A stretch of DNA of 64,000 bases from Pseudomonas sp. S31 (lineage in GTDB: Bacteria; Pseudomonadota; Gammaproteobacteria; Pseudomonadales; Pseudomonadaceae), in the NCBI RefSeq assembly GCF_016648105.1, contig NZ_JACVVE010000005.1, positions 1-64,000 on the forward strand, in the 5' to 3' direction. The stretch's first letter is position 1, and each line of letters begins with the position of its first letter. The notes beneath the pieces were generated by a model that did no database searches, had not been told where the DNA came from, and was given only the letters and a program-made list of their open reading frames with translations. Below, piece by piece: positions 1 to 64,000 of the stretch. The position numbers and the translations under genes are program-made.

Positions 1-57
1 GAAACAAGCGTAGGAGCGAGCGCAGCTCGCGATGCGCCGCGCGGGCGGCGCGCGATC
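1..57. repeat. REP-like GC-rich repeat fragment
   Basis: The window opens with GTAGGAGCGAGCGCAGCTCG followed by a run rich in GCGC. The GTAGGAGCG core resembles one arm of the REP-type elements seen between other genes here (for example near 1586, 7497 and 12655). The partner arm is not visible and may lie left of the window. Confidence 0.4.
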
Positions 58-119
58 TCATAGGCGCCCCATCACGACCGGCGAACCTTCCCAGGACAAT
101 CCGTGAAGCACCTTTTTTC

Positions 120-227
120 CTAGGGCATGTGAAAACCCTGGTTCATCCAAGGCGAACCAAGCAGTGCGGCAGCGGCGATCAGGGCCACGATGGCGAGGGC
201 GATGGAGGCTTTCATGGGCATGCGCAT
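120..227 (-). CDS. possible small membrane peptide (35 aa)
   Basis: A 35-codon frame begins MRMPMK, continues with a hydrophobic Ala/Ile/Leu segment over about residues 7-23 and ends in a short polar tail. It could be a single-pass membrane peptide. Three in-frame ATGs (227, 221, 215) precede the hydrophobic part and none has a convincing ribosome binding site. It is divergent from tam. I recognise no family, and chance is a real alternative. Confidence 0.3.
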   Translation of the reverse strand: MRMPMKASIALAIVALIAAAALLGSPWMNQGFHMP

Positions 228-318
228 ACAGTGACTGACTGAAAGCATAGGCGGTCGGTTCCGGCCCGATCGCCTTTTGGCTTATGCTCAGGCCACTGTC
301 TGTCACAAGGAGTCGCCC

Positions 319-1095
319 ATGAGCTGGTCCGCTACCCAGTATTCCCTGTTCGAAGACGAACGCACCCGCGCCGTGCGCGACCTGCTCGCCGCCGTGCCGC
401 CACGGCCGGTGCGCCATGCTACCGACCTGGGTTGCGGCCCCGGCAACTCCACCGAGGTATTGCTGCAGCGCTGCCCGGATGCCCAGGTGACCGCCCTGGA
501 CAGCGACAAGGACATGATCGACAAGGCCCGCGAGCGCAAGCGCCTGCACATCCCGCGGGTGCGCTGTGAAATCGCCGATATCGCCACCTGGACCGCCCCT
601 GAGGCGCAGGACCTGATCCTCGCCAATGCCTCGCTGCAATGGGTACCGGACCACGCCACGCTGTATCCGCACCTGGTGCGCCAGCTCAGCGAGGGGGCGA
701 GCCTGGCGGTGCAGACCCCGGACAACCTCGAGGAACCAGCCCACCGCCAGCTGCGCGAGATCGCCAGCCGGGGGCCATGGGCCGAGCGCTTTGCCGGTTT
801 CCAGCTGCCGCCGCGGCATGACGCGGCGTTCTACTACGACCTGCTCAGCCCGCTGTGCTCGCGGGTGGATGTGTGGCGCACTACCTACCATCACCCGTTG
901 CCCGGTGGCGCCGAGGCGGTGGTGGAGTGGTTCAAGGGCTCGGCGCTGCGGCCGTACCTGGCGCAGCTGAACGAGCAGGAACAGGCCGGTTTCCTCGAGC
1001 AGTACCTGGAAGCGATGCGCGAGGCGTATCCGCCGGCCAGCGATGGCAAGGTGTTGCTGCCGTTCCCGCGATTGTTCCTGGTGGCTACCCGTTGA
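319..1095 (+). CDS. tam: trans-aconitate 2-methyltransferase
   Basis: This 258-residue cytoplasmic class I SAM-dependent methyltransferase should methylate trans-aconitate, a spontaneous by-product of the citrate cycle that inhibits aconitase. The SAM-binding glycine motif DLGCGPGNST is at residues 36-45. The NASLQWVPDH motif further on is characteristic of Tam, and the length is close to the 252 residues of the E. coli enzyme. The ATG at 319 is preceded by AAGGAG at 307-312, so the 14 codons open upstream are not used. It converges on the DUF2784 gene and the two overlap by 11 bases at their 3' ends. It looks like a stand-alone gene. Confidence 0.9.
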   Translation: MSWSATQYSLFEDERTRAVRDLLAAVPPRPVRHATDLGCGPGNSTEVLLQRCPDAQVTALDSDKDMIDKARERKRLHIPRVRCEIADIATWTAPEAQDLILANASLQWVPDHATLYPHLVRQLSEGASLAVQTPDNLEEPAHRQLREIASRGPWAERFAGFQLPPRHDAAFYYDLLSPLCSRVDVWRTTYHHPLPGGAEAVVEWFKGSALRPYLAQLNEQEQAGFLEQYLEAMREAYPPASDGKVLLPFPRLFLVATR

Positions 1096-1456
1096 GGCGG
1101 CGCCAGCGCCAGACGACATAGGCGTAGACGGCAAGGTTGAGCAGTAGTGCGATGCTGCCCAGCAGCCACTGGGTCTGTGGCGTCAATTCGGCGGGATAGA
1201 TCAGCGGCCATATGTAGTGCTCGATGAAGCCACCGGGGTAGCCGGCGTCGCCTGCGGCATGGCGTAGCTGGTTTTCCCAGTCGGTGAGCGGGCAGGGCAG
1301 GTGCAAGAACTCCACCGCCAGGCCCCAGGCCAGGGCTGGCAGGTGGATGAGCAGGGCTGTGCGCCACCTGAGCACCAGCAGGCCGCCGAACAGTACCAGC
1401 AGGATGAAGGCCAGGTGCAGCAGGACCAGGGTGTCGGCGGCTAGGCGCGGGAGCAT
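1085..1456 (-). CDS. DUF2784 family inner-membrane protein
   Basis: A 123-residue protein with at least three hydrophobic helices: one near residues 8-30, one near 35-55 and one at the C-terminus followed by a short basic tail. The conserved features DxENxLR and GxGGFIxHYIxPLIYP identify the DUF2784 family of small inner-membrane proteins, whose function is unknown. The ATG at 1456 starts MLPRLAAD. The frame stays open upstream but that part runs through a REP repeat and is not protein-like. It overlaps the 3' end of tam on the other strand. Confidence 0.75.
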   Translation of the reverse strand: MLPRLAADTLVLLHLAFILLVLFGGLLVLRWRTALLIHLPALAWGLAVEFLHLPCPLTDWENQLRHAAGDAGYPGGFIEHYIWPLIYPAELTPQTQWLLGSIALLLNLAVYAYVVWRWRRLNG

Positions 1457-1501
1457 GGCGGGAGGCCTGGGGTTGGGGTATAGCCAGCATAGTCGGGTTG
1501 T

Positions 1502-1625
1502 CTGTGCCGGCCTCTTCGCGGGGCAAGTCGCAGCGGCGAACCGCCGCTCCCACAGGATCACCGAAGGGCTTGAACTTGTGGAATACCTGTGGGAGCGGGC
1601 TTGCCCCGCGAAGAGGCCGGTACAG
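1502..1625. repeat. inverted pair of REP elements
   Basis: GCCGGCCTCTTCGCGGGGCAAG near 1506 is matched by its reverse complement CTTGCCCCGCGAAGAGGCCGG ending at 1620. The two arms flank about 60 bases and could fold into a long hairpin between the 3' end of the LysR gene and the start of the DUF2784 gene. The form is a typical Pseudomonas BIME-like pair. Confidence 0.8.
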
Positions 1626-1627
1626 CC

Positions 1628-2497
1628 CTACATCTCTTCCTGAACCATCTGCAGGAAGGTCGCCACCACCCGTCGCGATCGCTGCTCGCTCAAACACACC
1701 AACGTCTCGGTCAGATGCCGCTGGCAATCGATGATCGGTAACGCGCATACCCGCGCATCGGCGCCGAACTCGGCCGCCGACACCACCCCCACGCCAATTC
1801 CCACCACCACCGCCTCGCGTGCGGCTTCGCGGCCTTCGACCTGGATCGCCGGGCGAATGCGCAGGCCAGCACGCTGCATTTCTTCCTCCAGCGTCTGCCG
1901 GGTCACCGAGCCTGGCTCGCGCAGCACCAGCGGCATGTCGTCCAGGTCGGCCAGGCTGATCGAGCCGCGGCTGGCCCACGGATGCTGGTGGGCGACGAAC
2001 GCCACCATCGGGTCGCGCCGCAGCGGCACGCAGTGCAGGCGCTCGTCATCGACGTCGCGGCCCAGCAGCGCCAGGTCTGCCTGGTAACTGAACAGCCGGG
2101 CCAGGGACTCGTCGGTGTTGCCGGTCTCGACCTTGACCTGGATGCCCGGGTAACGCTGGCAGAAGCGAGCGATCTGCGGCAGTACGTGCACCGGCGCATC
2201 CACCGCCAGCACCAGGCTGCCGGTGTGCAGTGCTCGGGAGTCCTGCAACAGCTCGTGGGCCTCGGCTTCGCAGGCGAACAAGCGCTGGCTGATGCCCAGC
2301 AGGCGCTCGCCGAGATCGGTCAGGTGCACCGAGCGCTTGTTGCGGTGAAACAGCAGCACCCCGAAGCGTTCCTCGAGCTTGCGGACCTGGTCCGACACCG
2401 CCGGCTGGGTGAGGAACAGCTTCTGCGCGGCGCGGGTGAAGCTGCCGTGCACGGCCACCGCGTGAAAGGCCTTGAGTTGAGCGTGAGAGACCGACAT
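1628..2497 (-). CDS. LysR-family regulator of the aminophosphonate-linked locus
   Basis: A 289-residue LysR-type transcriptional regulator. The N-terminal winged helix-turn-helix (residues 1-65) includes FTRAAQKLFLTQPAVSDQVR as the recognition region; residues about 90-289 form the substrate-binding domain. It is divergent from the MFS transporter and FAD oxidoreductase genes and very likely controls them. The family resemblance is to the LysR regulators found beside 2-aminoethylphosphonate catabolism genes (the phn_lysR type), so the inducer may be an aminophosphonate; that is an inference from context. A symmetrical operator-like site lies 40 bases upstream (2537-2557). A REP pair sits directly after the stop codon. 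Confidence 0.82.
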   Translation of the reverse strand: MSVSHAQLKAFHAVAVHGSFTRAAQKLFLTQPAVSDQVRKLEERFGVLLFHRNKRSVHLTDLGERLLGISQRLFACEAEAHELLQDSRALHTGSLVLAVDAPVHVLPQIARFCQRYPGIQVKVETGNTDESLARLFSYQADLALLGRDVDDERLHCVPLRRDPMVAFVAHQHPWASRGSISLADLDDMPLVLREPGSVTRQTLEEEMQRAGLRIRPAIQVEGREAAREAVVVGIGVGVVSAAEFGADARVCALPIIDCQRHLTETLVCLSEQRSRRVVATFLQMVQEEM

Positions 2498-2536
2498 GTG
2501 AACTCCAGTAAAAAGCTGGGCTTATGTGTGAAATAC

Positions 2537-2557
2537 GATAAATCGATTTTATTTATC
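2537..2557. promoter_or_regulatory. LysR-type operator palindrome
   Basis: GATAAAT and ATTTATC form perfect 7-base arms around a 7-base spacer in the divergent gap between the LysR gene and the MFS transporter gene. The AT-rich dyad with T-N11-A spacing is the usual shape of a LysR recognition site. It is the only strong dyad I see in this 244-base gap. Confidence 0.65.
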
Positions 2558-2741
2558 AGTCACCAGCTGTTTCCATACCGATCAACCCAGTGCGACCGCC
2601 TTGCGCGATCTCTGGGCCATGGCGCAGCTACCCGCGCCATCTGACCAGTGACGAGCCTTCGTCATGCAGTGCGCAACACAACAACAAAACAGGCGTTTCT
2701 TCACATTCTGCCGGCACACTCGAGCAAGAGGTCAGATTCAC

Positions 2742-4052
2742 ATGAACCAATCCCTAGCCACGATCAAGCGTTGGCGCATGCAGATTTTCGCCATTACCTG
2801 GTTGGCCTACGCGGCCTTCTACTTCACCCGCAAGGCCTTCTCGGTGGCCAAGCTGGGCATCGGTGAAGACCCGACATTCATGCTCGACAAGGCCGCCATG
2901 GCCAACCTCGACGCCATCTACCTGGCCGCCTACGCCGTGGGCCAGTTCACCTGGGGCATGCTCGCCGACCGGTTCGGCCCGCGCGTGGTGGTGCTCGGTG
3001 GCCTGCTGATCTCGGCTGTGGCGGCGGTGGTGATGGGTAGCTACGCGACCTTCCCGATCTTCGCCACCTGCATGCTGGTGCAGGGCCTGGCGCAGTCCAC
3101 CGGCTGGGCCGGGCTGTGCAAGAACATCGGCAGTTTCTTCCCTGCCGCCCAACGTGGCCGTGTGCTGGGTCTGTGGAGTTCGTGCTATGCCTTCGGCGGC
3201 CTGGTGGCCTCGCCATTCGCCGGCTGGTGGGCCTACACCCTGGTCGGCACCTGGCATGCGGCGTTCTTTTCCAGCGCCGCGGTGGTGGCTGCGGTGGCCG
3301 TGCTGTTCTTCGTCCTGCAGCGCAACAAGCCCGAGGACGTCGGCCTGCCGGCGGTAGAGCCAGAGCCGCAGAGCATGGCCCCGGCCGGCAACCTGTGCAG
3401 CGTTTGGGCACCGTTGCGCGAGATCCTGCGCAACCGCACGGTACTGACCCTGGGCCTGGCGTACTTCCTGCTCAAGCCGGCGCGCTACGCCATCCTGCTG
3501 TGGGGGCCGGTGATCGTCTTCGAGCAGATGCCGTCGGTGGGCAAGGTCGGCGCGGCGATCATTCCCACTGCCTTCGAGCTGGCCGGGCTGCTCGGGCCGA
3601 TCATCATCGGCCTGGCCTCGGACAAGCTGTTCGGCGCCCGGCGCATGCCGGCCTGCGTGATCAGCCTGATGCTGCTGACCCTGACTTTGGCGGCGTTCAT
3701 GGCGGCCATGCACACCGGCAATGTGGTGCTGGTGGTGGGCCTGCTGTTCGTCATGGGTCTCACGCTGTATGGCCCGGACTCGATGATCAGCGGCGCCGCA
3801 GCCATCGATTTCGGCACTGCCAAGGCCGGTGCCACCGCGGCTGGCTTCGTCAACGGCTGCGGCTCGGTGGGGGCGGTGCTTGGTGGCCTGCTTCCGGGCT
3901 ACTTCGACGGCGTGACGGTGTTCATCGTGTTCGCCGGCTGCGCATTGTTCTCGGCCCTGGTGTTGCTGCCGCACTGGAACAGCCGCCCGGCGACCGAGGC
4001 CAGCGATGTGGCGCCCAATACCGCGATGGCGATCAAGCCACTGCGCACCTGA
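2742..4052 (+). CDS. MFS transporter of the organophosphate:Pi antiporter type
   Basis: A 436-residue, 12-helix inner-membrane transporter related to GlpT/UhpT and the phosphoglycerate transporter family. Landmarks are YAAFYFTRKAFS in helix 1, GMLADRFGPR in the helix 2-3 loop, and QSTGWAGLCKNIGSFFP, typical of the organophosphate:Pi branch. The ATG at 2742 (MNQSLATIKRW) follows AAGAGG at 2726-2731; the upstream codons are not conserved in character. The stop is 15 bases before the FAD oxidoreductase start, so the two form an operon under the divergent LysR regulator. The likely substrate is an organophosphonate such as 2-aminoethylphosphonate or its N-methyl form, inferred from context. Confidence 0.82.
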   Translation: MNQSLATIKRWRMQIFAITWLAYAAFYFTRKAFSVAKLGIGEDPTFMLDKAAMANLDAIYLAAYAVGQFTWGMLADRFGPRVVVLGGLLISAVAAVVMGSYATFPIFATCMLVQGLAQSTGWAGLCKNIGSFFPAAQRGRVLGLWSSCYAFGGLVASPFAGWWAYTLVGTWHAAFFSSAAVVAAVAVLFFVLQRNKPEDVGLPAVEPEPQSMAPAGNLCSVWAPLREILRNRTVLTLGLAYFLLKPARYAILLWGPVIVFEQMPSVGKVGAAIIPTAFELAGLLGPIIIGLASDKLFGARRMPACVISLMLLTLTLAAFMAAMHTGNVVLVVGLLFVMGLTLYGPDSMISGAAAIDFGTAKAGATAAGFVNGCGSVGAVLGGLLPGYFDGVTVFIVFAGCALFSALVLLPHWNSRPATEASDVAPNTAMAIKPLRT

Positions 4053-4067
4053 GAGGAACTTGAAGCG

Positions 4068-5459
4068 ATGAGACCCTTCTGGCTGCAACAGGCCCTGGAC
4101 AGCGAGCAGCAGGCGGCTTGCCCGCCGCTGCAAGGCGATGTGCGTTGCGACGTGTGCATCGTCGGCGGTGGCTACACCGGCCTGTGGACGGCCTTGCTGC
4201 TCAAGGAGGCCCAGCCCTCGCTGGACGTGCTGCTGATCGAGGCCGACATCTGTGGCGCCGGCGCCAGCGGGCGCAACGGCGGCTGCGCGCTGTCGTGGTC
4301 GGCCAAGTACTTCACCCTGGAACGCCTGTTCGGGGTGGAGGAGGCGGTGCGCCTGGTGCGCGAGTCGGAAGCCAGTATCCATGCCATCGGCGCGTTCTGC
4401 GCCGCCAATGGCATCGACTGCGACTACCGCCTGGACGGCACATTGTACACCGCCACCAACCAGGCTCAGGTCGGCGCCACCGATGCGGTGATCGCGGCCT
4501 TGCAGCAGCGCGCCATCAACTCGTTCGAGCGCCTGCCGCTGGACCAGGTGCAGCGCCTGGCTGGCTCGGCCCGACACCTGGAAGGCTGGTTCTCGCCGGC
4601 CGCTGCCACGGTGCAGCCCGGGCGGCTGGTGCGCGGTCTGCGCCGGGTGGCCCTGGCGCGCGGCGTGCGCATCCACGAAGGCACGGCCATGACCGGGCTC
4701 GAACATGGGGCCCCGGTCACGCTACGCACGGCACAGGGCAGCATCCGCGCCGACCGCGTGGTGCTTGGCCTCAATGCCTGGATGGCGCGGGCCTTCCCGC
4801 AGTTCCAGCGCAGCGTGGCGATCGTGTCCAGCGACATGGTCATCACCGAGCCTTGCCCCGAGCTACTGGGTGAAACAGGCCTGGACACCGGCGTCAGCGT
4901 GCTCGACTCGCGGATCTTCGTGCACTACTACCACAACACCTCCGATGGCCGGCTGATGCTCGGCAAGGGCGGCAATACCTTTGCCTTCGGCGGGCGCATG
5001 TTGCCGGTGTTCGACCAGCCGTCGCCGTATCGGCCGCTGCTGGGCGAAACCCTTGGCGAATTCTTTCCGGCGCTGGCCAAGGTGCCTCTGGCGGCGAGCT
5101 GGAACGGGCCGTCGGATCGCTCGGTGACCGGCCTGCCGTTCTTTGGCCGGCTGGACGGGCAGGGCAACGTGTTCTACGGCTTCGGTTATTCCGGCAGCGG
5201 CGTCGGGCCGTGCCACATGGGCGGGCAGATCCTCGCCTCGCTGGCCCTCGGGCAGGACAACCCCTGGACCCGCTCGCCATTGGTCAACGGGCCGCTGGGG
5301 CTGTTTCCACCCGAGCCGATCCGCTACCTGGGGTCGTTGCTGGTACGCAATGCCATTCGCCGCAAGGAGCGCGCCGAGGACCGCGGTGCACGGCCACGGC
5401 GCCTGGACGTGCGCCTGGCGCGCTTCGCGGCGGCGGCGGGCAAGGCCGACAAGGCGTGA
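4068..5459 (+). CDS. FAD-dependent aminophosphonate-type oxidoreductase
   Basis: A 463-residue DAO-superfamily flavoprotein. The FAD-binding GGGYTGLWTA motif is at residues 33-42, with the supporting ASGRNGG motif near residue 65 and a C-terminal GYSGSGVGPCHMGGQI motif closing the FAD fold. It resembles the putative aminophosphonate oxidoreductases (Phn_aa_oxid group), which oxidise the C-N bond of aminophosphonates and release amine and aldehyde. The AGAGGAAC at 4051-4058 serves as ribosome binding site. No phosphonatase or transaminase gene is nearby, so the product must be processed by genes elsewhere. The exact substrate is unproven. Confidence 0.8.
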   Translation: MRPFWLQQALDSEQQAACPPLQGDVRCDVCIVGGGYTGLWTALLLKEAQPSLDVLLIEADICGAGASGRNGGCALSWSAKYFTLERLFGVEEAVRLVRESEASIHAIGAFCAANGIDCDYRLDGTLYTATNQAQVGATDAVIAALQQRAINSFERLPLDQVQRLAGSARHLEGWFSPAAATVQPGRLVRGLRRVALARGVRIHEGTAMTGLEHGAPVTLRTAQGSIRADRVVLGLNAWMARAFPQFQRSVAIVSSDMVITEPCPELLGETGLDTGVSVLDSRIFVHYYHNTSDGRLMLGKGGNTFAFGGRMLPVFDQPSPYRPLLGETLGEFFPALAKVPLAASWNGPSDRSVTGLPFFGRLDGQGNVFYGFGYSGSGVGPCHMGGQILASLALGQDNPWTRSPLVNGPLGLFPPEPIRYLGSLLVRNAIRRKERAEDRGARPRRLDVRLARFAAAAGKADKA

Positions 5460-5567
5460 GCGGGGCGCACTATTTCTTGTCGATCCCATGGCCGAGGGCG
5501 TATAAACTGCTCCCACTTTTAAGGCCGGTCGCTTCCTGAACCGGCCGCTGAAACAAAGAGAGTCGAC

Positions 5568-6278
5568 ATGGGCGCACAGTGGAAAGCCAAACATAGAGAA
5601 ACAGCTGCCAATGCCAAGGGCAAGATCATGGGCAAGCTGGCCAAGGAAATCCAGATCGCGGCCAAATCCGGCGCCGACCCGGACATGAACCCACGCCTGC
5701 GCCTGGCCATCGTCCAGGCCAAGAAAGCCTCGATGACCCGCGAAACCCTGGAGCGCGCGATCAAGAAAGGCGCTGGCCTGGATGGCGAGGCCGTGCAGTA
5801 CCATGCCGTCAGCTACGAAGGCTTCGCACCGCACCAGGTGCCACTGATCGTCGAGTGCCTGACCGACAACGTCAACCGCACCGTGGCGCAGATCCGCGTG
5901 CTGTTCCGCAAGGGCCAGCTGGGTGCCAGCGGCTCGGTGACCTGGGACTTCAACCATGTCGGCCTGATCGAAGCCACCCCGGAAGGCGATGCCGACCCGG
6001 AAATGGCTGCCATCGAAGCCGGTGCCCAGGACTTCGAGGAAGGTGAAGAAGAGGGCTCGACCCTGTTCATCACCGACACTACCGACCTCGATGCCGTGCA
6101 AAAGGCCCTGCCGGAGCATGGCTTCACCGTGACCTCGGCGAAGATCGGCTACACCCCGAAGAACCCGGTGAGCGCCGCCAGCCTGAGCGCCGAGGCCCTG
6201 GCCGAGGTCGAAGCCTTCCTCGAGGCGATCGACGAGAACGATGACGTGCAGAACGTGTATGTCGGCCTGACTGAGTAA
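5568..6278 (+). CDS. YebC/TACO1 family protein (MGAQWK-type paralogue)
   Basis: A 236-residue cytoplasmic protein of the YebC/PmpR family. The start [19 protein letters not shown], the [28 protein letters not shown] helix and the acidic middle domain (DFEEGEEE) are diagnostic. Proteins of this family were long annotated as DNA-binding regulators. More recent work on family members points to a ribosome-associated role in relieving stalled translation. This copy lacks the RuvC neighbour of the usual Pseudomonas pmpR locus and is probably a second paralogue. AGAGAG at 5557-5562 is the ribosome binding site. Confidence 0.88.
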
Positions 6279-6283
6279 GTCTG

Positions 6284-6378
6284 TCCTTGGGGCCGCTTTG
6301 CGGCCCATCGCGGCGCAAGGCCGCTCCTACAGGCACCGTGCAATCCTCTCTGTAGGGGCGGCCTTGTGCCGCGAAACG
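6284..6378. repeat. inverted pair of REP-like elements
   Basis: GCGGCGCAAGGCCGCTCCTACAG (about 6311-6332) faces CTGTAGGGGCGGCCTTGTGCCGCG (about 6351-6374). A smaller GC hairpin, GGGCCGC-TTT-GCGGCCC near 6290, directly follows the YebC stop and could end its transcript. Confidence 0.75.
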
Positions 6379-6417
6379 AGGGCAAAGCCCTCGCCAGCGC
6401 GCTGGAGCCATGCCCCG

Positions 6418-7362
6418 ATGAACCCCACCTTCGCCTCCCTCAGCATCGCCCACCTGCGCACCCTCGATCACCTGCTGCAGCTGAAGAACCTCAGCCATGC
6501 CGCCGAGCGCCTGGGTGTCAGCCAATCCGCCCTGAGCCGCCAACTCGCTCACCTGCGTGAAGCCTTCGATGACCCCTTGCTGGTGCGCCAGGGCCGTGGC
6601 TACGTGCTCAGCGAGCATGGCGAAGGCCTGGTCGAGCCCCTGCGCCAGGTGCTCGACGAACTCCAGGCCCTGCGCCAGCCGGCGGCCTTCGACCCGGCGC
6701 GCTGCGAGCGGCGCTTCTGTCTGGCCGCTTCCGACTACGTCGCCGAGCACATGCTGCCGTTGCTGGTGGCGGCGCTGGAGCGCGAGGCGCCGGGGGTAGG
6801 CATCGACTACCGCACCTGGCAGGCCGGCCAGTACGGTTTGCTCGCCAGCGGCGAGATCGACCTGGCGACCACCTTGTTCGATGAGTCCCCGCCGAACCTG
6901 CACGGTCGCCTGCTGGGCGAGGACCGTGCGGTGTGCCTGATGCGTGAGGATCACCCGCTGACTGCGGCGCAGGCGCTGACCCAGGATCACTACCTGGGCT
7001 ACAAGCACGTGCGGATTTCCGGCGGGGGCGACAAGGACAGCTTCATCGACCGCCACCTGCGCGCCCAGGGCTTGCAACGACGGGTGAGCCTGGAGGTGCC
7101 GTTTTTCTCGGCCACCGTGCAGGTGATCGGCAACAGCCAGGCCCTGGCCACCGTGCCCGAGCACATCGCTCGCCAGTTGTGCCGGCTGCATCGGTTGGCC
7201 TGGCGGCCGCTGGGGTTCATCGAGCATACCCAACGCTACTGGGTGGTGTGGCACCAGCGCTTGCAGGCCTCGGCCGAACACCGCTGGTTGCGTAACCGGG
7301 TGTTCGAGTTGTGGCGCCAGTCGCAGTTCGGGGTTCAAGGGGGAGTGTCGGGTTCGCGATAG
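6418..7362 (+). CDS. LysR-family transcriptional regulator
   Basis: A 314-residue LysR regulator with an N-terminal HTH (LSHAAERLGVSQSALSRQLA, about residues 23-42) and a NodD/LeuO-type ligand domain. The ATG at 6418 follows GGAG at 6404-6407; the 40 open codons before it pass through REP repeat sequence and are unlikely to be translated. It lies 201 bases upstream of, and codirectional with, the aromatic amino acid decarboxylase gene, separated by a REP pair. In P. putida a LysR gene occupies this position, so regulation of the decarboxylase is plausible but not shown. Confidence 0.82.
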   Translation: MNPTFASLSIAHLRTLDHLLQLKNLSHAAERLGVSQSALSRQLAHLREAFDDPLLVRQGRGYVLSEHGEGLVEPLRQVLDELQALRQPAAFDPARCERRFCLAASDYVAEHMLPLLVAALEREAPGVGIDYRTWQAGQYGLLASGEIDLATTLFDESPPNLHGRLLGEDRAVCLMREDHPLTAAQALTQDHYLGYKHVRISGGGDKDSFIDRHLRAQGLQRRVSLEVPFFSATVQVIGNSQALATVPEHIARQLCRLHRLAWRPLGFIEHTQRYWVVWHQRLQASAEHRWLRNRVFELWRQSQFGVQGGVSGSR

Positions 7363-7432
7363 TAGGTATGCGGGAAGCGGGGTTCTTGGGGGGAGGCCGA
7401 GGGCCTAGACTGGGGGGCTTGTGTTCCCTGTG

Positions 7433-7543
7433 CCAGCCTATTCGCGGGTAAACCCGCTCCTACAGGTATGGCACAGCATCTGAATACTGTGGTGACCTGT
7501 AGGAGCGGGTTTACCCGCGAATAGGCCGGCACAGACACCGGAT
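7433..7543. repeat. inverted pair of REP elements
   Basis: CCTATTCGCGGGTAAACCCG (about 7437-7456) is matched by CGGGTTTACCCGCGAATAGG near 7507-7526, each continuing into the GTAGGAG core. The pair lies between the LysR and decarboxylase genes; its right arm ends about 20 bases before the decarboxylase start, close to the ribosome binding site. Confidence 0.85.
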
Positions 7544-7563
7544 AACCCCCAGGAGCCCCCCAC

Positions 7564-8976
7564 GTGACCCCAGAACAATTCCGCCAGTACGGCCACCAAC
7601 TGATCGACCTGATCGCCGACTACCGCCGGGGCATCGCCGAGCGCCCGGTCATGGCCCAGGTCGAACCTGGTTACCTCAAGCAGGCCCTGCCAGGCGAGGC
7701 CCCTCAAAAAGGCGAGCCGTTCGAGGCGATCCTCGGCGATGTCGACAAACTGCTCATGCCCGGCCTGTCGCACTGGCAACACCCGGACTTCTACGGCTAC
7801 TTCCCCTCCAACGGCACCCTGTCCTCGGTGCTGGGCGACTTCCTCAGCACCGGCCTCGGCGTGCTCGGCCTGTCGTGGCAGTCGAGCCCGGCGCTGAGCG
7901 AGCTGGAAGAAACCACCCTCGACTGGCTGCGCCAATTGCTCGGCCTCTCGAACCAGTGGAGCGGGGTGATCCAGGATACCGCCTCGACCAGCACCCTGGT
8001 GGCGCTGATCAGCGCCCGTGAGCGCGCCACCGATTACGCCCTGGTGCGCGGCGGCCTGCAGGCCGAGGCCAAGGCGCTGATCGTCTACGTCAGTGCCCAT
8101 GCCCACAGCTCGGTGGACAAGGCCGCGCTGCTGGCCGGTTTCGGCCGTGACAACATTCGCCTGATCGCCACCGACGAGCGCTTCGCCATGGACCCACAAG
8201 CCCTGAGCGACGCCATCGAGCAGGACCTGGCAGCGGGCAACCAGCCCTGCGCGGTAGTGGCCACCACCGGCACTACCACCACCACAGCGCTCGACCCACT
8301 GCGAGCGATCGGCGAGGTGGCCCAGGCCCATGGCCTGTGGTTGCACGTGGATTCGGCCATGGCCGGTTCGGCGATGATTCTCCCAGAGTGCCGGTGGATG
8401 TGGGATGGCATCGAGCTGGCCGATTCGGTGGTGGTCAACGCGCACAAATGGCTGGGTGTGGCCTTCGACTGCTCGATCTACTACGTGCGTGACCCGCAGC
8501 ACCTGATCCGGGTGATGAGTACCAACCCGAGCTACCTGCAATCGGCGGTCGATGGCGAGGTGAAGAACCTGCGCGATTGGGGGATTCCGCTGGGCCGTCG
8601 CTTCCGCGCCCTTAAGCTGTGGTTCATGCTGCGCAGCGAAGGGGTCGAGGCCCTGCAGCAACGCCTGCGCCGCGACCTCGACAACGCCCGTTGGCTGGCC
8701 GAGCAGGTCGAGGCGGCTGATGAATGGCAGGTGTTGGCCCCGGTGCAGTTGCAGACCTTGTGCATCCAGCATCGGCCGGCGGGGTTGGAAGGGGAGGCGC
8801 TGGATGCGCATACCAAGGCCTGGGCCGAGCGGCTCAATGCCTCGGGGGCGGCGTATGTGACGCCGGCGACCTTGAATGGGCGTTGGATGGTGCGGGTGTC
8901 GGTAGGCGCGCTGCCGACCGAGCGTGGGGATGTGCAGCGGTTGTGGGAGAACCTGCAGAAGGTGGTTCGGGCTTGA
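7564..8976 (+). CDS. ddc: PLP-dependent aromatic L-amino acid (DOPA) decarboxylase
   Basis: A 470-residue group II PLP-dependent decarboxylase that should convert an aromatic L-amino acid to its amine plus CO2; the P. putida homologue prefers DOPA. The PLP-lysine is K295 in NAHKWLG. The conserved HPDFYGYFPSN segment, the LHVDSAMAG motif carrying the PLP-pyridine aspartate, and the catalytic-loop region SYLQS are present. The start is a GTG at 7564, chosen because AGGAG lies at 7552-7556 and homologues begin MTPEQFR. A hairpin terminator follows the stop. It converges on the MHS transporter gene. Confidence 0.9.
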   Translation: MTPEQFRQYGHQLIDLIADYRRGIAERPVMAQVEPGYLKQALPGEAPQKGEPFEAILGDVDKLLMPGLSHWQHPDFYGYFPSNGTLSSVLGDFLSTGLGVLGLSWQSSPALSELEETTLDWLRQLLGLSNQWSGVIQDTASTSTLVALISARERATDYALVRGGLQAEAKALIVYVSAHAHSSVDKAALLAGFGRDNIRLIATDERFAMDPQALSDAIEQDLAAGNQPCAVVATTGTTTTTALDPLRAIGEVAQAHGLWLHVDSAMAGSAMILPECRWMWDGIELADSVVVNAHKWLGVAFDCSIYYVRDPQHLIRVMSTNPSYLQSAVDGEVKNLRDWGIPLGRRFRALKLWFMLRSEGVEALQQRLRRDLDNARWLAEQVEAADEWQVLAPVQLQTLCIQHRPAGLEGEALDAHTKAWAERLNASGAAYVTPATLNGRWMVRVSVGALPTERGDVQRLWENLQKVVRA

Positions 8977-8982
8977 AATGGC

Positions 8983-9005
8983 AGGGGCTGCAAAGCAGCC
9001 CCTTT
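8983..9005. terminator. bidirectional hairpin terminator
   Basis: AGGGGCTGC and GCAGCCCCT form perfect 9-base arms around AAA, followed by TT on the plus strand. It lies between two convergent stops (decarboxylase and MHS transporter) and can serve both. Confidence 0.75.
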
Positions 9006-9012
9006 GAGCCGA

Positions 9013-10386
9013 TCAGTGGCTCACCGCCTGAAAGCTGCCCTTGCGGCTAGCCTCGAACGCTTGCTTGTCCATCGGCTTGGCCTGCGGGTTGCCCAGGTCT
9101 TCCATCGCCAGACGATGGGTTTCCGGCGCGATATACGCCGCCAGTGCACACACACAGGTGATGAAGAACGCCAGGCCACCGACCACCATCGGGATATTGT
9201 CCGAACCGGGCGGCGCGACCAGGGCGAACAGTGCCGGCAGCATCGCGGTGAGCATGGTGCCGATGTTCTGCGCGATGGCCATGGCCGAGACGCGATAGCG
9301 GGTGTGGAACAGCTCCGGGTAGAAGCTCGGGAACACCGCGTTGTAGCCCTGGTACACCATGCCCCACATCACGATCGAGGCGGCGAAGGCCAGCGGCACG
9401 TTCTGGATGCTGATGGCGTACAGGTAGACGAACGCCAGCAGCCCCGAGCCGATGCAGCCGGTGATCATGGTCGGGCGCCGGCCAATCTTGTCGGACAGGT
9501 TGCCCACGAATGGAATCACCAATACCGCGACGATGTTGCCCACCACCGGGATCCACAGGTACACGCTCTTGTCGAAGCCGATGCCATAGGCCGGCTGTAC
9601 CGCGTAGGCCGCGCCGAAGATGGTCGCCACTACCGGAATCACGTTCATCAGGGCCATGAACATCACCAGCACCATGTGCTTCCAGCTGTGGCGGAACGCC
9701 TCGCTGATCGGTGACTTGGCCACCTTGTCCTGCTTCTCCTCGTTGACGAAGGCCGGCGTTTCATGGACTTCCTTGCGGATGATGAAACCGGCGATCAGCA
9801 CCATGGCGCTCATCAGGAACGGAATGCGCCAGCCCCATTCATTGAACGCGTCGCTGGGCATGAAGTATGCCAGTGGCAGGAACACCGCCGCCGCCAGCAC
9901 CTGGCCAGCCTGCACGCCCTGCAGGGTGAAACTGGCGTAGTAGCCGCGTCGGCCGAACGGCGCGTGCTCCATGATCATCGAACTGGCGCCGGAAATCTCG
10001 CCGGCTACGGCGAAGCCCTGGATCAGGCGCAGCACCACCAGCAAGGCCGGGGCGAGGATACCGATGTCGTGGTAGGTCGGCAGCAGGCCGACGGCCATGG
10101 TCGACAGGCCCATGAGGAACATGCACAGCAGCAGCACGTTCTTGCGGCCACGGGTGTCACCCCAGTGGCCGAGCACGAAGGCACCCACCGGCCGCGCCAG
10201 GTAGCCGACGCCGTAGGTCGCCAAGGAAGCGATGATCGCCATCTTGGGATCAGTATTGGGGAAGAAGATCTGCGGGAAGATCAGCGCCGCAGCCTGGGCA
10301 TAGATGAAAAAGTCGTAGTACTCGAGTGCCGAGCCGATCCAACCGCTGGCGGTCGCTTTCTTGGCTTGAGAGCTGGAGTGAGCCAT
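9013..10386 (-). CDS. MHS-family MFS transporter, probable shikimate/quinate or related acid uptake
   Basis: A 457-residue, 12-helix metabolite:H+ symporter of the major facilitator superfamily. The MHS signature GHWGDTRGRKNVL lies between helices 2 and 3, and GFAVAGEISGASSMIMEHAP in helix 4 is also typical. The ATG at 10386 follows CGGAGA. The frame is open upstream but lacks a conserved sequence. It is divergent from quiC across a 313-base gap, which suggests uptake of quinate, shikimate or dehydroshikimate for conversion to protocatechuate. Substrate is inferred from the neighbour only. Confidence 0.82.
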   Translation of the reverse strand: MAHSSSQAKKATASGWIGSALEYYDFFIYAQAAALIFPQIFFPNTDPKMAIIASLATYGVGYLARPVGAFVLGHWGDTRGRKNVLLLCMFLMGLSTMAVGLLPTYHDIGILAPALLVVLRLIQGFAVAGEISGASSMIMEHAPFGRRGYYASFTLQGVQAGQVLAAAVFLPLAYFMPSDAFNEWGWRIPFLMSAMVLIAGFIIRKEVHETPAFVNEEKQDKVAKSPISEAFRHSWKHMVLVMFMALMNVIPVVATIFGAAYAVQPAYGIGFDKSVYLWIPVVGNIVAVLVIPFVGNLSDKIGRRPTMITGCIGSGLLAFVYLYAISIQNVPLAFAASIVMWGMVYQGYNAVFPSFYPELFHTRYRVSAMAIAQNIGTMLTAMLPALFALVAPPGSDNIPMVVGGLAFFITCVCALAAYIAPETHRLAMEDLGNPQAKPMDKQAFEASRKGSFQAVSH

Positions 10387-10699
10387 CGTTGTCTCCGTAG
10401 TTCTTGTACTTATTATGTTCGTTTCTGGGTTAGTCAACGCAGCTTCCGCCGAACGACCCGCTAGGCAATGAGGCGTGCTCGGTTGGGCTGCATCTGGCAA
10501 TCATGGTTGCCCACGGATTGGCATTGGAGCAATTCGCACAAGCCGGTTTTGTGCGGTAATCGAACAGAAAACTAACCGTTCCGTACAAAGTGATTGAAGG
10601 CCAGACTTTACCTGCGAATAATCGATCGTGCCAGAAACGGTTGCTTGCCGTTTTGTCCGTTCGGGCGCCGTCGTCCCCCCAATAACAAGGAACTCCACC
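10387..10699. promoter_or_regulatory. divergent promoter region between MHS transporter and quiC
   Basis: This 313-base gap has no convincing gene. It must hold both divergent promoters. The clearest dyad is AAACGG-N7-CCGTTT at 10635-10653, close to the quiC start, which could be an operator for the TetR-type regulator encoded after quiC. I see no REP element in it. Confidence 0.5.
10635..10653. promoter_or_regulatory. operator-like inverted repeat upstream of quiC
   Basis: AAACGG and CCGTTT are perfect 6-base arms with a 7-base spacer, 47 bases before the quiC ATG. The placement fits a repressor site. Which protein binds is unknown; the nearby TetR regulator is the first candidate. Confidence 0.4.
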
Positions 10700-12604
10700 A
10701 TGCAGCGTTCGATAGCCACCGTGTCGTTGAGCGGCACCCTGCCAGAAAAGCTCGAAGCCATCGCCGCCGCCGGATTCGACGGCGTGGAAATCTTCGAGAA
10801 CGACTTGCTGTACTACGCCGGCAGCCCGCGCGAGGTACGGCAGATGTGCGCCGACCTGGGGCTGGCGATCACCTTGTTCCAGCCGTTTCGCGATTTCGAA
10901 GGCTGCCGCCGCGACCGCCTGCAGAAGAACCTCGACCGCGCCGAGCGCAAGTTCGACCTGATGCAGGAGTTGGGCACCGACCTGGTGCTGGTGTGCAGCA
11001 ACGTTCAGGCAGATGCCCTGGGCGATGAGCAGCTTCTGGTCGACGACCTGCGCCTGCTGGCCGAGCACGCCGGCCAGCGCGGCCTGCGCATCGGCTACGA
11101 GGCCTTGGCCTGGGGGCGCCACGTCAATACCTACCAGCAGGTGTGGAACCTGGTGCGCCAGGCCGACCACCCGGCTCTCGGGGTGATTCTCGACAGCTTC
11201 CACACCCTGTCGCTCAAGGGCGACCCCAGCGCGATTCGCGACATTCCAGGTGACAAGATCTTCTTCGTGCAGATGGCCGATGCGCCGATCCTGGCCATGG
11301 ATGTGCTGGAGTGGAGCCGGCACTTCCGCTGCTTCCCCGGCCAAGGCGAGATGGACCTGGCAGGCTTCCTGGCGCCGATCCTGGCCACCGGCTACCGTGG
11401 GCCGCTGTCGCTGGAAATCTTCAACGACGGCTTCCGCGCCGCGCCGCCACGGCAGAATGCCGCCGACGGCCTGCGCTCGCTGCTGTACCTCGAAGAACAG
11501 ACCGGCCTGCGCCTGCAGCAGCAGGGCATCGCCGTGGAGCCGGGCGTGCTGTTCACCCCGCCAGCGGCCAGTGCCTACGACGGTGTGGAGTTTCTCGAGT
11601 TCGCGGTCGACGAAGCGGTGGGCGCGCGCCTGGGCGGCTGGCTCAAGCGCCTGGGCTTTGCCGAGGCCGGCAAGCACCGCAGCAAGGATGTGCGCCTGCT
11701 GCGCCAGAACGATATCAACATCGTGCTCAATGCCGAGCCGTATTCGTTCGGCCACAACTTCTTCGAGGCCCACGGCCCGTCGCTGTGCGCGACCGCCCTG
11801 CGAGTGCGTGACGAGCACGCGGCGTTGCAGCGCGCCACCGACTTCCGTGGCCAGCCGTTCCGTGGCCTGGTCGGCCCCAACGAGTGCGAGGTGCCTGCGG
11901 TGCGTGCGCCGGATGGTAGCCTGATCTACCTGGTGGGGCAGGGCGGCGGCCCGAGCCTGTACGACACCGACTTCCGCCTCGACGCCACGGCGCAGGCCAG
12001 CGGCGGCCTGCGCCGCATCGACCACATGGCCCTGGCGCTGCCGGCCGAATCGCTCGACAGCTGGGTGTTGTTCTACAAGAGCCTGTTCGACTTCGCCGCC
12101 GACGACGAGGTGGTGCTGCCCGACCCTTATGGCCTGGTCAAGAGCCGTGCCTTGCGCAGCCAGTGCGGCAGCCTGCGCCTGCCGTTGAACATCTCGGAAA
12201 ACCGCAACACCGCCATCGCCCACGCGCTGTCGAGCTATCGTGGCTCGGGGGTGCACCACATCGCCTTCGATTGCCAGGACATCTTCCAGGAAGTGGCGCG
12301 GGCCAAGGAGGCCGGCGTGCCGCTGCTGGAGATTCCGCTGAACTACTACGACGACCTGGCAGCGCGCTTCGACTTCGACGACGAGTTCCTCAGCGAGCTG
12401 GCGTACTACAACGTGCTGTATGACCGCGATGCCCAAGGTGGCGAGCTGTTCCACGTGTACACCGAGCCGTTCGAAGAGCGTTTCTTCTTCGAGATCATCC
12501 AGCGCAAGGGGGGGTATGCCGGCTACGGCGCGGCCAACGTGGCGGTGCGCCTGGCGGCCATGGCCAAGGCGCGCAGCGGGGTGCCGCGCAAGCCGGTGCT
12601 GTGA
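10700..12604 (+). CDS. quiC: 3-dehydroshikimate dehydratase, bimodular (QuiC)
   Basis: A 634-residue cytoplasmic enzyme converting 3-dehydroshikimate to protocatechuate, linking quinate/shikimate use to the beta-ketoadipate pathway. Residues 1-280 form the xylose-isomerase-like TIM barrel that carries the dehydratase, with metal ligands consistent with E134, D165, a Gln in VQMADAP and E239. Residues about 300-634 form a domain like 4-hydroxyphenylpyruvate dioxygenase, keeping its metal triad as H442, H520 and E598. The ATG at 10700 follows AAGGAA at 10687-10692. The fusion is known in Pseudomonas; the role of the C-terminal module is unclear. Confidence 0.93.
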   Translation: MQRSIATVSLSGTLPEKLEAIAAAGFDGVEIFENDLLYYAGSPREVRQMCADLGLAITLFQPFRDFEGCRRDRLQKNLDRAERKFDLMQELGTDLVLVCSNVQADALGDEQLLVDDLRLLAEHAGQRGLRIGYEALAWGRHVNTYQQVWNLVRQADHPALGVILDSFHTLSLKGDPSAIRDIPGDKIFFVQMADAPILAMDVLEWSRHFRCFPGQGEMDLAGFLAPILATGYRGPLSLEIFNDGFRAAPPRQNAADGLRSLLYLEEQTGLRLQQQGIAVEPGVLFTPPAASAYDGVEFLEFAVDEAVGARLGGWLKRLGFAEAGKHRSKDVRLLRQNDINIVLNAEPYSFGHNFFEAHGPSLCATALRVRDEHAALQRATDFRGQPFRGLVGPNECEVPAVRAPDGSLIYLVGQGGGPSLYDTDFRLDATAQASGGLRRIDHMALALPAESLDSWVLFYKSLFDFAADDEVVLPDPYGLVKSRALRSQCGSLRLPLNISENRNTAIAHALSSYRGSGVHHIAFDCQDIFQEVARAKEAGVPLLEIPLNYYDDLAARFDFDDEFLSELAYYNVLYDRDAQGGELFHVYTEPFEERFFFEIIQRKGGYAGYGAANVAVRLAAMAKARSGVPRKPVL

Positions 12605-12617
12605 TGTAGCCTGAGCC

Positions 12618-12692
12618 GGCCCTTTCGCGGGGCAAGCCCGCTCCTACACACCCCCTGTAGGAGCGGGTTTACCCGCGAAGAGGCCAGCACAG
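12618..12692. repeat. inverted pair of REP elements
   Basis: CTTTCGCGGGGCAAGCCCGCTCCTACA (about 12622 onward) faces TGTAGGAGCGGGTTTACCCGCGAAGAG ending near 12682, with only a few bases between the arms. The hairpin follows quiC and may end its transcript before the TetR gene. Confidence 0.85.
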
Positions 12693-12794
12693 ACCTCCGC
12701 CAATCCTGACCACCTGACCAACAGCGCCCTTCCCACTGCAGCCCGGCTCACGGATAATCCCCTACTTATTCCAATAAATAGCCTGTGAGTGGGT

Positions 12795-13466
12795 ATGAGT
12801 GATTCGCTAGTCAGCCTCGGCCAGCCTGAGATCGGAGGGGGGCGCAAGTCGCGCAAGAACAACCCCGAGAAAACCCGTGAGGACATCCTCCAGGCCGCCA
12901 TCAACGAGTTCGTCCAGCAAGGCCTGGCCGGCGCGCGTGTGGATGCCATCGCCGAGCGCACCGCCACCTCCAAGCGCATGATCTACTACTACTTCGGCAG
13001 CAAGGAGCAGCTGTACGTCGAGTGCCTGGTCAAGCTCTATGGTGACATCCGCAAGACCGAGCACAGCCTGGATCTGGAGTCGCTGCCGGCCGAGCAGGCG
13101 ATTCGCCGCCTGGTCGAGTTCACCTTCGACCACCACGACCGCAACGTCGACTTCGTGCGCATCGTCTGCACCGAGAACATCCACTACGGCGAATTCGTCA
13201 AGCAGTCGCCGGTGATCCGCGAGATGAGCAGCCTGGTGCTCGAGGCCCTGGCCCGCACCCTGCGCCGTGGCGAGCAGGAGGGGGTGTTCCGCCCTGGCAT
13301 CGAGGTCATCGACCTGCACATGCTGATGAGCTCGTTCTGCTTCTATCGGGTGTCCAACCGCCACACCTTCGGCGAGATCTTCCAGATCGATCTTTCCGAT
13401 GAGGCGGTCAAGCAGCGCCACAAGGAGATGATCTGCGAGGCGGTGATGCGCTACATCCGCGCCTGA
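12795..13466 (+). CDS. TetR/AcrR-family regulator
   Basis: A 223-residue TetR-family regulator. A basic N-terminal tail (GGGRKSRKNNPEKTRE) precedes the HTH, whose recognition helix lies in TATSKRMIYYYFGSKEQLY. The C-terminal ligand domain contains HHDRNVDFVRIVCTENIHYG. The ATG at 12795 is preferred; a GTG two codons earlier is in frame, and neither has a strong ribosome binding site. Its position behind quiC suggests control of the quiC and transporter genes. It converges with the GlxA-type regulator, with an 7-base gap between stops. Confidence 0.8.
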   Translation: MSDSLVSLGQPEIGGGRKSRKNNPEKTREDILQAAINEFVQQGLAGARVDAIAERTATSKRMIYYYFGSKEQLYVECLVKLYGDIRKTEHSLDLESLPAEQAIRRLVEFTFDHHDRNVDFVRIVCTENIHYGEFVKQSPVIREMSSLVLEALARTLRRGEQEGVFRPGIEVIDLHMLMSSFCFYRVSNRHTFGEIFQIDLSDEAVKQRHKEMICEAVMRYIRA

Positions 13467-13473
13467 CCCGCAG

Positions 13474-14481
13474 TCATTCGCCCAGCCGTTGCTCGCGTGA
13501 CGGCGGGTAGCCGAAGTAGGCCGCGTAGCACTTGCTGAAGTGCGACACCGAGACGAAGCCGCAGGCCACCGCCACTTCCATCACCGACAGGTCGGAATAC
13601 TGCAGCAGGCGCCGGCTCTTGGTGATGCGCAGCTCCATGTAGTAGCGCCGTGGCGAGGTGCCCAGCTGGGCCTGGAACAGTCGGTCGATCTGCCGTCGCG
13701 AGCGGCCGCTGTAGGCCGCCAGTTGGTCGAGGCTGAGGGTTTCCTCGAGGTTGTTCTCCATCAGCTCGACGATGGTGCGCAGGTGCAGACTCATGGATTT
13801 CTTCGCGCCCGGGCCGACCTGGCGATAGCGTGCGCCGGAGAACGAGAGGATTTCCTCCACGCCTTCGGCCAGGCCATCGCCATATAGCCGCCGCACCAGG
13901 CCCAGCATCAGCTCCATGGCGCCATTGGGGCTGGCGGCGGTGAGGCGGTCGCGGTCGAGGGTGAAACTGGCCGGGGTGATCCGGGTCTGCGGGCTGCGCT
14001 CGGACAGGCTGGCGCGCTGTTCGGGGTGGATGCTGCAGCCATAGTCATCGAGCACGCCGGCGCGGCCGAGGAACCAGGCGCCATTCCACAGTCCGCCCAG
14101 GGCCATGCCCTGGGCGGCGCAGTCGTCGAGCAGGCGGTCGAGCACCGGGTACTTGAGCGCGGTACGCAGGCCGCCGCAGACCACCAGCAGGTCCAGCTCG
14201 CGCAGCGCTTCGGGTGCCAGTTCGCTGGCTACCAGTTCCAGGCCCAGGTCACTGAGCACCCGGTCGCCGTCCAGCGACAGCGGGGTGAAGCGGAAACTGT
14301 CGGCGCGCAGCAGGTTGGCAGTGACCAGCACGTCCATCGCCACGGTGAAACTGGCCATGGAAAAGTGTTCGAGCAGCACGAAATCGACCCGGTAGGGGGC
14401 CGCCTCGCTGCCGGCGCCGGCCTTGAGCCGCAGCATGTTGCTGGTACTGGTCTTCTTGCTGAACTGACGTGGTGTAGGCAC
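13474..14481 (-). CDS. GlxA-type AraC-family transcriptional regulator
   Basis: A 335-residue regulator with an N-terminal DJ-1/PfpI-like domain (residues about 25-190) and a C-terminal AraC helix-turn-helix pair (about 230-335; EETLSLDQLAAYSGRSRRQI and YSDLSVMEVAVACGFVSVS). Such GlxA-like regulators of Pseudomonas often sense quaternary amines or amino acids (the CdhR, GbdR and ArgR relatives). I choose the GTG at 14481 because a GCGGAG ribosome binding site is 6 bases upstream; an ATG 15 codons later is the alternative. No obvious target gene adjoins it. Confidence 0.78.
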   Translation of the reverse strand: MPTPRQFSKKTSTSNMLRLKAGAGSEAAPYRVDFVLLEHFSMASFTVAMDVLVTANLLRADSFRFTPLSLDGDRVLSDLGLELVASELAPEALRELDLLVVCGGLRTALKYPVLDRLLDDCAAQGMALGGLWNGAWFLGRAGVLDDYGCSIHPEQRASLSERSPQTRITPASFTLDRDRLTAASPNGAMELMLGLVRRLYGDGLAEGVEEILSFSGARYRQVGPGAKKSMSLHLRTIVELMENNLEETLSLDQLAAYSGRSRRQIDRLFQAQLGTSPRRYYMELRITKSRRLLQYSDLSVMEVAVACGFVSVSHFSKCYAAYFGYPPSREQRLGE

Positions 14482-14602
14482 TCTGGACTCCGCTTCCTGG
14501 CTTGCCGGCAGAGTGTGGCGGGTGGCACGGGGAAAGACAATCCGAATGAACCCCTGGCGCATCATCTAACCTATAAGAGTACATGCCAATGGGAGAACAT
14601 CT

Positions 14603-14815
14603 ATGGAAGTCGGAACCCTGTGGATCATCGTCGCCGCCATCGTGATTTTGCTGGAGATCTGGGCGATCTGGCACATCATCGGTAGCGACCGACGGGCCGA
14701 GCGGAAAATGCTGTGGATCGTGTTCGTGGTCTATGCGCCGTTTCCTGGATTGCTTTTCTGGGCTTGGCGCGGGCCCAAGGCCGTCAAGGGTAGGGCGGTT
14801 TTGAACGAGAAATGA
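14603..14815 (+). CDS. small PLDc_N-type membrane protein
   Basis: A 70-residue protein with two hydrophobic helices (about residues 5-27 and 36-56) separated by GSDRRAERKMLW. The arrangement matches the PLDc_N domain found at the N-terminus of cardiolipin synthases and as stand-alone membrane proteins. It has no phospholipase catalytic domain. GGGAGAAC at 14589-14596 is a good ribosome binding site. Its function is unknown. Confidence 0.7.
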   Translation: MEVGTLWIIVAAIVILLEIWAIWHIIGSDRRAERKMLWIVFVVYAPFPGLLFWAWRGPKAVKGRAVLNEK

Positions 14816-14883
14816 GGGTGCGGGTGTTCGGCTGGAGCGATGCAGCGGGGCACAAATCCCTCCAGCCCACCCTATCCAACAAA

Positions 14884-14905
14884 TTTTGTGAACCACTTCA
14901 CAAAA
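14884..14905. promoter_or_regulatory. Crp/Vfr-type site (TGTGA-N6-TCACA)
   Basis: TTTTGTGA and TCACAAAA are perfect arms around a 6-base centre, exactly the dyad bound by the cAMP receptor proteins Crp and Vfr. The whole site is a 9+4+9 perfect inverted repeat centred about 111 bases upstream of the ATG of the GGDEF-EAL gene. It also follows the PLDc_N gene by about 70 bases. Confidence 0.65.
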
Positions 14906-15005
14906 AATCAACCTGCGCGGCATAATGCCACTACCCATTCATCAGGCTCGCCCGCTCTAAGCCGGGGGTTCCTTTTCGTGCACACCGCAGGTTCAGGGAA
15001 AGCTC

Positions 15006-17060
15006 ATGTCGTTAGTCGCAAGCCCCGACATCATGTACCGGCTGTTGTTCCAGAGCGTGGTGGACTATGCCATCTACATGCTCACCCCCGATGGAATCGT
15101 CGCCAATTGGAATCCGGGCGCCCAGCGGGCCAAGGGCTATTTCGCCGACGAGGTGGTCGGCCAGCACTATTCGCTGTTCTACAGCGAGGCCGAGCGGGCT
15201 GCCGGCCTGCCGGAGCAGAACCTTGAACAGGCGCGGACCACGGGCCGCTTCGAGGAAAAGGGCCTGCGGTTGCGCAAGGATGGCACGGCGTTCCATGCCC
15301 ACGTGATCATCGATGCCGTACGTGACGAACGCGGCCAATTGCTGGGCTTCTCCAAGATCACCCGGGATATTTCCGAGCGCCGCCGCCAGGAGCAGGAAAT
15401 GGCCACGGTGTCGCAGTTCCTCGATTCGGTGATTGCCAACATCCCAGCCAGCGTCATCGTCCAGGACCTGGCCAGCCAGCGTATCCTGCTGGCCAACCAG
15501 CAGGCCGAGGACCTGTTCGGTGGGCGTGACACGCCTATGATCGGCCGCTTGCCGTCGGAATGCCTGTCGCCAGCCGTGGCCGATTACCTGGAGCAGCAGT
15601 TGGCCCGTGGCGCGCGCAGCACCAAGGGCTATGCGGCGGAAACCCGCGTCGACACCGCCTGTGGCCCGCGTACGCTGCGCAGCCGTGTGCTGCTCAGCCA
15701 GAACCGCGAAGGCCAGGCCGACTATGTGCTGTTCGTGGCCGAGGATGCCACCGAGCAACTTGCCGCCCACGCGCAGATCCACCACATGGCGCACCACGAC
15801 GCGCTCACCGGTCTGCCCAACCGCACCCTGTTCAACGAGCGCCTGAAGCAGGCCCTGGTGCGCGGCGAGGAGAGCGGCAAGTTGACCGCCGCGCTGTGCC
15901 TGGACCTGGACAACTTCAAGAACATCAATGATTCGCTCGGCCACGCGTTCGGCGACAAGTTGCTGCGCGCCCTGGGCAAGCGCCTGCGCCGCGAACTGCG
16001 CGAGCATGACACCCTGGCGCGTCTGGGCGGTGATGAATTCGCCGTGGTACTGACCCGCCTGGACAACCGCGAGGCTGCCTGCAACACCGCGCAGCGCCTG
16101 ATCGACGCCATCTGCCCGCCGTTCCAGATCGAAGGCCACCAGTTCTCGGTGGGCGTGAGCATCGGGGTGGCCATCGCCCCGGACGACAACGACCAGGCCG
16201 AGCAACTGCTGGGCTACGCCGACATGGCCTTGTACGAGGCCAAGCGCAACGGCCGCAACCGCTACGAATGCTTCCACGTCGAACTGGATGTGGCCGCTCG
16301 CCAGCGCCGCCTGGTCGAGACCGACCTGCGCACCGCGCTGCACCTGGGCCAGCTGCATCTGCACTACCAGCCGGTGGTCGACCAACAGACCCGCAGCGTC
16401 ACCGGTTACGAGGCACTGCTGCGCTGGGAGCATCCGACCCGGGGCATGGTCATGCCGATGGACTTCATCCCCATCGCCGAGGAAACCGGGCTGATCCACG
16501 AGCTGGGGGCGCGTGCGTTGAACCTGGCGTGCCAGGAGGCCGCCAGCTGGGGCACCGAGCAGACCGTGTCGGTGAACCTGTCGCCGGTGCAGTTCAAGAA
16601 CGCCAACCTGGCGCATACCGTGGCCCTGGCCCTGGCCGACTCGGGCTTGGCGGCGCAACGCCTGGAGCTGGAAATCACCGAATCGGTGCTGCTGGGCAAC
16701 AGCGACGAGAACGTGCGCATCCTGCGGGCGCTGAAAGACCTGGGCGTGTCCATCTCGCTGGATGACTTCGGCACCGGCTACTCGTCGCTGGGCTATCTGC
16801 GCTCGTTTCCCTTCGACCGGATCAAGATCGACAAGTCGTTCGTCCACGACATGTGCGAGAGCCGCGAGGCGATGTCGATCATCCGGGCCATCACCGAACT
16901 GTCCAACAGCCTGATGATCAAGACTACCGCCGAAGGGGTGGAGTCGCCGGAGCAGATGCGCCGCCTGGCGGCGGAAGGGTGTTCACATTTTCAGGGGTAT
17001 TTGTATGGGCGGCCAGCGCCGGCCAGTGAGCGGTTGACGCAGGTAGCGGCGGTGGGATGA
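15006..17060 (+). CDS. PAS-PAS-GGDEF-EAL cyclic-di-GMP turnover protein
   Basis: A 684-residue cytoplasmic protein for cyclic-di-GMP synthesis and/or breakdown. It has two PAS domains (about residues 10-130 and 140-255), a GGDEF domain with intact GGDEF at 341-345 and an inhibitory RxxD site (REHD, 332-335) exactly five residues before it, and an EAL domain with E469-A470-L471. The EAL domain keeps the landmark motifs NLSPVQF, LEITES, DDFGTGYSSLGYL, KIDKSFV and a QGYLYGRP end. Both activities therefore look possible. No membrane segment is seen. A Crp/Vfr-type site lies upstream. AGGGAAAG at 14995-15002 is the ribosome binding site. Confidence 0.92.
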   Translation: MSLVASPDIMYRLLFQSVVDYAIYMLTPDGIVANWNPGAQRAKGYFADEVVGQHYSLFYSEAERAAGLPEQNLEQARTTGRFEEKGLRLRKDGTAFHAHVIIDAVRDERGQLLGFSKITRDISERRRQEQEMATVSQFLDSVIANIPASVIVQDLASQRILLANQQAEDLFGGRDTPMIGRLPSECLSPAVADYLEQQLARGARSTKGYAAETRVDTACGPRTLRSRVLLSQNREGQADYVLFVAEDATEQLAAHAQIHHMAHHDALTGLPNRTLFNERLKQALVRGEESGKLTAALCLDLDNFKNINDSLGHAFGDKLLRALGKRLRRELREHDTLARLGGDEFAVVLTRLDNREAACNTAQRLIDAICPPFQIEGHQFSVGVSIGVAIAPDDNDQAEQLLGYADMALYEAKRNGRNRYECFHVELDVAARQRRLVETDLRTALHLGQLHLHYQPVVDQQTRSVTGYEALLRWEHPTRGMVMPMDFIPIAEETGLIHELGARALNLACQEAASWGTEQTVSVNLSPVQFKNANLAHTVALALADSGLAAQRLELEITESVLLGNSDENVRILRALKDLGVSISLDDFGTGYSSLGYLRSFPFDRIKIDKSFVHDMCESREAMSIIRAITELSNSLMIKTTAEGVESPEQMRRLAAEGCSHFQGYLYGRPAPASERLTQVAAVG

Positions 17061-17123
17061 GGGCGTTTGGGGCTGCTTCGCCGCCCATCGCGCCGAACCG
17101 CCGCGATGAGGCCGTGTCAGGCC

Positions 17124-17948
17124 TCAGCTATTCCAATCGGGTGCGAAGGCTGGGCTGACTACGCGCTGGTCCTTTTTCAGGGTGGCGATCAGTGCGCGGT
17201 CTTCGTCGTCCAGGCGCAGGTCCTGGGCCGCCAGGTTGGCCAGCTGGTTTTCGCGGCTGCTGGCCTTGGGGATCACCGCCACGCCGTCCTGGCCGAGCAG
17301 CCAGCTCAGCGCCACCTGGCTGGGGAGCACGCCATGTTTGCGGGCGATGGCCTGGATCTCTGGTTGCGCGGCGGCCTGGCCACGTGCCAACGGGGTGTAG
17401 GCGGTCAGCAGCAGGTCGTGGCGACGGGCGTAGTCGAGCAGCGGTTGCTGGTCGAGCAGTACGTGGTATTCCACCTGGATCGCCGACAGCGGCGCACCGA
17501 GCTCCTCGACCACACGGCGCAGCAGGCCGAGCGGGAAGTTGGCCACGCCGATGTGGCGGGCCTTGCCTTCGTCGCGCAGGGCCACCAAGGTCTCGATGCT
17601 GCGGGCCAGGTCCATGTCCTTGGCCGGCCAATGGATGTGGAACAGTTCGACCTGTTCGGTACCCAGGGCGCGCAGGCTGTCTTCCAGCGATTGGCGCATG
17701 GCCTTGGGCTCAAGGCGGTCCCACCAGACTTTGGTGGTCAGGTGCACCTGTTCGCGGGGCACGTCGCTGTCGCGCAGGGCCTGGCCGACAGCGTCCTCGT
17801 TGCCGTAGGCGGTGGCGGTGTCGATATGCCGGTAGCCCAGTTCCAGGGCCTGGCGCACGGCCTGGGTACATTGTGCGCCGGTCATCGGCCAGGTGCCCAT
17901 GCCAATGGCGGGCAGGTCCAGGCCGTTGCGGGTGGTGAGCCTATGCAT
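17124..17948 (-). CDS. aldo/keto reductase (DkgB-like)
   Basis: A 274-residue NADPH-dependent aldo/keto reductase with the complete catalytic tetrad: D43, Y48 (in HIDTATAYGNE), K73 (TTKVWW) and H106 (FHIHWP). The C-terminal VIPKASSRENQ motif binds the cofactor phosphate. The length fits the 2,5-diketogluconate reductase group. The natural substrate is unknown; general carbonyl detoxification is usual for this group. It stands alone, convergent with the GGDEF-EAL gene. Confidence 0.87.
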   Translation of the reverse strand: MHRLTTRNGLDLPAIGMGTWPMTGAQCTQAVRQALELGYRHIDTATAYGNEDAVGQALRDSDVPREQVHLTTKVWWDRLEPKAMRQSLEDSLRALGTEQVELFHIHWPAKDMDLARSIETLVALRDEGKARHIGVANFPLGLLRRVVEELGAPLSAIQVEYHVLLDQQPLLDYARRHDLLLTAYTPLARGQAAAQPEIQAIARKHGVLPSQVALSWLLGQDGVAVIPKASSRENQLANLAAQDLRLDDEDRALIATLKKDQRVVSPAFAPDWNS

Positions 17949-18193
17949 GAAAACTCCTTGTCACGGGTAAGGTCAGCGCTCGATGGTGCCTGCTCGGGGA
18001 GGAGCGGGCCATGCGCCAGGACCGGAAAGTGGTCGATCAGCGAACAGAAAGCGCCAACGCTTGATGCAGCGTCTCAAGGAACTTCCTTAACTTGTCGTAT
18101 CTCTTCTAGAATTCCTCCTGTTGCACCCGCCAGGCCTGCCCTGAGCGGCCTTCCCCGGGCCCGGCATCCAGCCGCGCCGCAGTCGAGAACGCC

Positions 18194-19072
18194 ATGAGTT
18201 CCAGCACACCGTTGTCCGGAGTCAACCAACCGCTGCGTGGCATTGCCTTGGTGGTGGTGGCCACGTTCCTGTTCGCCAGCCACGACGCGCTGTCGAAGTT
18301 CCTTGGCGGCGTGTACCCGGTGGTGTTGGTGGTGTGGGCGCGCTATGTGGTGCACACCCTGCTGATGGCCGGCATCTTCCTGCCCAAGGCCGGCCTCAAC
18401 GTGCTGCGTACCCGTCGCCCGGTGCTGCAGACCTTGCGAGCGCTGTGCCTGCTCAGCACCAGCCTGCTGTTCACCACCGGGCTGCAGTACCTGCCGCTGG
18501 CCGAGGCGACTTCGGTCAACTTCCTCGCCCCGGTGCTGGTCACCGCGCTGTCGGCACCGCTGCTGCGCGAGCGGGTCACGGTGGGGCAATGGGTGGCGGT
18601 GGTGTTGGGGTTCATCGGCGTGCTGGTGGTGGTGCACCCGGGGGGCGCGATGTTCACCCCGGCCATTCTCTATCCGTTCGGCTCGGCCATGGGCTTCTGC
18701 TTCTACCAGTTGCTCACCCGCCTGGTAGCTGCCCACGACAGCCCGACCACCAGCAACTTCTATGCAGGCCTGTGCAACACCTTGGTGATGAGCCTTCTGG
18801 TGCCGTTCTTCTGGGAGGTGCCGCGCTGGGACCATGCGCTGCTGATGCTGGCCCTGGGCGGCTTCGGCATGAGCGCGCATCTGCTGCTGACCCAGGCCTT
18901 CCGCCATGCAGCGCCAGCGCTGCTGGCGCCGTTCAGCTATTGCCAGATCGTCTTCGCCGGGCTGCTGGGCCTGCTGATCTATGGCCAGGTGCCGGACGAT
19001 GCCAGCCTGTTGGGCATCGCCATCATCTGCCTGAGCGGCCTGGGCGCAGCGTGGATGCAGCGCAAGCGCTGA
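18194..19072 (+). CDS. DMT-family (EamA) transporter
   Basis: A 292-residue inner-membrane protein of about ten hydrophobic helices in two EamA halves (residues about 15-145 and 155-285). Typical features are FASHDALSKFLGG in helix 1 and LPLAEATSVNFLAPVL in helix 4. Such proteins usually export amino acids or related metabolites; the substrate cannot be read from the sequence. No codirectional partner gene is close by. The ATG at 18194 begins MSSSTPLSG. Confidence 0.83.
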   Translation: MSSSTPLSGVNQPLRGIALVVVATFLFASHDALSKFLGGVYPVVLVVWARYVVHTLLMAGIFLPKAGLNVLRTRRPVLQTLRALCLLSTSLLFTTGLQYLPLAEATSVNFLAPVLVTALSAPLLRERVTVGQWVAVVLGFIGVLVVVHPGGAMFTPAILYPFGSAMGFCFYQLLTRLVAAHDSPTTSNFYAGLCNTLVMSLLVPFFWEVPRWDHALLMLALGGFGMSAHLLLTQAFRHAAPALLAPFSYCQIVFAGLLGLLIYGQVPDDASLLGIAIICLSGLGAAWMQRKR

Positions 19073-19252
19073 GAGAGCCAGGCTATTACCTTGCAACACT
19101 TGGTCTATTAGCTGTCTGCCTAGGGTCGGCTAATCTTTCCGGTGCTTCGTGTATTTGTTTGACCTGACGAGGGGCAGTTCGGGCGCACGCGCTCGGCTGA
19201 AGCACAAACTGGCATAGACCGGAAATCTGGATAATCGACCCAAAGGTAATAG

Positions 19253-21508
<2,256 letters not shown>

Positions 21509-21521
21509 AGCGAAACTCCAT

Positions 21522-21636
21522 TGTAGGAGCGGCCTTGCGCCGCGAAGGGCCGCAACGCGGCCCCAGGGTACCGGTTCTGGGCCAATACTCCTGGGGCTGC
21601 TGTGCAGCCCTTCGCGGCACAAGGCCGCTCCTACAG
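21522..21636. repeat. inverted pair of REP-like elements
   Basis: TGTAGGAGCGGCCTTGCGCC at 21522 faces GGCACAAGGCCGCTCCTACA ending at 21635, with further GC-rich inverted sequence between them. It separates katG from pssA. Confidence 0.82.
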
Positions 21637-21703
21637 CGCACTGGACCATCGCGCGCTTCCTGTGCAAGCTGGGCAGTATCCGCCCAGAACAGGTGAAACA
21701 ACC

Positions 21704-23032
21704 TTGAGCCCCGAATCCCAGCTGGCCGCGCTGCCAGGTTTCGCCTTGCCCCCTGAGGCGATCGAAGTGCTCCCCGATGCCGCCGCCTATCGTACCTGCC
21801 TGTTGCAACGCATCCGCGAGGCCACCCGGCGCATCGTCATCGTCGCGTTGTACCTGCAGGAAGATGAAGCCGGCCAGGAAGTGCTCGATGCGCTGTACCA
21901 GGCCAAGGCCGCACGGCCGGGCCTGCAGGTGGTCGTGGTAGTCGACTGGTTCCGCGCTCGCCGTGGCCTGCTGGGCGCAGGGCGGCAGCCGGGCAATGCG
22001 GCCTGGTACCAGGCCCAGCGCCAGCTGCGTGGCCTGGATGTGGTGATCCATGGTGTACCGGTGCAAACCCGCGAACTGTTCGGCGTGCTCCACCTCAAGG
22101 GCAGCATCATCGACGACTGCGTGCTGTACACCGGGGCCAGCCTCAACAACGTCTACCTGCACCGCTTCGAGCGTTATCGCCTCGACCGCTACCACCTGTT
22201 CCATTCACAGGCCTTGGCCGATGCCATGGTCGGCCTGGTGCAGCAGTTGCTGCAGCACACGGCCACGCCGCGCCTGGACTTGCCCGCGGCGCCTTCCTCG
22301 CGCCGCCTGCGTGGCGACATTCGGCGTTTGCGCGCACGGCTGCGGCGCATGGCCTATGCCGCGCCGGCTCCGGTCCCGGGGGAGGGGCTGCGGGTGGTTC
22401 CGTTGCTTGGGGTTGGCCGTGGCAATCCGCTCAACCGTGCGGTGTGTGCGTTGCTGGCGGTGGCGCGGACGCGGATCGTGATCAGCACGCCTTACTTCAA
22501 CCCGCCACGGGTGGTGATGCGCGAGATCGACCAGGCGCTCGAGCGCGGAGTGGAGTTGGAATTGATCGTCGGCGATCGTACTGCCAACGACTTCTATATC
22601 GCCCCCGGTGAACCGTTCAGTGCCAGTGGAGCGTTGCCTTACCTGTACGAGGACAACCTGCGGGCGTTCGTCCAACGGCGCCAGGCCGCCATCGCCAGTG
22701 GCCAGTTGCAGGTGCGCATCTGGAACGACCCTGGGCATACCTTCCATGCCAAGGGCGTGTGGGTCGACCAGCGCTATTGCCTGCTGACCGGCAACAACCT
22801 CAACCCACGAGGCTTCAGCCTCGACCTGGAGAACGGCCTGTTGATCGACGACCCCGCCGGGCAGTGGCTGGCGCCCAGGGACGCCGAGCTGCAGGGCATT
22901 CGCCGGCATGCACCGAAGATCGAATCGCCGGCCGAACTGGGCGAGAAGACCGAGCACCCCAAGGAGGTGCGCAAGTTTCTCCGCCGCTTGCGTTACAGCC
23001 GGCTGGAGCCGCTGATCAAGCGGGTGTTGTAG
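21704..23032 (+). CDS. pssA: CDP-diacylglycerol--serine O-phosphatidyltransferase (phospholipase D type)
   Basis: A 442-residue peripheral membrane enzyme that makes phosphatidylserine, the precursor of phosphatidylethanolamine. It has the two HKD motifs of the phospholipase D superfamily: HLKGSIID in VLHLKGSIIDD, and HAKGVWVDQRYCLLTGNNL. It matches E. coli PssA along its length, including VIHGVPVQTRE and GDRTANDFYI, and ends in the basic RKFLRRLRYSRLEPLIKRVL tail. I take the TTG at 21704 as start: AGGTG lies 9 bases upstream and the longer frame would begin inside a REP element. It stands alone. Confidence 0.92.
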   Translation: MSPESQLAALPGFALPPEAIEVLPDAAAYRTCLLQRIREATRRIVIVALYLQEDEAGQEVLDALYQAKAARPGLQVVVVVDWFRARRGLLGAGRQPGNAAWYQAQRQLRGLDVVIHGVPVQTRELFGVLHLKGSIIDDCVLYTGASLNNVYLHRFERYRLDRYHLFHSQALADAMVGLVQQLLQHTATPRLDLPAAPSSRRLRGDIRRLRARLRRMAYAAPAPVPGEGLRVVPLLGVGRGNPLNRAVCALLAVARTRIVISTPYFNPPRVVMREIDQALERGVELELIVGDRTANDFYIAPGEPFSASGALPYLYEDNLRAFVQRRQAAIASGQLQVRIWNDPGHTFHAKGVWVDQRYCLLTGNNLNPRGFSLDLENGLLIDDPAGQWLAPRDAELQGIRRHAPKIESPAELGEKTEHPKEVRKFLRRLRYSRLEPLIKRVL

Positions 23033-23047
23033 GCCAGGCCTGCGCCC

Positions 23048-24004
23048 TCAGGCCGGGGCTCGCTCCTCGTTGGCGGCCTTGGCCGGCTTGTGCCCGGGCT
23101 TGAGCCGCGACACCGCGAACAGAACCACCGCCAGCCCCAGTAGCTGGTAGATGGAAATGTCCTCGCTGAGGATCGCCCACGAGGCCAGCACTGTCAGCAC
23201 CGGGCCCAGGTTGCCGACTGCGGCGGTCTGGGTCGGCCCCATGCGCTGGATCGCCAGCGCTACCCAGTAGATCGGCAGCACGGTGGAGAACACCGCCATC
23301 AGCCCGGCATTCAGCCACACCGCGCCGGGTAGCTGCCACAGCTGGGCGGCCGGTGCCACCAGCAGGTAATGCGCCAGCACCATCAGCGAGGACGCCACGC
23401 CGCACAACCCGGCCAGGCGCATCGAACCCATGCGCTTGAGCATCATCCCGGTACCGGAATAATACAGCGCGTAGGTGACGGCACTGGCGAACACCCACAG
23501 CGAACCCAGCAGCACCTGGTGGCCCATGCCGGACACGCTCAGGTCATGCACGAAGGCGATTCCCAAGCCGAGATAGCACAAGCCCATTGCCCCCAGCGTG
23601 CGGCTGCTCGGCCGTTCGCGCAGGGCGATGGCCTGCAGGATCAGGACCAGGGTGGGGTAGGTGAACAGGATCAGCCGTTCCAGGCCGGCGCTGATGTACT
23701 GCAGCCCGTAGAAGTCGAACAGGCTGGACAGGTAGTAGCCGAGCAACCCCAGCAGCGCCACGCGCAGGCCGTCGCCCAGGCTCAGCGGCGTGCTGGGCTG
23801 TCTGCGGCTGAGCCACACCAGCCAGGCGAACAGTGGCAGCGACAGACCCATGCGCAGGGCCAGCAGGCTGACGGCATCCACCGGGCCTGCGGCGTAGGCG
23901 AGCTTGACGAAGATGGCCTTGAAGCTGAAGCCCAGCGCGGCCAGCACGGCGTACAGCGCACCACTTTGCAGTTGACGGTGCAGCAGGCTGCGTAGAGCGT
24001 TCAT
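23048..24004 (-). CDS. DMT-family (EamA) transporter
   Basis: A 318-residue protein of about ten hydrophobic helices with the EamA duplication. LGFSFKAIFVKLAY opens the first half and the second half ends in a basic, glutamate-rich tail. The ATG at 24004 (MNALRSLL) follows GGAG; an ATG 18 codons upstream is less likely. It converges with pssA, 15 bases apart. Substrate unknown. Confidence 0.83.
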   Translation of the reverse strand: MNALRSLLHRQLQSGALYAVLAALGFSFKAIFVKLAYAAGPVDAVSLLALRMGLSLPLFAWLVWLSRRQPSTPLSLGDGLRVALLGLLGYYLSSLFDFYGLQYISAGLERLILFTYPTLVLILQAIALRERPSSRTLGAMGLCYLGLGIAFVHDLSVSGMGHQVLLGSLWVFASAVTYALYYSGTGMMLKRMGSMRLAGLCGVASSLMVLAHYLLVAPAAQLWQLPGAVWLNAGLMAVFSTVLPIYWVALAIQRMGPTQTAAVGNLGPVLTVLASWAILSEDISIYQLLGLAVVLFAVSRLKPGHKPAKAANEERAPA

Positions 24005-24088
24005 GGGGTCTCCAGTTCTTGGGTGGTCGGGTGGTGGCCTTGTGGCATTATTCTGCAACTAAACCGCTGCACGGCGCTGCGAAAAATC

Positions 24089-24106
24089 ATTGTAAGCGCA
24101 TACAAT
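24089..24106. promoter_or_regulatory. LacI-like operator dyad upstream of the diguanylate cyclase
   Basis: ATTGTA and TACAAT are perfect arms around AGCGCA. The TGTAAGCGCATACA core has the shape of LacI-family operators. It lies 39 bases before the diguanylate cyclase start, in the 140-base gap to the divergent DMT transporter gene, so it could affect either. Confidence 0.45.
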
Positions 24107-24144
24107 CAGGCCTTTTCCGTTTAATCCAATAGGCCGCACTTTTT

Positions 24145-25311
24145 ATGGCGCTTGATCCCATCACGATGCTGACCATCACCATCGCCCTGGCAGCCGCCGC
24201 TGCGCTGTACCTGGCGATCGAGTGGCGCAGCGTGCGTGAACCTTCCCTGCTGTTCTGGAGCGCCGGTTTCTCCACCATCACCATCGGCAGCACCCTGGCA
24301 CTGCTGCGCGGTATCGGTTTGTTGCTGATCGGCATCTGGTTCGCCAATGGCCTGTTGGTCGTGGCCCATGCCTTCTTCCTGGTCGGCGTGGTGCGTTTTA
24401 CCCAGACGCGCCTGTCGCGGGCCTGGCTGTCGATCGTGCTGGTGTGGTGCGCCTTGTTGCTGCTACCAGCCGGGCCGCAGTGGTCCAAGGTCATGCTCAT
24501 GGTCAACTCGCTGCTGGTGGCGCTGCTGACCCTCAAGGCCAGCTCCCTGCTGCGCCCGCACGGCAAGTCGTTGAGCGTCGGCGCCGTACAGCTGCGCTAC
24601 GTGTTGCTGTTGCACGGCCTGTTCTACGTGCTCAAGGCGGTCATCGCCGTGACCCCGGGCACCCTGATCGACCTGGCCACCTTCGGCGGCCTGATCATTC
24701 AGATTTCCCTGGTCGAGGGCGCGATGGCGATCATGCTGATCGCCCTGTCGATGACCGGCACCGTGCGCTACCGCCGTGAAGAACGCATCGCCCGCCTGGC
24801 GGCTCGGGACCCGCTGACCGCGCTGTACAACCGACGAGCGCTGGAAGTGCGGTCCACACACCTGTTCAAGGACGTCACGCCGGCGCGGCCGGGGGCCTTG
24901 CTGCTGATCGACATCGACAACTTCAAGCTGGTCAACGACCTGCACGGCCATGCCGCAGGTGACCGGCTGCTGGTGGCGTTGAGCGAAATGATCCGCGGCG
25001 TGCTGCCGGAGCGTTCGCTGGCGGCGCGGCTGGGCGGTGACGAGTTCGTCATCCTCTTGAGCGATGCCTCCAGCGAGCGCGTGGTGGAGCTGGGCAGCCG
25101 TTTGCGCGACGAGTTCCAGCGCCTGGCCGAGCAGGCGGTGCCGACCCCCGAGGCAGTGACCTTGAGCATCGGCGCCAGCCTGTTCGACCAGCCGCCGCCA
25201 AGCCTGGCGGCGTTGATCGAGCAGGGCGACGTGGCGTTGTACCAGTCCAAGCGCGGGGGGCGGAACAGCATTCGCCTGAACGACCGGACCGTGGCCAGCC
25301 CGGTCAGGTAG
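24145..25311 (+). CDS. membrane-bound diguanylate cyclase
   Basis: A 388-residue protein with six to seven hydrophobic helices (residues 5-210) and a C-terminal GGDEF domain (about 220-380) with intact GGDEF at 297-301, so it should make cyclic-di-GMP. The RxxD inhibitory site is absent: the expected position reads PERS. The helical part resembles no sensor I can name. The family often couples an unknown membrane signal to biofilm or motility control. Confidence 0.87.
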   Translation: MALDPITMLTITIALAAAAALYLAIEWRSVREPSLLFWSAGFSTITIGSTLALLRGIGLLLIGIWFANGLLVVAHAFFLVGVVRFTQTRLSRAWLSIVLVWCALLLLPAGPQWSKVMLMVNSLLVALLTLKASSLLRPHGKSLSVGAVQLRYVLLLHGLFYVLKAVIAVTPGTLIDLATFGGLIIQISLVEGAMAIMLIALSMTGTVRYRREERIARLAARDPLTALYNRRALEVRSTHLFKDVTPARPGALLLIDIDNFKLVNDLHGHAAGDRLLVALSEMIRGVLPERSLAARLGGDEFVILLSDASSERVVELGSRLRDEFQRLAEQAVPTPEAVTLSIGASLFDQPPPSLAALIEQGDVALYQSKRGGRNSIRLNDRTVASPVR

Positions 25312-25354
25312 ATCGCTACCCGCACGGCTGGCGACTGGGGCGGCCCCGGCGATA

Positions 25355-26728
25355 TCAGGTCACGACCTGGTAGCACGGCACATAGGCCGTGCCACCCGGC
25401 AGCTTCATCCGGTGCTGGTCGACGAATGCCTGCAGCAACCGGCCCAGTGGTTCCAGCACCGCGCTGTCGCCGCGGATCTGGTACGGCCCGTGCTCTTCGA
25501 TCAGGCGAATGCCTTTATCCTTCACGTTGCCCGCGACCACCCCGGAAAACGCCCGGCGCAGGTTGGCGGCCAGCTCGTGCGGCGGCTGCTCGCGGTGCAG
25601 GGCCAGCCCGGCCATGTTGGCGTGGGTCGGGTCGAAGGGGTGCTGGAAGCCTTCCTCGATCTTCAGCAGCCAGTTGAAGTGGAAGGCATCGTTGCGCTCG
25701 CGGCGGAACTGCTTCACCGCCTTGAGCCCCTCGACCATCTGCCGGGCGACCTCTGCGGGGTCGTCGATGATGATCTGGTAGTGGCGCTGGGCGGCATCGC
25801 CCAGAGTGGCACCGACGAAATCGTGCAGTTGCTGCAGGAACGGTTCGGCGCTGCGCGGGCCGGTGAGAATCACCGGGAAAGGCAGGTCTTGGTTGTCCGG
25901 GTGCATGAGGATGCCCAGCAGGTACAGGAACTCCTCGGCGGTGCCGGCGCCACCGGGGAAGATGATGATGCCGTGGCCGACACGCACGAAGGCTTCGAGG
26001 CGTTTTTCGATATCGGGCAGGATCACCAGTTCGTTGACGATCGGGTTGGGCGCCTCGGCGGCGATGATGCCCGGCTCGGTCAGGCCCAGGTAGCGGCTGC
26101 CATGCATGCGCTGCTTGGCATGGCCGATGGTCGCGCCCTTCATCGGGCCCTTCATCACACCAGGGCCGCAACCGGTGCAGACGTCCAGCTTGCGCAGGCC
26201 CAGTTCGTGGCCGACCTTCTTGGTGTACTGGTATTCCTCGGTGCTGATCGAGTGACCGCCCCAGCACACGACCATTTTCGGCTCTACGCCTGGACGCAGG
26301 GTGCGGGCGTTGCGCAGCAGGTGGAAGACGTAGTCGGTGATGCCCTGGGAGCTTTCCAGGTCGATGCGCTGGCTGGCCAGTTCGCTTTCGGTGTAGACGA
26401 TATCGCGCAGGGCGCTGAACAGCATCTCGCGGGTGCTGGCGATCATCTCGCCGTCGACGAAGGCGTCGGCGGGGGCGTTCAACAGCTCGAGGCGCACGCC
26501 ACGGTCTTGCTGATGGATACGTACTTCGAAGTCCTTGTAGGCTTCGAGGATGGTCTTGGCATTGTCGACATGGGCGCCGGTGTTGAGGATGGCCAGGGCG
26601 CACTGGCGGAACAGGGTATAGAGGCTACCGGTACCGACTTCGCTCAGTTGCTGGACTTCACGTTGCGACAGCGTTTCCAGGCTGCCTTTGGGGCTGACGG
26701 ATGCATTGATGACATTGCGTTGAGGCAT
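25355..26728 (-). CDS. ppnN: nucleotide 5'-monophosphate nucleosidase
   Basis: A 457-residue LOG-family nucleosidase (formerly YgdH) that cleaves purine and pyrimidine 5'-monophosphates to base and ribose 5-phosphate and, in E. coli, is stimulated by (p)ppGpp. The PGGAGTAEE motif of the LOG fold and the GCGPGVMKGPMKGA nucleotide-site motif are both present; DUF4478 and DUF3412 regions flank the core. The length equals E. coli PpnN within three residues. It stands alone and is followed on the other side by the diguanylate cyclase stop. Confidence 0.93.
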   Translation of the reverse strand: MPQRNVINASVSPKGSLETLSQREVQQLSEVGTGSLYTLFRQCALAILNTGAHVDNAKTILEAYKDFEVRIHQQDRGVRLELLNAPADAFVDGEMIASTREMLFSALRDIVYTESELASQRIDLESSQGITDYVFHLLRNARTLRPGVEPKMVVCWGGHSISTEEYQYTKKVGHELGLRKLDVCTGCGPGVMKGPMKGATIGHAKQRMHGSRYLGLTEPGIIAAEAPNPIVNELVILPDIEKRLEAFVRVGHGIIIFPGGAGTAEEFLYLLGILMHPDNQDLPFPVILTGPRSAEPFLQQLHDFVGATLGDAAQRHYQIIIDDPAEVARQMVEGLKAVKQFRRERNDAFHFNWLLKIEEGFQHPFDPTHANMAGLALHREQPPHELAANLRRAFSGVVAGNVKDKGIRLIEEHGPYQIRGDSAVLEPLGRLLQAFVDQHRMKLPGGTAYVPCYQVVT

Positions 26729-26799
26729 CTAAGTCTTTCCTGTGCAGGTAAAACATCCTTCTTTGACAACACCATACCGGAAAAACTTTATACCGTGTC

Positions 26800-26890
26800 G
26801 CCTGCTTCGCGGATGAATCCGCTCCTACAACAACGCCACCGTTTGCGTGTGCAGTGGGCCCCGTGTAGGAGCGGGTTCACCCGCGAAAAA
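26800..26890. repeat. inverted pair of REP-like elements
   Basis: CCTGCTTCGCGGATGAATCCGCTCCTACA (from about 26801) faces TGTAGGAGCGGGTTCACCCGCG near 26864-26885. It lies between the 3' end of the YeiH gene and the start of ppnN. It is the last REP pair I can see; none appears in the right-hand 27 kb. Confidence 0.8.
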
Positions 26891-26911
26891 CACCCCGCCA
26901 TGCAGGCAGGT

Positions 26912-27973
26912 TCACCCCAGCAACCGCTGTACCCCCAGGGTAATCGCCAGCCCACCCCCGACCAGCCACAGGTTGAGGATCGCCCCGGTCACCAATGCCC
27001 GTGGCCCGGCCTGGCGGATCTGGCTGAAGCGGGTTTCCATGCCCAGCGCGGTCATGGCCATGGTCAATGCGAAGGTATCGAACTGATTGACGGCCTGGGT
27101 CACGCTACCCGAAAGCACTTGCAGCGAATTCACCAGCACCAGCGCGAGGAAGCCAAAGGCGAACCAGGGCACGGCAATGCGCCCGTTGCCTGTGCCCTGG
27201 CCCGGCTGGCGCGAGCGGTTGATCCACAGCCCGACCACCAGCAGCACCGGGACCAGCAACATCACCCGGGTCATCTTGACAATGGTGGCGATATGCGTGG
27301 CCTCGGCGCTGACATTGCTCGCCGCACCGACCACCTGGGCCACCTCGTGCAGGGTGCCGCCGAAGAACAGCCCGGTGCCGAGGGTGTCCAGCGGCAGCCA
27401 GCCGAGGTTGAGCGCCAGTGGGTAGAGGAGCATCGACAAGGTGCCGAACAGCACCACGCTGCCCACCGCCATGGCGCTCTTGTGCGGCGCGCTGCGCAAG
27501 GCCGACTCGAACGCGAGTACCGCTGCTGCGCCGCAGATCGCGCTGCCGGCGGCGGTCAGCAGGGCGGTATCGCGGTCCAGCTTGAGCAGCCGGGTGCCAC
27601 ACCAGACCCCGATCACCAGGGTACTGGTCACCACCAGCACGGCCACCGTCAGCCCCGACCAGCCGACTTCGGCGATTTCCTGCAGGCTGACGCGTAGGCC
27701 GAACAGGGCCACGGCGATGCGCAGCAGCTTGCGCGCGGAAAAGTCGATGCCGCTGCCCCAACTGGCCGGCACGCTGTCGCGCAGGCCATTGCCATACAAG
27801 GCGCCGGCGACGATACCGACGATCAGTGGGCTGATGCCCAGGCTGGCCACCGCTGGCAATGCCGCCAATTCGGTCACTGCCGAGGCGAACAAGGCGACGA
27901 AGAGGATGCCGTTGAGCCGCCCGCGGGTGGCTTGGGTAGGCGCGAACGAGAAGTGGGAAGAGTGCGTGGCCAT
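26912..27973 (-). CDS. YeiH-family putative sulfate exporter
   Basis: A 353-residue inner-membrane protein with about ten helices, of the YeiH/UPF0324 family annotated as putative sulfate exporters. Family marks are GISPLIVGIVAGALYGN, SARKLLRIAVALFGLRVS, GSAICGAAAVLA and GGTLHEVAQVVGA. The ATG at 27973 follows AGGA; ten codons upstream are open but lack a ribosome binding site. It is divergent from a LysR gene, the arrangement of yeiH-yeiE in enterobacteria, and probably regulated by it. Confidence 0.86.
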   Translation of the reverse strand: MATHSSHFSFAPTQATRGRLNGILFVALFASAVTELAALPAVASLGISPLIVGIVAGALYGNGLRDSVPASWGSGIDFSARKLLRIAVALFGLRVSLQEIAEVGWSGLTVAVLVVTSTLVIGVWCGTRLLKLDRDTALLTAAGSAICGAAAVLAFESALRSAPHKSAMAVGSVVLFGTLSMLLYPLALNLGWLPLDTLGTGLFFGGTLHEVAQVVGAASNVSAEATHIATIVKMTRVMLLVPVLLVVGLWINRSRQPGQGTGNGRIAVPWFAFGFLALVLVNSLQVLSGSVTQAVNQFDTFALTMAMTALGMETRFSQIRQAGPRALVTGAILNLWLVGGGLAITLGVQRLLG

Positions 27974-28020
27974 GGTGAGTCCTGCGCAATGGAGTTTCGA
28001 CATGGCCTACGTTAATGCGG

Positions 28021-28034
28021 TTATAAGCTTATAA
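28021..28034. promoter_or_regulatory. perfect palindrome TTATAAGCTTATAA
   Basis: A perfect 14-base palindrome in the 112-base gap between the divergent YeiH and LysR genes. LysR proteins bind such AT-rich dyads, so this is the likely site for the adjacent regulator. Confidence 0.6.
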
Positions 28035-28085
28035 AAAATCGTCATTTACAATGCGAAATATCCGTTTAGCTGATATGTTGAATTC

Positions 28086-28976
28086 ATGACCCCAGAACAG
28101 CTGATAACGTTCGCCACCGTTGCCGAGCATGGCAACATCAGCCATGCCGCACTGGCCCTGCACCTGTCGCAACCGGCGGTGTCCGGCCAGCTCAAGCTGT
28201 TGCAGGAAGCCTTTGGCGAGCCGTTGTACCAGCGTGCCGGGCGCGGTGTGCGGCTGACCCCGGCCGGCGAGCAGTTGCTGGCCCACGCCGAGCGCCTGCG
28301 CGACACCTTCCGCCAGGCCCAGGCGCTACGTGAAGCCATGCTCGGCCTGGAGCGCGGCACATTGCGCATCGGCGCCAGCACCACGCCGGCCAGCTACCTG
28401 CTGCCCTACCTGCTGGCCGATTTCCAGGCCCGCTACCCGGACGTGCTGGTGACCACCAGCAATGGCAACAGCGCCGAGATCGTCGCGGCACTGGACAGCG
28501 TCGATATCGCCCTGATCGAAGGGCCGCCCGGGCAGTCGTTGCCGTTGGGCACCGAGGTCACGCCCTGGCGTGAGGACGAAATCGTCGCCATCGTGCCCAG
28601 CGGCCACCCCTTGGCGGGGCAGGAGCGCCAGGTGCTGGAGGTACTGGGGGATTTTCCGCTGGTGCTGCGCGAAAGCGGCTCGGGGGTGCGGCAGATGGTC
28701 GAGCGGGCGTTTGCCCGCGAGGGCGTGGCGATGCGCGTGGCGCTGGAGATCGCCGGGGTGGAAGGGGTCAAGGAGGCGGTGCGGGCAGGCATGGGGATCG
28801 GCTTCGTCTCGGCCATGTCGATCCGCCATGAGGACGGCGCGCTGCATCGGCTGCGGATCGGGCCGCAGCCGTTGGTCCGGCGCTTTTCCATCCTCATGCC
28901 GCACGCCGCCACGCCTTCACGGGCGGCGGCGCAGTTTTTACGGATGTGTCTGGAGGGGAGCGAGGAGGGCAGTTGA
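28086..28976 (+). CDS. LysR-family regulator, YeiE-like
   Basis: A 296-residue LysR regulator with HTH NISHAALALHLSQPAVSGQL (about residues 16-35) and a CysB-like substrate-binding domain. The placement opposite the YeiH exporter and the sequence type suggest the YeiE group, linked to sulfite or sulfur stress in enteric bacteria. It converges with the LuxR-type gene, 24 bases apart. The role is inferred from the neighbour. Confidence 0.83.
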   Translation: MTPEQLITFATVAEHGNISHAALALHLSQPAVSGQLKLLQEAFGEPLYQRAGRGVRLTPAGEQLLAHAERLRDTFRQAQALREAMLGLERGTLRIGASTTPASYLLPYLLADFQARYPDVLVTTSNGNSAEIVAALDSVDIALIEGPPGQSLPLGTEVTPWREDEIVAIVPSGHPLAGQERQVLEVLGDFPLVLRESGSGVRQMVERAFAREGVAMRVALEIAGVEGVKEAVRAGMGIGFVSAMSIRHEDGALHRLRIGPQPLVRRFSILMPHAATPSRAAAQFLRMCLEGSEEGS

Positions 28977-29000
28977 AGCGTGTGCGATGGTGCTACTTAC

Positions 29001-29561
29001 TCACTTCACCAACCGAGCAATCAACTCTGCGGTCGAATTCACGCTGTATTTCTTCAACAAGCTGCACCGATGGATATCCACGGTCCGCGGGCTGATGCCC
29101 AGCGTCTTGGCCGCTTCCTTGCTCGTCTGCCCATCGACGAGCAATGCCGCGACGTCGCGCTCGCGGGGCGTCAGGGTGATTCTGCTATGGGGCACTTGTG
29201 CCTGCACCGAGTCGGTGAACACCCAGGCAGCATGCTGATAGGGGTCCGCTTCATTGAACCCGTAGCCCCTGACAGTCACCCAGAAGTGCGTGCCGTCCAT
29301 ACGTCGCATGATCCGGTCGTCATTGAAGTGTTCGTGGCGGGATAACAACGGCGCGAAATGTTCGGCCGCATTCAGGAAGTCTTTCTGGGCAGGATAAAGC
29401 ACCGCGAAAGAGGCCCCGATAATACGTTCGGGCGTGGTGCGAAACAGACTCAATGCCCGCTCGTTACAGTGGGTGATCTTACGATTCTCGGCAACGATCA
29501 CGGCCACCGGCAAGTGGTGGAGTATTCCCAGGGCATCAGGCCCGTTGTCGTTACTGCTCAC
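29001..29561 (-). CDS. PAS-LuxR two-domain regulator
   Basis: A 186-residue protein with an N-terminal PAS domain (about residues 8-118; VAENRKITHCNERALSLF) and a C-terminal LuxR-type HTH (about 125-186; LTPREREVAALL-like core, then SKEAAKTLGISPRTVDIHRC). There is no receiver domain, so a small ligand or redox cue at the PAS domain is likelier than phosphorylation. It is divergent from the MFS-M19 pair and is the natural candidate regulator. A perfect 18-base palindrome lies 58 bases upstream of its start. Confidence 0.82.
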   Translation of the reverse strand: MSSNDNGPDALGILHHLPVAVIVAENRKITHCNERALSLFRTTPERIIGASFAVLYPAQKDFLNAAEHFAPLLSRHEHFNDDRIMRRMDGTHFWVTVRGYGFNEADPYQHAAWVFTDSVQAQVPHSRITLTPRERDVAALLVDGQTSKEAAKTLGISPRTVDIHRCSLLKKYSVNSTAELIARLVK

Positions 29562-29911
29562 GCCTCGATCCCCTCATGAATGGCTTTCCAGAGCCCGAGC
29601 CGCCTTCCTTCCCGTAGTCGATCACCTAGGTGATCGTGATGCCTGGACCCTTCAGGTACGGCCGCCCTATGATGACATCAGCTTGGAATTGACGACAAGT
29701 TGCTCGCGCATTTCAAGCCCTGCCGCTGTTGCAGCGGCGAACTTCCGATTGCCCATTTCCAATAACAAGACGCTGTTCAATCTTCCTGCGATTTACGTGG
29801 CGAAAGACCACGCGTATCGCATCGCCTGGCCGATCGATTCCTTGCTTCATTGCTGCCCATCCTAGAAGCACGTATGTGCGACCAATTACAAGAAAACCAG
29901 GAGAGCAACGC
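29562..29911. promoter_or_regulatory. divergent intergenic region with an 18-base palindrome
   Basis: This 350-base gap between the PAS-LuxR regulator and the MFS transporter has no supported gene. Its main feature is the palindrome at 29619-29636. The right half is less GC-rich than the neighbouring genes and presumably holds the transporter promoter. Confidence 0.5.
29619..29636. promoter_or_regulatory. perfect 18-base palindrome
   Basis: CGATCACCTAGGTGATCG is perfectly self-complementary. The ACCTAGGT centre and dyad symmetry fit a dimeric LuxR-type HTH, and the nearest such protein is encoded 58 bases away. Confidence 0.6.
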
Positions 29912-31258
29912 ATGAATGATAATGCGCCCGTGTCCCCCTCCATGCTACGCAAAGTGACCACCGCGGCGGCGGTCGGCAACTTTGTGGAGTGGTTCGATTT
30001 CGCCGTCTACGGCTTTCTCGCAACGGTGATCGCCAAGCAGTTCTTTTCCAGTGACGACCCCAATGCGGCGCTGTTGCAGACCTTTGCCGTGTTCGCCGTG
30101 GCATTCGCGTTCCGCCCCCTGGGCGGCGTCGTGTTCGGGTCGCTCGGCGACCGCTACGGGCGCAAACGGGTGCTGTCGATGACGGTACTGATGATGGCCG
30201 GGGCCACCACGGTCATCGGGCTGCTGCCGACCTACCAGAGCATCGGCTTGATGGCGCCGATCCTGCTGACGCTGACGCGCTGCATCCAGGGCTTCTCCGC
30301 TGGCGGGGAATACGCCGGGGCGTGCGCCTACCTCATGGAACACGCCCCTCGGCACAAGCGCGCCTGGTATGGCAGCTTCATTCCGGTGTCGACCTTTTCG
30401 GCCTTCGCCTCTGCGGCGGTGATCGCCTACCTGCTCGATGCCAGCTTGTCGCCAGAGGCCATGAGCAGTTGGGGCTGGCGAGTACCGTTCCTGGTCGCTG
30501 CGCCACTCGGCATCGTGGGCCTGTACCTGCGCTGGAAGATGGAAGAAACGCCGACCTTCAAGCAGGCCATGGCTGCGGAAGACGAGCACGCCCACTCGCC
30601 ACTGAAGGAAACCTTCAAGCACCACAGCGGCACGATTCTTCGCCTTGGCGCGTTCATTTCGCTCACGGCGCTGTCGTTCTACATGTTCACCACTTACTTC
30701 GCCACCTATCTGCAGGTGGTCGGCCACCTGACCCGGGCGCAGGCACTGATGGTGTCGACCATCGCCTTGCTGTTCTCGGCTGGCGCGTGCCCTGTGGCCG
30801 GCGCCTTCGCCGACCGTTTCGGGCGGCGCAGGACCATCGGCTTCACCTGCCTGTGGGCCATTGTCTCGGTGTTCCCCGCGTACTGGCTGGCCAGTTCCGG
30901 GGACCTCTACGCGGCCGTGCTGGGCGTCATCCTGCTGGCGGTCGCCGCAGTGTTCTCGGGCGTGGTCACGGCGGCGCTGCTCTCCGAGGTATTCCCGACC
31001 CGCGCGCGCTATACCGCCTCGGCCATCACCTACAACGTCGCCTACACCTTGTTCGGCGGCACCGCGCCGCTGGTCGCCACCTGGCTGATTTCCCTGACGG
31101 GCAGCAGCCTGGCACCGGCCTTCTACCTGGTGCTGATCGCCTTGCTGGCGCTGGTGGGAGGGCTGGCGTTGCCCGAAACGTCGCGCATCTCGCTGCACGA
31201 TGAGCAGGACGCGGTGCGCCCATCCAACCACCAGGAGGTAACCCATGAACCCACGTGA
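29912..31258 (+). CDS. MHS-family MFS transporter
   Basis: A 448-residue, 12-helix metabolite:H+ symporter. Landmarks: VGNFVEWFDFAVYGFLA in helix 1, GSLGDRYGRKRVL between helices 2 and 3, and GFSAGGEYAGACAYLMEHAP in helix 4, as in ProP-like carriers of amino acids, betaines and dicarboxylates. The ATG at 29912 follows CCAGGAGAG; upstream open codons are ignored. Its last 14 bases overlap the start of the M19-like gene, so the two are translationally linked. Substrate unknown. Confidence 0.85.
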   Translation: MNDNAPVSPSMLRKVTTAAAVGNFVEWFDFAVYGFLATVIAKQFFSSDDPNAALLQTFAVFAVAFAFRPLGGVVFGSLGDRYGRKRVLSMTVLMMAGATTVIGLLPTYQSIGLMAPILLTLTRCIQGFSAGGEYAGACAYLMEHAPRHKRAWYGSFIPVSTFSAFASAAVIAYLLDASLSPEAMSSWGWRVPFLVAAPLGIVGLYLRWKMEETPTFKQAMAAEDEHAHSPLKETFKHHSGTILRLGAFISLTALSFYMFTTYFATYLQVVGHLTRAQALMVSTIALLFSAGACPVAGAFADRFGRRRTIGFTCLWAIVSVFPAYWLASSGDLYAAVLGVILLAVAAVFSGVVTAALLSEVFPTRARYTASAITYNVAYTLFGGTAPLVATWLISLTGSSLAPAFYLVLIALLALVGGLALPETSRISLHDEQDAVRPSNHQEVTHEPT

Positions 31259-32222
31259 GATACACGACTCCAGCATCGTCATCGACGGCCTGATCATCGC
31301 CAAGTGGAGCCGCGAGCTGTTCGAGGACATGCGCAAGGGCGGGCTCACCGCAGCCAACTGCACGGTGTCGGTGTGGGAGGGCTTCAAGGCCACCGTCGAC
31401 CAGATCGTCGCCAGCCAGAAGCTGATCCGCGACAACAGCGACCTGGTGATGCCGGTGCGCACCACCGCCGACATCCGCAAGGCCAAGGAGCTGGGCAAGA
31501 CCGGCATCCTCTTCGGCTTCCAGAATGCCCACGCCTTCGAGGACCAGATCGCCTACGTCGATGTCTTCAAGCAGCTGGGCGTGGGCATCGTGCAGATGTG
31601 CTACAACACCCAGAATCTGGTTGGCACCGGCAGTTACGAGCGAGACGGCGGCCTGTCGGGCTTCGGTCGCGAGATCGTCGCCGAGATGAACCGTGTCGGC
31701 ATCATGTGCGACCTGTCCCATGTTGGCTCCAGGACTTCGGAAGAGGTCATCCTCGAATCGAAGAAACCGGTGTGCTACTCCCACTGCCTGCCGTCCGGCC
31801 TCAAGGAACACCCGCGCAACAAGACCGATGCGGAACTCAGGTTCATCGCCGAGCATGGCGGCTTCGTTGGCGTGACCATGTTCACGCCGTTCCTGGCCAA
31901 GGGCATCGACGCGACCATCGACGACTACGCCGAGGCCATCGAGTACACCATGAACATCGTCGGTGAAGACGCCATCGGCATCGGCACCGACTTCACCCAG
32001 GGCCACGGCCAGGACTTCTTCGAGTACCTGACCCACGACAAGGGCTACGCCCGTCGCCTGACCAACTTCGGCCAGATCATCAACCCGCTGGGCATGCGTA
32101 CTGTCGGCGAATTCCCCAACCTCACTGAGACTTTGCTCAAGCGCGGGCATCCAGAGCGCGTGGTGCGCAAGATCATGGGGGAGAATTGGGTGAATGTGCT
32201 CAAGGAGGTGTGGGGCGAGTGA
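31245..32222 (+). CDS. M19 (renal dipeptidase) family protein with altered metal site
   Basis: A 325-residue protein of the membrane dipeptidase (M19) fold. It keeps DLSHVGSRTSEEV (H159), YSHCL (H180) and the EHPRNKTD segment. The family's first metal motif, DGHxD, reads DGLII here (L16, I18), and the bridging glutamate of GxEG reads GFQNA (Q93). A classic di-zinc dipeptidase site is therefore unlikely. Close relatives occur in Pseudomonas beside betaine catabolism genes. AGGAGGT at 31234-31240 is an excellent ribosome binding site inside the preceding transporter gene. Confidence 0.8.
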   Translation: MNPREIHDSSIVIDGLIIAKWSRELFEDMRKGGLTAANCTVSVWEGFKATVDQIVASQKLIRDNSDLVMPVRTTADIRKAKELGKTGILFGFQNAHAFEDQIAYVDVFKQLGVGIVQMCYNTQNLVGTGSYERDGGLSGFGREIVAEMNRVGIMCDLSHVGSRTSEEVILESKKPVCYSHCLPSGLKEHPRNKTDAELRFIAEHGGFVGVTMFTPFLAKGIDATIDDYAEAIEYTMNIVGEDAIGIGTDFTQGHGQDFFEYLTHDKGYARRLTNFGQIINPLGMRTVGEFPNLTETLLKRGHPERVVRKIMGENWVNVLKEVWGE

Positions 32223-32241
32223 GGTGAACGGTGGCTGATCG

Positions 32242-32269
32242 GCCCATCGCCGGCGTGCCGGCGATGGGC
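32242..32269. terminator. 13-base perfect hairpin between convergent genes
   Basis: GCCCATCGCCGGC and GCCGGCGATGGGC form perfect 13-base arms around GT. It lies between the stops of the M19-like gene and the GntR gene. No T-run follows, so it is either a strong hairpin that blocks read-through or a repeat. Confidence 0.6.
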
Positions 32270-32277
32270 GCATGCGG

Positions 32278-32952
32278 TCATGCCAGTTCGCCGATCCACT
32301 GCGCCAGGCGATCGCCATCGCAGGCATTGTGCTGCCAGGCGAGCTCGCCGGCCTTGTCGCTTTCACCGGCGAGGATCGCCTGGACGAATGCGCGATGTTG
32401 CTCGAGGATGGTGTCGTTGGTCGGGTGCATGACCAGGTTGGTGGTGTTGATCACCCAGCGCACCTGCTGTTGCACCAGGGCATACTGGCGGATCAGGCGC
32501 TGGTGGCCGGTGCCCTCGATGATCGCTCGGTGCAGCGCGAAGTCGCACTGGTTGATGTTCTTTTTCCCACCTTTTTCGCAGGCTTTGCTCAGGTCGACGA
32601 ACGCCGCTTCGATCGCCTGCAGCACCCGTGGATCCCGCTGCTTTGCCACCAGGGTGGCGGCAAGGCGCTCCAGGCTGCCGCGCAGCGTCCATATCTCCCA
32701 GACATCGTCGGCCGTGAGCTCGGCCACCTGCCAGCCGACGTAAGGGGTCTGCACGACGATACCTTCGGTCGCCAGGCGATTGAGCCCGGTTCGCAGGGTA
32801 CCCCGGGCGATACCCAACTGGTCCGCCAGCGCAGTCTCGGTGATGCGTTCGCCGGGCTTCAGATGGCCGGAGAGAATCGACTCCCTGAGGCTGTCGGTGG
32901 CTTGCTGTTCGGCGGAGAGCTTCGAGACTGGACGAAGCTGGATGGATTTCAT
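32278..32952 (-). CDS. GntR-family (FadR-type, FCD) regulator
   Basis: A 224-residue regulator with an N-terminal winged HTH (LADQLGIARGTLRTGLNRLA) and a C-terminal all-helical FCD domain whose conserved D, H and H residues (for example DFALHRAI and EQHRAF) normally bind a metal and a carboxylate ligand. The ATG at 32952 follows AGGA; an earlier ATG 20 codons upstream is less likely. It is divergent from the MFS transporter-aldolase pair and probably represses it through the dyad at 33098-33113. Confidence 0.83.
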   Translation of the reverse strand: MKSIQLRPVSKLSAEQQATDSLRESILSGHLKPGERITETALADQLGIARGTLRTGLNRLATEGIVVQTPYVGWQVAELTADDVWEIWTLRGSLERLAATLVAKQRDPRVLQAIEAAFVDLSKACEKGGKKNINQCDFALHRAIIEGTGHQRLIRQYALVQQQVRWVINTTNLVMHPTNDTILEQHRAFVQAILAGESDKAGELAWQHNACDGDRLAQWIGELA

Positions 32953-33097
32953 GAAAGCGGGTCCTGATGGCGACGCGCTGACATATAGCATTGCCGAGGG
33001 CTTTTTGTACACATCCGGCCCTGCTCAGGTCTGCCGGTCAAATACTGTAGATCACTTAAATCGACGATAACTCATTGATTGTAAATGTGTTTATTGT

Positions 33098-33113
33098 TGA
33101 TTGTTGACAATCA
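33098..33113. promoter_or_regulatory. GntR-type operator (TGATTGT-TG-ACAATCA)
   Basis: Perfect 7-base arms around TG. The TTGT-N2-ACAA core fits the operator pattern of FadR-subfamily GntR proteins. It lies in the 285-base divergent gap between the GntR gene and the MFS transporter; the rest of that gap is AT-rich with no gene. Confidence 0.6.
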
Positions 33114-33237
33114 TCAATCTGCCGCATAGATTTTCATGCAGCAAGCCGCCCGGCGCGCCTGCGTAATAACAACAAGCAAAAAACAACAATTCATCGATGC
33201 CTACAAATAAAACAACGCGTGCAGCAAAGGTGATGAA

Positions 33238-34560
33238 ATGAAAGCAGCGATAGATGTGTCTTCAGCGTGCGATTCCTCCCGGCAACTCGATGGCATCTAC
33301 AAGAAGATGTCGGTTCGCCTGATCCCGTTTCTGTTTCTGTGTTACGTACTGGCGTACTTTGCAAGGATCAATGTCAGCTTCGCCAAGCTGGATATGCTGG
33401 CCGACCTAGGCATATCGGAAACGGCCTACGGCCTGGGCGCGGGGATCTTCTTTCTCGGGTACCTCATTTTTGCCGTGCCCAGCAACATCATCCTCGAACG
33501 CATGGGGGCTCGGCGCTGGATCTGCTGCATCATGGTGGTGTGGGGCGCGCTCACTTCGCTGATGATGCTGATCGAAAACGTGAGCACCTTCTACGTGCTA
33601 CGGTTCCTGATCGGCGTCGCCGAAGCTGGGTTTTTCCCAGGCATCATCTACTACTTCACCCGCTGGTTTCCCAGTGAGCGCCGAGGCAGGGTGATTTCGC
33701 TGTTCATGGCGGCGATACCGCTGTCGGGCATCATTGGCGGGCCGTTGTCGGGCTGGATCATGTCGAGCATGCAGCATGCGCCGATGGGGCTTTCCAGCTG
33801 GCAGTGGCTGTTCCTCTTGTATGGCATTCCGACGATCGTGGTGGGCTTTTTCGTCAAACGCTGCCTGCCCAACAGTTTCGAGGAGGCCGAGTTCCTCACC
33901 GAAGAAGAGAAGCAACGGGTCAGGCTCGAACTGGCGCGTGATGCCGCTACCCAGGCACCCAACCAGCAACGCGCATCCTTGCTCAGCTTCCTGTTCTCGC
34001 CAGTGGTCTGGTATTTCAGCCTGGTCTATTTCCTGATCGAAATGGGTGAGTACGCCTTGGGCTTCTGGATGCCGACCATCATCAAGAACGCCGGCTTCGA
34101 CGACATGCAATCGGTCGGCCTGTTGACCGCCGTTCCATACTTGGTCGCCAGCTTCGTGATGATCTACGTCGGCCGCTCGGCCGACCTGCGCAACGAGCGC
34201 AGGTGGCACCTGGCAATTCCACTGTTCATCGGCATGATCGGATTGGTGATGGCCGCGCACTTTTCCCATAACGGGCAACTGGCCATGCTGGGCTTGACGC
34301 TCGCGACCTGTGGGGTGATGGCCTCCTTCCCGATCTTCTGGACCGTACCCACCGCGATGTTGGGCATCAACGCGGCGGCCGGCGTGGCGCTGATCAACTC
34401 CGTGGGCAATCTCGCAGGATTCTTCAGCCCCTTCCTGGTGGGCTGGACAGTCGACCTGACCAAGAGCACCGACTTCTCGCTCTACGTGGTGGCAGGTTGT
34501 GCGTTCGCGGGTGCGGTGCTGTTCGTCCTGGTGCCCAAACGTTTCGCCAGCAGTAAGTGA
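33238..34560 (+). CDS. MFS transporter of the anion:cation symporter type
   Basis: A 440-residue, 12-helix transporter. RLIPFLFLCYVLAYFARINV in helix 1, ILERMGARRWI between helices 2 and 3, and GVAEAGFFPGIIYYFTRWFP in helix 4 are standard for the ACS family, which imports sugar acids, hydroxy acids and aromatic acids. It is followed after 10 bases by the class II aldolase gene, so an operon for uptake and cleavage or decarboxylation of an organic acid is likely. Substrate unknown. Confidence 0.85.
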   Translation: MKAAIDVSSACDSSRQLDGIYKKMSVRLIPFLFLCYVLAYFARINVSFAKLDMLADLGISETAYGLGAGIFFLGYLIFAVPSNIILERMGARRWICCIMVVWGALTSLMMLIENVSTFYVLRFLIGVAEAGFFPGIIYYFTRWFPSERRGRVISLFMAAIPLSGIIGGPLSGWIMSSMQHAPMGLSSWQWLFLLYGIPTIVVGFFVKRCLPNSFEEAEFLTEEEKQRVRLELARDAATQAPNQQRASLLSFLFSPVVWYFSLVYFLIEMGEYALGFWMPTIIKNAGFDDMQSVGLLTAVPYLVASFVMIYVGRSADLRNERRWHLAIPLFIGMIGLVMAAHFSHNGQLAMLGLTLATCGVMASFPIFWTVPTAMLGINAAAGVALINSVGNLAGFFSPFLVGWTVDLTKSTDFSLYVVAGCAFAGAVLFVLVPKRFASSK

Positions 34561-34570
34561 GGAGATGAAA

Positions 34571-35308
34571 ATGCAAGCTGTCAAAACCCTTGAGCAAGAA
34601 CTGTATTACGACCCCCAGGTCGCCAAGCTGCGCGCGGACCTAGCCCTGGCGCTGCGCGCTGCGGCCTTTCACGGCCTTGCCGAAGGCGTCTGCAACCACT
34701 TCAGTGTCACGCTGCCAGGCAGGCCGGACCTGTTCCTGCTCAATCCCCGCGGCCTGATGTGGGAAGAGGTCCAAGCGGACGACATCGTGATGGTGGACGA
34801 AATGGGCAAGCGCCTGGCCGGTCGCCACGAAATCGAACCGACCGCTATGTTCATCCATGCCGCGATCCACCGCGTCGCCAAGAAGACTTGCGTGCTGCAT
34901 ACCCACATGCCGTACGCCACGGCGCTGACGTTGACCCAGGCCCGGGCACTGGACACGACCCTATCGCAGAACGCCATGCGCTTCCATGATCGTCTGGTGA
35001 TCGACGACCGATACAACGGCTTTGCCCTCGATCACCGTGAAGGGGAGCGTATCGCCATGGCCATGAATGGCGCCGATATCGTCTTCCTTGGCAACCACGG
35101 CGTGGTCGTATGTGCAGAGCGCATCGACTATGCCTACGACGATCTCTACTACCTGGAGCGGGCGTGCAATGCCGAGGTACTCGCACGTTCCACCGGGCTG
35201 GCCCTGGTACCTGCCGACCCGGAGATGGCCAGCAAGGTAGCGGCGCAGGTCGACAGTGAGCGGTTGCAGTCGGAGTTGTTCTTCCAGGCCCTGGGGCGCA
35301 AGTTGTAA
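34571..35308 (+). CDS. class II aldolase/adducin family protein
   Basis: A 245-residue cytoplasmic protein of the class II aldolase family, a zinc enzyme fold that cleaves or epimerises sugar phosphates or acts on other carbonyl acids. The paired metal ligands are in VLHTHMPYA and the third histidine in LGNHGVVV. The catalytic-side glutamate is in IEPTAMFIHAAIHR. I choose ATG 34571 rather than 34565 because GGAG at 34561-34564 has correct spacing only for the second. It belongs to the operon regulated by the GntR protein. A strong terminator follows. Confidence 0.82.
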   Translation: MQAVKTLEQELYYDPQVAKLRADLALALRAAAFHGLAEGVCNHFSVTLPGRPDLFLLNPRGLMWEEVQADDIVMVDEMGKRLAGRHEIEPTAMFIHAAIHRVAKKTCVLHTHMPYATALTLTQARALDTTLSQNAMRFHDRLVIDDRYNGFALDHREGERIAMAMNGADIVFLGNHGVVVCAERIDYAYDDLYYLERACNAEVLARSTGLALVPADPEMASKVAAQVDSERLQSELFFQALGRKL

Positions 35309-35328
35309 TAGCCGGGCAGTACGAGACG

Positions 35329-35360
35329 AAGCCGGATGTGCATGCATGTCCGGCTTTTTG
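35329..35360 (+). terminator. Rho-independent terminator after the aldolase gene
   Basis: AAGCCGGA and TCCGGCTT form the stem, with a 12-base loop and a run of five T on the plus strand, 20 bases after the aldolase stop. Confidence 0.8.
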
Positions 35361-35490
35361 CTGCGGAGGCATCAATATCGCTGGCAGTGATGACTCGCGG
35401 CGAAGGGGAACAGGTTCCGGAGATTCAGGTTCGGTAATTCGCGCGGTGCTCGGTATGATGTGCGCAACGCTATTCCCGTCAGAGTGCACC

Positions 35491-35658
35491 ATGAACCGCC
35501 AGAAAAAAATCAAGCAGCTGCTCAAGGCCCATGCCAAGAAGGCCAGTGCCAAGCTGGCGCCGCGCAGCAACAAGCCCAGGTACATCAGCAAGGCGGACCG
35601 TGAGAAGCTGGCGGCGCAGGCCGCGGTCGAGACCAACGTGGAGCCGAGCGCGGACTGA
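35491..35658 (+). CDS. DUF2986 small basic protein
   Basis: A 55-residue, lysine-rich protein (MNRQKKIKQLLKAHAKK at the start; RYISKADREKL in the middle) of the DUF2986 family, common in gammaproteobacteria. The function is unknown; the charge suggests nucleic-acid or ribosome contact. It converges with the L31 gene, 9 bases apart. The ATG at 35491 follows AGAGTG, a modest ribosome binding site. Confidence 0.75.
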   Translation: MNRQKKIKQLLKAHAKKASAKLAPRSNKPRYISKADREKLAAQAAVETNVEPSAD

Positions 35659-35667
35659 GCGGGCGGC

Positions 35668-35922
35668 TTACCTGCTGGTAAAGGCCGCGAAGCGCTTGTT
35701 GAAGCCCGCCACGCGACCTTCGGTCTTGGCCTTGCGCTCCTGGCCGGTGTAGACCGGATGCGAAGCGCTGGAGACGTCGAGGGTCACGTACGGATAGGTC
35801 TTGCCGTCGCTATGCGAGTAGGTCTTGTCCGTGTCGATGGTCGAGCCAATCAACCAGAAGGCGTTGGCGGAGACGTCGTGGAACAGGACAGGGCGGTAGT
35901 CGGGATGGATGTCGGGTTTCAT
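35668..35922 (-). CDS. rpmE2: 50S ribosomal protein L31 type B (zinc-independent)
   Basis: An 84-residue L31 of the cysteine-free type B form (also called YkgM). [16 protein letters not shown] and the [18 protein letters not shown] core are diagnostic; the four zinc-binding cysteines of type A are missing. Type B L31 replaces the zinc form when zinc is scarce and frees zinc for the cell. In Pseudomonas it is controlled by Zur, and a matching dyad lies just upstream at 35937-35957. Confidence 0.94.
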
Positions 35923-35936
35923 GCGGCTTACCTATG

Positions 35937-35957
35937 GAATGATATAAAGTAACATTC
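35937..35957. promoter_or_regulatory. Zur-type box upstream of rpmE2
   Basis: Reading in the direction of the gene, GAATGTTAC, three bases, then ATATCATTC: the arms match at 7 of 9 positions. The AATGTTA half-site agrees with known Zur boxes. It lies 15 bases before the rpmE2 start codon, where repression is easily explained. Confidence 0.7.
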
Positions 35958-36094
35958 TAGATAATGACTCTCATTCCCTGGGTTGTCCAGCCCTGAGCTT
36001 TTCAAGGAGGCTGCGGTTCTCACCTTAGTACGTGATGCCCCGTGAGTGGAGGCGGTTAGGTACACCCCCATCAGCTCCGAGCAAATCCAATTCC

Positions 36095-37294
36095 TCAACC
36101 CACCCGAAACACGTGCTTCATATACGCCACGAAATTCTCATCCCGACATTGCGTCTTCCCCGGGCTGTCTGAGATCTTCGCCACCGGCGCCCCATTGCAC
36201 CCGGTCATCTTGATCACGATATTCATCGGCTCCACCCCAGGAATATCACAGGTCAGCCGCGTGCCGATGCCAAAGCTCACGTTGATCCGCGCGTGCAATG
36301 CCCGGTACAGCTCCAGCGCCTTGGCGAAGTCCAGGCCATCGGAGAAGATCAGCGTCTTGCCCTTCGGGTCGATGCCCAGCCGCTCATAGTGGGCGATGGC
36401 TTTCTCCGCCCAGGCCAGCGGGTCGCCGGAGTCGTGGCGCAGGCCGTCGAACAGCTTGGCGAAGTACAGGTCGAAATCGCCCATGAAGGCGTCCATGGTG
36501 ATGCAGTCGGTCAGGGCGATCCCCAGTTGCCCGCGGTATTCGCGCACCCAGCATTCCAAGGCGGCCGCCTGGCTGTCGACCAGGCGTGGGCCGAGTTGCT
36601 GGTGGGCCATGAACCATTCGTGGGCCATGGTGCCGATGGGCTTGAGGTCGTACTCACGGGCCAGGTGCGCATTGCTGGTGCCGACGAAGCGGCCGGGGAA
36701 ATCGCGCTTGAGGATGTGCACGACTTCTTCCTGTACCCGGTAGGAGAAGCGCCGCCGGGTGCCGAAGTCGGCCAACTGGAAGCCGGCCAGCTCCTCGGCG
36801 CTGGCCTCGGACTGCAGCCAGTCGAGTTTCTGGTACAGGCGCTCGCCAACCTGCTCGATCACCACGTCGCGGTAGCGATAGCGGTTGCGCACTTCGCTGA
36901 TGATCGCCAGCAGCGGGATTTCATAGAGAATCACGTGCAGCCAGGGACCGCGCACGCGGATCGCCAGCTGGCCACTGTCGTCCAGGCCGATCTGCACGTA
37001 GCGCAGGTTGAAGCGGAACAGGCTGAGGAAGCGGATGAAGTCCGGCTTGATGAAGGGGATCTTCTCCAGGTACGCCAACTGGTCGTGGGTGAGGGTGACG
37101 TCGGCCAGTTGCTCGACCTGGTAGCGGATTTCCGCCAGGTAGGGCGCGAGGTCTTCGCCGTTGCGGCAGCGAAACTCCCACTCCACCTCGGCGTTGGGAT
37201 AGTTGTGCAGCACCGCCTGCATCATGGTGATCTTGTAGAAATCGGTGTCCAGCAGGTTCTGGATGATCCGTGGGCCGAAAACGCTGTCGCTCAT
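36095..37294 (-). CDS. pncB: nicotinate phosphoribosyltransferase
   Basis: A 399-residue enzyme of the Preiss-Handler NAD salvage pathway: nicotinate + PRPP + ATP to nicotinate mononucleotide. The N-terminal [15 protein letters not shown], the [13 protein letters not shown] motif carrying the phosphorylated histidine, the [10 protein letters not shown] phosphate loop and the C-terminal CRDENF segment are all present, and the length fits. Its ATG overlaps the stop codon of the upstream pncA remnant (ATGA), so the two were once an operon. The island that disrupts pncA may have separated pncB from its native promoter. Confidence 0.95.
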
Positions 37295-37640
37295 GGGCGG
37301 TCTTCCTTGATCAGAGAGAGCTGGTAGTCGAGCGCGGCCTCGTCGCCGCAGAGGATGACGCCCTCGGCGGCCAGTGCGCCGCAGGCGCTGATGGCGCCTT
37401 CCTGGGTGAGGGCGCGGCAGGCTGGGAGGTACAGCAGCACCTGGAAACCGGCCCGACGCAACTGCTGGGCGGTGGTCTTGACGCAGTAGTCCAGGGCCAG
37501 GCCGCCGACGATCACCGCGCCCACCTGGTGCACCTTGAGGTATTCGATGACCCCGGTCGAGCGGCGCTCGGCCAGGTCGTGGTAGCAGGCGCCATAGGGG
37601 TGCAGGTCGGGTTCGACGCCTTTCCAGACGTTTTGCGGAT
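37291..37640 (-). pseudogene. pncA: nicotinamidase, 5'-truncated by the island
   Basis: From about 37635 leftward the minus strand reads [20 protein letters not shown] and then [13 protein letters not shown] with the nucleophilic cysteine, ending KEDRP. This is the C-terminal half (about 115 residues) of an isochorismatase-fold nicotinamidase that feeds PncB. The N-terminal half with the catalytic Asp and Lys and the metal ligands is missing; beyond about 37640 the frame continues into unrelated sequence. An ATG at 37533 could start an 80-residue fragment, without function. The break marks the left end of the island. Confidence 0.8.
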
Positions 37641-37964
37641 TGCACTAAAGTCAGCCATTTCTTGTCAACGTTACCCAGCCGCTCCATCCTACCCTGAAGC
37701 CCCTGATTCAAAAGGTCTCAGCCCTCTAAGCACCCACAAAGCACCACCGTCACCAAGCAGTTGGCTCCGCCAAGCCTAGCCAATCGACACGCCAGGTGCG
37801 CTCCAAATTCACACCCCCGGTAGGTGCCACAGGCTCGAACCTGCCCCCCAAAAATCCCTCACCCACCATCCCGTCCGACCTCCACGACTACCCTAAAACC
37901 ACCCCAATCCCACGCCCCTACTTTCCCCAAAAAACACCAAACTCACACAGCGACACCCAGGCAC
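37641..37964. other. gene-free island edge with extreme C-over-G skew
   Basis: This 324-base stretch between the pncA break and the STAND gene has no supported gene. From 37851 to 37949 I count 49 C and only 4 G in 99 bases of the plus strand. An RNA read rightward would be C-rich and G-poor, as in Rho utilisation sites, and would protect the oppositely oriented STAND gene from antisense transcription; that role is a guess. Confidence 0.55.
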
Positions 37965-40199
37965 TTAGCGATCCCTACTGAACAGATCATCAATGTCCAG
38001 GGCCTCCAGCCTGCTCTGATCGGGTCGGTGAGAAACGTAATTTTCATCTTCTTCCCGGAAGTAATTTCGCATGCGATATGGAACGTCATAGACGTCAACA
38101 ATCTCATCGATCATTGCCCTGGTGGCAGAGACCTGCCAGCTTTTGAACTTATCATCTATCATAACGATTAGATTTTTGTTGGACGCGTCCAAGTCCTCGC
38201 CGTCGCTGAATACAACGCTTTCCTCAAACATCTCATCCAGTGAGTCCGTTATAAACTGGAGAGCTAGCTCTGTGAATGGCTCAGTTGCTTCATGGAAGTC
38301 GTTCATCTCAAGAAGACCTACCAAGTCGCCTAAAGCGGGCAGGTCTTTCTCGTCGATGCCGAAGTTAATTACATCTAGCACAAAGCTCCCAGCCGAGGAA
38401 GGCGTAATGATTTCCTCATTTATCGCATCTGCCAGCACCACCAAGCAATATTCGCAGTTTCTCGTAATCGGGTTGTTCAGTATGACATCAGTAACAAGCT
38501 TCATGCGTCGTCTTAATTCGGCTTCGTTAAGGCCTATCTGAGTGCTGATGTAGAGTTTGGCAAGGTATTCCGGAGGGCTACCCTCAAAACCCAGACTCTC
38601 CTCATGCTTGAAAAGTGATCTGAACAAACCCATTGTCACATTGCTAGGAGTGAGATTGTTGCCTGTCATGTCCTGAAGTTTTTTGATGGTGCTGAGACTA
38701 CGTAAGCACTTATACAAAGACTCAAGCAGCGACGAATCTTTCGCGTATCTATGTAGTAGGAAGTCCCCAACTGAGGGGTTGAACAGCTTATAATAAACTT
38801 TATCGCCCATCATCACGCGAGTTAGCAGGGAGTTTGAAAGGTGTCGGGTTGCGACAGCGAATTCCCGCTTGCCTTTAAAGTTAGCATGCTCCGGCATACG
38901 TAAGCCCGTTGCGTAGGCTTTAGCCAGATCCTCTTCAAGGATGCTCTCCCCGTGGAACGCGACCAGAAGAACTAGGAATCGCCCAAAGTCATCAAGTTGC
39001 GCATCGTACGGATGTTCCCAGATTTTCTTGGGGTTGTTCAGGAGGTCAGTGATATGCTTCCAATAATCTTCCGCCGGTACATCCTTCAAGCGGTCTGGGT
39101 CAGTAATGAACTGGATGATTCGAGGATTGAAATTGTGATGTCGGATGATCTGGTGGTAACGCTTCTTTACATAGAACGACTCTTTATACTCATCCCCGAG
39201 GCCTGAATGCCATATATGGTTGTACAGGATGTGGGCTTTGTCGATGCTTGAAAGCGATTGGAGCTTGATCTCCATTTCGTTTTGATCGACCTTGCTGTTC
39301 TCAAATGCATCGCTCAGGATCCGCCCCTGATTTAATATCGTTGATCGAGACGTCAGTACGAATCTCTTTTTTGACCGGTCGCGATGAATTCTTTTGATGA
39401 AGTGAGCGATTTGACTGCCTTCGTTTCCCGCTAGCGCTTCCAGGTAGTTTTGACCTAAGAAATCGTCAAAATAGAAAAGCTGCTGTCTGTCAGGTACGTA
39501 TGCCTGCTCAGCCTCATGTAAATTATGGCTGATGGAAAGAAATTCGAACCCTTTTTGGGCATAGAACAAGATGAGTTGCTCAGCCAATGTGGTTTTTCCG
39601 ATGCCCGCCTGGCCGGTGATAATGACCGTGCCTTGCTTGTCCAGCTTGTCTAGAGCCTCGTTGAAACAACCTGTCTGGACGAAAATTTTTGATCTCTCAA
39701 CGATTTCGCTCATCATCGCATCGCTGCGGCCCGCAATGGCATTGTTGAGCAGGCGGACTAACACGGTAGCGCTGCTGATCCAGAGCTTGAAGTGCCTTTG
39801 CTCCACCATAGGATGCCTGGCAAGCAAGTCGTTGAGATCCTCTTTGCCGTAAACGCTCACGGGGCAAGAGGCGCCAAGCGCAGTAATCAGCTCTTCCTTG
39901 TTTAAGCTCGAAAGCGGATGCGAGACCACCAGGATGTACCATTCGGGCTGAAGCACAGCGACCTTGGGTGCTTCCGATGAACGCAAGTGCGCCACAAGTT
40001 TGGAAAAAGGCGTAGCAGCCCAGTGCTTGGCCTGGAGGATCCACTCGCCACCGTTAGGGCTGTGATAACGGCCATCAACCCCACCGTCTCGACCGGCTTT
40101 GAAACGCTCAAAACGAACGCCTTCTTCGGCGCCGATCAGATCGGTACACAGCACCTCGAACTCTTTGTCGTTGAGGCGCGAAAAATCGTAATCGTTCAC
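37965..40199 (-). CDS. Mrr-type nuclease fused to a STAND NTPase (Avs-like defence protein)
   Basis: A 744-residue protein. Residues 1-120 form a Mrr-like restriction endonuclease domain with the D-x(n)-QxK signature (GRDGGVDGRY, D38; ILQAKHW, Q56 and K58). Residues about 170-400 form a P-loop NTPase: Walker A GQAGIGKTT at 196-204, Walker B-like LFYFDDFLG with D245-D246, typical of the nSTAND3 group. The C-terminal 340 residues are helical and may be the sensor. The arrangement of effector, STAND ATPase and sensor is that of Avs-type antiviral proteins, which cut DNA after recognising a phage protein. The start is a GTG at 40199, the first codon after an in-frame stop. Confidence 0.8.
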   Translation of the reverse strand: MNDYDFSRLNDKEFEVLCTDLIGAEEGVRFERFKAGRDGGVDGRYHSPNGGEWILQAKHWAATPFSKLVAHLRSSEAPKVAVLQPEWYILVVSHPLSSLNKEELITALGASCPVSVYGKEDLNDLLARHPMVEQRHFKLWISSATVLVRLLNNAIAGRSDAMMSEIVERSKIFVQTGCFNEALDKLDKQGTVIITGQAGIGKTTLAEQLILFYAQKGFEFLSISHNLHEAEQAYVPDRQQLFYFDDFLGQNYLEALAGNEGSQIAHFIKRIHRDRSKKRFVLTSRSTILNQGRILSDAFENSKVDQNEMEIKLQSLSSIDKAHILYNHIWHSGLGDEYKESFYVKKRYHQIIRHHNFNPRIIQFITDPDRLKDVPAEDYWKHITDLLNNPKKIWEHPYDAQLDDFGRFLVLLVAFHGESILEEDLAKAYATGLRMPEHANFKGKREFAVATRHLSNSLLTRVMMGDKVYYKLFNPSVGDFLLHRYAKDSSLLESLYKCLRSLSTIKKLQDMTGNNLTPSNVTMGLFRSLFKHEESLGFEGSPPEYLAKLYISTQIGLNEAELRRRMKLVTDVILNNPITRNCEYCLVVLADAINEEIITPSSAGSFVLDVINFGIDEKDLPALGDLVGLLEMNDFHEATEPFTELALQFITDSLDEMFEESVVFSDGEDLDASNKNLIVMIDDKFKSWQVSATRAMIDEIVDVYDVPYRMRNYFREEDENYVSHRPDQSRLEALDIDDLFSRDR

Positions 40200-40373
40200 T
40201 CAGACACCCACTCTATGTCAGAGGGCTACGATAGCATTTAGCTAAGCGGGGAGAGGATGGAGACCGAGATCGCTTGGCATGGCAGACGGCATAGAAAATG
40301 ACGGAGACGATCAAGCTGCGTCGCAACTGCGGCGCGGTCAAGATTTCTTGAGTTCGGTTCTAGATGACTCATT

Positions 40374-40445
40374 TCACTGGGTGGCCGGCGAAATGTCAGG
40401 GGCGCCATAGCGGGCGTTGAGCTTGGACTGGGCATCGGCTTTCAT
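40374..40445 (-). CDS. possible 23-residue peptide or gene remnant
   Basis: A frame of 23 codons (MKADAQSKLNARYGAPDISP...) follows a GGAGC ribosome binding site. It looks protein-like but is very short and may be what is left of a longer gene in the 360-base gap between the STAND gene and the next ORF. No family recognised. Confidence 0.25.
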   Translation of the reverse strand: MKADAQSKLNARYGAPDISPATQ

Positions 40446-40562
40446 GAGTGTGCTCCAAAAGGGCCGGAGGCTACCAACACGCTCAACACGCAAGGTTTCA
40501 TTTACCATTCGGTCAGCCCAGGTTGGGCACGGATAGGCCGACAACACCCAGGTACCGTTCTT

Positions 40563-40856
40563 TTGGAAGCAAAATCACTGACAGCCCGCGAGGCTCATCA
40601 AATCCTGTGGGACATCGCTCTCGGAGTTCGTAGCATGCGCCGGCTAGGTCAGCAATCGTGGGCTGAAATCTACTGCGGTTTGATGACCGTGGAGGCCGAT
40701 GGCTGGGTGCTGACGTTCTATAACGACTGTGACACGCTCGACTACTGCGACAGCTGCTACAGCCCGGAGGGGCGTGCCTACATTTTCGACTCGCTGCAGT
40801 CGTACAGTACCGACCCTGTGGAGCTGCTCAGCACGTGGGAGCATGCGCAGCTGTAA
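40563..40856 (+). CDS. hypothetical protein, DUF7693-like
   Basis: A 97-residue acidic protein: LTAREAHQILWDIALGVRSM at the start and LTFYNDCDTLDYCDSCYSPEGR in the middle. Proteins with this NDCxxLDYCDxC pattern are common small hypothetical proteins in Pseudomonas genomic islands. The paired cysteines might bind a metal. The first start is TTG at 40563; an ATG at 40635 would remove the conserved first helix. Function unknown. Confidence 0.6.
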   Translation: MEAKSLTAREAHQILWDIALGVRSMRRLGQQSWAEIYCGLMTVEADGWVLTFYNDCDTLDYCDSCYSPEGRAYIFDSLQSYSTDPVELLSTWEHAQL

Positions 40857-41064
40857 AAGCTGTTGAGCGAGGCGTAGCCGACCATGAGAGACCGACTGGG
40901 GCTGGGTGAGCAGGGTGTTCTAGAAGCCTCGGCCTGAGCTTGAGAGCAATCCGACTCTTGCGTTTTGATAGTCGTCGCGGGGGTTTACAGGCTCCCGAGA
41001 TGGCTAAGTCAAGTCGATACGCGATCCACCGAGGGTGGTTAATAAAATCAGGCAAGGGGCGTAC

Positions 41065-41448
41065 ATGTTTGAAACTGTAATGGTCGAATGCCACGGCGAG
41101 CGCCATTCTGACTTTGATCTTCAACGTATCGTGAGGGCGAAAAACCAAGCTTTCGCCAAGCCAGTTACGGCGTACCTCACGGGCGTAATCATCCAGGCGC
41201 GGGCTGCCGTTGGAGTGGTGTACGGCCATGTGAGGCAGGACTCGCTAGGTCGTTTTGCAGATGGCCACATCATTCGCACATCCGATGTGGTGGACGTAGA
41301 AAAGGAGGGGCGGTTCTGGGTGATTACGACTGAAAACAGCCGGTACGTTATCGCCACATTTCGTTCGGACGGCGGGCGTCAGAGTCTGCGGGATTTTCGA
41401 CGCCTGGCGGTTAAGCTGACACACCTAACCGCCAATCATGTGCATTGA
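41065..41448 (+). CDS. hypothetical protein (127 aa)
   Basis: A protein starting MFETVMVECHGERHSD, with a beta-rich middle (GRFADGHIIRTSDVVDVEKE and FWVITTENSRYVIATF) and a basic C-terminus. It may be a small beta-barrel or regulatory protein; I recognise no family. The ATG at 41065 follows AAGGGG at 41054-41059, a good ribosome binding site, so a GTG ten codons earlier is not needed. Confidence 0.55.
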   Translation: MFETVMVECHGERHSDFDLQRIVRAKNQAFAKPVTAYLTGVIIQARAAVGVVYGHVRQDSLGRFADGHIIRTSDVVDVEKEGRFWVITTENSRYVIATFRSDGGRQSLRDFRRLAVKLTHLTANHVH

Positions 41449-41876
41449 AGCGGATCGCCAATGATTAACGTATGCCAGATAATTCTTCGGTATTCATACG
41501 CCTTGAGCACCCACCGAGGATTGTATCCCAGCAGCCGGGAATCATGAGCGAGGGTTTTGAACTTCAAGGTTATTGGGGCCTGACGAGCCACGTCGTCGGA
41601 GCTGGCAGCTTCGCCGTTGGGGTACGCCCCCTCCCGTGAACCGATACAGGTGTGGCGAGACCGATTGTGCGGTATCGACAACCGGCTGCGGGCCCAAAGC
41701 ACTGCCTGGAACAGACTATCTCCCTCGTCATCCAGGATAGGTTGAGCTTTCTTGATGATGTAGTTGCTTACGGCGGCGGGAAGTCCGACCAAAAGCTCGT
41801 CCTCTTCGAACGACGGTACTCGGCCTTCACGCAGATGCCTGCCGTGTTCCGAGACATACCCCCATGCTCTCGACAC
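41436..41876 (-). CDS. doubtful hypothetical protein (up to 146 aa)
   Basis: This frame has a protein-like composition (FEEDELLVGLPAAVSNYIIK and PILDDEGDSLFQAVLWARS), but no ribosome binding site is clear at its first ATG and its 3' end overlaps the previous gene's end by 13 bases. It could be a real small gene or part of a degraded one. No family recognised. Confidence 0.35.
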   Translation of the reverse strand: MSRAWGYVSEHGRHLREGRVPSFEEDELLVGLPAAVSNYIIKKAQPILDDEGDSLFQAVLWARSRLSIPHNRSRHTCIGSREGAYPNGEAASSDDVARQAPITLKFKTLAHDSRLLGYNPRWVLKAYEYRRIIWHTLIIGDPLQCT

Positions 41877-42268
41877 GGCTGATCGAGGGGCTGGCGGATC
41901 AGTGATCCGTGTTTCTTTAGGATATCGCCTGGATTTGCTTTTTCATCGCCGGAGTATCGGCAAAAGCTGGTATCCACTGATGCCCAGTTGGCCCGTGTTG
42001 ACCTGACGGCCCGAGAGCGTCGTCATCTGGAACGTAACCGTGCCGAGTTGCCCGATCGCTACCACCTGGTCACCTCTCCTGACGACACATACAGGAGGTG
42101 AACACCGTAGCGGCGCTGCTCAAAGCCGGCGCGCATGCTCTCAAAAATCTGTTCCAATAATAGTTCAGACCGTCAGCAAACCGATCTGCCAACAAACATC
42201 GCGCCTGCCATCGGTGGGAGCCCCTACAGATACGGCATCCTTTCTGGCTGCTACTCCGGCTAGCCCTT
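41877..42268. other. gene debris without an intact gene
   Basis: The plus strand from about 41930 reads a protein-like stretch (SSPEYRQKLVSTDAQLARVD, then LTARERRHLERNRAELPD) that ends at a stop near 42102, followed by VNTVAALLKAGAHALKNLF to a stop near 42162. Neither has a start codon with a ribosome binding site. This looks like the remains of one or two genes lost by deletion. Confidence 0.4.
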
Positions 42269-42290
42269 AAAGCCGCGGCGCGCGGCTTTT
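42269..42290. terminator. Rho-independent terminator
   Basis: AAAGCCGCG and CGCGGCTTT form perfect 9-base arms around GCG, followed by T. It ends 48 bases before the alpha-toroid/HEPN gene and would isolate that gene from upstream transcription. Confidence 0.75.
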
Positions 42291-42338
42291 CGTCCGTGCT
42301 ACTCTTGCCGCCGTGTGCAGTCGCTCCGAGGAATAGGG

Positions 42339-44096
42339 ATGTTCAACCTACTGGTAGCCGGTCATAGCGAGATGTGGGAGACCCAGCCGTATTCGATGGG
42401 CCTGGGCCGTTTCAAGGAATACAGCGGGCTTGAGGCTGCGGACATCAACCCGGCTAACCCTGAATCATTACGTCGGCTGGAAGAAGTCCCCGCTTTGCTG
42501 ATGTATGAGGTGGGTGCCGGTGGCCCACATGCAAGGGTGGTTCGGCATGGACGCATACGCAATATAGTTCGGAGAGGAAACGAACTCGCCTTTGATTTTG
42601 AGCCCGACGAACAGCATGCCTACCTGGAAAGGGCAGGCGTTCTGAGCGTGTCCGATCAATTGGGCATGACTCAATTTGAGCAGCATCGAACTCACTGGGC
42701 GGTCAAAGATGGAGATCTTCCCGAAGAGTTAATTGTGACCGGAACTCCTGAACGCCTGGCCAGATCAGTCACTGTTGTTGCCGCTGAGTACACTGAAACG
42801 CAACGTGAACGCTCACGTATGGCCCCCGCACTCGTTGAGGAGCTGGCGGACTTTCCCGCTTCGCTTGAGAAGGCAATGGCCTTGCTCCCCGCACGGATGT
42901 TTCGTGACCCAACACCTGAACTTTTTCCGATTCTGGGCATTGAGCCTCGAACAGCGGAAGGACGGCGCGCTCTGGAGGCCGTCCTACAGCGCGACGCCGC
43001 AGGGCAAAACCTACCTGAAGATTGGCAATTTTCCCTCGCGTGGTTCTTAAGTCTTTACGGCAGTCCAACTGAGAAGGAGCGTCTTGATGAAGCGCTAAGC
43101 TGCTGCGCTCGCCGCCTAATAGAGCTTGGCGGGGAAGAGGATCAGGGAGGCCGAATCGAAGACATTGGCCATGCGCTCTGGCGTTGCAGCCAAAGCCGTA
43201 TAGTCGTGGCGCGCCTGCGTAGGGAGACTGCGGTTCTTACCGACCGATTGATCCGTCGACAAGACTTGTCTGGCTGTTGGGGGGCTGAGCCGGATCAGCC
43301 CGGAAGCGTTCGCATCACTGCATACGCTACTGTTGCTTTGCAGCGATTGGGGGATGACCGGTATCACGAAGCTATTGGCAAGGCTGTCGCTTGGCTACTC
43401 ACTCGTATCTTACCGGATAGTCATAGCTTCCCTAGAAATGATGGCGACGAAGAGCCTGATCTAGTCAGTACTGTCCTCGCGCTGGAGGCTATTCGAAGAT
43501 CGGATCAGTCAGGCGACGTTCCGCACGTGCTTGAGGCTGGTGAGTCTTGGCTGCTCTCACAGCAGTCAGATTTGGGAGAGTGGGAAGCAGAACCGTGGAC
43601 GACCGATTTCACTGTCAGCGTGATTTTGTCCTACCTGACCACCAAGACGCAGATGCTTGCCCAGGTTGACGGTTTCTTGCTGATGGCTAGGGACTTTTTC
43701 AGGAAGGCCGAAGAGCTGCAGTGGGAGGGTGGCGCAAACAATCGCAGGCTTGCCGCCATTGCTACCGTCCACGCTGTCGAAATGTTCCTCTACGGATTAT
43801 TTGAGCGGCGAGAGGATTTGGCGCTCTCAGCATTTAAGGAGAATGGTACCGAAACGCTTGGCCCCAGGGAGGCGCTGAGGGCGTTGCAGGATGCGCTCCA
43901 GCGTATTGGCGTGATAACAGCCCCCCAGCGTTTGCCGCATCGCGATCAGCTCAGTTCTTTGGTCGGTCGACGAGATGGAATCATTCACCGCGCCCATGAG
44001 GTGAGCGCAGCTGAGCTATCTGATGGCATTCGAGATGCTCGAAAATTCATAGATCGCTTTTCCAAACAGTTGCTGAATTTGGATTTGCTTCAATAA
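42339..44096 (+). CDS. alpha-toroid (cyclase-like) protein with C-terminal HEPN-like domain
   Basis: A 585-residue protein without a known name. Residues 1-140 are a mixed alpha/beta domain (MFNLLVAGHSEMW; IRNIVRRGNELAFDFEPDEQ). Residues about 290-450 hold repeats of the terpene-cyclase/prenyltransferase alpha-toroid kind (SGCWGAEPDQPGSVRITAYATVALQRLG and LGEWEAEPWTTDFTVSVILSYL). The last 100 residues are helical and contain R545-DGII-H550, the Rx4H motif of HEPN ribonucleases. The catalytic DxDD or DDxxD of cyclases is not seen. Start ATG 42339 follows GAGGAA. A toroid sensor coupled to an RNA-cutting effector is a reasonable guess in this island. Confidence 0.6.
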   Translation: MFNLLVAGHSEMWETQPYSMGLGRFKEYSGLEAADINPANPESLRRLEEVPALLMYEVGAGGPHARVVRHGRIRNIVRRGNELAFDFEPDEQHAYLERAGVLSVSDQLGMTQFEQHRTHWAVKDGDLPEELIVTGTPERLARSVTVVAAEYTETQRERSRMAPALVEELADFPASLEKAMALLPARMFRDPTPELFPILGIEPRTAEGRRALEAVLQRDAAGQNLPEDWQFSLAWFLSLYGSPTEKERLDEALSCCARRLIELGGEEDQGGRIEDIGHALWRCSQSRIVVARLRRETAVLTDRLIRRQDLSGCWGAEPDQPGSVRITAYATVALQRLGDDRYHEAIGKAVAWLLTRILPDSHSFPRNDGDEEPDLVSTVLALEAIRRSDQSGDVPHVLEAGESWLLSQQSDLGEWEAEPWTTDFTVSVILSYLTTKTQMLAQVDGFLLMARDFFRKAEELQWEGGANNRRLAAIATVHAVEMFLYGLFERREDLALSAFKENGTETLGPREALRALQDALQRIGVITAPQRLPHRDQLSSLVGRRDGIIHRAHEVSAAELSDGIRDARKFIDRFSKQLLNLDLLQ

Positions 44097-44100
44097 GATT

Positions 44101-44116
44101 GGGGGCGGCGGCCCCC
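44101..44116. terminator. GC hairpin after the alpha-toroid/HEPN gene
   Basis: GGGGGC and GCCCCC pair around GGCG, 5 bases after the stop codon. Only a weak pyrimidine run follows (TATCTTC), so termination is plausible but not certain. Confidence 0.4.
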
Positions 44117-44307
44117 TATCTTCAATCTGAGCTCATAGGTGTCACGCTTGTTAAGAAAATAATCGAGTCCATGATTTTCTACGTATAGTGTCCGACTCCA
44201 TCGCAAGTGAAAACACAAAAAATTCATATAGGTGGGGTATGACGGGTAGCTTCAATTGCTTTTCGTTCTCAAACTCCATCGCCTCATGAGCGATATAGCT
44301 TAAGGCG

Positions 44308-45003
44308 TCATACAGCGGCCTGATGAACTGGACGATTTCCCAGACTAGGTGCGGTTTTCTGTATTACATGCATTCTCCAACAATCGTCGAACAGTGTCAT
44401 AGGGTGGCCGTCGAAATCGAACTTTGATGAGTAGCCTACTAATCCTGCTCGATCGAGCTGATGCATGACCTGTTCGGCTGATTTGTTGAGCTTCGAGTAC
44501 CCTATCTTAGCTTCTGCGACTTCTATGCAGATGGAGTACCAGTCTCCGAGCGGGCCGCGATCTGCGGTCGTGTTGTTCAGCTCGCGGAGGTTGTAATAGC
44601 GTGCCTTGTTAGCAAATTTCTCCAGGAAATCGAGAATTTTCTCCTCAATGCTGTCGGTTGCTGGTGCCTCCACTTTTCCGTGCCCCCATTTGTTTCTCAC
44701 GGATAGTGCGTGCAGGTAGGTAGATTTAATATTGTGCCCGTATTTCTTGCGTAGCTCATCGTCAGTTGGAGGATTGTAGTTATTTTCAAGCATGTGATTT
44801 GTAATCATCACGAGCTTTAAAGTTCGCTCTATACCAATAGTTAGCTGAAAAAATGCCGAATAAAAATTGCCTACTGTTCTCTCGTCTAGGTTGGCCTTTA
44901 GAAGCAGATCGATTCCTGAGAGGAGTGAGGCTCTAGCTAAATGGCCCTCTTGCTGCAACAGCGTAAACGTACGACTGAAACGTAAATCTCGCATGGAGTC
45001 CAT
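44308..45003 (-). CDS. HEPN-like protein (231 aa)
   Basis: A helical 231-residue protein. The segment LSVRNKWGHGKVEA contains R103-NKWG-H108, an Rx4H motif at the position expected for a HEPN ribonuclease or its inactive relatives, after a long helix pair (residues 40-75). The C-terminus (GHPMTLFDDCWRMHVIQ) is unfamiliar. It may start at ATG 45003 or 44994; neither ribosome binding site is decisive. It is divergent from the helicase-topoisomerase operon with a 417-base gap and could be its effector or an independent toxin. Confidence 0.55.
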   Translation of the reverse strand: MDSMRDLRFSRTFTLLQQEGHLARASLLSGIDLLLKANLDERTVGNFYSAFFQLTIGIERTLKLVMITNHMLENNYNPPTDDELRKKYGHNIKSTYLHALSVRNKWGHGKVEAPATDSIEEKILDFLEKFANKARYYNLRELNNTTADRGPLGDWYSICIEVAEAKIGYSKLNKSAEQVMHQLDRAGLVGYSSKFDFDGHPMTLFDDCWRMHVIQKTAPSLGNRPVHQAAV

Positions 45004-45420
45004 CCCAGGTTGGCAGTGGTTGCACTTGAGGGTAGTAGGTCGCGAGGCAGAAAATCCAGTAACCGGATTGATCGATGTGCACGCCCGCTTGCTCCAGATG
45101 CGCCGCAGGATCTATCAGCCCTAGAAAGGGTTGAGCGACAGTCACATCACCACGCTGGCTGCATTTAGTTGAGTCGTCCCTCTGGCCCACTGAGGCTGTT
45201 GCGATTGAGAGGCTATTACTTTGTTTTCGCTGTAGAAGCTAGTGCCTTCTTGCCTTTCTTTGGTTGGGTAACCCGAATTGGTAGACGGCAACGTTTATCG
45301 CATTGCGGAGGCTCTAGATCGGGCGTTTTTGATGTAGGCTTGTCGGCTCTGCAGTACCAGCCCCCATGCACTGGAGCGGTTTCCCTCCTTGAGCATTTAT
45401 CAACACGTTAGAGCGCACCA
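45004..45420. promoter_or_regulatory. divergent gap between the HEPN gene and the helicase-topoisomerase operon
   Basis: This 417-base region must hold the promoters of both directions. I see no strong dyad. A minus-strand frame (44994-45190) has a protein-like sequence but no start signal, and is not called as a gene. Confidence 0.4.
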
Positions 45421-46626
45421 ATGTCCAAGGAAATGGAATCTACACCCACCGAAGTCAGTGCTTGCGTAGAGCAGTGGTTAGACGGGCCGTATGGGAAGTA
45501 CGCGCGGGCGAAGGTGCTGACGCCCGAATCACCTACGCCTGAGGCGATCTACAGCCCGAAGACGTTGAAATGCCAGCCAGAACTCGGCGTGCCATTTGAT
45601 TGCAAAATCCAGCTGAGTAAGGGTCGCTGGCGTGTCGTTGAGCTCGCAGAAAGCGCCAAGCCGGTTGAGGTTAGGCTCACGGGATTCGTTGAGTCTGATT
45701 TGATGGTTAGCGGCCAACGATCCTGGCGGATCAAACTTATCCCAGGGCAACCTGGTGCAGCGCACGCTACCCTCGATTCCAAGGCGCTTCGAGCGGCAAG
45801 ATTTGCTCATATAGAGCGTGGGCAGGAACTCACCTTTATGGCGCTGCCGAATGAAGCGGACTGGACGGTGACTGAAATCCTGGAGCCGACGCTAGCAACC
45901 GTTATCACTGATTCGCTGATCGCATTCCACGCATTCCCGCTGCGGGACTGGAGCACGAACGATTCCGTCAAAAGTGTGCCCTTCGCAGTCAGGCTGCCAG
46001 GCGTTTCGATCTGGCCTCTGGTAAACGTCTTCACTACATTACTGCGGCGTCAGTCTATTCCATCCCTTACGAGAGTTGACGTAAGTGACCCAAGCGCAGT
46101 GAGCCGGGCAGAGGACTACATCGAGCATGCCCAAACTGTCTTGCGGGAGGGCTCCCCTCAAGAAATCGACTGCCTGAGTATCGGGTGCATTGAGGTGACC
46201 CTGGTCTGGAATGCCCGAGGGTTCTGGAATACCCAAAAGCTAGTCGCCCCGATTCCGATGCGTGAGCCAACCCCCAAAGAGGCCATTGACTGGGTTGAGG
46301 GTACGGTCGTCGCTGTCGATAATATCGATGAAAGTGAGTCCATCGAGGTGGAAGCCGAGCCATTGGAAATTGACGAGATCGCCCCCCAGGATGCTCCACC
46401 TGGAAGCGACTCATCCAAGAAGAAGATTCAAAAAGTGAAAGTGACAATTGAGATCAAGGATCGAAGGGTAGGGCGGGGTAACGTCAACGGGTTCTTCAAA
46501 CGTGAGGAGATTGTTTACGGCGGACTCACCAAAGGAACAACGGCCATCGTCCAGTTAGTCGGTAATCCACCCTACTGGAATGTCAGCCGTTTGCATCGAT
46601 CCCTGCCTATGCGAGGTGAAGCATGA
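45421..46626 (+). CDS. repeat protein with OB/cold-shock-like units, first gene of the operon
   Basis: A 401-residue protein of unknown function. Four segments share a pattern in which a strand pair is followed by W-x-V/T and a hydrophobic strand: GRWRVVEL, DWTVTEIL, GFWNTQKL and PYWNVSRL. This looks like repeated small beta-barrels (OB or cold-shock-like) that could bind single-stranded nucleic acid. An acidic linker (about residues 295-335, ending DSSKKKIQKVKV) precedes the last unit. Its stop overlaps the helicase-topoisomerase start (ATGA), so the two proteins are probably made in equal amounts and work together. Confidence 0.6.
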   Translation: MSKEMESTPTEVSACVEQWLDGPYGKYARAKVLTPESPTPEAIYSPKTLKCQPELGVPFDCKIQLSKGRWRVVELAESAKPVEVRLTGFVESDLMVSGQRSWRIKLIPGQPGAAHATLDSKALRAARFAHIERGQELTFMALPNEADWTVTEILEPTLATVITDSLIAFHAFPLRDWSTNDSVKSVPFAVRLPGVSIWPLVNVFTTLLRRQSIPSLTRVDVSDPSAVSRAEDYIEHAQTVLREGSPQEIDCLSIGCIEVTLVWNARGFWNTQKLVAPIPMREPTPKEAIDWVEGTVVAVDNIDESESIEVEAEPLEIDEIAPQDAPPGSDSSKKKIQKVKVTIEIKDRRVGRGNVNGFFKREEIVYGGLTKGTTAIVQLVGNPPYWNVSRLHRSLPMRGEA

Positions 46627-49600
46627 GGGCAGCGCTGAGTACGTTTCTAAAAAACTTGTCCGCTCTCTTTTCACTTCAAGCAACTGAGAGCACTCCACCG
46701 CTACGCGGTGCCACTCCAGTTGATGCTTCCGTTACGCTCGGTTCGCTTGCCAAAGCTCACTCAACAGCCAAGCTTCACTCACCAGCCCAGCCTCATTCGT
46801 CAGCCGAGCCTCATCCACTTGGCAATTCGGTGTCGGCTGTATCGCGCTCGCCTGTGCTTCCTCCAGAAGATGTTGCCGCCTACTGGAAGGGGGGCTTGGA
46901 TTACGTCAACTTCAGCTCTTTCGGTGGCAAGTCTAAAGACGCGCCGGCGCACAAGATGATACTGGCGTTGGACGAGGTTGCTCAGGTCGCAACCCAGATT
47001 GAGGATGGATTGGTCGGCGAAGATGTGGCTGTCGTCTTCATGCTCTGTCAGCTGAACACTCGTGACAAGCGGCTTGTGAGCCGTCATCCGTTGCTTGCTG
47101 TTCCCGCGTTGCTGGTGGAAGAAAAATTCCTGGCACCCCGAACCTCCGCTGCACCTATTTTAAACCCTGCTTATCTGTCTCCTGATCAGAGGGGGGATGC
47201 CTTCGCGATCGCTGATGGTCAACTGGCCAATGAACGCATGTTCGATGCACTGGGGCAACTCTCCTCTGACAAGTCACTGCAGGTGGATTGGGCAACGTGG
47301 TGGTCGACGCCACTGAGTGTTGTGCGCGAGCTACTCAAGGTCGACCAGGATGAGGCATTGCTAGAGAAGCTGAGATCGCTTGCCAAGGAGACAGCGGCCT
47401 CAACCACCAGAGGCAAGACCGACTCCGCGAATTGGGTGCTTCGTGCTGTCGTGTTTCCCTCGCAAGGCTCTGCGGCAAAGGCGATGGTTGATGTGTACGC
47501 GAGCTTCCTCGATGCCAAAGAGCGCCCCAAGATCTCTTTGTTCGAACGGTTTTGTGGTGGGGAGCAGGCACTCCAAGCAGCGAGTATGCCGAGTGGGATT
47601 GCCAACCTGATCACCGGCCATATTGACGAGTACGACGACTCCAAAGGCAATCGCCCACTGTTCCCATTGGACGAGTCCCAGCGCAGAGCTGCATGCGCTG
47701 TTGCCAGTCTTCAAGACGGCGAAATCCAAGCGATTAATGGCCCTCCTGGAAGCGGTAAGACTTCGATGTTGCGTGCGGTAGTTGCCAGCCGATGGGTCAG
47801 TGCAGCTTTAAACCAAGAGGCATGTCCGATCGTCGTCGCCTGCGGGGCAACCAACCAATCAGTTACCAACGTTATCGAAGCTTTCGGCAAAGCGCCTCAT
47901 CCAGACGACTCATTGCCTCACGCCCAGCGTTGGATCGCAGGTGTTCCCAGCTATGGGGCATATTTTGCTTCCAAGAGCATGCTGGGCAACACGGACAAAC
48001 AAGCGGAGCTCGCTCGGTTCGTCTGTGTACAGAGCGATTGGGGCTCTACAGGCATGCTGTGGTCGTACAAGGATAAGCCATCTGTCTTGACGCCTAACAA
48101 TGCCCTGGAGCTCGAGGAGGCCTATCTGGCACACGCCAGAAGGGTGTTCCCTCAGCACGCTCTGTCGAGCATGGAAGCTGCCGTTGAAGTTGTGCACCGA
48201 GAACTGCGTGTCACCGTTAAGCTGCGCGACACCTTTTTGGAGTACTTGGCGAAAGATGATCCAAGCTGGTTGACGCTGCTTGAAAATGCTCGGCCCACTC
48301 CGGCAACGATCTGGCACGCTGATCGCCATGAACAGTTGAATAGGCTGATTGGCAATCTCAAAAAGAACCGGGGGGATGCAGATGCAGCGCGAGGTGCAAT
48401 CGACCTCACGTTTAGCAGCGACGCGTTTCACTGGGCGGCGCGGTATTGGGAAGGACGTTTTCTTCTCGCTCAACGTGAGCGGCTGTTCTCACGGCACCCT
48501 GCAAATGTCGAAGAGTCGCTGCGTCGTCTTTGCATGCTGACACCTTGTCTGGTTTCAACGCTGCATAACGTATCAACGCTTGGACAAATAAGCCCCTTGG
48601 TTGAGGGCGATAGCGCAATCAAACACTCCTTTTCCCTGTTTGACCTCTTGGTAATTGACGAGGCAGGACAGGCATCTCCGGAGCTTGCCGGCCCAGCGTT
48701 GCTGATGGCTAAGAGGGCAGCTGTCGTGGGGGATCTGAAGCAGCTTGAGCCTATTTGGAACCACAAGTCGCTCAGCGAGATCGCTGTCGCATCGGCTGCA
48801 GGCGTCTTCAATCGCCTCAATGATCTGAAGCAATCGCGCTTGTCCATTGCTGATGGCAGCGTGCTTGCTGCTGCCCGATTGGTATCGAAATGGCGAGAGG
48901 AAAAAGATCTTGGGATCACTCTGCGGTATCACTATCGCTGTAAGCCAAGCATCATCGGTTACTGCAATGCGCTGAGCTACAACAAGACGTTGGTACCCAG
49001 AACCTCTGAAGGCAGTGCTGGCCACGAACCCGCCATGTCGTGGGTTTCGATAGAGAACAAGCCTGTCCGAAAGGGCGGATCTCTATGCAATCCAATGGAG
49101 GTGGAGCACATCACCAGTTGGATTGGTGAACGCTGGCCTGCCTGGCAGACCGACCCTGCCACGAAGGGCAAATCCATTCAGGATATTGTCGCGCTGATCA
49201 CGGCTTACCGCCCGCAAGCCAACCTCTTACGTGCTGAACTCGAGAAGGTATTCGATCAGTTGAGAGGTACCGGCTCGATCGCTTGGCCCACCGTTGATGA
49301 CATCAAGAAAGTCACGGTCGGTACTGTCCATCAACTGCAAGGTGCAGAGCGACCCATCGTCTGCTTCAGTTTGGTTGAAGGCCCTGATGAAGCTGCAGGA
49401 AGCTTCATGGATCGGGATGCCTCTCTGTTGAACGTGGCTGTGTCGCGAGCGAAATCCTCCTTCATCGTCTTTGGGCATCCGAAGCGGCTGTTTCCTGCCC
49501 CTGAGGCAAATGAAGCGGGTCTTGCGCCAATCCATTTTCTCGGTGCTTATCTGCGCAAAACCCCTCAAGCTCGATTGCTGTACCCAAGACGCTTGGTAGT

Positions 49601-51362
49601 TATCGAGGCGGGCGGGAAGCAGCAGACCCTGGCTCGAATCCTAGGCAAAAGCTGCGCGGTGATCGCTACCCACGGAGCTCTCCAATATCTTCCTGTTCGA
49701 GGGGGCGTGGACGTTGCCGCGGGTCTTATTCCGATTCCTCGAAATGAGATGGGGGCTGGTGCGTTTCTTGGTGAAGTAAGCAAGATTATCGACGCGGTGG
49801 AGGATGTCGTCATTGCGACCGATGACGATCGCATGGGAGAGCTGATCGCGTGGCAAGTCCAGCGGTTGCTCAAGGAGCGCGCTTCAGGCAAGAGCCTGTT
49901 GCGCGTTCGTTTGGGAGCAATCAACGGCCCTGCAGTTAGAGCGGCTTTCAATGCTCCAGGTAGCATCGATGAACGCAAAGTGGCTGCCGAATCCGTACGA
50001 GAGATCGTCGACTTGTTAGTCACGCAGCGTTTTTGCCGCGAGGACTTGCGCCGACGTGACATCGACATGCGTGAGTTGAGCGATTTGGTCAGTTGTGGTG
50101 CTTGCACTAGCCTTCGTGAGCAATCCCCAAAATTTAAGCTGGTGGGACGAGTTCAGGGTGCGATTCTTCGCTTGATTCTTGACCATGCCCGGCGGGCCGT
50201 ATCGCTTCAGGCGCATAGTCGGATACGCGTGAAGGTACGCGTGGGCAACGAACAACTGTCAGGTTATCTTTTTGACATCGGCGAGCAGCGCGACCTTACT
50301 CGCACCTCGCAGGTTGAGCAGATCATAAGAAAATTGGGGTCTGCAAAATTAGAGCTGCTGAGTCCACCGGAGATACTCCGGGAGCAAGTGCAGCCGCCTG
50401 TCGCTGGCACATTCTCTCTGCTCGCAGAGGCATGGCAGCGATTTGGCCACCTCCCATGGAAAAGCATGGAAGCGTTGCAGGCTTTGTATGACGGGTCGTG
50501 GGGAGAAAGCTTCGGTGACGAAGGTTTTGAGCCTGAAGATCCGATCATTCCCGCATTCCTTGCGAGCGGCCATCCTCCTGTTACGCCGCTGGATCGAGCC
50601 GCTCCACCCACTGTCCTGCAAGGCGCTTTCAATAGTCAGGTGTGTCGCGATATCTACCAGATCATCTGGGATCGCTTCAGTTTTGCCGAGTCTGTCGGGG
50701 AAGCAGGAGCACAGGTGACACGAGCCCGGCTCGATTACGTGTTTTCTGGCCAGAGTAGGCTAGGCGTCCGGTTTGAGGGCGTCACTGGGGAGAAGCTCAC
50801 ACAGGAGCAACTTCATCTTCTTGAACAAGCAGCGCCTGACAACGACGCCACGTTCCTGCAATACCACTTTTCGGAATTGTCTGATGCGCCCCTTGATCTT
50901 GAGGGGGAGTCGGCAGGGCGCTGGTTCATGCCAATTGATCGACTTATGCTTGAGATGGAAAAAATGAATATCGGTCGTCCGTCGACCTGCGCATCCGCCC
51001 TTGAAAAACTCGTCAGGAAAGGCCTCCTCGAGGCGCCCGTCCACAAGGGCCAGCTCCGTTTGACCCCTGCGGGGGTTCGAACTGCTTTAGCGTTGGAGGG
51101 GGCCGCGCCGGAATTATCCTCACCCCTGTTCTGCACGCGGCTTGTCGAGCTTCTTGAAGCTGTCGAGGAGCACAAGATCCAGGTGCGTGATGCTTTGATG
51201 CAACTGGTGCCGCTGTTGATATCAAATGAAAAAGACAGCTCAGAGATTGGAGAGAGAATCTGGACTTCGCTCGAAACCATCGAGAAAGCTCAACACCACC
51301 GTTTGGTTAGCAAGCGGGGTGGAGGCTTGATCTCTCCGCTCTCACAGGGGGCTAACCCATGA
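46623..51362 (+). CDS. SF1 (UPF1-like) helicase fused to a type IA topoisomerase fold
   Basis: A 1579-residue protein. Residues about 340-970 are a UPF1/Dna2-type superfamily 1 helicase: Walker A GPPGSGKT 373-380, Walker B DEAGQ 679-683, GDLKQLEPI, the YRCKPSIIGYCN motif, GTVHQLQGAERP near 900 and NVAVSRAKSSF near 940. Residues about 990-1530 are a type IA topoisomerase: TOPRIM start VVIEAGGKQQTL (E995), ATDDDRMGE (D1067-E1073), GRVQGAILRLI (1175) and IGRPSTCAS (1450-1458). The TYxRTDS motif with the active-site tyrosine is not found; after LQALYDG the chain jumps to a region equivalent to AHEAIRP. The protein resembles a reverse gyrase in design but with a different helicase. Both neighbours overlap by 4 bases. 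Confidence 0.78.
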   Translation: MRAALSTFLKNLSALFSLQATESTPPLRGATPVDASVTLGSLAKAHSTAKLHSPAQPHSSAEPHPLGNSVSAVSRSPVLPPEDVAAYWKGGLDYVNFSSFGGKSKDAPAHKMILALDEVAQVATQIEDGLVGEDVAVVFMLCQLNTRDKRLVSRHPLLAVPALLVEEKFLAPRTSAAPILNPAYLSPDQRGDAFAIADGQLANERMFDALGQLSSDKSLQVDWATWWSTPLSVVRELLKVDQDEALLEKLRSLAKETAASTTRGKTDSANWVLRAVVFPSQGSAAKAMVDVYASFLDAKERPKISLFERFCGGEQALQAASMPSGIANLITGHIDEYDDSKGNRPLFPLDESQRRAACAVASLQDGEIQAINGPPGSGKTSMLRAVVASRWVSAALNQEACPIVVACGATNQSVTNVIEAFGKAPHPDDSLPHAQRWIAGVPSYGAYFASKSMLGNTDKQAELARFVCVQSDWGSTGMLWSYKDKPSVLTPNNALELEEAYLAHARRVFPQHALSSMEAAVEVVHRELRVTVKLRDTFLEYLAKDDPSWLTLLENARPTPATIWHADRHEQLNRLIGNLKKNRGDADAARGAIDLTFSSDAFHWAARYWEGRFLLAQRERLFSRHPANVEESLRRLCMLTPCLVSTLHNVSTLGQISPLVEGDSAIKHSFSLFDLLVIDEAGQASPELAGPALLMAKRAAVVGDLKQLEPIWNHKSLSEIAVASAAGVFNRLNDLKQSRLSIADGSVLAAARLVSKWREEKDLGITLRYHYRCKPSIIGYCNALSYNKTLVPRTSEGSAGHEPAMSWVSIENKPVRKGGSLCNPMEVEHITSWIGERWPAWQTDPATKGKSIQDIVALITAYRPQANLLRAELEKVFDQLRGTGSIAWPTVDDIKKVTVGTVHQLQGAERPIVCFSLVEGPDEAAGSFMDRDASLLNVAVSRAKSSFIVFGHPKRLFPAPEANEAGLAPIHFLGAYLRKTPQARLLYPRRLVVIEAGGKQQTLARILGKSCAVIATHGALQYLPVRGGVDVAAGLIPIPRNEMGAGAFLGEVSKIIDAVEDVVIATDDDRMGELIAWQVQRLLKERASGKSLLRVRLGAINGPAVRAAFNAPGSIDERKVAAESVREIVDLLVTQRFCREDLRRRDIDMRELSDLVSCGACTSLREQSPKFKLVGRVQGAILRLILDHARRAVSLQAHSRIRVKVRVGNEQLSGYLFDIGEQRDLTRTSQVEQIIRKLGSAKLELLSPPEILREQVQPPVAGTFSLLAEAWQRFGHLPWKSMEALQALYDGSWGESFGDEGFEPEDPIIPAFLASGHPPVTPLDRAAPPTVLQGAFNSQVCRDIYQIIWDRFSFAESVGEAGAQVTRARLDYVFSGQSRLGVRFEGVTGEKLTQEQLHLLEQAAPDNDATFLQYHFSELSDAPLDLEGESAGRWFMPIDRLMLEMEKMNIGRPSTCASALEKLVRKGLLEAPVHKGQLRLTPAGVRTALALEGAAPELSSPLFCTRLVELLEAVEEHKIQVRDALMQLVPLLISNEKDSSEIGERIWTSLETIEKAQHHRLVSKRGGGLISPLSQGANP

Positions 51363-52303
51363 GTGGCGGTTTGACGTCTTATCCTCGTACGGGGGGTGGA
51401 GGAGGTGCTTACGGCGCTCAAATGGATTCACTTATCAAGCTTCTGTTGATTCCTGGAGGCCAATCACTGCAGGCAGAAGCCGATCGCTTGATTCAAATGC
51501 TGCAGCTGGCCGCTGGCACCATGCCCCCGCAGAGCATCGTTGTTTACGGAAAGCGCGCACGAGATGCTTTGTTTGTGGCCCGACTCAATGGATCACTGGC
51601 ACTCGCGAGGCACTTGCAGGCGATGGAGCTCTGTGCGCAAGCTTGGAAGAGTATCTACCCGCTCCACAGTACAGCGCTCAAAGCCCGTTCCGATGCGGCG
51701 AAACAACAACTCGCATTGCACGTTGCTCAGGGCGGAACAATTCAAGAGCTGAGATCGATCAAAGAAGGGATTGGGCTGATTGCCTGGCTGTATGAAACGT
51801 CCGCTTTGCTGGGGGAGGATCTGGCTGGGGGGATCATTGCCCAGTCGAGTACCTATCCTGGAAGTCGTTATGTGGGTGCTACCGATACTTCTGGAGCGCT
51901 CGCGTACCTGGAATGTGCCGGTGCATACAATGTGAATGTCGTCGTGCGTGTGGCGATTCCTGGAGCATCGCAACCTTTGCTTGTCGTGGGTGAAGCGAAG
52001 GGTGGTAAAAGTGGTTTCGGGATCGTAAAAACCTCAAAGCTCATTCGGCAGATGGGGCACGTTGCTCCGACGGTGAGCCAAAATGAGCTCATGTACGCGC
52101 CCTCACGTGCGCTGTATATGCAAAAGGCTATGCGGAAGTGGAAGAAGGGCGGTGCTCCGGCCCATGTAGTCGCCCGGCATCAGGCGGGCAAATTGATCAT
52201 GGACGCCTACCGTTCGCTGAGCCTTTGTTATGTGACGGCCAGAGGAGACGCAACGGTGAACAGTCCGATCAATACATCAAGGATAAATGCTGAATGCAGA
52301 TGA
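51359..52303 (+). CDS. hypothetical protein with PD-(D/E)xK-like motif, operon gene 3
   Basis: A 314-residue protein beginning with a glycine-rich tail. The middle is helical. Residues about 165-235 read ATDTSGALAYLECAGAY, then LLVVGEAKGGKSGFGIVK with E212-A-K214 and a following RQMGH. A hydrophobic strand ending in E-A-K-G-G is typical of PD-(D/E)xK nuclease folds, including toxin nucleases. The first acidic residue could be D176. Start overlaps the helicase-topoisomerase stop (ATGA). Whether it acts as the nuclease of the system or as a toxin is open. Confidence 0.5.
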   Translation: MSGGLTSYPRTGGGGGAYGAQMDSLIKLLLIPGGQSLQAEADRLIQMLQLAAGTMPPQSIVVYGKRARDALFVARLNGSLALARHLQAMELCAQAWKSIYPLHSTALKARSDAAKQQLALHVAQGGTIQELRSIKEGIGLIAWLYETSALLGEDLAGGIIAQSSTYPGSRYVGATDTSGALAYLECAGAYNVNVVVRVAIPGASQPLLVVGEAKGGKSGFGIVKTSKLIRQMGHVAPTVSQNELMYAPSRALYMQKAMRKWKKGGAPAHVVARHQAGKLIMDAYRSLSLCYVTARGDATVNSPINTSRINAECR

Positions 52304-53076
52304 ATATGAGCGGGCCTTTCAAACACGCGGCAATGGCCAAGGAGCTGGCAGGGCAAGCCGTGCAGGACAATCAGGCTGCATTCTCGCAAATGGAGCGCAA
52401 TTGGAACATCGCGCGTGCCAGCCAAGACATTACGGTAGCCCTTGCTGCGCGGGGAGGGCTATTTGAGTGGCTGGCTGCCAGGGCAATTCTTGGACAAGAA
52501 GCCGATTTTGACTCTGGTGCCAAGACTGTAATCCAGTGGGGATGCAAGATCGCAGAAGCGTTCAGGCCTGCGCCCGAACTGCTGCTTGTAGAGCTGAGCC
52601 TAGCGATCACATTCAAAGATCACGCTGCCCGGCGGCTGCTTGCGTCTGCCGTTCTCAAAAAAGCTCCCACCGATGATTTCTACAATCTGGAGCGCGGGCA
52701 ATCGCAAGCCATGGCTGCCTTGGTCGACCTTGACTATGACGCCGCCCAGCGGCACGCGTTACGGCTGCATGATGCGTCTACCAGCGGAGAGTTTGATAAG
52801 GGCGACAGCCTTTTGGCTGCGGCTTGGGCAAGTGTTATGGGTAAGCTTGCCCAGCAGGACTTCCGAGGCTGTGTCGACGCGTTGTCGCTCGCTCACAAGG
52901 AGTTCTTGCGACAGGTTAATCAAGAGCTAGGGCGGTTGCAGCGGGGTAGCGATTCCGATATCACAACATTCGAAATGGTGGATTGGGCAGGAGGTGCGAT
53001 CGCTCAGCTTGTGGTTGATTTCGGATACAAGCTTGACCATCACAACAAGAGAGATTCACAAGATTTCGAATTCTAA
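52294..53076 (+). CDS. hypothetical helical protein, operon gene 4 (immunity-like)
   Basis: A 260-residue, largely helical protein. Its middle (MAALVDLDYDAAQRHALRLH and SLLAAAWASVMGKLAQQDF) has the look of helical immunity proteins such as the Imm49 group, but the match by eye is weak. It overlaps the preceding gene by 10 bases; three nearby ATGs (52294, 52300, 52306) are possible starts after AAGGA at 52280. The overlap implies a direct partner of the EAKGG protein, for example an inhibitor. Confidence 0.5.
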   Translation: MQMNMSGPFKHAAMAKELAGQAVQDNQAAFSQMERNWNIARASQDITVALAARGGLFEWLAARAILGQEADFDSGAKTVIQWGCKIAEAFRPAPELLLVELSLAITFKDHAARRLLASAVLKKAPTDDFYNLERGQSQAMAALVDLDYDAAQRHALRLHDASTSGEFDKGDSLLAAAWASVMGKLAQQDFRGCVDALSLAHKEFLRQVNQELGRLQRGSDSDITTFEMVDWAGGAIAQLVVDFGYKLDHHNKRDSQDFEF

Positions 53077-53105
53077 AAACAAGCCTGCAGTGGGGTAGAG
53101 CTAGC

Positions 53106-53453
53106 ATGGGAACCATCGTCGAGTTTTACACTGCAGGGCAGGTTGACGACCTGTCAAAACCGGCTGGCAGCGGCACATGCACGCTTGTACAAAGCCTATC
53201 AATCAACTCTCTCATGGTAGAAGTCTTACTTGACGCTCTGACGGGCACGAGCCTTGATCCCCTCATAGGTGACGGCAGTGATTCAGAACGCTCAATATTC
53301 GTAGCTCCGGCAGACTTTCATCGACTTAGAGCACAATCCGTGCAGTGGTCTTTACAGCCTGGCGAAGTCTTGAGGGAAATTTACGAGGCTGTTGATAAGG
53401 GGGTCGATGAAGCGCAGTGGGCCAAGCGTGGTCTCTTGGTAGTGATCAGGTAA
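53106..53453 (+). CDS. hypothetical protein (115 aa), last gene of the operon
   Basis: A small acidic protein: MGTIVEFYTAGQVDDLSKPA at the start and FVAPADFHRLRAQSVQWSL in the middle. It begins 29 bases after gene 4 with a weak ribosome binding site (AGAG at 53097-53100). The size and composition fit an immunity or adaptor protein. No family recognised. Confidence 0.5.
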   Translation: MGTIVEFYTAGQVDDLSKPAGSGTCTLVQSLSINSLMVEVLLDALTGTSLDPLIGDGSDSERSIFVAPADFHRLRAQSVQWSLQPGEVLREIYEAVDKGVDEAQWAKRGLLVVIR

Positions 53454-54070
53454 ATCAAAGCACCGTAACGTTGTCGGTGGTGCTAAAAAATGCAGCAGGT
53501 GCATGACTTCTATGGTCATCATAGATATCCACGCAGCATAGCTTTCGTATCCGTTCACCCGTTAAGGCAGTGGCTTTATGTGTCCGCGGGGGAAGGCTGG
53601 TGCAAGGGTAATGATGCCCCTAGCGAAGTTCCAGCCAGCCTGAAGCTGAGCATGCGGCGCCGGAACTGATCTCAACGACGCATGTCGCCGTCACACCACA
53701 GTCGCTGCAAGCCAGCCCCGAACGCCCCTCATAGCATTAGAGTACAAAGGTACTCTTTGCCTCCAAACCCCTGCATTGGCGCTTGATTGAACGGATCACC
53801 CGGCACCGCCACTAAGGCATGATCAAGGCATTCTTAGCGCGCGGTGCTCCAGGGAGTAGATCTACAAGGCTTTCAGAACCGATGCTCATTTTTTCGCGCA
53901 AATGCGAGAGCGTTCTCGACTGGTGCAACAACGGGGAAGGGGTGAATAGTGCCGGTCGCTCTGCGTGTCTTGCTGTTTGCGTCGTCGCTTGCTCCACATG
54001 CATTCTAAAATAAGTAGCAGCTTCCCGTGAGGGAATAACGCGCCTAGAGATAATCTGCTAACAAGGAGGC
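53454..54070. other. 617-base region without a supported gene
   Basis: No convincing gene on either strand; a 64-codon plus-strand frame at 53819-54013 has a poor composition. The notable feature is AGAGTAC-AAAG-GTACTCT at 53739-53756, a perfect 7-base hairpin. AAGGAGG at 54063-54069 belongs to the next gene. Confidence 0.5.
53739..53756. repeat. perfect inverted repeat AGAGTAC-AAAG-GTACTCT
   Basis: Seven-base arms with a 4-base loop in the gap after the helicase-topoisomerase operon. It has no T-run; it could be an operator or a recombination mark. Not found elsewhere in the parts I read closely. Confidence 0.4.
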
Positions 54071-54589
54071 ATGAAAATGTCTGCCAACAATATACATGCT
54101 CTAACTACCAAAGCTCGAGCGGGCACGAATGTGTGGTTTATCAGAAGTCGTCTGTCCCCCGCCCAAAAACGGCTCGTAAGGCTCAGTCAATTCCAGGCGA
54201 TAGGCTGGTTTTTCACGGTGGTAGACTCTATGGCCAAAGGTTCCTACCTAGACCAGTTAAATGCGATGTACGCTTTTAACAGAGAGGTCGAACAATTTAA
54301 TTTAGGAAATTTTGCTGAGTTCCACCTTCTGACCTCCGCAACTTGGAATGATAGAGTAGTTGCAGCTTGGTGTTTAATCAGTGCGGAACAGCGAGCGATT
54401 GCCAAGCAATTTGTGGCAGACGAGGCCTGCAACTTTTGGGCTGACACGCAATTCTGTAGTCCTGGTTGGGACGAGTATGTTCAAGCGAGGGTCACCGCTA
54501 TCAACGCAGGCGAGACGGGGCCTGCTCAGTTTGAAATCGTCAGTTTTGTTGGTCAGCCTGCCCTTGCCCGCCTTGCTTTTGCGCAGTAG
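54071..54589 (+). CDS. hypothetical protein (172 aa), paralogue of the gene at 56031
   Basis: An unnamed protein. From LSQFQA (residues 38-43) to W133 it aligns without gaps to the product of the frameshifted gene at 56031: LS.FQA, LL, W92, R95, AAW98-100, W123, F128 and W133 all recur at exactly the same spacing. The two are therefore members of one unnamed family, perhaps immunity proteins duplicated in the island. AAGGAGG upstream is a near-perfect ribosome binding site. An ATG two codons later (MSANN) is also possible. Confidence 0.6.
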   Translation: MKMSANNIHALTTKARAGTNVWFIRSRLSPAQKRLVRLSQFQAIGWFFTVVDSMAKGSYLDQLNAMYAFNREVEQFNLGNFAEFHLLTSATWNDRVVAAWCLISAEQRAIAKQFVADEACNFWADTQFCSPGWDEYVQARVTAINAGETGPAQFEIVSFVGQPALARLAFAQ

Positions 54590-55000
54590 AAAATGATGTC
54601 AGTGATGTTGCTGTGCACTCAGCCGGAACGCCCTCTTCACCTGCGGGCGATGAAGTCTCGTGATGGCGAACTGGCTCCCGCTGCAGTTTTCAATCCCGGA
54701 CAGGATGATTGCCCAGGAAGCTGGCTATGCGGAGGGGCGGAGAATGCCGTCCGCTTTGGCTGGCCCACCGGGGATTGAGATAGACGCCAGATTGGGCGAA
54801 CTGCTGCTAGGTTTTAGGCCTTAATAGCCCCGCCAGCATCCCCGTGCGCTTGCGAGGGCGATCAGGCAACCTAGCTCAGGCAGGATACCCGTAATGTCCG
54901 AGGCGAGGTAAGCAATGGGGGTCATACTCAGCTGAGAATTCATTGCCCGGATGTATCCGTAGTTCATCCCAGAGCGCTCAGTTTTTCAGGGGAGCAGGAG
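54590..55000. other. 411-base region without a supported gene
   Basis: Short frames exist (for example 53 codons at 54663-54824) but none has a good ribosome binding site or recognisable sequence. The region is probably intergenic debris between small island genes. Confidence 0.45.
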
Positions 55001-55111
55001 ATGGGCATTTTAGATTGGCTATTCAACAAGCAAAAAGTATCCAGCAATGAAGCCACTCACCTAGCGTCACCACGACCGTTACGGCCCATGTCATTGCGTG
55101 TGCCTGGCTAG
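55001..55111 (+). pseudogene. short ORF MGILDWLFNKQ..., possibly a truncated gene
   Basis: ATG 55001 has a very good ribosome binding site (GGGGAGCAGGAG) and starts like many small membrane-associated proteins (MGILDWLFNKQKVSSNEA), but a TAG ends it after 36 codons. Reading past the stop in the same frame gives about 60 more codons of plausible sequence up to the next gene. Either a small peptide or a gene broken by a nonsense mutation. Confidence 0.4.
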
Positions 55112-55283
55112 GAAGCATCGGGCAATGTGCTGCGCTCGCGTGACGACAGACCAGACCTGCGTGGGTGCCTTTCTGGAAGCGAGGGAGAGAGGCTGGCAAA
55201 AAATTTCGCCCCTCCATTTTGGTTCGCCATCGCTCGGAATATGAGTCAACCTGGTGGCCTTCTAAGCGCCAAAGGAGGCAAAG

Positions 55284-55550
55284 GTGAAAATCCTACGTGA
55301 GCTGTTCAGATACACTCAAACCCAACATGCCAAGGCGCTGGGTGCCTGGGTACTCATTCCCGGATGCCTGGCCATGGCAGGCAAGGGAATGTGGAAGCTT
55401 GCGGGGGCCACTCATGAGCTCATCCTCGGGATGACTCTCTGGGAGTCTTTCCCCTATGTTGCTGCGTGCGCCACAGTGTTTGTTGTCACAGGGTGCTTTA
55501 AGCAGGTTGCGAGTCAGCTGCGCCGAAAGCACCCAATCATCAAGCTTTAG
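55284..55550 (+). CDS. small membrane protein (88 aa)
   Basis: Two hydrophobic helices (about residues 19-40 and 54-72) with basic ends (N-terminal MKILRELFRYTQ, C-terminal RRKHPIIKL). The start is a GTG at 55284 with GGAGGC just upstream. Function unknown; small two-helix proteins in such islands are often immunity or holin-like proteins. Confidence 0.5.
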   Translation: MKILRELFRYTQTQHAKALGAWVLIPGCLAMAGKGMWKLAGATHELILGMTLWESFPYVAACATVFVVTGCFKQVASQLRRKHPIIKL

Positions 55551-55594
55551 GTTAATCGAGTTTAAGCCTCAAGCGCGTCTGGGGTTAGCTGGCA

Positions 55595-55786
55595 CTAGCA
55601 GCCGTAACCATGCCCCAGGCGCTTCAGTTCTTCCATCACCTTCTGGTGTCCTGGCTGATCGCGCGCGAGCTCCAAGGCAGTCCTTCCGCCAAAAGCAGGA
55701 CATGGCTTAGAAAGCCATACGGCAGCTTTTCGTTTGTCACCAAAAACGCTCTCGGCCTCAGCCAGTATGTGGTTCACATAGTCCAT
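55595..55786 (-). CDS. stand-alone MbcA/ParS/Xre-type antitoxin domain (DUF2384)
   Basis: A 63-residue protein: LAEAESVFGDKRKAAVWLSK followed by PAFGGRTALELARDQPG and a helix ending HGYGC. This is the conserved C-terminal domain of MbcA/ParS antitoxins, which bind and block RES or ParT NAD-consuming toxins. The usual N-terminal HTH domain and the toxin gene are absent. ATG 55786 with GGGG upstream is preferred over GTG 55798. Either an orphan antitoxin or a remnant. Confidence 0.65.
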   Translation of the reverse strand: MDYVNHILAEAESVFGDKRKAAVWLSKPCPAFGGRTALELARDQPGHQKVMEELKRLGHGYGC

Positions 55787-56030
55787 GTAGGCCCCCACTG
55801 TTATCCGCAGCTCCAGCCATGCCCATCTCGTACCAGTCGCGACATGGGTTGCTTATCTCCCTCATAGTGCGGCAAGCAGTTCAATGAGGGCAATAGGTAT
55901 GCTTGGCCGAGGCGCAGGCTAGACTTTAGGGATGAACGCCGCCTTAACCCCACAAGCTCCATTGCACCGCTAAGCTTGTTTAGGTGAGAGCTCAACGATA
56001 TTTTATAAGAACAATAATAAGGGGCAGACC

Positions 56031-56425
56031 ATGTCGCAGCTCAAGATTTTTTTGAAATTTCCGATGGTAAGTTGAATATCAAGCACAGCATCGAAAGGCA
56101 AGAGAGCGAGGAGCTGTCGAAATTTCAAGCGCTAGGGCTCCTTTATCATATGCTGGTTTCAGCTATTCAGCTAAGTCAGGAATTAGGGCGATCTACTATT
56201 AACGTTGCGCAGGGGATTTTTGGCGGAGAAGGGTGGGCTAGTGAGGTTGTAGACCGATTGCTAGCCACTCAGAACTGGGAAGAACGGATGCGCGCGGCAT
56301 GGGCGGCAGTGGACAATAAAGCTCGGGAGGTAGCTCTACGCCTGGACTACAACCTCTTCCAAAATTATTGGCCTAATCAAGATTTCTACAATTCCCGTTG
56401 GGTGGTTCTTCATTGCATTGACTGA
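56031..56425 (+). pseudogene. hypothetical gene with a frameshift at a T7 run (paralogue of 54071)
   Basis: An ATG at 56031 follows AAGGGGC, but its frame (MSQLKIFLKF...) stops after 14 codons. If the T-run at 56047-56053 had eight T instead of seven, the frame would read MSQLKIFFEISDGK and continue straight into the long frame that starts near 56072 (LNIKHSIERQ...). That frame is homologous without gaps to residues 35-135 of the 172-residue protein at 54071. The gene is either broken, read by slippage on the T-run, or affected by a sequencing error. Confidence 0.6.
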
Positions 56426-56617
56426 AGGTTGCAGGCGGGTAAGAAATAGCCTGAACTCGGGCATTATCCGTAGATCATTTATTTGGCGCTGTTGTTGAGT
56501 GTGGTTGAACATTGTGGAGCCTGCGGCAGACACGCCGATCATCTGTCACCTCTTCAGGTAGTACGTGATGCGCTCAGGTACGGACATACTTGAAATTTTG
56601 CTCTAGCGCGAAGGCGC

Positions 56618-56731
56618 TTACATGGTTGGCGGGGAATCACCAGCCGGCAATCGGATGGTCAGAGGTAGCGGCCATTGATTCCCGCAGGCGGATTCAAAGC
56701 GCTCAGCGCGAATGCGTTCTACAGAGTCCAT
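56618..56731 (-). pseudogene. C-terminal fragment of a hypothetical protein
   Basis: The minus strand reads FLHDEEYKALCIGFMDSVER and then FESACGNQWPLPLTIRLPAG to a stop at 56618. The sequence is clearly protein-like, but the frame is closed by a TGA shortly upstream and has no ribosome binding site. An internal ATG at 56731 would give 37 residues. Probably the remains of a small gene. Confidence 0.35.
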
Positions 56732-56943
56732 GAAGCCAATGCACAACGCCTTGTATTCTTCGTCGTGGAGGAATGAAGAGGATCAGTGGAACGGATGTAT
56801 GCGCTCGTACCATGCTTCCGCGCACGGGAGATTCATGAGAGATGATTGAGGTTTCCATCGTTCGGGTTTTGACGGCTAGGGGGCAACGAGCTTTTAAGGT
56901 CTGGTGAGGATGCTCAAGCAAGCGGTACGGTTACCGGACACAA

Positions 56944-56967
56944 AAAAGCCGCCCTTAGGGCGGCTTT
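56944..56967 (-). terminator. Rho-independent terminator of the right-hand minus-strand block
   Basis: On the minus strand AAAGCCGCCC and GGGCGGCTTT flank a short TAA-type loop and are followed by a T-run. It lies 16 bases after the stop of the 56-residue protein gene and ends the transcript of the block that begins with the pPIWI-RE gene. Confidence 0.85.
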
Positions 56968-56982
56968 CCTGGAGCAGAAGGC

Positions 56983-57153
56983 TCAGTAGCTGTTTAGGTG
57001 CTTGGCATTTGACTCCAAGACTTCGCCTGCCAAAATTTTGCGTGCGCGACTGGAAAGCTCGCGGCTGATCTCATCGGCAGTTTTCGGGCGTTTCTTCGGG
57101 GCCGCTGCAGCGCAGGCTTTGCGAACCAGAGTAACGCGAAGCTCATTTGTCAT
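56983..57153 (-). CDS. small basic protein (56 aa)
   Basis: MTNELRVTLVRKACAAAAPK leads into KKRPKTADEISRELSSRAR and a short polar end. The ribosome binding site ACCGGAGG is near-perfect and lies inside the end of the GAF gene, 2 bases away, so translation is coupled. The basic middle suggests nucleic-acid binding. The protein is too short for most gene callers. Function unknown. Confidence 0.6.
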   Translation of the reverse strand: MTNELRVTLVRKACAAAAPKKRPKTADEISRELSSRARKILAGEVLESNAKHLNSY

Positions 57154-57155
57154 GA

Positions 57156-58541
57156 TCAACCTCCGGTAGGTGCGTCAGGAATGTCTGTGGTTTGTAGTAA
57201 AGCTAACATTTTGCCAAGGTGGTAGCAAACCGGAGCCATAAAGTGGGCAAATTGCTCCGCGCGGTCAGCGTTGAGAAGCATGTGCTCTGCGTTACGACTC
57301 ACGTTGAGTACACCGATCAGCTCATCGTTATGCAGAATCGGCATGCTTAGAATGGATTTTGCGTGCTCAAGGTTCCGGTAGTACTGCATGATCTTCTGCT
57401 CATACCGGCCATTGAATTCGCGTACCTCGTCGCGTTGGCGGTTGACCCATTCCTTCACTACGGTCGACGTGCTGGAAATGTACTCAGGCTGGCCTGATGC
57501 AGCAACGCGAGGAGCTCCAGGAAGGTTGGGATGGTGGTAATCGTCATCGAAAATCAAGTCATCTGTGTAGGGCATGCACACCTGCTCCAATCCGCTTTTC
57601 GGAGCGTCGCAACCCATTGAGGCGGCAGTGAGTTCGTCCTCAAGGAAGAGGATGCCCGAGCAGCGCTCCAGAGCTACATCGTAATTCTGGTTATGCAAGA
57701 AAAAGTGATCGTGCATGAACCATACCTCTTTCGTGAAGCGCGAAGCCCTCCGTGGCCCGGCAGGCATCGGATTGCTCTGGACTTGATCTGCTGTCGTTTC
57801 CTCGCCAGCGGCAGACATAGGTTGCGATGCTGCGTCGCTCGCTGAAGGCTCGACTTCATCCGGAGCCTTTTCCTCCCTGCCTGGCAATTGCTGTGGTAGC
57901 ACAAGGATATCCAAGGCGACTTCATCCCTGGAGAACACGCTCATGATATTCGCTTGGTATGCCACATGTTTATTGGTTCCGGAGACCCCGTCCCAGAGCC
58001 TGGTCAACGCGAGGATGCTGTCGAGCATGGACTGCATGCGTTCAACGATTTTGTCCCGCGTGATGTTGGTTTCTGTCTTGGACAACCTTCGAAGCTGCCC
58101 GATGTTGGCCTGAGTTTCCACATACTCATGAATAAATTGGCGTGGTGGAAGATGAGTCAAGCGCCCCTCCATCTCATGATTTTGGAGTCGTAGCCTTTCC
58201 TGGAGCACCTGACTTTGGCGGTGTAGCTCAGCTTCCTTCTCGTCTGTGACGGCACTTAAGGCTCGCTCACGTCGATAAACCATCCACAGCGCGACGATCG
58301 ATAAGCCCAAGGCCCATAGAGAGTGCTTGTAACTCACTTCAAAGTTGCGTTCGGAGAGCGCTTCAAGTTGCGTAAGGATTGGTGTACTGCAGACGGAAAT
58401 GAATGCAGCACTGAATACGCTCGCAAACGCGAGAAAGAATGAGCCCCATGCGGACGCAAAAAAACGCCGTTTTTTCTGAGGGGGCTCACTCGAGTTGTCG
58501 ACCAAGGGGGAAGAGGGGGCGTTCGTGGCATCGGTACTCAT
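57156..58541 (-). CDS. two-helix membrane protein with coiled coil and GAF domain
   Basis: A 461-residue protein. A polar N-terminus is followed by two membrane helices (about residues 32-56 and 75-89), a charged coiled coil (about 90-130), a helical linker, a low-complexity acidic stretch (about 220-265) and a C-terminal GAF-like domain (SILSMPILHNDELIGVLNVS near residue 400). No kinase, cyclase or HTH output domain is seen. It may sense a nucleotide or small ligand at the membrane. It lies between the SinR-like gene and the 56-residue gene in one direction. AAGGAA precedes the ATG at 58541. Confidence 0.6.
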   Translation of the reverse strand: MSTDATNAPSSPLVDNSSEPPQKKRRFFASAWGSFFLAFASVFSAAFISVCSTPILTQLEALSERNFEVSYKHSLWALGLSIVALWMVYRRERALSAVTDEKEAELHRQSQVLQERLRLQNHEMEGRLTHLPPRQFIHEYVETQANIGQLRRLSKTETNITRDKIVERMQSMLDSILALTRLWDGVSGTNKHVAYQANIMSVFSRDEVALDILVLPQQLPGREEKAPDEVEPSASDAASQPMSAAGEETTADQVQSNPMPAGPRRASRFTKEVWFMHDHFFLHNQNYDVALERCSGILFLEDELTAASMGCDAPKSGLEQVCMPYTDDLIFDDDYHHPNLPGAPRVAASGQPEYISSTSTVVKEWVNRQRDEVREFNGRYEQKIMQYYRNLEHAKSILSMPILHNDELIGVLNVSRNAEHMLLNADRAEQFAHFMAPVCYHLGKMLALLQTTDIPDAPTGG

Positions 58542-58649
58542 GATCGAATTCCTTACGGCGTCCTGCTAGATCTGTCCATAACAACGGGCGTTTGCTTAAG
58601 ACGCCGAACGAGCATTAGGGCGCTCCTGTAGGGGAGCGCTCCGGGATGC

Positions 58650-58934
58650 TTAAAGACGTGCGTTGATCCAGTCCCATACGGCTTTTTCAAGCCACCCTTG
58701 ATGGGTGCCGGCAGTAATTTGAGTCACAAAAATACGGTCATTGGCATCGATCTTGGCTCTAAGGTCGGTACAGACCTGCTCCGCCGTCGCATTGAGGCTG
58801 ATCCAGCGCACGGACTCCAATCCAGGATCTTTGACATTTTGGTAGCGTTCTAAATGTTGGATGAAAGCGGTTCGCGCCTGAGCATAATTGCTACGCTCTT
58901 TGTTCAGGTTCCATGTCACCATAAATACCGCCAT
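58650..58934 (-). CDS. SinR-family protein with Cas2/VapD-like fold
   Basis: A 94-residue protein: MAVFMVTWNLNKERSNYAQA, then IDANDRIFVTQI and a C-terminal GWLEKAVWDWINARL. The first strand ending in a polar YDLN-like motif (here WNLN) and the ferredoxin-like layout are those of SinR-family proteins, relatives of Cas2 and VapD, some of which cut RNA or DNA. No CRISPR array or cas1 gene is in the window. It is the fourth gene of the minus-strand block. Confidence 0.65.
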   Translation of the reverse strand: MAVFMVTWNLNKERSNYAQARTAFIQHLERYQNVKDPGLESVRWISLNATAEQVCTDLRAKIDANDRIFVTQITAGTHQGWLEKAVWDWINARL

Positions 58935-59073
58935 CGATCGCTCCTTGGTCAGCTAATGATGGCATGATCGAGGTTAATCGATGGCATTTCAAGTTTCTGT
59001 TGCTCCTTCGTTGACCCCGCTCTCGCGCCCACTCTCGCGCCCGCTTTCGTTGCGATGTGCAGATGAATCCAGC

Positions 59074-60099
59074 TCATGATTTATAAGCCTTGAATAGCTT
59101 GTCCGGCGCAACATAAACCTCCCCCCTGGCTCGCGAGAACGCCACATAAAGCTTGTTTCGCGTCTGAGCCAAGGCCTCATGAAGCTTGCCATCCAGGTAC
59201 TGTTTCCAAGCCTTGATGCCCAAGACAACGCAGACGTCCTCGTAGTGATCCTGGCCTTTACTGGCTCCCCAGTTCTGCGAGTAGCAGCCGTACTTGTAGT
59301 GCTGCTCCTGGAACAGCTTAACGATGCCGTGATCAGCATGCAGACGGTCTGCTAACTCCTGAGAATCGACCTTGATGATCTGGGTCACCCTGCCTTTGTG
59401 GGAGTCAATCTTGATCTGCAGGTGGGCGCTGATGAAATCGCAAACCGTCGTACCACAACGCCAGCTCTTGCTCAGGGTCTCCTTGTCCACCTTGATTTTA
59501 GCTTTGGCGAACCGCTTCTCGTATTTCGTGATGTCGTCGTGCAGGGTGATGTTCACCGAACCATCGCGACTGGTGTCGAAGGTGTGCTGGTAGAAATCAC
59601 CTACGAACAGCATCTCGGTGTTAGCGGCTGATACCTGAAGCAGCAGGTTAAAGTCATGGCCGGCAAAATCCTGCACTTCGTCAACGTAGACTGAGTCGTA
59701 AAAGCGCTCGATCCGCTCCTTGACGCCAAGCAGCAATCCCTCGACCTCGATCAGCTTGGCCAGTCGGTTGTGGTAGAGCCGACCACTCGGATCACGGTAC
59801 CGCTCTCTATCGGTCAGTGCGTAATTACGCTGTGGTGGCCTCCTGAAATTCAGACCTCTCGTGTTCATCTCGTTCTGCATGAATGGTCGGAAGCAGAAAC
59901 CGTGTAGGAACGCAAAGTACGTCATGACGGTGATGTTCGACGGGATGGTGCCAAACTTTTTCATGATGCTGCTGCGCAGATGGCTGTAGTTGTTCTCCGT
60001 GTAGGTGATAATCAGGGCGCGCTTCTCAAGGCTGAGTTTGCTGATGAGGTGGGTCGTTTTGCCTGACCCAGCCACCGCAAAGATTACTCGTTTATCCAT
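59074..60099 (-). CDS. small UvrD/Rep-type helicase (GajB-like)
   Basis: A 341-residue superfamily 1 helicase. Walker A AVAGSGKTT is at residues 8-16, Walker B VYVDEVQD at 137-144, then SKSWRCGTTVCDF (motif IV region), ASKGQDHYEDVCVV (motif V) and LYVAFSRARGEVYV (motif VI). It lacks the long insertions of UvrD and is shorter than GajB of Gabija. Its start overlaps the 3' end of the OLD gene by 16 bases, so the two proteins very probably form one complex, as GajA and GajB do. A 139-base gap with a short tandem repeat (CTCTCGCGCCC twice) separates it from the SinR-like gene. Confidence 0.75.
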   Translation of the reverse strand: MDKRVIFAVAGSGKTTHLISKLSLEKRALIITYTENNYSHLRSSIMKKFGTIPSNITVMTYFAFLHGFCFRPFMQNEMNTRGLNFRRPPQRNYALTDRERYRDPSGRLYHNRLAKLIEVEGLLLGVKERIERFYDSVYVDEVQDFAGHDFNLLLQVSAANTEMLFVGDFYQHTFDTSRDGSVNITLHDDITKYEKRFAKAKIKVDKETLSKSWRCGTTVCDFISAHLQIKIDSHKGRVTQIIKVDSQELADRLHADHGIVKLFQEQHYKYGCYSQNWGASKGQDHYEDVCVVLGIKAWKQYLDGKLHEALAQTRNKLYVAFSRARGEVYVAPDKLFKAYKS

Positions 60100-61652
60100 G
60101 CGATCGCATCCTTGATGTACTGAGGGGCCACGAGCGCGGCTGATTTCTTCCTGAGCAACTCAAACGCAGTGTCGGCCTTGTTCTTCAGCATGTACTCCTG
60201 GACGGTCAGCTTCTTACGTCCGGCTGCGAACAGCTCATCGCAAGCCGCCTTGTTGTCTTGATACAACCCGATCTCGAAGGTCGAACGTGCGTCATCCACA
60301 TCAGCGAAGATCTGTGCGCCTTTGTACAGGCTGTCCTTGTAGTTTTCCACGCAGTGTTGCTGGTAATCGCCGTCGTTGTCACGGATCGCCGCGACGCGAA
60401 TTCCCAACAGCTTTCCGAGTTCCAGGTAGCGTTTGAAACTGGTGCCTCCGATCGAGATGATGTGTACCTGATCCGCTTGTGGAGTGCGGCCATTGGCGTG
60501 CTTCTTGTACAGCTCCTCGATCAGGATGAATTCGGCATCACCCTCTACCAGGATGACTTTCTTCGAGAGGGCAAACTCCAAGACGTTGTTGTCTGGTGCC
60601 TTCATGAAGAAGCTCGCGGTCGGCTCGGTGAGCGCCTTCAGACGACCAGCCTGTTGATCGCTACCCAAGAGAAGTGCATGCCGGAGGTCGAGTCGAGAAC
60701 AGATGTGGCTACTGTGAGTGGCGATGAAAAGCTGCGTTCCTGCCGTGGCGGCCAGTTGCTCAACCAGTAGCTTCATCTTGGTGTGGCTGAGGTGATTCTC
60801 AGGTTCTTCCAGGAGGAGGGCATGGAGTTCGCCCTTGGCTTCATGCCGGCTCAGTGCGAACTCGGTTTTGATGAAGCACTGCTCACCCTTACCTCGATTC
60901 TCGATTGGGATGCCATCCTTGGTTATGACAAGGTCGGTTTCGAGATTGGAGCGGATACTGGTTCTCACACCAAACTGGTAGGCACCCAGGTCGGCATTGA
61001 GTGCGGCCAATTCATTGTCGCGAAAAGATTCCTTGCCGCGGCGGTAGCGGTTTTCTAGGCTGTAACGTTCTGGCGGCTCAGCGTTGATGCTGAACACTGT
61101 GCGGGTGTACTCCCTCGCTGCGTATTCGCTGTCGATGCGAGAGCTGTCCAAGAGAAGGTGCTTCACTGGGCGGCGATAGCTGACATGGGGGGCACCAGAG
61201 AAGGTGTAGAACTTCACACCGTAGTATTCGTATGGGAAACCTTCCGGGTCGTCCTGAAGGAGCTGATGGATCGTTGCACCGAATTCTTCAATCAGCGGAG
61301 CAATCTTCATCCCAACGCCGTCAGTCATGGCTCCAGCCAGATTCTGTGTGCCGTAGTAGCCTTGATCATCGCCTTCCTCGAGAAATACCTCCACTACCAG
61401 TTCAGGCAATCGGTCGAGCGTACGTGGGCCCTGTTGAAAAGCCTTCACCGCAGATTGCGCCAACAGTGACTCGTACCCGATGCTTTCAACGTGACTACGA
61501 CTGGCACTGAGCGCGAGATCGAGGCCAAGCAGTACGCTGCTTTTCCCCGTCTCGTTATCACCGATCAGTACGTTCACCCCGGCATCGAACTCAAGTGAGA
61601 GAGACTCGAATTTCTTGAAGTTTTGAAGCATCACTTTCTTGATGGCTGGCAT
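60084..61652 (-). CDS. OLD-family ATP-dependent nuclease with TOPRIM domain (GajA-like)
   Basis: A 522-residue protein. The ABC-type ATPase part has Walker A GDNETGKSS (residues 31-39), FLEEGDDQGY and LLLEEPENHLS (Walker B), then ATHSSHI. The TOPRIM nuclease part starts VILVEGDAEFILIEELY (around residue 367) and has AAIRDNDGDY (around 420). This is the OLD-family design of GajA in the Gabija system, which cuts phage DNA when nucleotides are depleted. It lies 52 bases after the pPIWI-RE gene in the same direction. Alternatives are a stand-alone OLD nuclease or a module of the pPIWI-RE system. Confidence 0.8.
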   Translation of the reverse strand: MPAIKKVMLQNFKKFESLSLEFDAGVNVLIGDNETGKSSVLLGLDLALSASRSHVESIGYESLLAQSAVKAFQQGPRTLDRLPELVVEVFLEEGDDQGYYGTQNLAGAMTDGVGMKIAPLIEEFGATIHQLLQDDPEGFPYEYYGVKFYTFSGAPHVSYRRPVKHLLLDSSRIDSEYAAREYTRTVFSINAEPPERYSLENRYRRGKESFRDNELAALNADLGAYQFGVRTSIRSNLETDLVITKDGIPIENRGKGEQCFIKTEFALSRHEAKGELHALLLEEPENHLSHTKMKLLVEQLAATAGTQLFIATHSSHICSRLDLRHALLLGSDQQAGRLKALTEPTASFFMKAPDNNVLEFALSKKVILVEGDAEFILIEELYKKHANGRTPQADQVHIISIGGTSFKRYLELGKLLGIRVAAIRDNDGDYQQHCVENYKDSLYKGAQIFADVDDARSTFEIGLYQDNKAACDELFAAGRKKLTVQEYMLKNKADTAFELLRKKSAALVAPQYIKDAIAWINE

Positions 61653-61704
61653 TTCAGATCAGTCCCACAGTTGAGTTCAAGGTCGGCTAGCACGCATCGA
61701 GTGG

Positions 61705-64000
61705 TCAGGCTTTTTCGGCCAAGCGATTGGCTTCACTCTTTCGGCGCATTTCCATGATGGGATGGTCATTTGCGATCTGAGCCCCTAGGTGCATCGGACT
61801 TGGCAGCTTGAGCTGGCCATCCCACAAGGGCGCGTTTCGGCAGAGCATGGCGACTTGTTCCGCGACGGCGGTTGGTGACACGAAGGTGCCGGAGTCAATG
61901 ATGGTAATCTCGGTAACGCCGAGTTGCTGCCAAGGATCCGCCAACAAGAAGTCATTGACCTGGTAGCGGGTGTTTTTACGCTGGCCTCCAGCCTTGCTGT
62001 AGATCTTCGAGGGCGATACGAAGTAATAGACGGCAGGGCTTCGAAGTGACTGGAAGACGCCGATTTTCTGTCCAATGTACTGTGGTTGGTCAGGGTGCTC
62101 GGATTGGTTTCCGGACATCTGAGCGATGTCGTTATCCACCCTGATCCGAACAACGGCTGCATTGGCTGGAACGGGAGGTAAACCGTTGTCTGGGCTGTCC
62201 TTGAGCCCCCGGTAGAATGTGCGCAAGTTGCTATCCAAGCAGACGATCAGCGGGGTATCCGCTTCGTCCGTGGCCACCAGCATTGACCACGTCACCAGCT
62301 TGTTGATGGCCTCGGGATTAATCAGCGAAGGCGTGGCATGAATCGCGGCCACACCTTCAGTGAAGGCGTACCACTGACCGCGGCTAGGGTCGTTATTAAC
62401 GAACCAGTAGACCTCGCACTTTTGACTGCCCGCTACCGTCCTGGTGATGATCGGCAGGTAGATCATGTCACCCCTTTCTGTAATGCGATCCAGGCGAACA
62501 GACAAAATGGTCGTGCCTGCTGGGATAGTCTTAGCCTTGATGAAAGCGGTAGGGAAGTATCCCGTTAGGCGGATCGCTTCGGTGACAGTGTTAAGCGCCT
62601 TGAAGTCCCGTGACTCTTTTTTGGGCTTCGGTTTGGACGGGTCTGGTACATCATGCATGATGAACTGAGTCACGATGCCATGCTCGGCCAGTACCCTGCG
62701 GATGTAATGCTTTGGGTCTCTGTCTGAATCGAGTGCTGCAGCGACGGTGCTGGTTTCAACGATCAGGATTGATGTGCTGAGTTTCTTGATCTCGGGGACG
62801 ACGCTTTTTCTAAGCCACTCATCTAGCTCAATGGTAGAAGCGCTACCCTCCAGCATGGAAGCGGCGCCTTCGACAGCCAGGCGCGTCAGTTGGATTTCTG
62901 GCGGGGCGTTCTTTTTGAAGAACGGCATGGTCGTGCCCAAGGTCTCGCTGGCTTTGACCAGTCGCAGCATGATCTCGGAGTGTGCTGCCAATACCGCAGC
63001 ATACACCTTCACAGGCGTTGAACTCGTCACAACTTTTGCCACGCGAATACTGGAAACGGCCTTACGAGCCAAAAGTGGCTGCGAGCCCCGGAGACTGCGC
63101 AGCAGGTGGAAGCACGTTTGGTCGAGGAAGAGGGGGCCCGGGCCAGAGCCGATGGCGGGCATGAGTGGTGGTGTGACGTAGATTGGCTTCACAAGACTGT
63201 CGACAGGTATATCGCCTTCAATCAGATCGGGAAGGGGTTGAACACCCATGAAGGCGAGCAGCTTGTTGGTCGGGAAGTCGTAAACAGTCTGCCAACCCGT
63301 GTCGGTCTTTTTGCTTCGAATACCTGCTTTCACAATCGATTTGCCAGTATGCACCCAAGCGTGCCGCTTACGCCCGACCGAGTTGGGCATGATCTGGCTG
63401 AGCTTCACGCGCAGTTGGATGAAGGGCTCTGTGCAGTCGCGAAGTAGTTTCAGGCTGGGTTCGATGACATGCAGGGCGCTGGCATTACGATCGCCTGAGG
63501 GCATTATCGGATCGTTCCAGGCAATCAGCGAACCATCGGAGGCTTGCTGCAAGGGAATGAGTTTTGGTAGGGGATCGGGATTACCGTTCTGGGTCGACTC
63601 AAGAGGTGTCGAGCACATTGCTTGGCCAACCAGCCACGGAACAACGTGGTAGGCCAAAGGTGAGACTCCGTCGGGGTTGATCAGGTCGCCTGGAAGCAGG
63701 GGGAGGAGTTCTATGACCGCGAGCTTGGTTTCCAGTCCCTCTACCTGCTCGTCCCACATGCGCATCACTTCGAGTGACCAGAGATACAGAATCTGATTGA
63801 TCGTATCGACGGGCAGAGGCTTGAGCATGAGGATTGCTGAGGCGCCTTTGTCTCTGTAGGGGTACAGGTTGATTTCAACGGGCCCACCCGAGACCGCAGC
63901 TAGCATTTCTTTCAGCGCATTCGTGGGCAGTCCAGGGTGATGCTTTTTCCCCAGGTTCTGCAGGACTTGCCAGGCCGCCAGATAGTGTTCGCCGATCTGG
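61705..64000 (-). CDS. pPIWI-RE module protein (5' end outside the window)
   Basis: At least 764 residues are in the window; the frame remains open to the right edge (QIGEHYLAAWQVLQNLGKK before the first internal Met). The N-terminal visible part (PLLPGDLINPDGVSPLAYHV; GSLIAWNDP) matches the pPIWI_RE_X region, and the C-terminal part ends with a PIWI/RNase H-like domain whose last motif is LKLPSPMHLGAQIANDHP, characteristic of the pPIWI-RE family. These prokaryotic PIWI relatives are predicted to use guide or R-loop structures in defence, usually with a nuclease and a helicase. The OLD nuclease and UvrD helicase downstream could fill those roles. Confidence 0.7.
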   Translation of the reverse strand, partial: QIGEHYLAAWQVLQNLGKKHHPGLPTNALKEMLAAVSGGPVEINLYPYRDKGASAILMLKPLPVDTINQILYLWSLEVMRMWDEQVEGLETKLAVIELLPLLPGDLINPDGVSPLAYHVVPWLVGQAMCSTPLESTQNGNPDPLPKLIPLQQASDGSLIAWNDPIMPSGDRNASALHVIEPSLKLLRDCTEPFIQLRVKLSQIMPNSVGRKRHAWVHTGKSIVKAGIRSKKTDTGWQTVYDFPTNKLLAFMGVQPLPDLIEGDIPVDSLVKPIYVTPPLMPAIGSGPGPLFLDQTCFHLLRSLRGSQPLLARKAVSSIRVAKVVTSSTPVKVYAAVLAAHSEIMLRLVKASETLGTTMPFFKKNAPPEIQLTRLAVEGAASMLEGSASTIELDEWLRKSVVPEIKKLSTSILIVETSTVAAALDSDRDPKHYIRRVLAEHGIVTQFIMHDVPDPSKPKPKKESRDFKALNTVTEAIRLTGYFPTAFIKAKTIPAGTTILSVRLDRITERGDMIYLPIITRTVAGSQKCEVYWFVNNDPSRGQWYAFTEGVAAIHATPSLINPEAINKLVTWSMLVATDEADTPLIVCLDSNLRTFYRGLKDSPDNGLPPVPANAAVVRIRVDNDIAQMSGNQSEHPDQPQYIGQKIGVFQSLRSPAVYYFVSPSKIYSKAGGQRKNTRYQVNDFLLADPWQQLGVTEITIIDSGTFVSPTAVAEQVAMLCRNAPLWDGQLKLPSPMHLGAQIANDHPIMEMRRKSEANRLAEKA

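Follow-up and report, generated by a model that had tools for sequence, protein, structure and literature searches.

A 166.5-kb island within the Pseudomonas nicotinamidase gene pncA and its probable site-specific integration by a multi-recombinase cassette

GInts are genomic islands that carry three tyrosine recombinase genes and the gene of a small protein at one end, in the order ginA-ginB-ginC-ginD. They are described as flanked by imperfect direct repeats of 10-17 nt and as excising in circular form, which requires all four genes, and their cargo ranges from 2.5 kb to at least 70 kb in islands that reach at least 76 kb (PMC5385486). The search described in the same text relied on three consecutive coding sequences, GinA, GinB, and GinC, with ginD as the last gene (PMC5385486). 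Others have filed elements with ginABCD under the Tn554 family, as its subfamilies Tn6488 and Tn6571 (PMC8865565). Strand-biased circularizing integrative elements (SEs) have imperfect inverted ends of 13-19 bp, the gene order intA-tfp-intB-srap, and lengths of up to 58.5 kb (PMC10214605). Tn554 itself combines an ordinary and a large tyrosine recombinase with a small protein, is target-specific, and leaves a 6-bp footprint (PMC10214605).

The island compared with these systems here interrupts the nicotinamidase gene pncA of a Pseudomonas genome (G000; 6.37 Mb, 114 contigs). It was very probably integrated site-specifically into this gene, most likely by four proteins, C, B, D, and A, encoded at its right end. 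The window, meaning the whole stretch of DNA analysed, comprises bases 1-64,000 of contig C70 (215,200 bp), and window and contig share one numbering.

The interrupted gene and the ends of the island

The host gene downstream of pncA is pncB, encoding nicotinate phosphoribosyltransferase (36095-37294, minus strand), assigned from DNA homology to relatives and from a PF04095 match of 313.7 bits at 36098-36781. Next to it, the 3' part of pncA (37291-37630, minus strand) comprises residues 105-216 and the stop codon at 37291-37293; it was recognised by tblastn with the 216-residue PncA of a relative (G024) and by the Pfam family Isochorismatase (PF00857), which covers 37351-37560 with 31.1 bits at a cut-off of 27. 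The domain and the synteny with pncB support the identity of the fragment. A sequence-only reading of the window had described the pncA frame as intact from 37291 to about 37635 and as unrelated sequence thereafter. The border is real and lies slightly further to the left, with the match to intact relatives running up to 37630, none continuing beyond, and the boundary at 37630/37631. When the query was extended to 37640, all seven long-match relatives stopped at query base 631, which is position 37630.

The same reading held that the N-terminal half of PncA had been lost, and this half is still present in the genome, separated from the rest by 166,511 bp. A search of the genome with the upstream-of-break region of an intact relative located the 5' part, from the start to codon 104, to the right of the island at C70:204142-204452 (minus strand, outside the window; tblastn with G024 PncA). 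The two parts are 79% and 78% identical to PncA of G024 (tblastn), and in the uninterrupted relative L016 they directly adjoin each other (2131/2132). A chance or assembly break is ruled out because the 5' part stands on the same contig and resumes at the next base of L016. Since the pncA match ends at 37630 and resumes at 204142, the island is placed at C70:37631-204141 (166,511 bp), of which 37631-64000 lies in the window. It is one insert between the two pncA parts with no host bases lost, and its G+C content is 53.2% against 64.5% in the flanks. The view that the insertion lies in pncA and not in a tRNA gene agrees with a scan of the nine pieces making up C70, in which no tRNA or tmRNA was found, although a gene spanning a piece border could escape; a tRNA target was therefore rejected.

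The left, recombinase-distal junction retains the native 6-bp core CGTCTG (gene strand; 37625-37630, minus strand), and at the right, recombinase-proximal junction stands the foreign hexamer GAAGCC (gene strand; C70:204136-204141, outside the window). The cut falls between F104 and V105, and the core spans the third base of codon 104 to the second base of codon 106, shortly before K107 of the motif VWKG. Intact relatives read TT CGTCTG GAAAGG or TT CGTGTG GAAAGG at this site, once with GAAGGG; the pattern was found in 15 of the 18 intact loci tried and not in the other three, the search pattern itself being selective and two of the loci (L137 and L016) belonging to the same genome. The left terminal inverted repeat TTTTGCGGATTGCA (37631-37644, plus strand) and its right partner GTTTGCTGATTGCA (C70:204122-204135, minus strand, outside the window) are identical at 12 of 14 bases, and an inner inverted repeat TCTTGTCAACGT occupies 37660-37671 (plus strand), with its partner at C70:204107-204118 (minus strand, outside the window). 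Read inward, the left end runs CAGACG, then TTTTGCGGATTGCA and on to TCTTGTCAACG, and the right end runs GACTACTT, then GAAGCC, then GTTTGCTGATTGCATGATCTTGTCAACG.

Duplicated bases at the two ends had been proposed as a check on the insertion. No host duplication was seen at the junctions, which show a six-base exchange pattern instead, and target-site duplication was rejected. Among exact 10-mers sought around the two junctions, the single direct one (37521/204485) stands away from them. The layout bears the mark of a six-base staggered exchange of the type described for Tn554, SEs, and GInts. In the proposed mechanism, exchange would occur at or near the core CGTCTG of pncA, the native core would stay at the left, recombinase-distal junction, and six other bases, taken as carried by the element, would end up at the right, recombinase-proximal junction. 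The recombinase-like proteins A, B, and C and the small protein D would catalyse integration, and the element may still be able to excise. In this way, what looked like a gene fragment becomes an attachment site defined at both ends, with a core of 6 bp and four genes that are candidates for the integration machinery.

The C-B-D-A cassette among described elements

Reading inward from the right border of the island, outside the window and all transcribed inward on the minus strand, the cassette comprises C (795 aa, C70:201253-203640), B (690 aa, C70:199194-201266), D (216 aa, C70:198502-199152), and A (488 aa, C70:196963-198429). The phage integrase family matches A at 9.7e-15, and its matches to B (0.0022) and C (0.064) fall short of the cut-off. 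B keeps R441, K467, H560, R563, H588, and Y597 in 15 of 15 rows, with H588 at 98% in 45 rows. In C, R528, R603, H626, and Y637 are conserved throughout one set (30 of 30 rows); a second set, of 42 rows, has H626 below 90% and shows no exception at the other three residues. Residues ~190-658 of the AlphaFold model of C (mean pLDDT 83.4) align with the Tn1549 integrase (Z 10.7, rmsd 5.3, 282 residues), and the model also aligns with XerA, XerH, and Cre, all of the top 24 rows being tyrosine recombinases. Foldseek on C alone gave no match below E 0.001, and helical models can reach such a Z by chance; the structural support for C is good, not strict. The integrase matches, the conserved residues, and the structural alignment of C together mark A, B, and C as tyrosine recombinase-like. 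The small protein D has no known family, and NCBIfam, PHROGs, and Pfam provided no useful name for C or D. Within the island, a 213-aa ORF (L047:9051-9692; C70:193051-193692) has a weak phage integrase match (0.0045) and is perhaps a recombinase remnant.

Relatives of B at 1e-10 occur in 52 of 398 genomes of the genus, including G000. The order C, B, A is found in all 45 loci read (44 relatives and the present one), 24 of them with a match to D. Among the best 80 of 82 relatives (named genomes), a set that overlaps with the former, profiles give C-B-D-A in 76, B-D-A in 2, and C-B in 2, and some of these exceptions stand at contig ends. The hosts of the best 80 of 82 are mostly Gammaproteobacteria (Pseudomonas, Stutzerimonas, Marinobacter, Shewanella, Photobacterium, Vibrio, Moritella, Acinetobacter, and others), with three Betaproteobacteria and one MAG labelled Planctomycetaceae. 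The P. aeruginosa plasmid H1 carries a C-B-D-A cassette beside ter genes, and we assume that it may belong to the plasmid group in which Tn6571 was named. The present cassette may already be known under a Tn6488/Tn6571-type name.

It is quite possible, with our judgement leaning slightly against it, that the element simply belongs to the published GInts (ginABCD, or Tn6488/Tn6571 within the Tn554 family) and that only its gene order is different in this lineage. GInts and the present island have in common three recombinases with a small protein, a highly specific insertion in or beside a protein gene, a staggered exchange of 6 nt, and a large, variable cargo with defence genes and no transfer genes noticed (PMC5385486, PMC10121019, PMC8865565). 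In contrast, ginD is described as the last gene in GInts, whereas the small gene lies between two recombinase genes here and is third in 76 of the best 80 (of 82) loci. In size, too, the published islands, which reach at least 76 kb with a cargo starting at 2.5 kb and extending to at least 70 kb, differ from the 166.5 kb found here, the comparison with GInts being one by description.

SEs resemble the island in their 6-bp footprint, in their few selected sites, and in having two recombinases, a recombinase-fold protein, and a small protein, and the 14-bp ends found here fall within the length range of SE ends (PMC10214605). Against this likeness, the C-B-D-A order is not that of SEs, and the 166.5 kb exceeds the SE lengths reported there. 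Moreover, the foreign 6 bp is intA-distal in the SEs described there and recombinase-proximal in G000 and in a second genome, G178, so the polarity is reversed. The replicon pAQU1 carries an SE according to the same paper (PMC10214605), and a four-gene set in the order intA-tfp-intB-srap stands in it by our own gene assignment. Against this one SE, the profiles of C and D gave no match to Tfp and Srap (E 0.23 and 0.21), and those of A and B matched IntA weakly (2.8e-5 and 2.5e-4).

Another small protein, NF040692 ('recomb_assoc'), which we take to be GmtX of the Gamma-Mobile-Trio islands, has matches in 32 of the 398 genomes. Its elements resemble the present one in that a small protein of ~200 aa stands behind two larger genes in Pseudomonas islands. 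They differ in composition, since in all five loci read a 465-489-aa protein is followed by an 862-1285-aa protein and then by the small one. The profiles of C, B, and D match none of these proteins, and A matches one first gene at 4e-4. NF040692 has no match in G000 and none among six D proteins scanned, which gave one chance-level PilP hit, and the cassette proteins of G000 have no Gmt-named NCBIfam match.

The likeness to Tn554 lies in the features given at the outset. The difference, in a comparison by description, is that Tn554 has three genes, tnpA-B-C, without a counterpart of C (PMC10214605). In the open-licence literature, no pncA island of such a kind appeared by title or start of abstract among the matches listed.

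Recurrence at one base of pncA and the choice of target

In G178, the 3' part of pncA ends at 12479 and the 5' part starts at 179037 of contig C111, with an insert of ~166.6 kb between them. It stands at the same pncA base and has the same layout, with TGGGGC as the foreign hexamer, TTTTGTGGAATGCA as the left end, and terminal inverted repeats that are identical at 14 of 14 bases. The sequence-only reading had left the choice between a specific target and a random event and had asked for other islands at the same place; the G178 island is such a case, and the recurrence of the base in other genomes settles the choice in favour of a specific target. In G329, only the 3' part is found, cut at the same codon, with the 14-base end of G178 and the core CGTCCG. 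The 5' part has no match in that genome at 1e-8, host homology past pncA resumes after ~44 kb, beyond where the next gene would stand, and the 105 kb read contain no matches to C, B, D, or A and no right end. G329 is thus a damaged third occupant of the site. A relative with the truncated gene and no island, named earlier as evidence against an insertion, was not found, the same truncation in G329 being accompanied by a damaged island.

In a census at 1e-15, 262 of the 398 genomes match PncA, which were split by eye into ~77 weak matches (best E between about 1e-15 and 1e-31), interpreted as other proteins of isochorismatase type, and ~185 strong ones. Three of these ~185 are cut at exactly this codon, and both pncA junctions are present in two genomes only, G000 and G178. 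Seven strong-match genomes and G000 were inspected singly. In G291, two PncA matches overlap within 540 bp, which we read as a frameshift.

A shared site could also be a matter of descent, if one ancestral insertion had preceded the split of G000, G178, and G329 and the recombinases and cargo had been replaced later. These hosts are rather closely related, with 84-90% identity in their aligned flanks, and ~90 kb of cargo common to G000 and G178 at 94-98% identity indicates that exchange between islands has happened. On the other hand, the right-junction hexamers (GAAGCC and TGGGGC) and the left ends of the two islands differ, and the four cassette proteins are 49-63% identical compared with 87-88% for the pncB-pncA flank DNA. 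The differing hexamers and this divergence argue for separate integrations. Moreover, a replacement that kept both ends exact would itself require site specificity, which is also favoured by the way the target follows the recombinase tree elsewhere. A single ancestral insertion is accordingly considered improbable.

A random or illegitimate insertion, whether by an IS, by plasmid co-integration, or through an assembly error, that hit pncA by chance is very improbable indeed. It does find a parallel in G408, where pncA is cut near residue 119 by a different insert of ~37 kb with an 8-base direct repeat, AGCAGGCG, so that pncA can be struck in other ways too. However, chance does not account for the same base in three genomes, the inverted ends, the recombinase cassette at the border, or the presence of both pncA parts on one contig in two assemblies. 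The G408 insert (C1:337294-374420; L158, L159) encodes SIR2-like and AAA proteins by reading, and the 40 kb read there held no C-B-D-A match.

Within 3.5 kb of C, the 45 loci show a part of hrpB in 13, chaA-like in 5, comM in 2, and pncA in 2, the remaining 23 being without a label; the names HrpB, ComM, and ChaA-like are those that we presume for these target genes. On a tree of the 45 B proteins, the four target groups need 3 changes, which is the minimum, compared with a mean of 8.5 when labels were shuffled (0 of 200 shuffles as low). The pncA, comM, and chaA-like targets correspond to one starred group apiece when set against the remaining labelled rows, and hrpB takes 2 changes. The two-row labels are weak when taken alone, being as clustered in 21 (pncA) and 16 (comM) of 500 shuffles, and the tree is a quick, unrooted one with a warning that long branches may have been joined. 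A wider set (97% support), in which all other labelled members are hrpB, encloses the pncA pair, and this makes a target switch from hrpB to pncA possible. Among the labelled loci, the target follows the recombinase tree, and with target choice tied to recombinase lineage, the targets of related islands would be predictable. Related islands occupying the exact same position elsewhere, diverged recombinases at the same base, and a target that follows their phylogeny all speak for pncA as a specific site that a multi-recombinase mobile element repeatedly targets, and against an accidental hit.

An island insertion in hrpB of P. aeruginosa is already in print (PMC8373256). The hrpB cuts lie within one to three codons downstream of DEYH in IFDEYHxRSLDADLAL, and the 13 hrpB-inserted relatives, viewed by eye, show a like layout of host, variable bases, and conserved end. 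The VWKG lysine and the DEYH motif are presumably conserved catalytic-site motifs, and a cut at such motifs would keep the target stable across species. Among the best 80 of 82 loci, with hrpB counted by eye, a part of hrpB stands beside C in 26 (1.3 kb away in L208), and pncA in one (L175, which is G178). A second, longer hrpB copy is present behind A in 13 loci among the best 80 of 82, 11 of them also having the broken part, and in 7 of those 11, which are mutually near-identical, this copy is an 849-codon frame that includes the N-terminal part. An example of the longer copy behind A is L172:13667-16213. The second copy is possibly a spare for the gene broken by the element, and the cargo of the hrpB lineages would in this way suggest compensation. 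It is further conceivable, and rather doubtful in our judgement, that C-B-D-A elements are a separate unnamed class, found mainly in Gammaproteobacteria, that recognises the DNA of active-site motifs (pncA before VWKG, hrpB behind DEYH), can carry more than 160 kb, and brings a spare hrpB in some lineages and none for pncA because the latter is dispensable.

Cargo, host effects, and adjoining DNA

The first cargo gene (37965-40199, minus strand) encodes an nSTAND3 NTPase with an Mrr-like domain and matches the candidate defence protein PDC-S73. A 1579-aa AAA helicase with a Toprim/topoisomerase part (46623-51362, plus strand) matches MkoC, and a Gabija-like pair on the minus strand (59074-61652) comprises a GajB-like helicase (59074-60099) and a GajA-like OLD nuclease (60084-61652). 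The adjacent pPIWI_RE system includes PprPIWI (61705-64000, minus strand) and, outside the window up to C70:68154, PprDinG and PprRE. The middle cargo contains BrxC/D-like, TerB-domain, and DEAD-helicase genes, TonB receptors, and a zinc set of ZnuA, ZigA, a second CobW-type GTPase, FolE2, CysS, HemB, PyrC, and DksA, with a Zur-like repressor whose match is below the cut-off; the set as a whole fits zinc starvation. At C70:126157-136590 (L006), the paralogues of zinc-starvation type (CysS, FolE2, ZigA, HemB, PyrC, DksA, and Zur-like) have the look of portable cargo. The right cargo holds an OLD and UvrD pair and a GmrSD enzyme. A very large cargo for defence and metal homeostasis can thus sit in one such element. 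No relaxase or conjugation genes were recognised from the first residues of 118 predicted ORFs. A phage origin and a plasmid origin of the left part were both rejected, with no match of 37640-40400 to phage records and none of 37640-62000 to plasmid records in a 'near'-mode search.

The ~90 kb of cargo common to the two complete islands lies within C70:68442-163939 in G000 and C111:24180-144493 in G178, and the recombinase genes of the two align in pieces at 67-71% DNA identity. With a cargo more similar than the flanks and recombinases that have diverged, the cargo and the integration genes have different histories, the movement of the former being independent of the latter. The same catabolic genes occur in G329, in its damaged pncA island (L156), and in G361, in DNA next to a distant C-B-D-A cassette (L126), one example being a protein that begins MSTPAEKLAAIF; cargo is therefore shared across cassette lineages.

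In the host, the 5' part of pncA continues ~12 codons into the insert before a stop, and residues 105-216 are now without a pncA start. Besides the two parts, a rescue PncA was sought in the genome at 1e-15 and not found, so the host has probably lost the ability to deamidate nicotinamide, judging from the genome sequence. The insertion of the island offers an explanation for such natural loss of nicotinamidase. A NAMPT-like second route was rejected, with PF04095 giving only two PncB proteins and no third member. The second pncB is located on contig C48, through which nicotinate use may persist, and it softens the cost of the insertion. The distance from pncB to the pncA start is 166 kb in the present arrangement, and the loss of the pncB promoter through the insertion, which the sequence-only reading had thought probable, is plausible. 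A promoter or terminator at the left end of the island acting on pncB was rejected, as 37200-38200 has neither a promoter-like site on the minus strand nor a terminator-like site.

On its other side, pncB adjoins a separate second insertion (28938-36094) that G178 and G329 lack; in these two genomes, the sequence next after pncB is homologous to the DNA on the left side of 28937. By reading, it contains two MFS transporters, a GntR-type regulator, and others, with a type B ribosomal protein L31 at 35668-35922. A matching stretch is found within the G178 island.
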